A DNA stretch of 32,705 nt, from IMG/VR virus record IMGVR_UViG_3300021127_000024, positions 1 to 32,705 of that record; one strand, 5' to 3'. The stretch comes from a virus. The notes under the pieces were generated by a model. The model was not told the DNA's origin and did not search any database. It saw only the letters and a list, made by a program, of their open reading frames with translations. The number at the start of each line of letters is the position of its first letter. Position 1 is the stretch's first letter. Shown one piece after another: positions 1-32,705 of the stretch. A program made the translations under genes and the position numbers.

Positions 1-2
1 CT

Positions 3-431
3 GGTTCTTCTGCGTTTGCTGCGCCAATGGACCACGTGCACACGTTGCCTACGTCAGTGCTTAATGCAAGTCTTCCTAGCGTTTTGCCAACTGGAACAAG
101 CGTTTCTAAAGTTTTTAACAACACTGGTTCAAACACTTTGAGTGGAATTACTGGTTATAACAACTACATGATTGTTGCTACTGCTGAATACGCACTTGCT
201 ACTGCATCGGGTTCTTTGACGCAAACGTTAACTGTCAATGGAGCAACGGGCAATGGCAGTGCTATTAACTACATGACTCCCAGCGGTTCAGGTGGGTATT
301 TTAGTCTTACTAGCGCTTACGCTTACGCAGCTCCTTCTGCTGCTACATCGTTTTCTGTTGTAATTGCTTTTGCTGGACCTACTGGCGCTGCACAATCAGC
401 ACAAAATATTCACGTGATTGGATTTAACTGA
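3..431 (+). CDS. C-terminal part of a tail-fibre-like protein (partial)
   Basis: The reading frame is open to the left edge, so only the last 142 residues are seen. The first in-window ATG (position 27) is probably internal, because the codons before it read through without a stop. The visible part is rich in Ser, Thr, Gly, Ala and Asn, with alternating polar and hydrophobic residues, as in beta-structured tail fibre or baseplate tips. It has no Cys and no enzyme motif. A DHVHTLP stretch recalls the His-x-His motifs common in trimeric fibre tips. The stop codon overlaps the ATG of the endolysin by one base (TGATG), so the two are probably translationally coupled. The fibre role is inferred from composition and from the neighbouring lysis genes. 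Confidence 0.6.
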   Translation, partial: GSSAFAAPMDHVHTLPTSVLNASLPSVLPTGTSVSKVFNNTGSNTLSGITGYNNYMIVATAEYALATASGSLTQTLTVNGATGNGSAINYMTPSGSGGYFSLTSAYAYAAPSAATSFSVVIAFAGPTGAAQSAQNIHVIGFN

Positions 432-1066
432 TGGAAACTATGCGTCAAAAAATTGTGGCTAATGCACTTTGGGGCGTTAAAAACCACGACCGCTTTATGT
501 ACTCTGAAGGCCCTCAGCGTATGGAGGCTGTTCACAAGCCGTTTGAATTGCCAATTGTTTCGGATTGCTCGTCATGGGTCACGTCTTGTTACGCGTGGGC
601 TGGCGCTCCTGACCCTAACAACATGGGCTACAACGGCTTTGGGTACACCGGGACGTTGCTTGCTCATGGGCAGCACATCCCGCTGTCCGACGTACAACCT
701 GGTGACGTGATTGTGTATGGCCCTGGGACTGGCTGGCACACTGCCATTGTTGTTGAGGCCGGCTCTGACCCTATGACCGTTTCTATGGGGCAGCAAGGCG
801 ACCCGTCGCTTGTGCGTGTGTCGCAGGATGGCCGTCAGCCGCAAACGTACCTGCGTTTTATTCCGCCTGACATGCTTCCAACGCACGGCTCAATGCCTCC
901 AACCAAAAAGCAGGTGCTGAAAGCAATTGGCGTAAAACACCATCCCGTGTTTCGTTTTAAAAATGTTCAAGCAATCAAAGCTTGGCAGGCAGCGCACGGT
1001 CTTGTGCCTGATGGAATTGTTGGTCCGCTTACCCTTGGGAAGCTACGAGAGTTGGGTTTGATGTAA
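431..1066 (+). CDS. Endolysin: NlpC/P60- or CHAP-like peptidase with C-terminal peptidoglycan-binding domain
   Basis: This 211-residue protein has two modules. Residues about 40-145 carry a Cys/His hydrolase signature: Cys46 in SDCSSWVTSCY and His103 in the hydrophobic GWHTAIVVEAG strand, spaced as in NlpC/P60 and CHAP peptidases. GDVIVY at 91-96 is the usual strand before the catalytic His. Residues about 178-208 (AIKAWQAAHGL, DGIVGPLT) match the peptidoglycan_binding_1 repeat. Such enzymes cut peptide bonds in the wall peptidoglycan during host lysis. The gene starts on the last base of the tail gene and is followed at once by small membrane proteins, a normal lysis cassette. There is no signal peptide, so it would need a holin for release. 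Confidence 0.88.
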   Translation: METMRQKIVANALWGVKNHDRFMYSEGPQRMEAVHKPFELPIVSDCSSWVTSCYAWAGAPDPNNMGYNGFGYTGTLLAHGQHIPLSDVQPGDVIVYGPGTGWHTAIVVEAGSDPMTVSMGQQGDPSLVRVSQDGRQPQTYLRFIPPDMLPTHGSMPPTKKQVLKAIGVKHHPVFRFKNVQAIKAWQAAHGLVPDGIVGPLTLGKLRELGLM

Positions 1067-1067
1067 A

Positions 1068-1364
1068 ATGTTTGGAGTAGTTAATTGGGCAAACGTTGAC
1101 GCGAACGCTGCAAACTTTGTTGTTACGTTTGGCGGTCTTGCCGCAATTATCGGCTTCTTGTGGAACATCCACGTAAAGCATCGTGAACGTACTGAAAAAC
1201 ACGATGAACTTGTGGACATTGTTAAGGAACATTCAATTGCGCTTGCGCGCATTGAAAAGAAGTTAGTTCCTAACGGACGAAATACTCGCAACCCTGGCGA
1301 TTTGTTGGCCATTATTTGCGACCATCTTGGAATTGAGATGCCTGGTGCAGAAGAAATTTATTGA
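1068..1364 (+). CDS. Small single-span membrane protein, holin-like
   Basis: This 98-residue protein begins one base after the endolysin stop. It has one hydrophobic segment at about residues 17-34 (FVVTFGGLAAIIGFLWNI). A charged, probably helical region follows (KHRERTEKHDELVDIVKEH) and then a polar tail. The plan of a short outside end, one membrane span and a cytoplasmic coiled region resembles the DUF2746-type proteins found beside actinophage endolysins. A holin or holin-partner role is inferred from position and topology only; no sequence motif proves it. Its end overlaps the start of the next membrane protein. Confidence 0.6.
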   Translation: MFGVVNWANVDANAANFVVTFGGLAAIIGFLWNIHVKHRERTEKHDELVDIVKEHSIALARIEKKLVPNGRNTRNPGDLLAIICDHLGIEMPGAEEIY

Positions 1365-1686
1365 CCCAATTACGGGTGACCCACTAACGTGGCAGGAGCA
1401 CATGTCGTGGCGCATTCAAGGCGTGATTCGGCATTGGGCTTTTATCATCACGTTTACGTTTGCCACAATTACTGCGTGGATTGTGGGATTTTCCCACGCT
1501 TGGGTACTGCTGTGGTGGAACCTGCTTGCTTCGTATTTAGCAATCTTTGTTGAATCGATTGTTGGCATTTCGATGTTTAGTCAAACTCGGCGTGACGCTG
1601 TACTTATTCGAAAAATTGCTGGTATGGAAGAAAAGTTGCTCAAACTTGTAGAGCACATTGTTGAGGAAGTTGAAGACCTTGAGTAA
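1345..1686 (+). CDS. Two-span membrane protein, DUF1003-like (holin candidate)
   Basis: The protein has 113 residues when read from the GTG at 1345; a TTG at 1327 is an alternative start. I prefer 1345 because a GGAATTGAG stretch lies about ten bases upstream and the overlap with the previous gene is shorter. Two hydrophobic segments lie at about residues 32-48 and 53-75, joined by a very short turn. A charged coiled-coil-like tail (RRDAVLIRKIAGMEEKLLKL) follows. A second span ending in SQTRRDAVLI resembles DUF1003 membrane proteins. A hairpin-type holin would look like this, but the adjacent single-span and two-span proteins are equally good candidates, so the lysis roles cannot be divided among them. 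Confidence 0.6.
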   Translation: MQKKFIDPITGDPLTWQEHMSWRIQGVIRHWAFIITFTFATITAWIVGFSHAWVLLWWNLLASYLAIFVESIVGISMFSQTRRDAVLIRKIAGMEEKLLKLVEHIVEEVEDLE

Positions 1687-1687
1687 A

Positions 1688-1993
1688 ATGTTAGAAGTTA
1701 TAGGTTATTCAGCCATTGGTTCTGGCTGTATGGTTGTCAAAGACATGGTTGGGACGGTACTGGTTGATGCAATTTCTAATGGCAAAGCTCGGTTGGCTGG
1801 CGCTTGCGACTTTGTTCTTGACTGGGTCAGTATTATCGTTTCAGCGTTCAGCGGTGTCCACCTTTTGGCACTCGGTGCTATGGGGTGGCTTGGGGTGCTA
1901 CCTATTGCTATTGCCGGTGGTGCTACTACATATCACTCTGTCAAATGGACGCACAAAAACATCCAACCAGAACCCGAGCATGACGACGCTTAA
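1688..1993 (+). CDS. Small hydrophobic membrane protein in the lysis cassette
   Basis: The 101-residue protein starts at the ATG one base after the previous stop; an in-frame TTG at 1658 would add ten residues inside the upstream gene and is less likely. It is strongly hydrophobic, with probable spans at about residues 44-62 and 63-85 (WVSIIVSAFSGVHLLALG, then LGVLPIAIAGG), and ends in an acidic, His-containing tail. I do not recognise the family. Being third in a row of membrane proteins after an endolysin, it may be a holin, antiholin or a membrane accessory of lysis. The last 14 bases overlap the next gene. Confidence 0.55.
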   Translation: MLEVIGYSAIGSGCMVVKDMVGTVLVDAISNGKARLAGACDFVLDWVSIIVSAFSGVHLLALGAMGWLGVLPIAIAGGATTYHSVKWTHKNIQPEPEHDDA

Positions 1994-2150
1994 AGAAGCG
2001 AACGAAAAAGTTCGTGCTGCTGTCAAAGAATGGATTATCAATCCAACTGAAGAAAACGCTACGCGTCTAAAGTTTCTTGCAGACCTTCGTGACCAAAAGT
2101 ATTTCCAAGGCAAAAAGGATGCCATGCGCAAAAAATGGGGTATGAAATGA
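1980..2150 (+). CDS. Small charged protein of unknown function (56 aa)
   Basis: This frame is open further upstream, but that part is a shadow of the membrane protein. The ATG at 1980 gives a compact 56-residue product rich in Lys, Glu and Ala. It has a predicted helical pattern (LKEANEKVRAAVKEW) and a basic C-terminus (KKDAMRKKWGMK). No family is recognised. It overlaps the gene before it by 14 bases and the gene after it by four bases (ATGA), which supports real translation in a coupled chain. No function is proposed beyond membership of the lysis operon. Confidence 0.5.
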   Translation: MTTLKEANEKVRAAVKEWIINPTEENATRLKFLADLRDQKYFQGKKDAMRKKWGMK

Positions 2151-2659
2151 AGCCAGGCGACATTGGGTTTGCGCACACTACGGGCATCATTGGCAAAGCC
2201 ATTCGCGTTGGTGAAGCGTTGCGTGGTAACAAGAACGGTGCCAAATGGAACCATGCGTTTTTGCTTTCCGAACAATTGCCTGACGGAGACTGGTTGATTA
2301 TCCAAGCTGAAGCGCATGGAGTCACCTGCGACAAACGGCTATCTCAGGTCGCACCAAACGGCCATTACGAAATAATTCCCCTCCCCAACTATCGGGTAAA
2401 GAGGGAGAACGTTATGGTTTTTGCAAATCAGCAGGTGGGTACTAAGTACGGCATCGTCACAATTCTTTCCTGCGTGCTGGACATTTTGTTGCCTGATGCT
2501 ATTTGTTTGCGTCGTGCCAACACATGGATTTGCTCAGGGCTTGTCGCTGCGTCGTTAATGTTTGGCGGCTGGTGGGACATTATTGGTGCTGCAAAGCAAG
2601 ACATTTACACAATCACGCCTGCGGAGCTGCACGACTTAATGGTCAATCAACAAGTTTAA
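2147..2659 (+). CDS. Permuted NlpC/P60 (YiiX/LRAT-like) papain-fold hydrolase
   Basis: The 170-residue product starts at an ATG that overlaps the previous stop as ATGA; an ATG 12 bases earlier is also in frame. The N-terminus MKPGDIGFAH is the strand seen in permuted NlpC/P60 proteins. The catalytic His comes first (His36 in WNHAFLLSE) and the Cys later (Cys129 in WICSGLVAASL), the reverse of the order in the endolysin at 431-1066. A hydrophobic stretch lies near residues 102-118. In this family the fold cleaves peptidoglycan peptides or thio- and ester bonds in lipoproteins or lipids. In a lysis operon it may act on the wall or cell envelope. The gene ends convergently, overlapping the minus-strand gene by 17 bases. 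Confidence 0.72.
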   Translation: MKPGDIGFAHTTGIIGKAIRVGEALRGNKNGAKWNHAFLLSEQLPDGDWLIIQAEAHGVTCDKRLSQVAPNGHYEIIPLPNYRVKRENVMVFANQQVGTKYGIVTILSCVLDILLPDAICLRRANTWICSGLVAASLMFGGWWDIIGAAKQDIYTITPAELHDLMVNQQV

Positions 2660-2957
2660 CGTCACGCAAATAATCGTCGGCGTATTTTCTGCGACGTGTT
2701 TCGTTTGCAATCATGTCGATGTTTGTGGCGTAGCCAACAATGTCAATAAGATTGTCGCGCGCTGGCATGTGGGCTTGACGTGCGCATTTAAGTAGCATCA
2801 TCATCCAGCAAACTTGTTCTGGCGTAATTTTGATGCCGAGGTATGCGCTCCACATTTCTGCAGTGCGTCCGTGGTTGTCAAGTGGATGGCCGTAAAATTC
2901 TCTACGGTCTCCAGTGACAATGTGCTTTACTTCATCGAATAGCGCGAAATCGTTCAA
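2643..2957 (-). CDS. DUF6378-like phage protein
   Basis: The core, with DRREFYGHPLDNHGRTAEMW followed by a LGIKITPEQ and MMLLKCARQ pattern, then DNLIDIVGYATN, matches the small DUF6378 family common in phages. Its biochemical role is unknown. I prefer the TTG at 2957 as start because AAGGAG sits six bases upstream on the minus strand (about 104 residues); an ATG at 2972 would add five residues but lacks a ribosome site. It is the last gene of the long minus-strand arm and overlaps the metallophosphoesterase end by about 26 bases. Its 3' end runs into the convergent lysis operon with no visible terminator. Confidence 0.72.
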   Translation of the reverse strand: MNDFALFDEVKHIVTGDRREFYGHPLDNHGRTAEMWSAYLGIKITPEQVCWMMMLLKCARQAHMPARDNLIDIVGYATNIDMIANETRRRKYADDYLRDVKLVD

Positions 2958-3756
2958 GGGTAACTCCTTCATACTTGCGGCACAAATAGTCTAACGAAAC
3001 TTCCATGATGTCATAATTGCCATTGCGTACTTCGTTTTTAATTACAATTCCTCGCCATTCTCCGTTTCCTTGTGGCCCCACGTAGTCTTCATTATGCAAG
3101 TAACACACGCCGGAGACAAGTCCACGCTGAACACCACTAATCGTCTGCCGCATCCCGGTGAGATGCACTTGTTGGTGACCCATGCTGAAAGAACATCCAA
3201 TGGTTTTGAGTCGGAGTTCGATGTTGTTTCCACTGTATGGCCTCCCGGTCATTGGGTTGTAAAAATAATGCGAGTAGGCAATGCCGTCAATAAACTTGAC
3301 TTCTTTAAATTCGACTACTTTCCAACCGTGCTTTTGCCACAAAAAAGAATGGCGTCCAAAGACGCCTTCAAAACGTACGTCGTCTCGCACAAGGCGAAAC
3401 AAACGGTCTTCGTGGTTGCCACGAAAGTGATGCCGGCCTACTTTTTTCAAGCCTTTTGCTACACGCAACTTATCGGATTCGTCAAGGTATTTTGACAGCA
3501 CAACAATTTGTTCGTTGCCAACGTCTAGGTCAGCTTGGATGCGTTGACCTTCAGCGTTTTTGCTGCCTGGTTTGTCGTACGATGACAGCGATGGCATGTC
3601 GTGCCAGTCGCCAATCTGAATAATTTCTACTCGCTCTTCCCGTTTGGGGAGAGTGTCAAGCAGATATTTTCCAATCCATTCGATGTGAATGACGGGCGTT
3701 TCAGGAGTAATTTGTGTATCGGGAATCATCACATGCATACTCGGTGCAGTAGCCAT
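2932..3756 (-). CDS. Calcineurin-like metallophosphoesterase
   Basis: The 274-residue protein has the ordered metal-binding motifs of the family: Asp13 in IPDTQ, GDWHD at 49-53 (Asp50), GNHED at 113-117, a later His in AYSHYFYNP, and GHQQVH near residue 194. These bind two metal ions and cleave phosphomonoesters or phosphodiesters in nucleotides or nucleic acids; phage members often act in DNA or RNA processing. No good ribosome-binding site precedes the ATG at 3756, and ATGs at codons 7 and 10 are alternatives. The tRNA ends only 19 bases upstream on the same strand, so the two are probably on one transcript. The natural substrate cannot be told from sequence. Confidence 0.85.
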   Translation of the reverse strand: MATAPSMHVMIPDTQITPETPVIHIEWIGKYLLDTLPKREERVEIIQIGDWHDMPSLSSYDKPGSKNAEGQRIQADLDVGNEQIVVLSKYLDESDKLRVAKGLKKVGRHHFRGNHEDRLFRLVRDDVRFEGVFGRHSFLWQKHGWKVVEFKEVKFIDGIAYSHYFYNPMTGRPYSGNNIELRLKTIGCSFSMGHQQVHLTGMRQTISGVQRGLVSGVCYLHNEDYVGPQGNGEWRGIVIKNEVRNGNYDIMEVSLDYLCRKYEGVTLERFRAIR

Positions 3757-3775
3757 GTTACGAATAGTAACACAG

Positions 3776-3848
3776 TGCGTCGGGTGGGACTTGAACCCAC
3801 GACCGTCGGATTAAAAGTCCGCTACTCTGCCAACTGAGTTACCGACGC
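3776..3848 (-). tRNA. tRNA-Lys (anticodon UUU)
   Basis: The minus strand folds as a full cloverleaf. The 7-bp acceptor stem is GCGTCGG with CCGACGC. The D-arm is ACTC/GAGT. The anticodon loop is CTTTTAA with anticodon TTT; the stem has four pairs and one G-A mismatch at its base. The variable loop has five bases. The T-arm is GTGGG-TTCAAGT-CCCAC. The discriminator base is A and CCA is not encoded. It would read AAA/AAG, which are frequent Lys codons in the giant structural gene. The first ten bases of the tRNA are also the last ten of the upstream 69-residue gene, so tRNA maturation would cut that message. Confidence 0.95.
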
Positions 3849-4048
3849 TTAGGGGGCTTCAAACTTTCTGGTTTGACGGTGCGAAAGCATGCGTCAATCC
3901 ATTCGTCTTTAGCCCTAATGCCTCCGTACAGCGTTACTTCTCCGTTACGGAAATATTGGAAATGGAAGACCCCTTTTGAACCGGTGATATGGAAAGGCGT
4001 ACCTTTCGGGACCTGTGTCCAATCGGGACCTGGCTGAACTCCACGCAT
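3839..4048 (-). CDS. Hypothetical small protein (69 aa)
   Basis: The product shows an ordinary globular pattern (GPDWTQVPKGTPFHITG, then VFHFQYFRNGEVTLYGG) ending in a basic Pro-rich tail (LKPPKRR). The strands and turns suggest a small beta-rich fold. No family is recognised. The ATG at 4048 has AAAGGG about eight bases upstream. Two oddities stand out: the 3' end lies inside the tRNA, and the first 115 bases overlap the zinc-ribbon gene in another frame. Both reading frames look protein-like, so I keep both. Confidence 0.6.
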   Translation of the reverse strand: MRGVQPGPDWTQVPKGTPFHITGSKGVFHFQYFRNGEVTLYGGIRAKDEWIDACFRTVKPESLKPPKRR

Positions 4049-4137
4049 TTACAATGCCCTTTCGTGTCTTGCATAAAACATACTTGATGCAAGGTGTCGT
4101 GCATCGAACGTGCGTGTCCGCAATTAGCGCAAATCAT
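3934..4137 (-). CDS. Small zinc-ribbon-like protein
   Basis: From the ATG at 4137 the product has 67 residues. Only the first 35 or so look like a domain: CANCGH at 3-8, then Cys20, His28, Cys29 and Cys31 (CKCVEF). This is the two-knuckle pattern of short zinc-binding proteins common in actinophages. The remaining half is a basic, serine-rich tail encoded inside the next gene in another frame, and may be read-through without function. The start overlaps the AP2-like gene by 14 bases. A role in protein or nucleic-acid binding is possible but not shown. Confidence 0.5.
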   Translation of the reverse strand: MICANCGHARSMHDTLHQVCFMQDTKGHCKCVEFSQVPIGHRSRKVRLSISPVQKGSSISNISVTEK

Positions 4138-4345
4138 TGGGGATGTTCTTTCTGCGGTTGGGACTAGCGCCACTTGCCGATGGTGGAAATTCTTTGGCAA
4201 ACGCCATCTCTGCAGCGTAGGCTTCTTCAAGCGTTTCGTACCAACCTAGGTGGATGCGAACGCCTTTTCTGCCGGCCCTAGCTTCCCACGGGCGCTTTTT
4301 GTTCTTGCCCTTCCATCGCTTTGTATTTCCTACGTAGTACGGCAT
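4124..4345 (-). CDS. AP2-like DNA-binding domain protein
   Basis: The 73-residue protein is basic at the N-terminus (KRWKGKNKKRPWEARAG). It carries a pattern at about residues 19-52 that matches the AP2 fold: PWEARAG, then KGVRIHLGWYETLEEAYAA and EMAFAKEF. In AP2 proteins three strands bind DNA and the helix packs behind them; phage members often sit with homing nucleases or act as small DNA-binding proteins. Here there is no nuclease domain. The ATG shares one base with the previous stop (TAATG). The assignment rests on the pattern alone. Confidence 0.62.
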   Translation of the reverse strand: MPYYVGNTKRWKGKNKKRPWEARAGRKGVRIHLGWYETLEEAYAAEMAFAKEFPPSASGASPNRRKNIPNDLR

Positions 4346-4464
4346 TATTCTTCGTCCTCTCCGAATTCTTGTCTGTACCATTCGCATTCGTCACAAATGC
4401 AATCTTCTTCATACTCGTGTTGGTCGTCGTTCCACGGCGTGTCACCGTATCGGTAAACTCTCAC
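4345..4464 (-). CDS. Small acidic CxCxxC protein (39 aa)
   Basis: The frame is open further upstream, but the GTG at 4464 overlaps the WhiB stop as GTGA and gives a compact 39-residue product. Other in-frame starts at 4500 and 4563 would overlap WhiB much more. The protein is very acidic (DDQHEYEEDCICDECEWY, then EFGEDEE) and has a Cys-x-Cys-x-x-Cys cluster that could bind zinc or iron. No family is recognised. Its place directly after WhiB makes a metal- or redox-linked partner conceivable; that is inference only. Confidence 0.5.
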   Translation of the reverse strand: MRVYRYGDTPWNDDQHEYEEDCICDECEWYRQEFGEDEE

Positions 4465-4781
4465 TCCATTACCTTTGTTTTGCGAATTAACGCATCCCAT
4501 TCCCCCGAATCTTTGAGTGCTTGATGTTCCATGAATCGTTCCTTGAATGTCATCCCGCCCCAAACAATGTGTTGCGTGTACGCCTCAGTACCTTCTTTTG
4601 TAAGGACCGCGTATACAAAGCATTCTTGGACCACGGGGCAGTTGGCACATACGCCTTTGGCTTCACGTGTTGCCTTGGCATCAACCTTGTCTGGGAAAAA
4701 CCACTGGTCAAGATACTCTCGTGAAAGTTTGGCACAATTGCCTTTGCGCATCCATTCATTATTCAGCTTCAGTCTTGGCAT
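4461..4781 (-). CDS. WhiB-family iron-sulfur transcriptional regulator
   Basis: From the ATG at 4781 (AGGGG about eight bases upstream) the product has 106 residues. It contains the four cluster cysteines, Cys16, Cys45, Cys48 and Cys54 (GNC, then CANCPVVQEC), and the turn motif IVWGGMTFKER at about 72-82, followed by basic residues. WhiB proteins bind a 4Fe-4S cluster, contact the primary sigma factor and are confined to Actinobacteria and their phages; WhiB of mycobacteriophage TM4 represses a host whiB and blocks superinfection. This gene is the best single indicator of an actinobacterial host. It probably redirects host or phage transcription. Confidence 0.92.
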   Translation of the reverse strand: MPRLKLNNEWMRKGNCAKLSREYLDQWFFPDKVDAKATREAKGVCANCPVVQECFVYAVLTKEGTEAYTQHIVWGGMTFKERFMEHQALKDSGEWDALIRKTKVME

Positions 4782-5004
4782 TTTCAACCCCTTCAACAAC
4801 TGCACTAAGCATTTGAATCATTGCAGGCAACAACAACTTGGCGGTTTGAATCATCATAATTGACCCATCGTTCCATTCATTGCTGTCTTCGTGTTCGTTA
4901 GTAACGTACTGTTCAAGTTCTTCAATCATGTACTTGATTACGTTTTCAAATGCTTCAACAAAACTTCGTATGTTTTTGGCGTCGATAACAATTTCTTTCT
5001 TCAT
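4759..5004 (-). CDS. Hypothetical acidic helical protein (81 aa)
   Basis: I start it at 5004, where the ATG overlaps the nuclease stop as ATGA and AAAGAG lies six bases upstream. The product is mostly helical by composition (SFVEAFENVIKYMIEELEQY, and LLLPAMIQMLSAVVEGVENA) and acidic. The second segment is hydrophobic enough for a coiled coil or helical hairpin but is not a clear membrane span. No family is recognised. It overlaps the WhiB start by 23 bases, so the two are coupled. Confidence 0.6.
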   Translation of the reverse strand: MKKEIVIDAKNIRSFVEAFENVIKYMIEELEQYVTNEHEDSNEWNDGSIMMIQTAKLLLPAMIQMLSAVVEGVENAKTEAE

Positions 5005-5333
5005 GGGCATCTCTTTCTGAGTTGGATGTATTGGTCTAACGTCATCATTACTACTGCTTCGCCAGTGCTCTTTCGGGGTCGCTTGGCAATAACGAACCCG
5101 AAAGTAGCACCAGCGTTCTCTCGCTCCACCGAGGCTTCTTCTAACCAAGTGCTAATTTGGTATGTCTTGTGGTTTTTGCACTCGTACACAAACCCTGGGT
5201 CACCTACAAGGTCTCCCTTATCGTTGTGCTGACCGGCTCCAAAGCGACGCTCCATGTCGTACCCTGCGGCACGCATGTATGCGACTACGTCGCGTTCCCA
5301 TTGACTTCCTTTGGCTTTTTGGGGGTTAGCCAC
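5001..5333 (-). CDS. PD-(D/E)xK nuclease, Holliday-junction-resolvase-like
   Basis: The 110-residue protein has the nuclease core in order: Glu13 in SQWERDVVAYM, Asp41 in DKGDLVG, and Glu51 and Lys53 in VYECKNH. This spacing is typical of small archaeal-type Holliday junction resolvases and related actinophage proteins. Metal-dependent cutting of branched DNA during recombination or before packaging is the expected role, in keeping with the ERF annealase and Cas4-like exonuclease upstream in the same operon. The start is a GTG. The first 49 bases overlap the upstream small gene, which is unusual but leaves the fold intact. Confidence 0.82.
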   Translation of the reverse strand: MANPQKAKGSQWERDVVAYMRAAGYDMERRFGAGQHNDKGDLVGDPGFVYECKNHKTYQISTWLEEASVERENAGATFGFVIAKRPRKSTGEAVVMMTLDQYIQLRKRCP

Positions 5334-5539
5334 GATACTATTTCCTCTATCACTTGAGTTGCGAGTATAATTACATCACATGGCCATTCGGTTGTCAAAG
5401 TGCCAGTTGGCGATTTACAACCGACGCAGTACACTTTGGCGCCAATTTTTCCTTGGTGCTGACTGATTGCTTGGTGCTTGGTAAGCATTGATTCAAGCAA
5501 CATGTTTGTTTTGTTGGAAACAGAAATTACTTGTTCCAC
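5285..5539 (-). CDS. Hypothetical protein with a CxxC motif (84 aa)
   Basis: It starts at a GTG 13 bases inside the upstream gene. The product has one YCVGCKS motif and a hydrophobic C-terminal helix (CDVIILATQVIEEIVSWL) that could be amphipathic. No family is recognised. Its last 49 bases overlap the nuclease gene, and the tail NGNAT is read from the same DNA as the nuclease N-terminus. Its position in an unbroken chain of overlapping genes supports expression. Confidence 0.55.
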   Translation of the reverse strand: MEQVISVSNKTNMLLESMLTKHQAISQHQGKIGAKVYCVGCKSPTGTLTTEWPCDVIILATQVIEEIVSWLTPKKPKEVNGNAT

Positions 5540-5772
5540 AACCTATACCTGTATTCGTTGTTGTCTGTGTGCTCACGAATGATTTGGCCAAGGTCTTCTA
5601 TTGCTTCTTCCCAAGCTGCTAACCAACCGTTGCAGAATGCTGTTTCATCTTCTTTGTTTTTGGGTGGCTCGACGGCTTTTACGTACCGGTCAAACATTCG
5701 CTGTTCAATTAACTCAAGCAGTAACGATTCGCTACGATAAATATAAGCTTGAATTTCTGCTGGTTTAGTCAT
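5527..5772 (-). CDS. Hypothetical protein (81 aa)
   Basis: The ATG at 5772 overlaps the previous stop as ATGA and is preferred to the upstream in-frame start at 5787. The product is helical and acidic (SLLLELIEQRMFDRYVKA, then CNGWLAAWEEAIEDLGQII), with a basic aromatic end. No domain is recognised. It lies between a zinc-ribbon-like small protein and the CxxC protein in the recombination operon. Confidence 0.58.
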   Translation of the reverse strand: MTKPAEIQAYIYRSESLLLELIEQRMFDRYVKAVEPPKNKEDETAFCNGWLAAWEEAIEDLGQIIREHTDNNEYRYRLWNK

Positions 5773-5903
5773 AGTTTCTCTCCGCACTTGGGGCAGTAGC
5801 GATAGCCCATGTCAACGTAAATGCCTTCAGAATAGGCACCATTGGTCCAATCGGCGTGGTTGCAATCTGTTGTTTGCAAAGCATTTTGTTCTTGCTGAGT
5901 CAT
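5769..5903 (-). CDS. Mini zinc-ribbon protein (44 aa)
   Basis: From the ATG at 5903 (ATGA overlap with the tiny membrane ORF before it) the product has 44 residues. A Cys-x-His pair (DCNHADW) is followed about 20 residues later by CPKCGEKL, a typical two-knuckle zinc ribbon. A longer in-frame reading from 5972 is unlikely because it would swallow the overlapping membrane ORF. The function is unknown. Such ribbons in phages often bind nucleic acid or host RNA polymerase; that is only a family-level remark. Confidence 0.55.
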   Translation of the reverse strand: MTQQEQNALQTTDCNHADWTNGAYSEGIYVDMGYRYCPKCGEKL

Positions 5904-5977
5904 CGGCCTGGCCTTGAAAACAGGCCGATGACACCAATAAAGACAAGACCGCAGCATGCAATGAATTGCCAAAACAT
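5900..5977 (-). CDS. Tiny membrane peptide (25 aa)
   Basis: A 25-codon frame begins at an ATG preceded by GAGGTG with seven bases between. It encodes one hydrophobic segment (MFWQFIACCGLVFIGVIGLF) closed by SRPGR, the usual form of a single-span mini-protein with a positive inner end. It fits without spare bases between neighbours: its ATG shares a base with the stop before it (TAATG) and its stop overlaps the next ATG (ATGA). No homologue is recognised. The ribosome site and exact tiling are the evidence. Confidence 0.45.
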   Translation of the reverse strand: MFWQFIACCGLVFIGVIGLFSRPGR

Positions 5978-6042
5978 TAGCGGCACCTCACATGAATCCA
6001 GCAGTGCAGTGGTCCGTGGAACATCCAGTGCAAAATGTGCAT
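5977..6042 (-). CDS. Possible tiny His/Cys-rich peptide (21 aa)
   Basis: The ERF stop overlaps an ATG (TGATG) that opens a 21-codon frame ending exactly on the ATG of the membrane peptide (TAATG). The peptide is rich in His, Trp and Cys (MHILHWMFHGPLHCWIHVRC). It has no clear ribosome site of its own and would depend on coupling from the ERF gene. The perfect tiling of the gap makes it worth listing, but a chance frame is quite possible. Confidence 0.28.
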   Translation of the reverse strand: MHILHWMFHGPLHCWIHVRCR

Positions 6043-6809
6043 CAGAACGGTTCCTCCCCTGGCAGGTAGTCAACACTACCAAAAACGTTTTCGATTTGCG
6101 AGTTAGTGTGCGCAATATTGCGCTCAACTTCGTCGAAGTCTTCGTTGTTAGCAGCAAACACACGCTTGGCAGCGCCAATAGCTGCGTTCAACTGCTTGGG
6201 AGTGATTGGCCACTTGGCTGCACGCTTGACAATGTCGCTCAGCATGCCGTTGGGTTCACCTGACCGCTGGTTGACGGTTTCTGCGTACTGCAGCGTAGCA
6301 AGCACGGTGGGCGATACTTGAATTTTGTCGCCAGTGGCTGGCGCTGGTGCAGGACGTGATGCTGCTGCACGTGCGGTTTCTTGGGCTTCACGGAACGCTG
6401 GCTTGGATGCTGCGATGTTGCTGCTGGCTGCGTTACCATCATCGTCTTCGTCGGCAACAAGACCAAGCACGGACATGTACGAATAGCGACGTGCATACGT
6501 AACGGCGCTACCTTGACCCTGCGGGTCGTTCTTGACCAAGTGCAAGCGCATAGTTTCTGCGATGTACTCGCCAGAGCAGTGCAGCAACACGGTAGTCAGG
6601 GTGTCTTGACCTTCGCTGTAGCCGATAAACTGCGCAATTGACAGGCCATGACGCGTAAGAATAGGCGTCGCAGACTTGACAACTTCTGGCAGTGCTGCGT
6701 ACTTGCTTTTGAAAAACGGATTGACCGAGTCCTTGGGGACTGCGGAAAACTCCGACTGTGCTGCTGTAAGGGCGATACCGAGTTCGCCAAGAGTTTCGCT
6801 ATGCTGCAT
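6042..6809 (-). CDS. erf: ERF-family single-strand annealing protein
   Basis: The 255-residue product has the ERF core in residues about 10-125. NPFFKSKYAALPEV near the N-terminus is the classic ERF signature. It is followed by a conserved region with GSAVTYARRYSYMSVLGL and an acidic DEDDDGN turn. Residues 130-165 are a low-complexity Ala/Pro/Arg linker, and the rest is a variable helical tail ending in an acidic GEEPF. ERF proteins bind single-stranded DNA and promote annealing, and circularise or recombine phage genomes. The Cas4-like exonuclease one gene upstream is a plausible partner that would make the single strands. A ribosome site (AAGGGAAG) precedes the ATG, which overlaps the previous gene by 11 bases. 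Confidence 0.92.
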   Translation of the reverse strand: MQHSETLGELGIALTAAQSEFSAVPKDSVNPFFKSKYAALPEVVKSATPILTRHGLSIAQFIGYSEGQDTLTTVLLHCSGEYIAETMRLHLVKNDPQGQGSAVTYARRYSYMSVLGLVADEDDDGNAASSNIAASKPAFREAQETARAAASRPAPAPATGDKIQVSPTVLATLQYAETVNQRSGEPNGMLSDIVKRAAKWPITPKQLNAAIGAAKRVFAANNEDFDEVERNIAHTNSQIENVFGSVDYLPGEEPF

Positions 6810-7125
6810 TGTCTTCCCTTTCTTGCATCTTCCTGATTACTTGGACCCATTCGTCAGCGTGGATAGGCAACATACCCAGCGTACGTGCTGCTGCAATGAG
6901 CAGTTTGTGAAGTTGATAGGCACTGCCCCAAGGGTTGGTGTCTTCAAACTGTGTACGGTAATACTTTGCTGCGCCATTGGCGATGTGGATAAGAATCTCC
7001 ATCGCTTCTTCACGCGGCACGTTGTTACCGAAAGCTTCGTTGATAGTTTCAACTTGGACTTTGTCAGCAATGTATTGCAACATTGCTTGCATTTCTTCGC
7101 TGAGGGGTTCTCCAGGATTACTCAC
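6799..7125 (-). CDS. Hypothetical protein between exonuclease and annealase (108 aa)
   Basis: It starts at a GTG with AAGGAGA six bases upstream, overlapping the exonuclease stop by eight bases. The protein is helical, acidic at the start (NPGEPLSEEMQAMLQYIADK) and has a conserved-looking YYRTQFEDTNPWGSAYQLHK stretch. No family is recognised. Its position between nuclease and annealase suggests an accessory of recombination or replication, but nothing in the sequence proves this. Confidence 0.68.
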   Translation of the reverse strand: MSNPGEPLSEEMQAMLQYIADKVQVETINEAFGNNVPREEAMEILIHIANGAAKYYRTQFEDTNPWGSAYQLHKLLIAAARTLGMLPIHADEWVQVIRKMQEREDNAA

Positions 7126-7942
7126 GTGATTCTCCTTGGTGTTGTGTCAGAGACAGTTGTACAGGTCCGTCTCCGTCTGCTTTGCAGATTGTTTTAAACT
7201 GGCAGTAATCGCACGCCCAGTGCGAGCCGTTTTTGATGATAACACGTTTGCCGTTGTCATCAACCACTTCTTGCTCTGGCAGAACGCGAGCGTCAAGGTC
7301 TGCTTGGATGCTGTGAACACGAGCAACTTCTTCAAGCGCGTACGTTTCAAACTCTTCTTTGGGCACCCACCATTCGGCAGCGTATGCTTCGTGGATATCG
7401 GCAATGCCCATCTTTTGTCGTTTGTTATGCGACACGGATTCCTTGGCCAACGAAATCATTACTACAACGTCGGCACCAAGCGCAAGTGCGTTCATGCCGG
7501 CTTGAGCAATGGCACCCCATTTAGGACCTTCTGGTTCTGTGCGCTTCCACTGGCCAATGCCAGTTTCTTTTTGCCACGCATATTGACCACGAGTTTTGAT
7601 TTCAATTAGCACTTTGGTGCCGTCTTCAAGTGTTAGGATTCCATCGCATGAACCTGAAAGTAAGTGGTCGATTTGGGATGCAACTTCAAACTGCGCATTG
7701 GGGTATTTCTCACCAATAGCAGCCTGAAATTGTTCGTGAATTATTTCACCGAGATGCGTTGCCCACGAACTGGCAACATCGAATGGTTCTGACGGTTGGA
7801 CGCCGAGTGCGTTGTACGCTTGCTGGCGTGAGCAACTGCCGGCTGCTGAGTATCGGTATGGCGTGCCCATCGCAGTGGGCTTGGGACCTTTTGCGAGGTC
7901 TTCATCGTTCCATTTCTGGCCCAACAACTGCGCAAATAGCAT
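7118..7942 (-). CDS. Cas4/RecB-like PD-(D/E)xK exonuclease with iron-sulfur cysteines
   Basis: The 274-residue protein combines a RecB-type nuclease core with a four-cysteine set. His69 lies in GEIIHEQF, Asp100 in GSCDGILTL, and Glu114 and Lys116 in VLIEIKTR, followed by a Gln in AQAGMNAL. Cys37 near the N-terminus and Cys244, Cys247 and Cys253 (CDYCQFKTIC) are placed as in Cas4 and AddB-type nucleases, where they hold a 4Fe-4S cluster. Such enzymes resect DNA ends. With the ERF protein this forms a likely exonuclease-annealase recombination pair. The ATG has TAGGAG upstream, and the gene opens the 4-kb overlapping operon after an untranslated leader. Confidence 0.88.
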   Translation of the reverse strand: MLFAQLLGQKWNDEDLAKGPKPTAMGTPYRYSAAGSCSRQQAYNALGVQPSEPFDVASSWATHLGEIIHEQFQAAIGEKYPNAQFEVASQIDHLLSGSCDGILTLEDGTKVLIEIKTRGQYAWQKETGIGQWKRTEPEGPKWGAIAQAGMNALALGADVVVMISLAKESVSHNKRQKMGIADIHEAYAAEWWVPKEEFETYALEEVARVHSIQADLDARVLPEQEVVDDNGKRVIIKNGSHWACDYCQFKTICKADGDGPVQLSLTQHQGESRE

Positions 7943-8119
7943 GGTTTCTCCTAGTTAGTGGTGCAGTTACATCTTACACTGCCCCTGTGACAAATGCAAA
8001 TCATGGTAAAATTGGGATGCGGTGGGGCGTCGGTGGTGTGGTTCCTCCTTCCCGCTCCCTAGAGCATGGTGCAGCTCCGCCCCGCCGCCACGTGAATTAA
8101 TAAGTTTATGGAAACCATA

Positions 8120-8141
8120 TTTGCCATTAATAGCTATATCG
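8120..8141 (-). repeat. 22-bp promoter-like element, copy A
   Basis: On the minus strand the core reads ATATAGCTATTAATGGC followed by AAA. Copy B lies 31 bp away in the same orientation with one mismatch, and a third copy lies at 11918. All three are upstream of a minus-strand gene and just downstream of a terminator-like hairpin. The inner part (GCCATTAATAGC) is nearly palindromic. A promoter or operator is the simplest reading. Confidence 0.55.
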
Positions 8142-8150
8142 TAAAACATT

Positions 8151-8172
8151 TTTGCCATTAATAGCTATATTG
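8151..8172 (-). repeat. 22-bp promoter-like element, copy B
   Basis: It matches copy A at 21 of 22 positions. The 31-bp period is close to three helical turns, so a protein could bind both copies on the same DNA face. A TTGACT sequence lies directly upstream on the minus strand (about 8173-8178), but the distance to the AT-rich core is too short for a standard -35/-10 pair. Confidence 0.55.
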
Positions 8173-8193
8173 GGAGTCAAACCCTTTTTACAT

Positions 8194-8225
8194 AAATGAA
8201 TAGAAGCCGAAGCCTCTATTCATTT
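8194..8225 (-). terminator. Hairpin terminator with UUCG tetraloop
   Basis: On the minus strand AAATGAATAGA pairs with TCTATTCATTT, then a G-U pair and GC/GC close a TTCG loop, giving 14 continuous pairs. On the plus strand the same place has an A-C mismatch, so the hairpin is built for the minus transcript. It starts two bases after the stop of the gene ending at 8228. There is no long U tract, which is common in actinobacterial terminators. Confidence 0.75.
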
Positions 8226-8227
8226 GT

Positions 8228-8614
8228 TTACGCAGTGGCGATGTTTTCGAGCATTTCCATGTTCGTTAGAGCTTGTTCAAACTCTTCTTGAGTGACATCG
8301 CAACCACAAACAACCAAAGCCGACCAAATCGTCTTGACGATTTTGACAGCCATGACGCCTGGGTCAATTTCAGTCATTTCTTGTTTGCTCAATTCGTTGT
8401 CTTCTTCGACAACCATTTTCATGCTGCCTTCGATGTTGTGGTCTTTGAGAGCGTACGAAAGCGACCAGACTGTCTTACCCATGCTAAGCAGCGCCATGAT
8501 GGCAGAAATCTTTTCGTTTTTGGTAAGAAGCTCTTTTATGAGTTCAAACTTTGCTTCTTCTGTGTCGACTTCAAAGTTCTCAAACATTTCTTTCAAAACT
8601 TCATCTTCTGACAT
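8228..8614 (-). CDS. Hypothetical acidic protein (128 aa)
   Basis: The ATG at 8614 has a near-perfect ribosome site (TAGGAGG, four bases away). The protein is acidic and helical (MSEDEVLKEMFENFEVDTEE), with a middle segment SAIMALLSMGKTVWSLSYAL that may form the core, and two Cys in VVCGCDVT. No family is recognised. It is a single-gene unit with its own leader and a strong terminator directly after it. Small acidic, well-translated proteins of this kind in phages are often host-takeover factors; that is inference. Confidence 0.72.
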   Translation of the reverse strand: MSEDEVLKEMFENFEVDTEEAKFELIKELLTKNEKISAIMALLSMGKTVWSLSYALKDHNIEGSMKMVVEEDNELSKQEMTEIDPGVMAVKIVKTIWSALVVCGCDVTQEEFEQALTNMEMLENIATA

Positions 8615-8655
8615 TGTGCCTCCTAGGCGGTAGGTGTTTGATGTGAGCAGTTTCA

Positions 8656-8683
8656 ATACTACGGTTCAGAAACGCAATTGCAA
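8656..8683 (-). promoter_or_regulatory. Possible promoter for the 128-residue gene
   Basis: On the minus strand TTGCAA (8683-8678) and TAGTAT (8661-8656) are separated by 16 bases, each matching four of six consensus bases. They would start transcription about 35 bases before the ATG at 8614. The gap 8615-8806 holds nothing else that I recognise. Confidence 0.28.
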
Positions 8684-8806
8684 GTGCGCATCTTGGGAAC
8701 GTTTATCGACCGGTTTTGTTGCTCAGGTACGGATACTTTTTTCCCGACAGTCCAAGTCTTTTGGGGTTGTTTTGAGAGACTACCCCGAGTCTACATCTAC
8801 GCTGGT

Positions 8807-9043
8807 TTACTTTTTACGGTAAACCCTATGGCTGCCGTATAGCCAGCCCAGCACAACACATCCGACCCAGATTACGCAAGCGGAAACTGGATGGTCGACT
8901 GCCATTGGTACCGCCCCCGCATAAGTGGGCGATACCAACAGCGTTCCAACAAGCGAGCCCACAAAGCCGTAGAACAATCTGGTTGATTGCCCACGACGTT
9001 GTAAAAATGGCGTTCGCTTCTTGGCGTGTTTTGGCTTGTACAT
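8807..9043 (-). CDS. Small two-span membrane protein (78 aa)
   Basis: The ATG at 9043 has AAAGGAG with six bases between; a longer in-frame reading is rejected because of this site. The basic N-terminus (MYKPKHAKKRTPFLQRRGQS) is followed by two probable membrane segments at about residues 23-45 and 53-70, and a basic end (GSHRVYRKK). No family is recognised. It lies 11 bases after the VWA gene, so it is probably co-transcribed with the MoxR/VWA pair and may tie that pair to the membrane. A weak 7-bp inverted repeat (GGTTTAC/GTAAACC) spans its stop codon. Confidence 0.65.
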   Translation of the reverse strand: MYKPKHAKKRTPFLQRRGQSTRLFYGFVGSLVGTLLVSPTYAGAVPMAVDHPVSACVIWVGCVVLGWLYGSHRVYRKK

Positions 9044-9054
9044 GTGACTCTCCT

Positions 9055-10569
9055 TTAGACCAGACTCTTGAGAGTCTTTCGTGCTGCCCATTGGAGCGAG
9101 TCAACCAACTTTGGCTTCAGAAGTGCGGTACGTGGACCACGAAGTGCCTGGATGGCCTCTTCGGTGTTCTCAACCATGTGAACACGGTTAGCAATAACCA
9201 TGTTTGCGCATTCCTGTGCAAGTTCGTCGTGAGTGGCATCACCACGACCGGTAACGCCGCCGTCGCACACCCAAACGACTGGGTCGTGAGTCTTGCGGCT
9301 GCGGATTGCAAACGCCAATGCTGGTCCGTCGCATCCATTACCACCGTTGCCCGGATGCAACTCTGCAGTCCTGCGACCGTTCATAGCGTGCACCCAGATG
9401 TTCGGCTTTCCGTCGTTGCCGTGCGAGTAACCAAGCACAAGTGCGCCTGGTGCGGCTTCAATGATGGATTCAAGTTGCTCCATCGTGAACGACATAGACC
9501 CGCTTTGGTCGATGAGTACAACACCACCACGCTGACGCTTGGTAGTGGTGAACACACGCTTTTGCGGGTCAGTGTACAAACGACGTACGTCGCCCACACG
9601 CCGGCCAGTCACTGAAGCCTTACGCCGGGTTGAAAGCCGGCCTTTCTGGCTAACAGTCAACTTGTGGCTGTGGTCGAACTTGAGTGGCACCCATTTGCCA
9701 CCACCAGGTACACGACCTGGAATGGGCTTACGCTCGCCATCGCCCCACTCACCTGATTCTTTGAGAACTTTGCGAAGTTCTTCGCTGATGCCTTCGGGAA
9801 GCGGGTCTTTGGGCTTGGCAGGCGAACGGTCGGTCATTCGGTTGATGATATTGATGATTTCAGTGGTGTACACCATGAAACCAAGCGGTTTGCCTTCCCA
9901 TGCTGGTGGAGTGTCGTACTCGTCTTCCTTGGGCTTGGCAGGCGTGGTGTCCGAAACCGTGTATGCGCCGTACTGGTAATACCTGCGTCGGTCGGATGGC
10001 TGTCCGTATCCGTTTCTAGCGAGTGCTTTGCGCAAATCCTTGATGGGCTTCACCCACTCTTTGCGGTGCTTACTAACACCGTACAAGAACTTTTCAAAGC
10101 CAGCGGTTCCAATCAACGTGACGCTAAACATCATTGCGTTGTTGAATGCATCTACTGTGGCTGCGTTGGCAAGCATCGCACCCGTACGGCCTTCACCACC
10201 GTCAAACATGTTGGTAATGTCAAATCCTGCTTGCATAAGCAAGAAGTTGACACGGAACTCTTCAGCACAACGAATGATTTCTTCGTCAATGTACGTGTGA
10301 ACGTCACGTGCAGCGTTCCATTGCTTGATGGATTCGATGAGGTCTTCGTCAACACCGTTGATTGGGCTGACCTTGGCATGCATCATCTCGTGTGCCTGAA
10401 TGACACGGCTGAGTTCTGAGTCAGCCGTTGGCACGGTCATGCATTGCTCAGAAATCGACGTATGGGCTTCCCCACGGGCAGGACGACCTGACCGGATTTT
10501 CCAGCCAGGTCGGTCCTGCTCGTCAACATCCGTCCGAGACAACGCCTCTGGGATGGGATAGAAGGTCAC
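9055..10569 (-). CDS. VWA protein with N-terminal HExxH metallopeptidase-like domain (DUF2201-like)
   Basis: This 504-residue protein joins two modules. Near the N-terminus QAHEMMHAK (His60, Glu61, His64) is a zinc-peptidase motif. About 20 residues later WNAARDVHTYIDEE matches the WN-x-A-x-D pattern of the putative metallopeptidase domain in DUF2201 proteins. The C-terminal third is a VWA domain with the metal site DQSGSMS (Asp354, Ser356, Ser358), a GNGCDGPAL segment and VWVCDGG. A basic linker at about 300-348 joins them. The GTG start overlaps the MoxR stop by four bases (GTGA). MoxR ATPases and VWA proteins act as pairs in protein maturation or metal insertion; the substrate here is unknown. 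Confidence 0.85.
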   Translation of the reverse strand: MTFYPIPEALSRTDVDEQDRPGWKIRSGRPARGEAHTSISEQCMTVPTADSELSRVIQAHEMMHAKVSPINGVDEDLIESIKQWNAARDVHTYIDEEIIRCAEEFRVNFLLMQAGFDITNMFDGGEGRTGAMLANAATVDAFNNAMMFSVTLIGTAGFEKFLYGVSKHRKEWVKPIKDLRKALARNGYGQPSDRRRYYQYGAYTVSDTTPAKPKEDEYDTPPAWEGKPLGFMVYTTEIINIINRMTDRSPAKPKDPLPEGISEELRKVLKESGEWGDGERKPIPGRVPGGGKWVPLKFDHSHKLTVSQKGRLSTRRKASVTGRRVGDVRRLYTDPQKRVFTTTKRQRGGVVLIDQSGSMSFTMEQLESIIEAAPGALVLGYSHGNDGKPNIWVHAMNGRRTAELHPGNGGNGCDGPALAFAIRSRKTHDPVVWVCDGGVTGRGDATHDELAQECANMVIANRVHMVENTEEAIQALRGPRTALLKPKLVDSLQWAARKTLKSLV

Positions 10570-11273
10570 TTGTTGATGGCCTCAATCTTCAGGGCGTCCG
10601 TGATTGCTGCAGCCTTGGCTTCACCGAACACAATCTCGGCGGCTTCGTTCGCAGTGGTGAACTTACGCAGGTGTGCGTACTCTTGGAACCCACGCACACT
10701 GACACGACGCTTGTGCTCAGCGGACGACATGGAAGCAGCGAGTGCTTGCAAGTCATCGGGCAGTGCAGCGATTGCAGCCGGGTGGGCGTGCGTGATGTTG
10801 ATGCACGTGGTGAAGCGGTCGCGCAGTGCAGCCGGCAACTCATCCGGGTCCTCCATGTTCGTGGTGCAAACCACGCTGAAGTTCGGACCAGGCTTGACGA
10901 TTTCGCCCGTCTCGGGGTGAACCATCTGTGCGGACTCGGCTGAGTCGGTCATTGCAAGCAACTGCGACAGAACGTCGCCTGACGCAAGGTCCACTTCGTC
11001 GATGACAAGGCGGGTGTCCTCAAGCCAAGCGGACAACGCAGCACCGTTGTGCCACGTGAATCCACCATCCTTGTTGGGCATGTGCATGCCAACAACATCG
11101 GCGGTGGACATGTCTTCCGTGCAGATGAGGCGGTACGCCCGCTTCTCAGCCGGGACTCCGACGTTCAGACCAGCGAACGTCTTTCCGGTGCCTGGCACGC
11201 CGTAAAACAGCACTCGCCTGGAATGCTTGAGTGCGAACTCAGCGCGTTCCCAACACTTCGGGTTGTATGACAT
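10566..11273 (-). CDS. MoxR-type AAA+ ATPase
   Basis: The 235-residue product starts at 11273, where AGGAGG lies about five bases upstream; the in-frame region before it is leader. It has Walker A GVPGTGKT (25-32), Walker B LVIDEVD (89-95), sensor-1 Asn in CTTNMED (139), and an arginine-finger region AALRDRF (148-154), then a short lid. The size and motif order fit MoxR ATPases, which remodel proteins together with a VWA partner. That partner follows with a four-base overlap. The pair probably acts as a chaperone or activation machine on a phage or host protein. Confidence 0.88.
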   Translation of the reverse strand: MSYNPKCWERAEFALKHSRRVLFYGVPGTGKTFAGLNVGVPAEKRAYRLICTEDMSTADVVGMHMPNKDGGFTWHNGAALSAWLEDTRLVIDEVDLASGDVLSQLLAMTDSAESAQMVHPETGEIVKPGPNFSVVCTTNMEDPDELPAALRDRFTTCINITHAHPAAIAALPDDLQALAASMSSAEHKRRVSVRGFQEYAHLRKFTTANEAAEIVFGEAKAAAITDALKIEAINK

Positions 11274-11318
11274 GGGCCCTCCTAAAGGCGATAGGTAGCA
11301 AACAATATGGTTATTGAA

Positions 11319-11367
11319 TGCGTAGTGCACACCAATGCCCGAACCAAGCATTGATGTACACTACGCA
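11319..11367 (-). promoter_or_regulatory. Long hairpin in the MoxR mRNA leader
   Basis: Positions 11319-11338 and 11348-11367 form a 20-pair stem with a 9-base loop. On the minus-strand RNA all 20 pairs form, two as G-U. On the plus strand the same two are C-A mismatches. This indicates that the hairpin is used in the minus transcript, about 45 bases before the MoxR start. It may be a terminator, an attenuator or a stability element. Confidence 0.6.
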
Positions 11368-11382
11368 GCCAATCACCTACCG

Positions 11383-11420
11383 CCACCCCACCGGCAGATG
11401 GTCGTATACCGGTGGGGTGG
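11383..11420 (-). terminator. GC-rich hairpin after the 106-residue gene
   Basis: CCACCCCACCGG (11383-11394) pairs perfectly with CCGGTGGGGTGG (11409-11420) around a 14-base loop. It lies 27 bases after the stop of the gene ending at 11448. There is no U tract on either strand. Together with the hairpin at 11319-11367 it gives two strong stems in a row between the two genes. Confidence 0.6.
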
Positions 11421-11447
11421 GGCGATGTTTTGTTTACGAGCGTTCGA

Positions 11448-11768
11448 CTACAGGTCGAAGTTGCGCTTTGCGTAAACGTCCATTTTCCCGTTGTTGCTGC
11501 GAACGGAAACTTTGTATGTCCTGCGTGGCAGGCGACGGTTCAGCATTTCAGTCAGCCAGTTGGTGTCACGAGCCGCTTGCTTGCGTTCAGTTCTGTCGAT
11601 TGTGGCAATCTTGAACCATGTTTCAGGACTTGCGTTCAGAATGGTTCTGAGTTCCAAGAACTCGACTGGGATAGGCTGACGCTGTCCTCCAGTTGCTGTT
11701 CTGGTTGTTGGTACTTCGGGTACTGCAACTGGTGCTTCAAAGTGAAGCGTACTGCGGATGGTAGACAT
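11448..11768 (-). CDS. Hypothetical basic protein (106 aa)
   Basis: The ATG at 11768 has GGAGG about six bases upstream; the longer in-frame region runs through a hairpin and is rejected. The N-terminal third is Pro/Thr-rich and looks disordered (FEAPVAVPEVPTTRTATGGQ). The rest is basic and helical (TERKQAARDTNWLTEMLNRR) and ends in short strands (YKVSVRSNNGKMDVYAKR). The basic end may bind nucleic acid. No family is recognised. It has its own promoter-like element upstream and strong hairpins on both sides. Confidence 0.65.
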   Translation of the reverse strand: MSTIRSTLHFEAPVAVPEVPTTRTATGGQRQPIPVEFLELRTILNASPETWFKIATIDRTERKQAARDTNWLTEMLNRRLPRRTYKVSVRSNNGKMDVYAKRNFDL

Positions 11769-11853
11769 GGTGTCCTCCGGTAGGTACGAAGCAGCAATTT
11801 GCTCTTCGTGCGTCGTTTGCACAATCAAACGATTTTTTGTTGCTAACCCCGCT

Positions 11854-11891
11854 TCCGTGGGGAGGGGGCGCAAGCCCCCCCTCCCCACGGA
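11854..11891. terminator. Very GC-rich hairpin with tetraloop
   Basis: TCCGTGGGGAGGGGGC (11854-11869) pairs with 11874-11891 around a GCAA loop; the right arm has two extra C, giving a small bulge. On the plus strand the loop is a GNRA tetraloop. It lies between copy C of the 22-bp element and the gene starting at 11768, so on the minus strand it would be inside the leader. It could be a terminator, an attenuator or an RNA-stabilising element; direction is not clear. Confidence 0.5.
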
Positions 11892-11917
11892 GAGGGGAGT
11901 TCTGTTTGATGGATTGA

Positions 11918-11939
11918 TTTGCCATCAACGGCTATATCG
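11918..11939 (-). repeat. 22-bp promoter-like element, copy C
   Basis: It matches copy A at 19 of 22 positions, all changes being transitions. As at 8.1 kb it lies between a terminator (11961-12012) and the leader of the next minus-strand gene (11768). The repeated placement supports a transcription start or control site. Confidence 0.5.
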
Positions 11940-11960
11940 AAGATGCAGACCCTAAACCGG

Positions 11961-12012
11961 CCTGCAAACGGAAGCGCCTCACCCCCTGGGTGAGGCGCTT
12001 CCGGACTGCAGG
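11961..12012 (-). terminator. Strong hairpin terminator after the SLOG-like gene
   Basis: CGGAAGCGCCTCACCC (11969-11984) pairs perfectly with 11988-12003 over 16 pairs with a 3-base loop. CCTGCA/TGCAGG (11961-11966, 12007-12012) extends the stem past a small internal loop. It begins eight bases after the stop codon at 12021. The stem is nearly symmetrical and could work on both strands, but only the minus strand has a gene ending here. Confidence 0.8.
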
Positions 12013-12020
12013 GCGTGCGG

Positions 12021-12443
12021 TTACAACGTAACCGCAACGGCCTGCACTGGGCACGGCGGGACCACGAACGACTTGATGCCGAGCGCACCTGCGGTTTCGA
12101 CTGCGTTCTTGATGGCCGGGTCCTTGCCTGGCTCGCCCACGAATGCGATGAGACCATCGGCTTGGGTGAGACACGTGTCATTGAACTCGTAGGCTGCAGC
12201 CATGTTGGTGGCCTTGCCATTGGCATCCGGGCGCCAGTTGAGCTGGACTTCCTGGACTTCGACGCCTGCGCTTTCTGCCCACGCACGGACGGCTGGATTG
12301 ATGCCACGTCCCTGATCCGTGACGACGAGCATTGCATCCTCGCCCACGATGCTGAGCCACTTATCCATCTTTTCGATGACATAAGCGACATTCACGACGC
12401 CACGAGGACCAACAACAACAAACAACTGCTTCGCATCTGACAT
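12021..12443 (-). CDS. SLOG-like nucleotide-binding protein (DUF2493-related)
   Basis: From the ATG at 12443 (AAAGGGG upstream) the product has 140 residues. It starts with a strand (KQLFVVVGPRG). Later come MLVVTDQGRGINPAVRAWAE, VQLNWRPDAN, and DGLIAFVGEPGKDPAIKNAV near the end. This order, a glycine-rich turn after a strand, a WRPD-like loop, then a strand with 'AFVG', follows the Rossmann-like SLOG/DUF2493 fold, whose members bind nucleotides or nucleotide-derived ligands. The more typical SLOG domain in the next gene upstream supports this. It lies between two terminator-like hairpins, so it may depend on read-through from 14.4 kb. Substrate and role are unknown. Confidence 0.65.
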   Translation of the reverse strand: MSDAKQLFVVVGPRGVVNVAYVIEKMDKWLSIVGEDAMLVVTDQGRGINPAVRAWAESAGVEVQEVQLNWRPDANGKATNMAAAYEFNDTCLTQADGLIAFVGEPGKDPAIKNAVETAGALGIKSFVVPPCPVQAVAVTL

Positions 12444-12479
12444 GCGCACCCCTTTCAAAGGTGAGTTCGGGTTCTGAGG

Positions 12480-12507
12480 GCCAGCCCCTCACAAGGGAGG
12501 GGCTGGC
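12480..12507 (-). terminator. Hairpin terminator after the three-module gene
   Basis: GCCAGCCCCTC (12480-12490) pairs perfectly with GAGGGGCTGGC (12497-12507) around six bases, 18 bases after the stop of the long ORF. No promoter is evident between it and the next gene, so partial read-through is likely. Confidence 0.75.
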
Positions 12508-12525
12508 ACTCGGGGCCTGTACTTA

Positions 12526-14187
12526 CTAGAGCCAGACGGTGGAGTCGCTGGCGATTTGTTCGAAGTACACCGTGCTGTTGTGCTGAGGCACACCACGGGT
12601 GTTCGCCGACTCTTCGTCGTCGTCCTCGTAGTCGATGCCGTCGTCCAAGTCGCTGTTCTCCCAGTCGTTTTCCGGGTTCCAGTCGTCCCCGCTCACGTCC
12701 ACGAAGTCCGGCTTGCTGTGCCAGGCGTCCTGGATGAACGACTGGTCAGACATCCAGCCGTCGATGCCCCAGACCCCGTCTTCTGGCTCCGGTGCGAACC
12801 ACGGGTCCTCGCCTTGGATTTCCTTGTAGACCCAGGTGCCCGAGCGCATCTTGCGGCTCCTGAACCGGTAGTCCACGGTCTCGGTGATTTCCTTGTTGGT
12901 CTTCTTGCTCGTCCACTTGAAGGTGATTTGGTCCGCCACGTCCAGGTGGATTGCGCCTTGCTCGACCCACTCCCAGGTGAGGCTGGGACGCTGCACGCCG
13001 TCCGTGTCCTCCATGTCCTGGAGGTTCGGGATGACTGCTGGCGGTCGGGTCCACACCACGGGCTTCATTGGCACCCGCTGGGTGAAGACGTAGTTCGACT
13101 TCTCGCACTCGTGGACCGATTCGGTTGGGAACCAGATGCTGCAGTCCCGGCAGATGGTGCAGAGGGCCTTCATGGGCACTGCCTCGCCGTTGAGTCGTGC
13201 GACTGGCTTACGCTCCCAGTCCACCTGCTGCTCAAAGTCGGAGCGCCACCACTTGTCGGCTGTCTCCAGGATGCTGATGTCCCAGTCCGCTGGTGTGCGG
13301 TCGTACATCTTCAGCTGGTGGTTTGTGACTCCACCGCTGACTCCGAGCGTGGGACCGAATGCGGCCTTGATACGCTGCACCTCCGCCAAGCGGAAGTTCT
13401 CCTGCCAGTTGGTCATGCTGCCTCCTTGGGGCATGGGTTCGGGTTCGGGTGCGTTCCCTCCTGAGAACGGCTTGGGGTAGGAGCGAGTTGGGACACCCGC
13501 CTTGTTTGAGATGTCAAGCATCATTGCTGTGCCAGTCGATGGTGCGTTCGGGTCCGAGTAGAAGCCGATGACCAAGTGCGGCTTGCCCTCCTGGAGCATC
13601 TTGGTGTTGCGCAAGAACCCTGCGCGCTTGCCGTACTTGTCCCACTCAGCCGGGAACTCCTGGACCTGCTGGCCACGCTCACGTGCCCAGCGTCCTGCGA
13701 GTCCGTCTGCTCCACGTGCTGCTCCGTGGATGATTGTGACTGCGCCTGCCTCAGCAAGCAGTGCGTCCAAGACCTGGTTGAGCAACCCCCGGTCTGTGTA
13801 GTCACGGCTACCGCACACGATTACTTTCATGCTTGTCTCCTTGGTTCGAGCCACGGTGGGGGCTTCGGGAAGGGAGGCCCCACCGTGGCCATTGGCTAAC
13901 TGCAACAACACGTCTGCGTGGCATGCACGTGGCGCACACCAGCACACAAGGTCTTTGCCCTTGAGTGTTGGGATTGCTTCACGCACTCGCTGCGCTGATG
14001 GGGACGTGTTCACCCACTCCTTGTACTGCTCGATGACCTTGGCTCGGTCAGCCTCGGTCCGCATCGGGAAGGGGTTCCCGAAGAGTCCGCTGCTTTGCGG
14101 AGCAGCCGGGTTTGGCCTCCCCACGTAGACAGCGTTGGTCCAGTCGATGTTCCGACTCAAGCGGAGAACTCGTGGTTGATACTGCAT
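12526..14187 (-). CDS. Three-module ORF: DUF4326, SLOG/DUF2493 and zinc-finger region, with internal ribosome sites
   Basis: The open frame encodes 553 residues. Residues 1-100 are DUF4326: YVGRPNP, GNPFPM, and the KGKDLVCWCAPRACHADVLL signature with the Cys/His set. Residues 120-236 are a SLOG/DUF2493 domain: MKVIVCGSRDYTDRG, the HGAARGADGLAGRWA helix, FPAEWDKYGKRAGFLRN, and LVIGFYSD. Residues 258-553 are unfamiliar, with CTICRDCSIW plus a later HEC (zinc-finger-like) and an acidic DDGIDYEDDDEES tail. Met120 (13830) and Met258 (13416) each have a strong ribosome site in front, so three products or nested forms are likely. SLOG proteins handle nucleotide-type ligands; the third part is unknown. 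The gene overlaps the one before it by one base (TAATG) with AAGGAGGT upstream. Confidence 0.82.
   Translation of the reverse strand: MQYQPRVLRLSRNIDWTNAVYVGRPNPAAPQSSGLFGNPFPMRTEADRAKVIEQYKEWVNTSPSAQRVREAIPTLKGKDLVCWCAPRACHADVLLQLANGHGGASLPEAPTVARTKETSMKVIVCGSRDYTDRGLLNQVLDALLAEAGAVTIIHGAARGADGLAGRWARERGQQVQEFPAEWDKYGKRAGFLRNTKMLQEGKPHLVIGFYSDPNAPSTGTAMMLDISNKAGVPTRSYPKPFSGGNAPEPEPMPQGGSMTNWQENFRLAEVQRIKAAFGPTLGVSGGVTNHQLKMYDRTPADWDISILETADKWWRSDFEQQVDWERKPVARLNGEAVPMKALCTICRDCSIWFPTESVHECEKSNYVFTQRVPMKPVVWTRPPAVIPNLQDMEDTDGVQRPSLTWEWVEQGAIHLDVADQITFKWTSKKTNKEITETVDYRFRSRKMRSGTWVYKEIQGEDPWFAPEPEDGVWGIDGWMSDQSFIQDAWHSKPDFVDVSGDDWNPENDWENSDLDDGIDYEDDDEESANTRGVPQHNSTVYFEQIASDSTVWL
13421..13427 (-). 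promoter_or_regulatory. Internal ribosome-binding site before Met258
   Basis: AAGGAGG on the minus strand lies four bases before the in-frame ATG at 13416, inside the long ORF. It would start a separate 296-residue product holding only the zinc-finger and acidic part. The strength equals that of true starts nearby, such as the one at 14187. Confidence 0.65.
13837..13842 (-). promoter_or_regulatory. Internal ribosome-binding site before Met120
   Basis: AAGGAG on the minus strand lies six bases before the in-frame ATG at 13830, exactly where the SLOG domain begins (MKVIVCGSRDY). This suggests that the SLOG part was once, or still is, a gene of its own that has become continuous with the DUF4326 part. 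Confidence 0.65.
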
Positions 14188-14465
14188 TAGTTACCTCCTT
14201 GGTTGATGTGGTTGTTGTCCCACTCGTTGGTCATGGTGTTGATTGCCCACCACTTGAACAGAGTGTCGTACTCGGCCTCCACGATTGGGCGGTTGTAGAT
14301 CTCTTCCGCCTCGTCCCAGCCTTCGTCCTCGTCCCAGCCTTCGTCGTAGGAGTTTTGGTGGACGGTTGTGTACGCCTCTTCCCACATCTGCCAGCCGATT
14401 GCTGCCAGGAACAAGTCAAGTCCGGCCCCGTAGGTCCAGACGGCACTGCTGCACTGCTCGGGCAT
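14187..14465 (-). CDS. Hypothetical acidic, Trp-rich protein (92 aa)
   Basis: The ATG at 14465 has AAGGAGGGG about six bases upstream and is preferred to the longer in-frame reading. The middle has a duplicated acidic segment (DEGWDEDEGWDEAEE), and the protein is rich in Trp, Asp, Glu and Asn. It has a predicted helix with hydrophobic face near residues 8-30 (WTYGAGLDLFLAAIGWQMWE). Small acidic phage proteins can mimic DNA or bind basic host proteins, but nothing specific is shown. It is the first gene of the minus-strand arm, next to the control region, and so probably early. It overlaps the following gene by one base. Confidence 0.65.
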   Translation of the reverse strand: MPEQCSSAVWTYGAGLDLFLAAIGWQMWEEAYTTVHQNSYDEGWDEDEGWDEAEEIYNRPIVEAEYDTLFKWWAINTMTNEWDNNHINQGGN

Positions 14466-14566
14466 AAGCCCCTCCTTGGTTGGTTGTTTGGATGATGTTG
14501 CCATTTGCTGCCACATCGAAGGCATCTGCCTCCAACGAACGCACGGTCACCCTTCCCTCTACCTCA

Positions 14567-14907
14567 GGGGGCTACCTGCGTCGCTGAGACTCACCATTTC
14601 GCCGCTATGGAGGACTTGCGGATACCCGTGATTTGGGCGAAATGGTACAATGTCCAGCGTCGTAGGTAGACCCCAAGCCTGCTGCCCAAAACTTGCGGGC
14701 TCCTGCCTCTGGCTAGGAAGTGGGAAGCCTTAGCCCCATCGAACGGTTGCAAACGGGATTAGAACACTGCATTCCCTCTCAAACACCGGCTGCTCAACCC
14801 GGGATGTGCCGAGACGGTGTGCCTCCTTCAATATGTGTATGTGCTCATACACTTCCTGTCACTTTGCCTTCAACATGCATTCAACACAGGTTCAACCGGG
14901 TGCTGTG
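14567..14907 (+). ncRNA. Candidate structured RNA in the divergent control region
   Basis: No gene fits 14466-15201. Positions 14568-14603 and 14636-14674 form a long irregular hairpin: GGGG/CCCC, a G-A mismatch, a 15-position stem (CTACCTGCGTCGCTG with its partner) with one U-U mismatch and one G-U pair, a GAC/GTC step with a bulged A, an internal loop, and ACCATTTCGCC/GGCGAAATGGT. The G-U pair forms only on the plus strand. Smaller stems follow at 14711-14735, 14783-14820, 14835-14852 and 14885-14907. This could be one plus-strand RNA of about 340 bases or a set of separate signals. I do not recognise it as tmRNA, RNase P, a tRNA or a known riboswitch. Confidence 0.38.
14643..14650 (+). promoter_or_regulatory. 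Possible extended -10 box
   Basis: TGGTACAAT at about 14643-14651 is close to an extended -10 (TG-n-TAnnnT). It would start transcription near 14658, so it cannot drive the large hairpin that it lies in; it might instead serve the rest of the region. I see no good -35 box. Confidence 0.2.
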
Positions 14908-14944
14908 AAGGTGTGACCGCTCACTAGATAGAGCTTGCTTAGGT

Positions 14945-15045
14945 ACCGTATGTACAGTTGCTATCTCGGTAGCTAATTAAACATGTTTTTAATTAAGTAC
15001 TTTGTTTTTTATAAAGAACTTTTTTACTTACTCTTTACATACGGT
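14945..15045. repeat. AT-rich segment bounded by perfect 10-bp inverted repeats
   Basis: ACCGTATGTA (14945-14954) and TACATACGGT (15036-15045) are perfect inverted repeats 81 bases apart. Between them is the most AT-rich DNA of the region, with two TTAATTAA sites about an imperfect palindrome and long T runs. It lies where the two transcription arms diverge. A replication origin, a divergent promoter with paired operators, or both, are possible. A TAGAAT sequence at 15104-15109 is a weak candidate -10 for the rightward genes. Confidence 0.5.
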
Positions 15046-15201
15046 TATTTGTTGTTCGACCCGTACAAGTTGCAACTAGCAATCCGGAGCGTCTTCTCTT
15101 GGGTAGAATGATTTCAGTCTAGTACGTATCACCCTATCAGGTAAAACGCGAGCGTGCACGACGGTCCGCCCGGTGGTAGTGTGCCCACGAAAGGAGTTTC
15201 T

Positions 15202-15414
15202 ATGAGCAAAGCGTTCGACTACAAGAGGAAAATTATCCACAGCATCACGGTGACCAAGGACACCAAGGTGTGGGAGGGCAAGAAGGAAACCACGTACCAC
15301 GCCGACGTTGTTTGCAGCGACGGGGACTACGAGTTTGTGTCCAACCCAAACCTCAACGACTTAGGCCGTGACGTTTGGAAAATCATCAGCGGCACGTACA
15401 AGAAACCGCTGTGA
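15202..15414 (+). CDS. Hypothetical protein, first gene of the rightward arm (70 aa)
   Basis: The ATG has AAAGGAG with five bases between. The basic protein has an alternating strand pattern (KIIHSITVTKDTKVWEGKKE, then YHADVVCSDGDYEFV) and a short helical end; it may be a small beta barrel. No family is recognised. It is the first gene after the AT-rich control region, with a leader of roughly 90 bases from a candidate -10 near 15104, and is probably early. Its stop overlaps the next start (GTGA). Confidence 0.66.
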   Translation: MSKAFDYKRKIIHSITVTKDTKVWEGKKETTYHADVVCSDGDYEFVSNPNLNDLGRDVWKIISGTYKKPL

Positions 15415-15659
15415 TAAACGAAGACTTGCAAAAAGCAGTTCAAGCGGCGCTTGAACAACACATTTCGGCGTCAACGCCGGAAGGCATGAAATTGCCATAT
15501 CCAATGCACTGGGTGCTAGCGTTTTCCGTCGCAGACGGTATGGATTCCCATGTTATCCATCTCCGCCTCGCCTGCCCAATGAACCAACCAAGTTACGTGA
15601 CGGGCGGGTTGCTGGTAGAAGCAGCGGACATACTTGACAGAATGACTCAATACGAGTAG
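15411..15659 (+). CDS. Hypothetical protein (82 aa)
   Basis: I start at the GTG at 15411, which overlaps the previous stop by four bases (GTGA); an upstream in-frame ATG at 15375 would lie well inside the previous gene. The protein begins with a helix (EDLQKAVQAALEQHISAS). It then has a strand-rich middle (MHWVLAFSVADGMDSHVIHL) and a final helix (GGLLVEAADILDRMTQYE). No family is recognised. A hairpin follows it, before the SSB gene. Confidence 0.62.
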   Translation: MINEDLQKAVQAALEQHISASTPEGMKLPYPMHWVLAFSVADGMDSHVIHLRLACPMNQPSYVTGGLLVEAADILDRMTQYE

Positions 15660-15668
15660 CATGTACAA

Positions 15669-15696
15669 GCCGGCAGGTCTTGAAGGGCCTGCCGGC
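15669..15696 (+). terminator. Hairpin between the 82-residue gene and SSB
   Basis: GCCGGCAGG (15669-15677) pairs perfectly with CCTGCCGGC (15688-15696) around ten bases, nine bases after a stop codon and 20 bases before the SSB start. No U tract follows. It may be a partial terminator or protect the 5' end of a processed SSB message. Confidence 0.5.
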
Positions 15697-15716
15697 ACTA
15701 ACTGAAGGAGGCAAGA

Positions 15717-16073
15717 ATGAGTGCGACAGTGACACTTTTCGGAAACGTAACTCGTGACCCAGAACTCCGCTTCGCCGGCAGCACCGGCAACGCGTGGGCA
15801 ACCTTTTCCGTTGCGGTAACCCACCGCAAGAAGAAGGGCGACGGCTACGAAGAAAAGACTTCGTTCTATGACGTTGTTTGCTTTGGCGCAATGGCTGAGA
15901 ATGCTGCAGCATCGCTAAAGAAAGGCACCCGCGTCATGGTGGCCGGCACCCTGGACCTTGAGGAATATGAAGCCAAGGACGGCACCAAGAAAATTAGCGC
16001 ACGTGTGACCGCCGACGAACTCGGCGCTTCCGTTCGCTTTGCAAACGTGGAATACCACAAGGTTGAGAAATGA
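15717..16073 (+). CDS. ssb: Single-stranded DNA-binding protein
   Basis: The 118-residue protein matches the bacterial SSB OB-fold from the first strand: VTLFGNVTRDPELRFA, then WATFSVAVTHRKK, TSFYDVVCFGAMAENAA, LKKGTRVMVAGTL and TADELGASVRF. Basic and aromatic residues in these strands bind the DNA. It is shorter than host SSB (usually 150-180 residues) and ends in YHKVEK instead of the flexible acidic tail that binds partner proteins, so it probably covers DNA without recruiting host repair enzymes. GAAGGAGG precedes the ATG. Its stop overlaps the next start (ATGA). Confidence 0.92.
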   Translation: MSATVTLFGNVTRDPELRFAGSTGNAWATFSVAVTHRKKKGDGYEEKTSFYDVVCFGAMAENAAASLKKGTRVMVAGTLDLEEYEAKDGTKKISARVTADELGASVRFANVEYHKVEK

Positions 16074-16291
16074 CCGAAACCTATACGGACGAAGTCCTTT
16101 ATAGCCTTCGGAACACTTTTATGAATGTCGAAGAAGCATTCGTCGACAAAATTGAAGATAACACTGCTACAATGGAAGACGTTGCGCAGTGGGCAGCTGC
16201 CCGTAAGGCGGTAATGGAATACACCGCTGCGTATTTGCAATACATCCACACTACTATTGGTGCTACGGAAGGAGCAAACAATGGCAATTAA
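16070..16291 (+). CDS. Hypothetical helical protein (73 aa)
   Basis: It overlaps the SSB stop as ATGA. The product is acidic and helical (VEEAFVDKIEDNTATMEDVA, then AARKAVMEYTAAYLQYIHTT). A paired helix hairpin is likely. No family is recognised. It lies between SSB and the genes leading into the packaging module. Confidence 0.62.
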   Translation: MTETYTDEVLYSLRNTFMNVEEAFVDKIEDNTATMEDVAQWAAARKAVMEYTAAYLQYIHTTIGATEGANNGN

Positions 16292-16577
16292 CACCGGAAT
16301 GAAAAGTACGTCGTTCCAAGTTTGGGGTGCTACGTTCATCAGTGGCCTGGCTGCGGAGGTCTATGCCTTCTCCAGCCACCACATTCCCAGCGCATTCGCC
16401 GGCATTGCGCTTCAGGCAGTTGCGGGTCTTATTAAGACCTTCCATGACCACGGCCTCAAGGCCACAGAAATCAAAGCGGCTGCTGACGTTCAGGAGGCTT
16501 TTTACTACGCATTGCCCAAGGGTGCCCTTGTGCAGACTAGCCCTGGGCCTGCCCCGGTGGTGCCACCGGTGAGTTAA
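16281..16577 (+). CDS. Small hydrophobic protein before TerL (98 aa)
   Basis: The ATG at 16281 has GGAAGGAG about six bases upstream. Residues about 13-30 (VWGATFISGLAAEVYAFS) and 38-51 are moderately hydrophobic, followed by FHDHGLKATEI, an Ala-rich helix, and a Pro-rich end (GPAPVVPPVS). It could be a membrane protein of holin type or a small structural protein; the sequence does not decide. It overlaps the previous gene by 11 bases, and its stop shares one base with the TerL start (TAATG). Confidence 0.58.
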   Translation: MAINTGMKSTSFQVWGATFISGLAAEVYAFSSHHIPSAFAGIALQAVAGLIKTFHDHGLKATEIKAAADVQEAFYYALPKGALVQTSPGPAPVVPPVS

Positions 16578-18469
16578 TGGCTCAAACGCCAGAGCAAGTT
16601 GCAAAGTATTTCCAACTTCGTGCAGACGGGTGGAGTCAGGCAAAGGCGGCTGAAAAAGCTGGCTTTTCTGTCTCCACCGCTGCGCGTCTGGAGAAAAAGT
16701 CACAGGCTTCCCAAACAACCAATCGGGAAGAGCTGGCGGCTATCAAAGCAAATGCAAAGCTTGGCGGACCAAAGCGTTACGACCAGTTAAGTCCCGAGGC
16801 CCAAAAAGCCCATGATGACTTTGGTTATTTTCAGCGCCGTTACTTTGGACGCATTGCCACGCCGTGGCAGGTCGAAGCAGCAGAGCAGATTGTTAAGTAC
16901 CTAGAAACGCCTGACAAAGAGTACGTCGTTATCAATTGCCCGCCTGGTGCGGGAAAGACCACGACCTTCTCCCACGATATCCCCGTTTGGCTTACGTGCC
17001 GTAATCGTGCCATCCGTGGAATGATTGGCCACTCGGTGGCCAGAGAGGTAAAGAAAAACCTTGGACGCCTCAAGCGAACATTTGAATCGACTATCCCGTT
17101 TAAAGCAGACCCAGACGATATCGCCAAAGGACTCGCCGTGGACGCCGAATCCACTGTGGCCTTGGATTTCGGACGCTTCCGGCCCGTCGAAAAGGACGTG
17201 TGGAATCAAGAATCACTGTTGGTTATGCAATACGACGATGTCGGCACCACCGCAGAAAAGGAATACACCTGGCAGGCGTACGGTATCGACGCGGGTTTCA
17301 TCGGTACTCGTGTCGACTTTGTCATTTGGGACGACCTTGTTGACCCTTCTAAGCTCCGCACAGCGGAAGCAAAAGAAAAACTAGAAGAGTTCTACGACGA
17401 CGTTTGTGAAACACGACTAGAGCCGGGCGGTCTTTTGGTCCTCATGGGCCAGCGCATTTCGCCGGATGACCTTTACCGCTACAACCTTGAAAAGACAATG
17501 CCTCTTGATGACGAAGAGGAATTGCTTGAAACGTTGAGTGAAGCGGAAATTGAAGCAATGCGTACTCGCAAAAAGTACCATCACATTAAATTTAAAGCGC
17601 ACTACGAAGACCGGTGCAAGCTTGAAAACCACAAGCGCAACGGGCCGTACTACCCAGAAGGTTGTTTGCTTGACCCTCGTCGCTTGACGTGGCGTGATTT
17701 GTCCGCACTCATGGCAAACCGTGGGGAAAAGTTTCAAATTCTTTTCCAGCAAGAGGATGTTGAAATTGACCAGTTTGTCAAAGAAGAATGGATTTTTGGC
17801 GGCGGCGGGCACATGGGATGTGTCGACCGCAATAGAGATTTTTGGGAAATCCCAAAGGGCCTTGTCAAACACGAATGTATTGTTGTTGCCACTGCTGACC
17901 CCTCACCAACAATGTGGTGGGCCGTGGAGTTGTGGATTTACCACCCAGAGTCGGAACAACGGTTCCTTATTGGCATTGAGCGCCGCAAAATGGAAGCGCC
18001 GGAGTTCCTTGACTGGAACTATAGGGAATCCAAATTCACTGGCATTATGGAGGATTGGCAATCCCGAATGACTCAAATGGGTTGGCCTATTCAAGCGTGG
18101 GTTATTGAACACAACGCCGCTCAGCGATTCCTGATGCAGTACGACCACTTTCAACGCTGGCGCCAAAAATGGGGTGTAAAGGTAATCCCTCACTCAACAA
18201 ACACCAATAAAGCAGACCCTGAATACGGCGTATATACACTCGGTCCACATTATGAATATGGACGTGTTAGAATACCTTATACGGATTTGGCAAAAACAGA
18301 CGCCATCAAACTTATCTCCGAGGTTAAAAACTATCCCCACGGCAGAACGGATGACACCGTTATGGCCCAATGGTTTTTGGAGTGGAATCTTCCTTCACTA
18401 AAGCTGTTGGTGACGCGTGTCAACCTTAAGCCACAGAAACGGCCTACATGGCTGGTTGGAGTGAAATGA
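16577..18469 (+). CDS. terL: Terminase large subunit with N-terminal helix-turn-helix-like segment
   Basis: The 630-residue protein has Walker A PPGAGKTT (122-129) and Walker B FVIWDD (248-253), then a coupling segment VLMGQRISPDDLY. The nuclease domain has Asp441 in VATADPSP, Glu511 in WVIEHNAA and the Asp pair in RTDDTVMAQ near 598. The ATPase pumps DNA into the head and the nuclease cuts concatemers. Residues about 5-42 (QVAKYFQLRADGWSQAKAAE, then AGFSVSTAARLEK) look like a helix-turn-helix of the kind found in small terminase subunits. No separate small terminase is seen in this window, so the two functions may be joined here; that is inference. Confidence 0.93.
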   Translation: MAQTPEQVAKYFQLRADGWSQAKAAEKAGFSVSTAARLEKKSQASQTTNREELAAIKANAKLGGPKRYDQLSPEAQKAHDDFGYFQRRYFGRIATPWQVEAAEQIVKYLETPDKEYVVINCPPGAGKTTTFSHDIPVWLTCRNRAIRGMIGHSVAREVKKNLGRLKRTFESTIPFKADPDDIAKGLAVDAESTVALDFGRFRPVEKDVWNQESLLVMQYDDVGTTAEKEYTWQAYGIDAGFIGTRVDFVIWDDLVDPSKLRTAEAKEKLEEFYDDVCETRLEPGGLLVLMGQRISPDDLYRYNLEKTMPLDDEEELLETLSEAEIEAMRTRKKYHHIKFKAHYEDRCKLENHKRNGPYYPEGCLLDPRRLTWRDLSALMANRGEKFQILFQQEDVEIDQFVKEEWIFGGGGHMGCVDRNRDFWEIPKGLVKHECIVVATADPSPTMWWAVELWIYHPESEQRFLIGIERRKMEAPEFLDWNYRESKFTGIMEDWQSRMTQMGWPIQAWVIEHNAAQRFLMQYDHFQRWRQKWGVKVIPHSTNTNKADPEYGVYTLGPHYEYGRVRIPYTDLAKTDAIKLISEVKNYPHGRTDDTVMAQWFLEWNLPSLKLLVTRVNLKPQKRPTWLVGVK

Positions 18470-20406
18470 GTCTACCTGCTGGCAACCGTGAGGCTGCTGA
18501 AGCTATTCACAACTTGTACCTGCAGCGCAAGCGTCATTATCATAAGCACATTAGTCAAATGAACGAAATTCGCGCTGTGTACCACAACACAGTGAATCTT
18601 CCGTTGCCCGAGCTTGACAAACTTGAACGACCCGAAATCCCCAACCTTGTAGCACAAGGCATTGACCAAACGGCAATGCGTATTGCGTCCGTTTTGCCGG
18701 ACATTCAGTATCCTTCTATGCGCCCTGGTTTCCAGTGGGCCGACAACAAAGCGCACGATGCCCGCCTAGCCAACCTTGGTTGGTGGAAGATGAACCGCTA
18801 CGACATGAAATTGCCGCGTCGTGCGCGCCACCTCATTGCTTACGGCGTTTCACCTATCAGCATTTCGCCGGTCAGTTCCAACGTCAACGACCACCGCAAG
18901 ATTCCGCATTGGCGTGTGCGTAACCCTATGGGCACTTTCCCTGCCCCAATGGACGACCACGACGCAATTACGCCTACCGACTGCATCTTTTCGGACATGC
19001 GCTCGTATGAATGGCTAAAGAAGAATTATCCGGAGCAGGCGGCGGTTATTGAAAAACCCCAGAATGCTGCTGATTCTGATTTGTATTACGTGCTTGAGTA
19101 CGTCGATGAAGACGAGACGGCCACCATTGTGCTTGGCGCAAAGCGGGAAACCGAACACGTGCCGTTTGGCCAAGAGGCGCGCCAGGCCGGCGCCCCGCAC
19201 GCACTGCTCTCACGCGTGAAAAACCGTGCCGGTATTTGTCCGGTTGTGTTTCCCAAGCGTATTGCGCTGGACGGACTGCTTGGCCAGTTCGACTCTATGG
19301 TCGGCATGTACATGGCAAGTGCCCGTATTGCTTCACTTAACCGCATTGCCGTGGAACGTGACATCTTTAAAGACGAATGGATTATGGGCAACGTGCCCAA
19401 CCAGGTGCCGGAGATTATCCAGCAGGCCGATGGCCGTATGGGCCAAATTGGTATTATCCACAACGGCCAGATCCAGGCACTCGGTACGCCGCCAGGCCCA
19501 CTTACCCAGCAAGTTTCGGATGCACTTGAGCGTGCGCAGCGCATGACCGCTGGCATCCCCGCAGAACTCGGCGGGGAGTCCGGTTCCAACATCAGAACTG
19601 CCCGCCGTGGTGCAGCCGTCTTGGGTAGCGCAATTGATGGAATTATCCAAGAGGGACAAATTGTTCTTGCCAGCTCCATGGAAGCTGAAAACCGCATTGC
19701 CGTTGCAATTGCCAAGGCGTACTTTGGTAACCGAAAGGCTGTGTTTTTTGGCGAGCGGTACGACGGCAAAGAAGCTGAACACACGGATTACGTCGTCAAG
19801 GATGTTTTTGAGCGAGATGACTGCGAAGTTAAGTACGCAATCCCTGGGACTGACCTGCCAGGTCTTATCGTGGAAATTGGGCAGATGATTGGTGACGGTA
19901 CCCTTTCGGTCACCACCGGACGAGAGATGAACCCATTAATTACTGACCCAACGCTTGAGGCTGACCGTGTTGAGATTGAGGGTCTACGCCGGGCTTTGCT
20001 CCAGTCTATGGAGACTGGAGCACAGAACGGCACAGTAGACCCGCACCAAATTGCGATGGTCGCCAAAATGAAATTTGAAAAGCACATCCCAATCGAGCAA
20101 GCCGTCATTGCAATCCACGAAGAAGAACAAAAAAAGCAAGCCGAAGCACAGCAAGCGCAGCAGCAGCAGGCCGGCATGCCAACGCCAGAGATGCAATCTG
20201 GTTTGGGTTCGCCCATGTCAAACGCCGGCCCTGGCATGATGCAGCCGCCTCCGGCTGTGCCCGAGCAACCGCAAGGTCAAATGAACCTGGAACAAATGCT
20301 TGCCGGCATTGGTGGCGCAAGCAAAGTTCCCCCAGCAGAACAACAGATGGGTGGTGGCCAAATGGGACCCGCAGCCGGAATGATGGCAGGTATGCCAGGT
20401 GCCTAG
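18466..20406 (+). CDS. Portal protein
   Basis: I start at the ATG overlapping the TerL stop (ATGA), preceded by GGAG; an ATG at 18448 would add six residues. The 646-residue protein has the size, position and helical core expected of a portal. It begins with a long helical region (NLYLQRKRHYHKHISQMNE), then a central body with LLGQFDSMVGMYMASARIAS and a stem-like part near RMTAGIPAELGGESGSNIRTA. The last 110 residues are a Gln/Met/Pro/Gly-rich low-complexity tail. The portal forms the 12-fold ring for DNA passage and head-tail joining. No protease is fused to it. Confidence 0.88.
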   Translation: MSLPAGNREAAEAIHNLYLQRKRHYHKHISQMNEIRAVYHNTVNLPLPELDKLERPEIPNLVAQGIDQTAMRIASVLPDIQYPSMRPGFQWADNKAHDARLANLGWWKMNRYDMKLPRRARHLIAYGVSPISISPVSSNVNDHRKIPHWRVRNPMGTFPAPMDDHDAITPTDCIFSDMRSYEWLKKNYPEQAAVIEKPQNAADSDLYYVLEYVDEDETATIVLGAKRETEHVPFGQEARQAGAPHALLSRVKNRAGICPVVFPKRIALDGLLGQFDSMVGMYMASARIASLNRIAVERDIFKDEWIMGNVPNQVPEIIQQADGRMGQIGIIHNGQIQALGTPPGPLTQQVSDALERAQRMTAGIPAELGGESGSNIRTARRGAAVLGSAIDGIIQEGQIVLASSMEAENRIAVAIAKAYFGNRKAVFFGERYDGKEAEHTDYVVKDVFERDDCEVKYAIPGTDLPGLIVEIGQMIGDGTLSVTTGREMNPLITDPTLEADRVEIEGLRRALLQSMETGAQNGTVDPHQIAMVAKMKFEKHIPIEQAVIAIHEEEQKKQAEAQQAQQQQAGMPTPEMQSGLGSPMSNAGPGMMQPPPAVPEQPQGQMNLEQMLAGIGGASKVPPAEQQMGGGQMGPAAGMMAGMPGA

Positions 20407-20848
20407 AGCCAGACAGCAAGGTGCTGTTGGCAAGGCATACAGCAACCGTACAGACCTCAACAAAGCCAGCACGCCTCGTACGGTCCCTGGCCAAGAATAC
20501 GGCATGCAAACCGCACAGATGGCAGGAATGGCCAAAGCCCCTGTTGCCCAAAGCGGAGCGCCGTCTATGACGCCTAACAGCGCAGCACCATCTGCACCTG
20601 CGCAACCACCCGCCATGCCGCCCCGTCCGTCCGCTATGCCAGGACAACTTGGCTGGATGGACCCTGGGCACCCAAACACCAATATGGCTGACCCTGGGTA
20701 CCAACCACCCAACTTTTACTCAATGCGAGTTAACGGCGTTGCCGATTTGCTTGACCAAATTGCACAAACGCCAGGAGCACCAAAAGAAGTACAGAAAATG
20801 GCAATTGTTGCCAGAGGACTAGCAAACAGGAGCAACAGTAATGCCTGA
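20399..20848 (+). CDS. Small Pro/Ala-rich protein following the portal (149 aa)
   Basis: It starts at a GTG eight bases inside the portal gene. The N-terminus has VGKAYSNRTDLNKAS and RTVPGQEYG, a pattern I associate with a conserved small protein after the portal in many actinophages. The middle is Pro/Ala/Met-rich, probably disordered. The last 45 residues form a helical tail (VADLLDQIAQTPGAPKEVQK). It may be a head-associated, scaffolding or connector-type protein, but the sequence alone does not show which. Confidence 0.65.
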   Translation: MPRARQQGAVGKAYSNRTDLNKASTPRTVPGQEYGMQTAQMAGMAKAPVAQSGAPSMTPNSAAPSAPAQPPAMPPRPSAMPGQLGWMDPGHPNTNMADPGYQPPNFYSMRVNGVADLLDQIAQTPGAPKEVQKMAIVARGLANRSNSNA

Positions 20849-23800
20849 GCCGGGACAGCCTGGATTTAACCCGCAAGCAGCACAACAAGCAGCTTTGCCC
20901 CCAGTTGAAGCACAAGCACCGGTTATGCACTTTACTGACCGACTTGCTGACGTTGCCAAAATTGCTCCAAGTGCCCCGCCACACGTCGCTGTTGGCCTAG
21001 CAAGTCTGCCTAACCATGAAGAAGCTGCGCAGACTTACCACATGGTTCACACAATTGCTAACAGCCAGCCAACGTCTGTTGCACAGGTCAATGACTATTT
21101 TGGTGTCAAACCACCAACTAGCCACAATTGGAACCCGTTGGAATTTGGTCTTCATTTTGTTGAAGGGGTTGGTAAAGGACTGTGGGGTATTGTGCCTGGT
21201 ACTTTGCACTGGGCCGAAAGCAGCGCAAAATCAATTGGCAAAGACGTTACGCAAGCGTGGCACGACCCATTTGGTGAAAATTTCACTGGTTTCTTTAAAC
21301 AAGTTGGTCACGACCTTTGGAACGATGCCAACGCTGGATTTGACCTTATCCCTCACATCTACCGCTACACCATTGAATACGCACACAAGTACGGTTGGGG
21401 CGCAGCTCTTGGCCACCTAACTGGTTCAATTATTCCTGCGCTTATCCCATTTGCTGGTGAAGCTATAACGGGAGCTCGTTTTGCTGGCTTGGCAGCGGAA
21501 ACCGCAGACGTTGGCGCTACAACCGCTGACGCTGGCGCTACGGCCACGGAAGGTGCTTCTGCTGAAGAAACAGCTGCTAGCGCAGCCAAAGGGGCGGAAA
21601 CCGGCCCATCCATTACAACCGGTGCTTCTGCTGAAGATTTGATTAAGTCTGGTGAAGAAATTCAAGCTTCACGTTTGGCCCCTCTTAAAGAGGGTCTGCC
21701 AGAAGACATGCAGCGCGTCATAGAATCAATGCAAAAAACGCTTCGATTTGCTGGCAAGGTAGCAAGTCCAATTATCAAACCACTCAGAATTATGCAACGT
21801 GGTTTGATGAGCCCTACGTCTGTTGGCGCTCAAATGGCTACCGGACTCAGCGCAACGGGAACTCAAGCCGACAGGGCACTTTGGGAAAAAGCTTCCAATG
21901 GCGCCACTTGGGTTGACCCCATGATGGGCCGGCATGCAACTCTTGGTCAATCAATCTTTGGTTTGATTACCGGTCTTGGTGGTGGAGAGCCTGGCCAAGA
22001 GTGGCAAGGGCCTCAGTGGCTGCATGACCTTACTTCACCACTTCAAGGTTTGATATCAGGTGCTATCGATTTTGACACTCAGTTGGTTGCACCTGACCCG
22101 TTTGGTGCGGTTGGCGACGTGTGGAAGATGGCACACAGCGCAGAAGGCGCACCTGGTTTTATGAACCGCATCTTTAAGGGTCGCGGCATTGAGACTGACG
22201 AAAAAGTCCAAGACCTTTTTAACCGGTCAAAAGCATTCCGTAAAACTTGCGCACGCATTGCCAAGATGAATATCAAGCAAATTGGTGAAACGCTAAAAAT
22301 TAGTGGTACTACTATCTCCCCGTTGTTGGCCAAGCAACTTGCTGAAGCAAAGACGGCAGACGACGTGTTAGCTGTTTTCCGCAACGCAGCTGGTAGCAAC
22401 GACCTTATGAGTGCTACCGCACCAAGCCTTGGTTTTTACACCCGTTTCAAAATGAATTACCGAGAGGTTGTTGACAAGTTCAACAAGCTTGATGAAATGG
22501 CACAAAAAGAAGGTCGCATTCCTCTGACCGAAAGGCAGCACCACCGCATCCAAATGCGCCATGCGCTTTTGCACATGAATGCTGGCCGTCCATTTTGGCT
22601 TGACTCAAAGGCGCTCAAAGGTGCAGTACGTACTTTTGAAGTAAACGGGGATGACCCCAATGCAATCAAGGCTATCATTCGCATTTTCCGTCAGGCCGGC
22701 CACAACGAGCAAGAGCTCAACAACATCTACCACGACCTAAACGAAGCAGCGCTTAAAGGCGACCCGACTCTTTTTAAAAACGTTGCGCTAAAAGCTTATT
22801 TTGACATTATGTCAACGAACTTGCTTGTGCGTTGCGGAGAAATTGAAGACCCGCTCTGGGAGTTGTACATGAACCAGGGTTACATCACCATGCAAGAACA
22901 GATGCAAGCAATTTCGCTTGGTGAGGACAATACGTACACTAACTGGAATATCCCAGGCCAACCAAACAAATACGACGTTATGGTCGACCCACGGGAAACT
23001 GGCGACTACAGCAACCTGCATACTGCCGGCGAAAACGAAAATCAGCTCAACGCGTTGCGCCTTATGGACCCGCGAGACTTTAAGTCTTTTGTTCGCAAGT
23101 TTGCTTCCATTATTGAAGACCCCAACCCAACGCTTGATTTTCTTAATGCTAAAACAAACGTGCAGTCTTTTTACAGTTTGCGTCAAGCATGCGAACAAGC
23201 AATTATCCACGCCAGTGATGACATTTACAACGCTAAGCAATTCCAAGAATTTCTTGACACCCATGCCAAGCGAGGCGTAGCTGTTGGCGAAGGTCGCGAT
23301 GCCAACAAAGACTTTGTCTTTGAAAACGCATCCAAAATGTTTAAAGACCTTCGACAAGAACATGGCGAAGTGCGTGCGTTTAGCTACATGATTAATTATT
23401 TGCAGGACACCCGTGACGCTATTGAAACTCGTCTTGAAGAAGCCAGGCATCTTGTAGCCAGCATGGCCCCTGGGGAGCGCAGTTCAGTTCACCGTGCTTT
23501 GATTGACGAATTGCAAACGTCAAGCTTTGGTGTCGAAACAATCATTAGCGAAATGGCCATGAAGCTTGGCAGGGTCCCGCAATGGCAAGAGTATTTTGAC
23601 AAAGTTGTTGGATTCCGTGGAAGCGCAGAAGACATCAGGGCTAGGGGTTACAAGCTTGCTGATGAAAAAGTAGCCGCATTCAACAAAATTTCATACGAAG
23701 ATTTGGTCCGCCATCGCGAAGCTGTTGCGACTATGACTAAAAAAGAAAAAGCCGAATTGGATTACGAACGTCGTCGGTTCAACAATGCAATGGACAAGTA

Positions 23801-26800
23801 CAGGGACGACCAAAGTAAAGGCATCAAATCAGACAAGCCCAAACTTAAAGTGCCCCTTGCGCTGCAAGAAAAAGGTTACATCTTTGGGATTGTTGACAAA
23901 AAAGCAGCAGTGCCGGATTACGACGTTATTGCTCGTACCGCTTCTCGTACCATTGCTGAAGGCGAGCACTACGTCAAAGCACGCAGAGAATTTGAAGCCA
24001 AATTCAAGCAAATCTGTGGCATGGTCAAATCGCCCTCCGGATGGCGCACCAGGTCACAAATTGCCATTGACAGCGTTAACGACGTAGTCAACAACGTTTT
24101 CTTTAAAACCCTTGCCTTGTCTTCGCAAGCATGGGCGTGGCACGTTGGTATTTCCGAAGCAGTGCTCAACGCTTTTCGAAAAGGCATTGGCATTGACTTT
24201 GCCAACCGCTTTGCTGTGTCCTATCGCAAGAGCGTTATGAAATACAGTGCTTTTAACGAAGGGGCTCTTGGCGAAAACTGGATTCGCAACCACGTTGGTG
24301 GCATGATGATGGGCATTCGTGCAGAACTTGTACGTTTTCTTATGGGCACCGAGCGTGGTAACCGGTTGCTGGACAACGCCCTTGACCTTGCGTTGATTTT
24401 CCCCAACGGCATTCACCCTGCACTTTCTGCAGCCATTGGTGGCACCGACGCGCTTGTTGACATGCACCGTGCTGGCGTTGACTTGGGCCACATGGTGTTG
24501 GACAACGCTTACCTTGCCAACAAATTTAAAACCTACACGCATAACGACCCTGCGCTTGCAATGATGTTGCGCCACTACATTGGCCAGTTCATGCACACCG
24601 AACAACACAAATTCATTGCAAAGCAAGCAAAAAAATACATTGAAGAAGCACAGACAGAGTTTGCTGAAAAAAGATTTCCAACTAGTGGCCTAAGTGGTCC
24701 CGTTGACAAAGAAACCATTCGCACGCAGGAAGAACGTCGTGAAGCTTTGTTCAACGAACTTCGTGAAATTGGCGACAAGCAAAGAGAAATTGCTGAAGAC
24801 CCTAACCTTACTGATGAAGAAAAACAACGAGAGCATCAACGGCTTGAGGATGCAAAACACAAAATTCTTATTGACGCTGGCAAAGAACAGCGGATAACTG
24901 AAAACACTTGGAAGATTGCTCAGTACTATGAAACGGCTCGTAACGAAGCAAGGCGTAATTCACGCACCGGCAATTTCTTTCTTGAGTCCAAGCTTCAAGA
25001 ACTTACCGACGCTGAGCAACGTGCCATTGAGTTTGAGTCAAACCAGATTTCCGATTACAAATGGCAAGAAATTCGCAGCAAACTTGAAAAAGACATGGTC
25101 GATTGGCTGCACGCACAGCCCAAAGCATGGCGTGACCAGTTCAGCGCAAGCCGACGCATCAGTATGGATGCCAAAGAAAAGAACGACCTTATCCCAGACG
25201 TGAACCATCACATTACGCCAATTGAAGACTGGGCCCGGCGTTCTGTACGTACAAACATGGCCACCTGGTTGGGCGTTGCTGCTCCCGACAACTTTGAAAA
25301 AGCTTGCTACCACCCTTGGATTCTTGACCAAATTATTAACCCAGACAAATTGGCAACCATTAAAGAATTTGCAGATTACCGCAAAGCTGCTGACAAGTGG
25401 GGCCAGTTTGTTGGCACCGGGCGTGAAAGCGCCTTCCCCAGCCACATCATGGGACCAGAACTTGCCAACGCTACCGCCATGCGCAAAATGGGTTCCAAGA
25501 TTCAAGCAGTTGCTGAGTACGGACACAAGAAATTCTTTGGCCCGTTCATTGACTGGATTAGTCGTGACCCCAACTTTTTGTGGGAATACCACTCGGAGAT
25601 GGAATTGCTTCGTGGCCGCATCATTGGCAACGCCATCAAACAAGAAGAACTTAGTAACCACATTGCCATGAGCGTTGAAGAGTTGATGTCCAAAATGAGC
25701 GAGCATCAGCGTGAAACGTACGACAGGGCCAAAGAGTTCTTCTTAGCGCACCCTGACCACGCTGTGCGTATGTACGTGCCGCCAACGGAGCACGAAACCA
25801 GCATCATGCATCCGTTTGACTATGCGCAATATTTGCACATGAAACGGTACCCGTTTGCTACGGCAAAGTCTGAAATCCCACCGTTGCTTGACGAAGAGTT
25901 TAAGAATCCAGAAAACTGGACGCATGCCGTCATGGAGGATTCTGCACGCATAAACGGGAAGTGGGACTTCCGTAGCATTTTCCCGCATATGCATGAAGAG
26001 GACGTTGCAGCAGCCAACGAATACGGGCAGCGTTACTTTGAACATGCAAACTCTTACGACGCTTCGTTTGCAGAGCAGCATGATTTCTTGGCAAGCCAAC
26101 CAGCTGCTCTTCAAGATTTCCATTACGAGCACGGACGGTTTAACCCTATGACCGTGCCCGAGGGCATGGGAGATACGCACGTACGTGGAGTTATCGATGA
26201 CGTACGCAATGCTGTAGCTGGCAACCATGCGCTTCTTTACGCTGTTGACCGTCGTGGGCATGTAACTGCCACGATTGCTTTTGCCTACAGCGACGGCACC
26301 AAGATTGACAAAAACTTCTTTAGCAAAGAAATGCCGTACGCAGACTTTAAAGCAAAAGTTGACCAAGCAATGGAGCAAAACCCATCATGGGTCATTGACT
26401 TGGTTATGGGGCGTTTGAGAAATGTGCCTGCATTGCGAGAAGATGCAATGCAGGATTATTTGGACAGGGGCGCTAGAGACTACCCTACAAATTCTAATTA
26501 CATTTACAACCCACAAAAAGGACACACCTTAGAGGAATTTTTGGACGTCGTTAGAAGAGACATTATGGACTCTGAAAAAACTGGCGTTACTCCTTTAATT
26601 GGTGGACAAAACTTTAACGAAGCTAGTGATGCATTTAGAACAGTCCAAAACTTTTTTGGTGCTCTTGATAAAGCTTTGCTTGAAGACGTAAAATTTTTTA
26701 TGCCCGATGCATTGGCTGGCGCAGAAAGAATACGTCTTGGTGCGTATTACCATAAAACAAGTGCTGTAAGCTTGTATCGTTTCATTGGTTTTCGTGGAAC

Positions 26801-29800
26801 TTTGGAACCAACAATTTTTCACGAAATTTGGCACAGTATGTCCAACCACATGTCCGATGGTGCTTTAAAGGCACTAAATCACGAATTGGAACTTGCACGT
26901 CAAGAATTTCTTAACCAATATGAACACCTTGGCATTGGTCAACTGCTTAAAGCCGATGATTACAATTGGCAAGATTTTTACTTTAGGCAAGACGAAGTAC
27001 AAGATGCATATTTGTCTACTTCTCACGGCTACACATCAATGATGGCTGACCCGGATGCTGCGCTTGATGAAATGATGAAGCATTGGGCATCAATAACAAA
27101 TCCAGATTTCCCCAATGAAAAAGATTGGGTGCAATTTGTTGGCGATCAGCGTGGTAGCGGAATAATTGAAGGTACCCATATTCAACACCGTCGTCCGCAT
27201 TATCGACTTGTAAACCTTGATGAATTTATTGCTGAACAAATGACTGACCGCACACTTGCGGCTTTTATTAAAGAAGGTTTGTTGCCAGCAACGTATGCGC
27301 AAGGCATGCAGGACCCAATTATTAAAGAAGTCTTTAACGACCTTGGCCGTACGTTGATGACAAAAAGTTTTACTCGCAACGAGCTGGCCCAGCACATTCG
27401 TGCTTCGTTGAAACTTGACGCAGCACGCAAACAATACGGTCGTGACATTACTCACGAAGAAATTGATGCTGTCATCAAAAAATACTTTGCTCTTGATGCT
27501 AACGCAGGCCCCGGTTTTGGGGGACAAATGGACAAAAAAGCTTCCAAATCTGGTGCAGAAGTTTTTGTTTCAGGAACGGAACGATATCGCTACCGTGCAA
27601 ACAGCGGCAACGCCCTAAGCGACCTTGCTACTTCTGAACGGTTTATGTCTACCAAGATGCATTCTTCTTGGGAGCCAACACCTTCGCCTGCGGAATATCA
27701 CATGCCAGATGAAATGGTAGAAGAATTCCAAAAGCGTTACAACGCTGCAACTACTGCCGAAGAGCGAAGAGAAGTTATTGCAGACAAACGCGAGGCCGAA
27801 AAGAAAGGTCTTCAAGAGGCCAAGACGATGGTTGTTAAACAAAACCGTCGTAGCGCAATTGCATTTGGTACTGAAAACGTTCCACGCGGTGTTGATGAAG
27901 AAGGCCGTCCATTAAAAGACGTTGACGTTCGTAGTTGGGTTGACAACGAAGTGGCTGGCATGAAGACTCAAGTTGGTCAAGAGTTCATGCGTTATTTCAA
28001 CGACATGGTTGCAAAGCGTGCAATTCAAACTGCCAAAGTTGCATATGGCGAAGGCCCACTAAGCGAAATCTTTTCTGATTTCTGGCGGAAAAACTATTCA
28101 ACTGGTTCAGTTGACAACAACCCACTTGAACAAAGTCTTCGTAAAGACCCAGGTGTGTACGGAATTGTTACCAAGCCAGGTCAAAGCAACAAGAAAGCTT
28201 GGGACCGTACAGTTTGGGTTGGCAGGCCCAAGGGTTCTGTGCCTGACGGTGTCATTGGAGCGCGAGGTGAACTTGTGTTGCCATTTAAGTTTTCAAAAAA
28301 CTATGCAGACATGGTTCCTTCACCAGAAATGTTTGATGAACTGGAAAAAGAAACGGAAAAAATTAAGCACAATTTCAAACATTGGTTGTTGAACTCTAAT
28401 GAAAGTAACGCAGAAAAAATGCGAGCACTATTGCCACAAATCAAAGGCAAAAACATTGCTATGAGCGACCATGACCTTCATGCGCAATTTACGTCTTCTC
28501 AACGCATTCAGGCTGAAGTGTTGATGGAAGTTGCTAATGCGCTTGAAGAAGCTGCGCCTGTTGGTTCTACAACTCGTGCAGCAATTGCTTCCAAATGGCA
28601 GTTGCCAACACCTGTTCGAAAATCCGCCAGAGAGCGTCTATGGAACGTTTTAACATCTCCTACGTCAAACGACGAAGATGTGTTTGCTGCGCCTGCCGAC
28701 AGGATGTTACAGCAACGGCGTAGACTGCATATGAGTGGTTCTAACGGATTCTCACAAGGCTTCCCGTTTGCCCACACGCATGCACACATGCCTGACGTGC
28801 GAGTGCTTAGCACTAACTCACGTGCACTTACGCCTGGTGCTGTTGATGCGTTGAACTACGAGTTAGCTCGTCGTGCGCAAATCCAAGGTGTCAACGTTGA
28901 GTCAACGGAAAACCTGCCAAACACCACTGGTTACTACAGAACTGTTGGTACCAACGGTACCGATTACTCAGTCCGTTCAACGGTTGGTACGCAAGCAGAA
29001 CGTCAGTACGACAACCATGCAACGTGGTTTAAGCACACGCTGACGCACGATTTTAGCGTGGACCCACGTAACCCATCGGCTTCTGTGTACGCTGCTGCGC
29101 TGCGCTACAACAAAGAACGTTCGCACGCTATGAGCGAGTTTGGTGACTTGACTGGCGAGCAGGCACGGTTGATTGCAACTATTCGTGCCGCTGAACGCAT
29201 GTTGGGTTTTGTCCACAACCCCCTTGAAAAAATGGCACTTGAAAACAGCCTGCGTGTTGCAGCACCGTTCTACTTTGCGCAAAACCAGTCATGGCGTCGT
29301 GCCATGCGTGTATTTGCAACTGACCCTGGCGCATTTGAGCGTTACCTTAAAGCCAACTTGAAGATGGCTAACTTTGCAAGCGAGCATGACAACAACGGTA
29401 TTTCTATGGTTGCAATGCCTGGAAGTCAGTTGATGATGATGGGCTTGCTGAAGTTGATGCACGGCAACAACCTGCCGTTTGAAATGACTGGTGACCTTTC
29501 CAGCATGCGCACAATGCTGCTTGGTGGCTTTGGTAGTCAAGACAACGGTTCGTTGTTTAGGGACTTGTTGCCGCAGTTGGGCCCAGTCGCCACCGTGCCA
29601 ACCAAAGTTGCTGCTGGTGGAATGGTTGCGCTTGAGGATTGGATGAAACTTCCAAAGTCTTGGGCTAAGAGGACCATTGGTGTTGAAAACCAAATCCTTG
29701 GTCCGTTCTCTGCCAACAAACCTTTCTGGGTTGATTTGTTGCCAAGCACCCTGGTGCGTAACGTGCTGGAAGGGTTCTTGTCGTACACCAACATCCATAG

Positions 29801-31076
29801 CGCCGGCACAACGCTTGGTAGCTCGTACGTGTCTACACGTAATCAAGTTATGGCTGAGCTTGCTCAAAGCATGTTTGATGAGATTTCCCAAAGATTGCTT
29901 AACCAGGGTGGAAGCGGTCAAAGTGCTGAATACTGGCGTTTGTTAAAATCTGACCCTAACACTGCGCCACGGTTCTTTTCTGAAGTAATGACGCAGTTTG
30001 CAACCAAGTTTACTGACGTTCACGAAATGCAAGTGTTGATGGACCGAGCCAACAACATGACGGCAGCCATGTGGGTTATTAAAACCCTTGGTTCGTTTAC
30101 GTCACCGCTTTCAATATCACTTGAAAAAACGACCTACAAATTTACTGAAATTATGATGAAATACGTCAACAAATACGGTGCAACTGAAGGTTATGCAAAA
30201 TACGCAAAGGACTACCCGTACCACACGTTGGACACGGTGTTTATGAGTACTAGCCCTTCTGGCGATTCATATCCAGAAACAAAACCTGCATATGATTTCA
30301 TCAATCAACACCAAGATTTTACTAACAAGTACAAAAGCATTGCGGCGTATTTGATTGACCGGCCAAAAGATGCGCCGTTGTACCATCCTGCGTATTCAAT
30401 GGAACAGCAGATGGGCCTTCGTGCTCGTGCGCAACTTGAAAGCATGAGCAACTGGAACAACCTTGGTATTTACGAAACGCTTGCTATTGATGCCGGGAAT
30501 TCTTGGTACTACAACGACTTGTTGTGGAAAGTGCAAGTTGCACAAGGCGTTAATCCAATGAACCCAAGTGATCCCAACGTGGACCAAGCAACCATTTACA
30601 AACTTGAACAAGCCACTGGCGTACAATGGAACTGTGCTCCAAAAAGCAATGCACAAGCAACTAATGCATTGAACAATTGGGAAAAAGACCAAATCAGTCA
30701 GTACTCACGGTTTCGCAACGGCATTTGGGGCAAGTATCACGCATACAACCAACAGCAAGAAAATGCTGTCAACCAATTGACTGCGTTCCACAAATTGTAT
30801 GCTGACAAAAACTACGTCAGCATTTACGAGACCATGAACGAACAACAGCAAATGATTTTGAACAACGTCAAAACTTTGATTAACTCATACAACTACATTG
30901 TTCAAACCCACAAACAGATGCAACAAGCAGGGCAGGGTACAAGTCAGCTCGATACTGATTGGTACAATTATTGTATTAATACTGCACTGGAAACGCCATC
31001 GTTGGCTCCAGTAATCAATTCCTTGTTTAAGCATCTTCCTATGAGCGGAGTGAACAATGACACCCCAGTTGCCTGA
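20841..31076 (+). CDS. Giant multidomain virion protein (3411 aa) with metallopeptidase-like and DUF4326-like segments
   Basis: One uninterrupted frame fills 10.2 kb. The N-terminus is Pro/Ala-rich; residues about 190-270 combine a hydrophobic region (GSIIPALIPFAGEAITGARF) with Ala/Thr/Glu repeats. Most of the rest is long, charged, helical protein. A HEIWH zinc motif at 1994-1998 is followed by DEFIAEQMTD at about 2127-2136, giving an HExxH...E metallopeptidase pattern. Residues 2455-2566 resemble DUF4326 without its cysteines. LENSLRVAAPFYFAQNQSW near residue 2800 recalls conserved parts of very large phage structural proteins. It follows the portal and precedes virion-like genes, so an internal head or ejected protein is likely. 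I found no RNA polymerase motifs. It starts eight bases inside the previous gene. Confidence 0.85.
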   Translation: MPEPGQPGFNPQAAQQAALPPVEAQAPVMHFTDRLADVAKIAPSAPPHVAVGLASLPNHEEAAQTYHMVHTIANSQPTSVAQVNDYFGVKPPTSHNWNPLEFGLHFVEGVGKGLWGIVPGTLHWAESSAKSIGKDVTQAWHDPFGENFTGFFKQVGHDLWNDANAGFDLIPHIYRYTIEYAHKYGWGAALGHLTGSIIPALIPFAGEAITGARFAGLAAETADVGATTADAGATATEGASAEETAASAAKGAETGPSITTGASAEDLIKSGEEIQASRLAPLKEGLPEDMQRVIESMQKTLRFAGKVASPIIKPLRIMQRGLMSPTSVGAQMATGLSATGTQADRALWEKASNGATWVDPMMGRHATLGQSIFGLITGLGGGEPGQEWQGPQWLHDLTSPLQGLISGAIDFDTQLVAPDPFGAVGDVWKMAHSAEGAPGFMNRIFKGRGIETDEKVQDLFNRSKAFRKTCARIAKMNIKQIGETLKISGTTISPLLAKQLAEAKTADDVLAVFRNAAGSNDLMSATAPSLGFYTRFKMNYREVVDKFNKLDEMAQKEGRIPLTERQHHRIQMRHALLHMNAGRPFWLDSKALKGAVRTFEVNGDDPNAIKAIIRIFRQAGHNEQELNNIYHDLNEAALKGDPTLFKNVALKAYFDIMSTNLLVRCGEIEDPLWELYMNQGYITMQEQMQAISLGEDNTYTNWNIPGQPNKYDVMVDPRETGDYSNLHTAGENENQLNALRLMDPRDFKSFVRKFASIIEDPNPTLDFLNAKTNVQSFYSLRQACEQAIIHASDDIYNAKQFQEFLDTHAKRGVAVGEGRDANKDFVFENASKMFKDLRQEHGEVRAFSYMINYLQDTRDAIETRLEEARHLVASMAPGERSSVHRALIDELQTSSFGVETIISEMAMKLGRVPQWQEYFDKVVGFRGSAEDIRARGYKLADEKVAAFNKISYEDLVRHREAVATMTKKEKAELDYERRRFNNAMDKYRDDQSKGIKSDKPKLKVPLALQEKGYIFGIVDKKAAVPDYDVIARTASRTIAEGEHYVKARREFEAKFKQICGMVKSPSGWRTRSQIAIDSVNDVVNNVFFKTLALSSQAWAWHVGISEAVLNAFRKGIGIDFANRFAVSYRKSVMKYSAFNEGALGENWIRNHVGGMMMGIRAELVRFLMGTERGNRLLDNALDLALIFPNGIHPALSAAIGGTDALVDMHRAGVDLGHMVLDNAYLANKFKTYTHNDPALAMMLRHYIGQFMHTEQHKFIAKQAKKYIEEAQTEFAEKRFPTSGLSGPVDKETIRTQEERREALFNELREIGDKQREIAEDPNLTDEEKQREHQRLEDAKHKILIDAGKEQRITENTWKIAQYYETARNEARRNSRTGNFFLESKLQELTDAEQRAIEFESNQISDYKWQEIRSKLEKDMVDWLHAQPKAWRDQFSASRRISMDAKEKNDLIPDVNHHITPIEDWARRSVRTNMATWLGVAAPDNFEKACYHPWILDQIINPDKLATIKEFADYRKAADKWGQFVGTGRESAFPSHIMGPELANATAMRKMGSKIQAVAEYGHKKFFGPFIDWISRDPNFLWEYHSEMELLRGRIIGNAIKQEELSNHIAMSVEELMSKMSEHQRETYDRAKEFFLAHPDHAVRMYVPPTEHETSIMHPFDYAQYLHMKRYPFATAKSEIPPLLDEEFKNPENWTHAVMEDSARINGKWDFRSIFPHMHEEDVAAANEYGQRYFEHANSYDASFAEQHDFLASQPAALQDFHYEHGRFNPMTVPEGMGDTHVRGVIDDVRNAVAGNHALLYAVDRRGHVTATIAFAYSDGTKIDKNFFSKEMPYADFKAKVDQAMEQNPSWVIDLVMGRLRNVPALREDAMQDYLDRGARDYPTNSNYIYNPQKGHTLEEFLDVVRRDIMDSEKTGVTPLIGGQNFNEASDAFRTVQNFFGALDKALLEDVKFFMPDALAGAERIRLGAYYHKTSAVSLYRFIGFRGTLEPTIFHEIWHSMSNHMSDGALKALNHELELARQEFLNQYEHLGIGQLLKADDYNWQDFYFRQDEVQDAYLSTSHGYTSMMADPDAALDEMMKHWASITNPDFPNEKDWVQFVGDQRGSGIIEGTHIQHRRPHYRLVNLDEFIAEQMTDRTLAAFIKEGLLPATYAQGMQDPIIKEVFNDLGRTLMTKSFTRNELAQHIRASLKLDAARKQYGRDITHEEIDAVIKKYFALDANAGPGFGGQMDKKASKSGAEVFVSGTERYRYRANSGNALSDLATSERFMSTKMHSSWEPTPSPAEYHMPDEMVEEFQKRYNAATTAEERREVIADKREAEKKGLQEAKTMVVKQNRRSAIAFGTENVPRGVDEEGRPLKDVDVRSWVDNEVAGMKTQVGQEFMRYFNDMVAKRAIQTAKVAYGEGPLSEIFSDFWRKNYSTGSVDNNPLEQSLRKDPGVYGIVTKPGQSNKKAWDRTVWVGRPKGSVPDGVIGARGELVLPFKFSKNYADMVPSPEMFDELEKETEKIKHNFKHWLLNSNESNAEKMRALLPQIKGKNIAMSDHDLHAQFTSSQRIQAEVLMEVANALEEAAPVGSTTRAAIASKWQLPTPVRKSARERLWNVLTSPTSNDEDVFAAPADRMLQQRRRLHMSGSNGFSQGFPFAHTHAHMPDVRVLSTNSRALTPGAVDALNYELARRAQIQGVNVESTENLPNTTGYYRTVGTNGTDYSVRSTVGTQAERQYDNHATWFKHTLTHDFSVDPRNPSASVYAAALRYNKERSHAMSEFGDLTGEQARLIATIRAAERMLGFVHNPLEKMALENSLRVAAPFYFAQNQSWRRAMRVFATDPGAFERYLKANLKMANFASEHDNNGISMVAMPGSQLMMMGLLKLMHGNNLPFEMTGDLSSMRTMLLGGFGSQDNGSLFRDLLPQLGPVATVPTKVAAGGMVALEDWMKLPKSWAKRTIGVENQILGPFSANKPFWVDLLPSTLVRNVLEGFLSYTNIHSAGTTLGSSYVSTRNQVMAELAQSMFDEISQRLLNQGGSGQSAEYWRLLKSDPNTAPRFFSEVMTQFATKFTDVHEMQVLMDRANNMTAAMWVIKTLGSFTSPLSISLEKTTYKFTEIMMKYVNKYGATEGYAKYAKDYPYHTLDTVFMSTSPSGDSYPETKPAYDFINQHQDFTNKYKSIAAYLIDRPKDAPLYHPAYSMEQQMGLRARAQLESMSNWNNLGIYETLAIDAGNSWYYNDLLWKVQVAQGVNPMNPSDPNVDQATIYKLEQATGVQWNCAPKSNAQATNALNNWEKDQISQYSRFRNGIWGKYHAYNQQQENAVNQLTAFHKLYADKNYVSIYETMNEQQQMILNNVKTLINSYNYIVQTHKQMQQAGQGTSQLDTDWYNYCINTALETPSLAPVINSLFKHLPMSGVNNDTPVA

Positions 31077-31647
31077 AACTGAACACGTCGAAAATCCAAG
31101 CGGCGGTCCTGTGACCGGTGCTGAAACCATGCCGCAAGGTGGTGAAGAAAAACCAGCAGTTACTGCTGGCGCTGAGCAACGTGTTCATTACAACGATGTA
31201 TTAAAACAAATTGCGCAATATCACGTGCCGTATGACCATTCGCACCTTGCAGAGATGGTTGACGAAAATTGGACCATTGACAAAGCTAGTGCCGACGCTT
31301 TTGAAGACCATTACAAAAATATGGCGTTGGGGTTGTATCCAACGTTTGCTCCGCAAATTAAAGCAGGCATTAAACCCAACGCGTTGTTTGACCCGTACCG
31401 TCAAGTAGCAAAGCAAGTGCTACATGACCCAAACATTGAACCAGATTGGCTTGGTCAAGCGCATTGGAGCGCCGCCCTTGATGGCAACATTGACCCCAAA
31501 ACTCAAATGAAAACTCCAATGAGTTTGGGGCAGTGGAAAGAATATGTAATGACTGAACCAAAGTTTGGTTACGCAGCCACGGACGAAGGCCGTGCAAAAA
31601 TTGAGAAAGCCACGCAAGCGTGGCGTGAGATTGTAGGTAAGGCATAG
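31057..31647 (+). CDS. Hypothetical structural-module protein (196 aa)
   Basis: The ATG has GGAGTGAAC upstream and overlaps the end of the giant gene by 20 bases. The first 40 residues are Pro/Gly/Glu-rich and look disordered. The rest is helical, with aromatic clusters (FEDHYKNMALGLYPTFAPQI; FDPYRQVAKQV; LGQWKEYVMTEPKFGYA). The final segment (TDEGRAKIEKATQAWREIVGK) resembles C-terminal tails of large actinophage internal virion proteins. A role together with the giant protein is likely from position, but no family is certain. Confidence 0.68.
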   Translation: MTPQLPETEHVENPSGGPVTGAETMPQGGEEKPAVTAGAEQRVHYNDVLKQIAQYHVPYDHSHLAEMVDENWTIDKASADAFEDHYKNMALGLYPTFAPQIKAGIKPNALFDPYRQVAKQVLHDPNIEPDWLGQAHWSAALDGNIDPKTQMKTPMSLGQWKEYVMTEPKFGYAATDEGRAKIEKATQAWREIVGKA

Positions 31648-31649
31648 TT

Positions 31650-32705
31650 ATGGCTACACCCCCAGCGTTGCAACCGTCAGTTGATGCAGCAATTAAATAC
31701 ATGCAGAATCCTTCTGCGCAAACTTCTCCAGCAGTAAAACGTTTTGCAATTTTGTTGCAGCAGCAAGTTGTTTCAGCAATTAGTCAAGGTAAAGACCCTG
31801 CTTTGCTTACACAAATTAAAGGCGAATTGGCAGCGCCTGCTGTTGCTCTTTTCTGGGACAAAATTGCACAAAAAGGTTTAAAGGTCCAACTGCTTTCTAA
31901 TAATTTTGTTCCTGACCAATCAGTTCCTGAATCAAAAACAGGAATTTTTTGGCCAAGTTATGCCAGCTGGATGGGGCCAACCAATGAATTAACAAACGGT
32001 TCAGAAATTTTGAAACAAGTCGCAAGTCTTAAAACTGGTGGAGATTTTTTTAGTCAAATCAAACCAATTTATAATTCAGCAGCTAATGATTTTTTAGCTT
32101 GGTATAACCAAGGAAACAATTCGCAAACTTACAGCAGCAACCAAACTTTAATTGTTGCCGCAACAAACGTTTTGAATCAAGGTGTTACTGGCGGTACAGA
32201 AGCCACTGGCCAAGCTGGTAGTGGACTTCTTGGCATTAATGGAATTACTGGAATTGGTGGTGGTATAGGTAATTACAAAGCATCGACTTCATATGCTTGG
32301 AATCTTGGCGTTCCTGCAAGCGTTGCGTTAATTACTATTGGTGGCAAAACTTACAACCTTAACGCAATTACTCTTGCTGACAATATTAATGCTAACGAAT
32401 TAATTAAAGGCATCTACCTCGCTGCAGGTTCTGGTGGCAACAGCGCTTTGAAATATTTGCAAAGCACGTATCCAAGTTTAGTGCCCAAAGTTTCTGCAAA
32501 CGCAAGCGACACTACCAAACAAAATGATTTGTATAAATCTATGCACAATTTGTTGGACACCTATATTACTACTCAATATAATTCTAGCCAAAACTACCAA
32601 GTTATTGGTAGCGGTTCAAACGCAATTATTACCATGACGCCAATGGCTGGCGGTAGAAACAATGGGCATGGTTCAATTCCAGGTACTATTGATTTTGCTA
32701 CAACT
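31650..32705 (+). CDS. Virion-like protein, cut by the window end (partial, at least 352 aa)
   Basis: A frame opens at the ATG two bases after the previous stop (weak ribosome site, GTAAGG) and stays open to the last base. The first 150 residues are helical (SAQTSPAVKRFAILLQQQVV, and a Trp-rich FWPSYASWMGPTNEL). From residue about 165 it is rich in Gly, Asn, Thr and Ile (GLLGINGITGIGGGIGNYK). Later parts alternate helices and strands. The Asn/Thr/Gly-rich style and low GC resemble the partial gene at the left edge. A structural role is likely from its place; no family is recognised. Confidence 0.68.
   Translation, partial: MATPPALQPSVDAAIKYMQNPSAQTSPAVKRFAILLQQQVVSAISQGKDPALLTQIKGELAAPAVALFWDKIAQKGLKVQLLSNNFVPDQSVPESKTGIFWPSYASWMGPTNELTNGSEILKQVASLKTGGDFFSQIKPIYNSAANDFLAWYNQGNNSQTYSSNQTLIVAATNVLNQGVTGGTEATGQAGSGLLGINGITGIGGGIGNYKASTSYAWNLGVPASVALITIGGKTYNLNAITLADNINANELIKGIYLAAGSGGNSALKYLQSTYPSLVPKVSANASDTTKQNDLYKSMHNLLDTYITTQYNSSQNYQVIGSGSNAIITMTPMAGGRNNGHGSIPGTIDFATT

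Follow-up and report, generated by a model that had tools for sequence, protein, structure and literature searches.

A 3411-residue protein of an uncultured phage, probably an ejected polyvalent protein with exchangeable inserts

Gene neighbourhood of the giant protein

The stretch of DNA analysed here, referred to as the window, is a single virus contig of 32,705 bases (IMGVR_UViG_3300021127_000024:1-32705). Its forward strand carries a run of overlapping genes in the order terminase large subunit (16577..18469; phrog_38, E 1.2e-40), portal protein (18448..20406; phrog_104, E 3.4e-11), a 149-aa protein (20399..20848), a giant protein of 3411 aa (20841..31076; supported as an open reading frame (ORF) and by homologues) and a 196-aa protein that overlaps the end of the giant gene (31057..31647; phrog_34303, function unknown, E 6.6e-12). 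The frame of the giant gene begins with ATG and has zero internal stops; its limits and its 3411 residues are exactly those given in an initial annotation of the window. That annotation also set the gene directly after the portal gene; it does lie downstream of it, but with the 149-aa gene intervening. The latter was recognised as an ORF that shares an 8-base overlap with each neighbour, yielded no match in a search of PHROGs, and shows 59% identity across 49 aa with its counterpart in the nearest relative.

The last 1.65 kb of the giant gene are present again in a second IMG/VR contig (L002/L041), which differs from the end of the window by one mismatch across 3280 common bases and extends further. 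Because the 3' end recurs in this contig, and because 48 distinct complete homologues exist, the frame is not a product of chance. Beyond the end of the window, L041 encodes a 736-aa protein, a 157-aa protein, a major head protein (phrog_1357, E 1.4e-61) and a collagen-like tail fibre, which places the giant gene between portal and capsid. A WhiB gene (4461-4805), the label Acidimicrobiaceae on two related contigs from metagenome-assembled genomes and the relatives found in Streptomyces phages together indicate that the host is probably an actinobacterium.

Searches of the whole giant protein against Pfam, PHROGs and PDB returned nothing useful, and tblastn found no match among 50,697 phage records. 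A hydrophobic N-terminal region, as described in the initial annotation, is weak at best in the window protein, in which the Kyte-Doolittle mean over any 19 residues stays below 1.4; means of at least 1.4 occur in the N-terminal part (about 480 residues) of roughly 20 of the 48 homologues. A scan for the pattern D.D.D found none in the window protein and some in a few homologues.

Common framework and exchangeable inserts

Searching with the terminase identified 35 related viral contigs, and all 20 of those tested encode a homologous giant protein, recognisable as separate blocks. Matches to a profile of the C-terminal domain (alignment A1) came from 108 viral stretches (80 were retained) and from three contigs of metagenome-assembled genomes, including the two labelled Acidimicrobiaceae. 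After removal of near-duplicates, 48 distinct complete giants of 1369-3599 aa were available for comparison, and 12 members, each of about 2030-2240 aa, served to build a framework HMM. Judging from these comparisons, the framework is common to dozens of uncultured phages, and its C-terminal domain is also found in Streptomyces podophages.

In the window, the N-terminal and middle parts of the framework occupy 21144..25646 (residues 102-1602; positions h122-1353 of the HMM correspond to p102-1603, with support from blastp blocks). The C-terminal framework domain lies at 29115..31073 (residues 2759-3411; alignments A1 and A5); a domain of about 600 aa of this kind closes the chain in nearly all 48 giants, L143 being atypical. 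Between the two lies an insert at 25647..29114 (residues ~1603-2758; 1159 aa on the HMM map) that is absent from short homologues: in one of these, L054, the residues equivalent to 1602 and 2759 of the window protein adjoin each other in the blastp alignment. According to blastp and the framework HMM, the window protein thus consists of the framework, this one large insert and smaller expansions in its N-terminal half.

Within the insert, a zincin metallopeptidase-like domain was recognised at 26553..27266 (residues 1905-2142) by phmmer, profile match and alignment. It contains an HEIWH motif (26820..26834, residues 1994-1998), with the predicted zinc ligands and catalytic Glu, and a DEFIAE motif (27219..27236, residues 2127-2132) in a predicted helix, with the predicted third zinc ligand. 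The alignment of 22 zincin sequences shows no variation at H, E and H in HEIWH or at D, E, A and E in DEFIAE. Used alone as a phmmer query, the zincin piece of the window found L074 (1.8e-7), L141 (3e-5) and L085 (1e-4). This constitutes the independent evidence for the domain, since the profile, which matches the window at E 6e-50, includes the window sequence. Among the 48 complete giants the profile matches only four (the window, L101, L074 and L085). The HExxH sequences of L103, L094 and L096 were considered as the same zincin and rejected, as the zincin HMM does not match them. Comparison of the profile with PDB gave nothing convincing, and the zincins had no match among cultured phages.

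Further along the insert, at 28203..28460 (residues 2455-2540), lies a diverged DUF4326-like stretch (PF14216, E 8.3e-4), whose 15.1 bits are below the cut-off of 25 bits. The same phage carries an intact DUF4326 in a separate gene (12526-14187), to which the stretch is 22% identical over 134 aa in blastp with composition correction off; the CWC...CH pattern of the intact copy is missing from it. DUF4326 has been proposed to process the phosphates of ADP-ribose derivatives (PMC9503650). In the rest of the insert no domain was recognisable, and the pieces 1603-1860, 2251-2480 and 2401-2758 had no relatives among the ORFs searched. The domain content of the window protein thus amounts to a clear zincin and a DUF4326-like match below the cut-off, which bears out the earlier reading of at least two segments with unusual motifs.

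The largest giants differ mainly by insertions into the common framework, and inserts of at least ~190 aa occur in 14 of the 48, spread over five or more framework points. The nearest relative, L042 (terminase 80% identical), has an insert of 896 aa at the insert point of the window, with an ADP-ribosyltransferase (ART) domain (PF03496, ADPrib_exo_Tox, E 4e-12); pieces of the window insert found no match in it. One framework point can therefore hold different cargo. Conversely, one type of cargo can sit at different framework points, for the zincin of the window is at h1342-1353, those of L101 and L074 are both at h928-947, and that of L085 comes after h789. Other cargo includes ADPrib_exo_Tox in L065 (E 1e-13), a PI3/PI4-kinase-like domain in L047 (E 3e-7, above the cut-off) and in L051 (9e-5, below the cut-off), an insert in L046 with a weak resemblance to an ART (below the cut-off) and, all in one chain of L101, NADAR (2e-25), two copies of DUF4326 (4e-32) and the zincin. 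Most of the 48 giants are without a recognised enzyme, which implies that such an enzyme is dispensable for the function of the framework.

Relation to known virion proteins and alternative explanations

A scan with the zincin alignment yielded 85 viral stretches, in most of which the zincin lies inside a different kind of large ORF. All four such ORFs scanned matched phrog_6651, annotated as 'internal virion protein' (E 5e-17 to 6e-63), and one zincin-bearing protein of this type had tblastn matches in cyanophage, roseophage and pelagiphage. Uncultured marine members of these T7-type internal virion proteins (phrog_6651; cyanophage, pelagiphage) thus have the same zincin family as the window protein, whereas homology between the framework and the C-terminal parts of 11 phrog_6651-type proteins was not detected (hhalign probability 0.2). 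As far as profile comparison can tell, the zincin is present in ejection-type proteins of two lineages with distinct frameworks. Of the indirect evidence for the giant as an internal virion protein, this link is the strongest; by analogy with the proteins that have the zincin in common with it, the giant would be delivered into the host alongside the DNA.

The closest known system is gp09 of Streptomyces podophages (Beephvirinae; Immanuel3 YP_009836128.1, 1648 aa, 'hypothetical protein'), which is present in 29 records. Its gene has the same position as the giant gene, downstream of terminase and portal and upstream of the capsid gene. The C-terminal domains are homologous (hhalign 96.8, E 2.8e-10, 495 columns; hmmsearch 2e-6), with hhalign controls against a tape measure and another Immanuel3 protein giving probabilities of 0.1. 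However, gp09 has half the length of the giant, no cargo insert was recognised in it, and its N-terminal part is weakly alignable.

Polyvalent proteins as such are already known, and zincins, ARTs and a late-gene position are among their reported features in phages (PMC5512222). The giant resembles the proteins described there by Iyer et al. (2017) in being large, late-gene-encoded and equipped with a zincin and possibly other domains, and among its relatives ARTs, kinase-like domains and further domains of effector type are found at disparate places. The combination of disparate domains in one chain that marks such proteins is present in L101. The HEXXH motif followed by a Glu in a later helix, characteristic of those zincins, has its counterpart in HEIWH and DEFIAE, and the gene lies near virion genes with a portal-terminase system. 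In contrast to those proteins, the giant has a defined common framework with a fixed C-terminal domain and identifiable insertion points; judged by database searches, this framework matches no Pfam or PHROGs family, and the giant had no match to LPD, ArdC-N, DarA or MuF at the thresholds used.

Among actinobacterial podophages, a virion-associated giant has its closest experimental precedent in the giants (>4400 aa) of Microbacterium phage Burro and cluster EK, of which Burro gp27 was reported to be virion-associated (PMC7302621). There, too, a giant gene stands beside the portal gene, but before it rather than after it as in the window; hhalign against the framework and C-terminal profiles gave probabilities of at most 0.9, so that homology was not detected.

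We consider it likely that this is a podovirus, probably of an actinobacterial host, and that its giant is a polyvalent protein carried inside the virion and ejected from it. The initial annotation favoured an ejected or polyvalent protein and not a tape measure or virion RNA polymerase, a preference supported by the exchangeable inserts, the zincin link and the late-gene position. Among the alternatives, the one that retains most plausibility, though still improbable, is that the zincin acts during assembly, as a protease trimming the giant or parts of the capsid ahead of packaging, and is not an injected effector. The zincin-bearing DdrB of phage P1 is indeed processed before packaging (PMC5512222); against this, assembly of the framework does not require the zincin, which the profile finds in just 4 of the 48 giants and which occupies different insert points. 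It is less probable still, in our view, that the giant is nothing but an ejected structural channel or pilot protein, and that its inserts persist as inert bulk or decayed domains because the framework is permissive. Such a role would accord with the many homologues in which a recognised enzyme is missing, with the loss of the CWC...CH pattern from the DUF4326-like stretch of the window, and with the gp09 proteins of cultured relatives, which have just ~1640 aa and do not contain the large insert. It accords poorly with the retention of catalytic and metal-binding residues of the zincin in 22 diverse sequences and with the ART, NADAR and DUF4326 cargo of relatives, which scores well over curated cut-offs.

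An N4-type virion RNA polymerase too diverged for recognition by sequence has very little probability. Coliphage N4 gp50 is also a giant ejected protein of comparable size (~3500 aa), in which an HExxH subdomain stands ahead of a C-terminal domain that is large and mostly helical (PMC12633501), a layout like that of the giant. Sequence similarity to it was not found, however, and the window protein matched neither RNA_pol in Pfam nor any PDB entry at E 1, tests that are weak for a divergent polymerase. PF00940 was likewise unmatched in the window and nine related records, a weak argument in that control genomes were equally unmatched; moreover, homologues of ~1500-1650 aa have little space for a polymerase beside the framework blocks. 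The great length of the protein and its place among virion genes would also fit a tape measure protein in a phage with a long tail, which we regard as the least credible of these explanations. The C-terminal profile reached an hhalign probability of 0.1 against the single tape measure compared, from a Glutamicibacter phage, and neither a tail tube nor a tail chaperone was found among the scanned proteins of the window and L041. The cultured-phage matches of the terminase are nearly all to Streptomyces phages of the Immanuel3 group, which we take to be podoviruses.

Proposed role and rate of divergence

The modular framework, the exchange of inserts, the intact zincin motifs, the late-gene position and the fast divergence are all read directly from the sequences compared, and from them we infer location in the virion, ejection, proteolysis, targets and action against host defences. 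As an ejected polyvalent protein, the giant would be packaged in the head and leave via the portal with the first DNA. Its C-terminal domain may serve as packaging anchor, the remaining framework as the translocating part, and the slots in the middle as effector carriers. The zincin might cleave the giant itself, freeing neighbouring domains, or cleave a host protein, while the DUF4326-like stretch, if active, might target ADP-ribose-type molecules. Swapping of cargo at permissive points would re-arm the phage against host defences with the delivery framework kept. The occurrence of different enzyme domains in different phages suggests a particle loaded with a choice of weapons that are injected alongside the DNA.

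More tentatively, and with the odds rather against the proposal in its entirety, the framework could be a single family of ejected scaffolds, dedicated to effector delivery by actinobacterial podoviruses, in which modules (zincin, ARTs, kinase-like, NADAR, DUF4326) are swapped at five or more permissive points. Some of these would be common to the ejected proteins of unrelated T7-like marine phages and so belong to a common pool across lineages, and the zincin would cleave the chain inside the cell and so free its neighbours.

If the giant is indeed such a protein, short-tailed phages of little-studied, probably actinobacterial hosts possess an injected protein that is rapidly re-armed. Its inserts would then hint at the defences of the hosts, with ART, NADAR and DUF4326 all pointing to ADP-ribose chemistry, and the protein would be informative on the way in which polypeptides thousands of residues long fit into a head and travel through a short tail. 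Function becomes testable through the framework, by comparing members that have inserts with those that lack them, and a laboratory model is available in the cultured Streptomyces podophages, in which gp09 is still labelled 'hypothetical'.

The giant diverges far faster than terminase, portal and capsid. Between the window and L042, identity is 80% in the terminase, 70% in the portal, 74% in the capsid (about 71% in a separate comparison) and 33% in the C-terminal domain of the giant; the corresponding values are 76%, 72%, 74% and 30% for L047 and L051, and 79%, 78%, 79% and 34% for L051 and L046. L043, L046, L049 and L050 lie closer to one another, with 47-98% identity in the giant domain. 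Compared with the nearest relative, the neighbouring 196-aa and 736-aa proteins (34% and 28% identity) show a divergence like that of the giant, and the 157-aa protein (68%) has diverged more slowly. The ejection set of T7 comprises proteins of 196, 747 and 1318 aa (PMC8954989), a set of sizes to which the 196 and 736 aa of the giant's neighbours bear a resemblance that is suggestive only.

Possible partners of the giant protein

Two genes after the giant protein gene encode proteins of 196 aa (window 31057-31647) and 736 aa (L041:2225-4435, on a contig that repeats the end of the window and continues beyond it). Because both diverge at the rate of the giant protein, whereas the adjoining 157-aa protein and the capsid protein do not, they are possible partners in an ejection set. 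GC content is 0.52 in the terminase and portal genes, 0.46-0.49 in the giant gene and 0.40 at the window end (31650-32705), which is far richer in A+T than the upstream genes.

Zincin hosts, other inserts and host indications

The zincin domain also occurs in large proteins (1466-2613 aa) matching internal virion proteins, encoded by uncultured, mostly marine phages (L172:2206-10047, L146:7517-12055, L173:7615-13515 and L183:2311-6711); it was not found in the cultured phages searched. The large inserts (396-657 aa) in the giants of contigs L053 (5422-13317, minus strand), L072, L094 and L118 gave no convincing Pfam family match and are candidates for unknown effector domains.

A WhiB transcription factor gene (window 4461-4805, minus strand; PF02467, 2.2e-12) suggests that the host is an actinobacterium. 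Contig L141, from a metagenome-assembled genome labelled Legionella, also encodes a framework member that contains the zincin; this may reflect either mis-binning or a wider host range.

Other minus-strand genes of the window

The region 9055-11351 encodes an AAA_5 ATPase (10566-11351) and an adjoining 504-aa protein that belongs to phrog_33218 and has an HEMMH motif; together they resemble pairs of the MoxR/VWA type. The product of 12526-14187 joins an intact DUF4326 domain (1.3e-21) to a YspA/YpsA-like SLOG domain (1.1e-21), the same fusion type as the NAD/ADP-ribose type described previously (PMC9503650). A second, diverged DUF4326-like stretch of this phage sits in the giant protein.

Follow-up and report, generated by a model that had tools for sequence, protein, structure and literature searches.

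Polyvalent proteins of phages, among them N4-type virion proteins that contain a zincin, have been proposed to enter the virion, in some cases to be cleaved by their own zincin, and to be injected (Iyer et al. 2017, PMC5512222); they carry zincin-like peptidases, and their genes sit with portal and head genes. The DUF4326 family (PF14216) has been placed in the rhodanese-phosphatase superfamily and, from context, is predicted to process the terminal phosphates of ADP-ribose derivatives, according to PMC9503650; the passages of that paper that were consulted do not mention Cys-less DUF4326 copies. Neither NADAR nor DUF4326 is mentioned in the text of PMC5512222, and we found no published report of DUF4326 in a giant protein of a head module. 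Here we describe a phage giant protein that very probably carries a true DUF4326 homologue as cargo, and in this homologue all signature cysteines and the signature histidine are replaced.

A giant protein in the head module

The stretch of DNA analysed, hereafter the window, comprises 32,705 nucleotides (IMG/VR record IMGVR_UViG_3300021127_000024). The features that frame the giant are as follows.

3775-3848, minus strand: tRNA-Lys (TTT)
16577..18469, plus strand: terminase large subunit, TerL (PHROG 38)
18448..20406, plus strand: portal protein (PHROG 104)
20841..31076, plus strand: giant protein of 3411 residues, chassis and cargo (open reading frame, alignments of relatives)

Upstream of the giant lie TerL, portal and a 149-residue gene, the lone small gene between portal and giant. 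Downstream, a viral contig of 26,610 bp overlaps the end of the window (29426-32705; 3280 bases, one mismatch, 99.97%) and continues it with genes for 196 and 736 residues, the major head protein (PHROG 1357, E = 1.4e-61) and on into tail-fibre genes. With TerL and portal upstream and the major head protein downstream, the giant thus lies in the head module.

Relatives were found via the portal and the C-terminal part of the giant, which contains the PFYFAQNQ motif that served for the search; 59 viral loci and one contig from a bacterial bin were fetched, and 35 distinct long giants (1774-3248 residues) were compared. The viral records are metagenome contigs, mostly fragments, and a fragment that lacks DUF4326 need not stem from a phage that lacks it. 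The single bacterial bin contig (L133), from a Legionella metagenome bin, was the sole giant relative among bacterial genome contigs; it could hint at the host, or be a binned phage. A tblastn search of 50,697 phage records with the giant and with the domain returned nothing credible, so the giant lineage is not represented among those records. The alignments divide the giant into the following parts.

21141..25850, plus strand: N-terminal part of the chassis, residues about 101-1670 (PSI-BLAST coverage; nearly all of the 35 distinct relatives, except in slot A)
within 21141..25850, plus strand: slot A, a more variable stretch, residues about 750-1050 (PSI-BLAST coverage)
25851..28940, plus strand: cargo slot B, residues about 1671-2700 (interval sizes in relatives)
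26421..27407, plus strand: zincin-like cargo region, residues about 1861-2189 (common to relatives L090, L098 and L105)
26820..26834, plus strand: HEIWH (HExxH) motif, residues 1994-1998 (sequence)
28941..31037, plus strand: C-terminal part of the chassis with PFYFAQNQ, residues about 2701-3399 (PSI-BLAST coverage)

The interval corresponding to residues 1600-2780 holds only 2-29 residues in 32 of the 35 relatives, 225 in L127, 911 in L076 and 1180 in the window, and that corresponding to residues 620-1100 ranges from 155 to 1308 residues across relatives. Judged by these aligned lengths, both intervals behave as cargo slots on a common chassis. In the window, slot B contains about 1030 residues of cargo, namely the zincin-like region followed by the DUF4326-like domain. 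The flanks of the HEIWH motif resemble the HExxH regions of three relatives, and the motif region has no Pfam peptidase match. Elsewhere in the cargo, weak Pfam matches to Mistic, S-l_SbsC_C and DUF1444 were taken as chance.

A DUF4326-like domain in slot B

28203..28538, plus strand: DUF4326-like domain, giant residues 2455-2566 (BLASTP, hhalign, Pfam six-frame search); signature Cys and His all replaced

A previous reading of the sequence alone had aligned this part of the giant with the DUF4326 domain of a 553-residue protein encoded on the minus strand (12526-14187). Its open reading frame, residue range and coordinates are all correct, and BLASTP recovered the conserved blocks that it had named in the same order (VWVGRP/VYVGRP, LPF/NPF, FKHWLLNS/YKEWVNTS, IKGKNIAM/LKGKDLVC and AEVLMEVAN/ADVLLQLAN). 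When the 553-residue protein was compared with the whole giant, the DUF4326-like domain was hit with E = 1.6e-5 and the next match had E = 2.9; the 104-residue domain as query scored 34.3 bits, as against at most 28.5 bits from 5000 shuffled queries. Identity between the giant's domain and the intact DUF4326 of this phage is about 22%.

Plain HMMER alone is indecisive: a custom HMM built from 44 viral DUF4326 domains scored 4.3-6.8 bits against the full giant, a range that shuffled giants sometimes equal. DUF4326 was the sole Pfam family to match the stretch, at 14.5 bits (E = 0.057), under the curated cut-off of 25 bits. When all six frames of the record were searched with PF14216, matches arose at two sites only: this stretch, at 15.1 bits (E = 8.3e-4), and the known gene, at 81.3 bits. 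It is profile comparison that decides. With a 44-sequence DUF4326 alignment as query and 140-residue tiles of the giant as targets, hhalign returned 92.5% at the tile starting at residue 2451, in a match spanning columns 14-99 of 105, and 1.3% at the best non-overlapping tile. Removal of the phage's own copy from the profile still left 89.7-89.9%, and 827 tiles from the 35 related giants gave at most 12%, barring three tiles on real DUF4326 domains in L105 (98-99%). A chance resemblance between DUF4326 and an unrelated domain would fit the weak HMMER scores (4-15 bits); it is contradicted by the shuffle, tile and leave-one-out controls and by the true DUF4326 domains in a related giant, which make it highly improbable. 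No relatives of the domain alone, or of the surrounding 414 residues, were found in viral contigs.

Loss of the Cys/His signature

28446..28517, plus strand: strand-loop-helix remnant GKNIAMSDHDLHAQFTSSQRIQAE, 8-9 residues longer than the matching segment of intact copies, which bears CWCxPxxCHAD (alignment, conservation table, model)

Hardly any variation is seen in the family alignment at the signature positions (three C and one H) or at the GN of GNP. The loss of the Cys signature reported from the sequence is real: alignment columns C135, C145, C157 and H158 correspond to M2541, T2551, I2556 and Q2557 in the giant. The giant likewise lacks the GN of GNP (V2479, L2480, P2481), so that neither the CxC-x(4-5)-CH pattern nor the GNP of active members is present, while GRP, GK and the last N remain. 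The giant's domain contains a loop, SDHDLHAQFTSSQR, that exceeds its counterpart in intact copies by 8-9 residues and has many His, Asp and Ser.

AlphaFold2 places the signature of the intact domain (pLDDT 91) in the connection from a strand to the helix that follows it. The model of the giant's domain (AlphaFold2, mean pLDDT 77.7; core mostly 84-95) has its strands and helices in the same succession, and its loop at the signature site is longer; this model is no independent test of the fold, because its alignment held DUF4326 rows. The top viral model retrieved with it by Foldseek was a DUF4326 protein (probability 0.87, weak E of 0.12). Foldseek against the PDB matched neither model to a solved structure; for the intact model, nothing fell below E = 3.7 and DUSP26 appeared at a probability of only 0.02, and phmmer against the PDB returned nothing. 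Since neither model matches solved structures, the rhodanese-phosphatase assignment of DUF4326 is neither confirmed nor excluded by these searches. Homologous to DUF4326 yet Cys-less, the giant's copy is therefore probably catalytically dead, as judged from its residues.

A 244-residue protein from a bacterial genome (L199) has a partly degenerate DUF4326 signature (LADWGEIGRPCIGDVL), and Cys loss thus also occurs outside giants.

The intact copy and the question of origin

13900..14139, minus strand: intact DUF4326 of the 553-residue protein (PF14216, 77 bits; AlphaFold2 pLDDT 91)
13918..13944, minus strand: CWCAPRACH signature of the intact copy (sequence)
13633..13830, minus strand: YspA-type SLOG domain (PF10686) of the same fusion protein (Pfam)

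The intact copy that had been assigned to the minus-strand gene is present, with DUF4326 fused to a YspA-type SLOG domain; DUF4326-SLOG is a fusion type named in PMC9503650. A search with the SLOG and C-terminal part of the 553-residue protein yielded 51 SLOG relatives, none with DUF4326 nearby. Like the giant's domain, the fused copy has a long insert between GRP and NPF; unlike it, it retains the signature and lies on the opposite strand.

Two features raised the question whether the giant's domain arose by duplication of the minus-strand gene: this shared insert, and the fact that of 46 DUF4326 sequences the phage's own copy matches the giant's domain best (34.3 bits; next 24.3). We regard a recent event of this kind as unproven, since identity reaches only about 22% and GC3 differs strongly, at 0.69 in the DUF4326 part of the minus-strand gene (0.69-0.81 for the gene) versus 0.38 in the giant's copy. 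In addition, the profile match holds without the minus-strand sequence, and the long insert is also found in a bacterial DUF4326 protein (L198). The part of the sequence-only reading that pairs an intact minus-strand DUF4326 with a Cys-less, probably inactive copy in the giant stands, whereas recent duplication is unsupported. The minus-strand genes around DUF4326-SLOG (11843-14525) have a GC3 of 0.64-0.79, and the span from the giant to the end of the window (20841-32705) one of 0.28-0.51.

Cargo of related giants

When PF14216 was searched across 39 viral records, only the window, L105 and L110 were positive. The search of other phage giants that the initial reading had proposed uncovered an intact and a Cys-less DUF4326 in tandem. 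In slot A, the L105/L110 giant (3033 residues) harbors a NADAR domain (86 bits), an intact DUF4326, CNCSPLACHGDV (71 bits), and, directly after it, a second DUF4326, VNDTPADVAHAYLLHEIVN, with no Cys at all (38.8 bits); slot A also contains a zincin-like HELFH. Cys-less DUF4326 is therefore not a one-off in the giant lineage; in L105/L110 its identity is unmistakable. The L105/L110 giant shares with that of the window a homologous chassis, a zincin-like region and a Cys-less DUF4326, but its cargo is in slot A, beside an intact DUF4326 and NADAR, and its Cys-less copy, unlike that of the window, keeps NP and His and reaches the higher Pfam score.

L105 and L113 belong to one contig (IMGVR_UViG_3300025400_000015, 64,966 bp) with two giants, of 3033 and 2078 residues, about 40 kb apart; this is either one phage with two giants or two phages joined.

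ADP-ribosyltransferase (ART) domains lie in one or the other slot in other relatives. The closest long relative, L076 (2081-11824), has such a domain (PF03496, E = 1.7e-10) in slot B, and L081 has one in slot A (residues 992-1151, E = 2.2e-12). L080, near-identical to L081, displays a canonical-looking R / STS / ExE pattern.

Possible roles of the Cys-less domain

The explanation that we favor, tentatively and at somewhat less than even confidence when taken as a whole, is that the giant is a polyvalent-type, probably virion-packaged protein with a dead DUF4326 domain as cargo, which keeps its fold and acts by binding. On gene order and resemblance to polyvalent proteins, the giant is probably a component of the virion; it would travel in the phage head and accompany the DNA into the cell, and there the putative zincin may free the cargo. 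The dead domain would then retain its fold and act by binding instead of catalysis, with an ADP-ribose or nucleotide derivative as putative ligand, or else another protein, for instance an intact DUF4326. The scaffold, decoy or ligand trap of the sequence-only reading would look alike at the level of sequence. That the domain binds something, as opposed to having no function at all, is by itself possible, though we would hold it a little short of an even call.

The main rival is a functionless remnant, a decaying domain or inert spacer that lost its function after insertion into the slot and persists because removal is neutral or the slot length is tolerated. This we consider rather unlikely, while acknowledging that the signature residues and the GN of GNP are all gone, that identity has fallen to about 22% and that cargo is clearly dispensable across relatives, since slot B is nearly empty in 32 of 35. 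Decay sits less easily with a frame that is open over 10 kb and with codon usage in the DUF4326-like stretch that matches the rest of the giant, and it would have to account for the retention of the scaffold residues GRP, GK and AN alongside loss of the whole Cys/His cluster, and for the second Cys-less copy in L105. Alternatively, the dead domain could be the regulatory half of a pseudo-dimer, pairing with and stabilizing or regulating an intact DUF4326, either in cis, as in the L105 tandem, or in trans, with the 553-residue DUF4326-SLOG protein. The adjoining intact and Cys-less copies of the L105 giant and the presence of both forms in the window phage are in keeping with such pairing, but DUF4326 is not known to dimerize, and in the window one copy is encoded on the plus strand and the other on the minus strand, in separate modules, which means that their timing of expression need not coincide; we regard this as quite unlikely. 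Still less probable, to the point of being only marginally conceivable, is a changed chemistry in which the longer loop supplies a new active site: its 8-9 additional residues and its wealth of His, Asp and Ser would suit this, but no relative carrying this loop turned up in which its residues could be seen to be conserved.

Extended from this one domain to the lineage, the favored reading of a dead, binding cargo would mean that these giants use the virion to deliver dead NAD/ADP-ribose-type domains as binders (sponges or decoys) of immune signals of the host, together with live ART, NADAR and DUF4326 enzymes that are exchanged through two slots. In this broad form the idea is unlikely, if not as remote as pairing with an intact copy. 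It nevertheless offers a testable notion, that phages bring anti-signaling modules with the virion, some of which work by binding and not by catalysis, and the giant with intact and Cys-less DUF4326 beside NADAR, together with the sister giants that have ART in equivalent slots, is a concrete set of proteins with which to test it.

Comparison with described systems

With DUF4326 (PF14216, NrdA.1-like), the giant's domain shares the order of blocks (VGRP ... PF ... helix ... KGK(D/N) ... helix ending in (A)N) and the predicted strand-helix-helix-strand-helix core. It differs in lacking the GN of GNP and every Cys and His of C-W-C-x(4)-C-H, in its longer loops and in a score below the Pfam cut-off. 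As for the giant itself, virion RNA polymerase, MuF and other published markers of polyvalent proteins were not recognized in it with Pfam or PHROGs. Like the polyvalent proteins, it joins several domains in one very long chain and has its gene next to those for portal and head proteins, and its lineage likewise combines an HExxH region with exchangeable effector-type domains: ART in L076 and L081, and NADAR and DUF4326 in L105.
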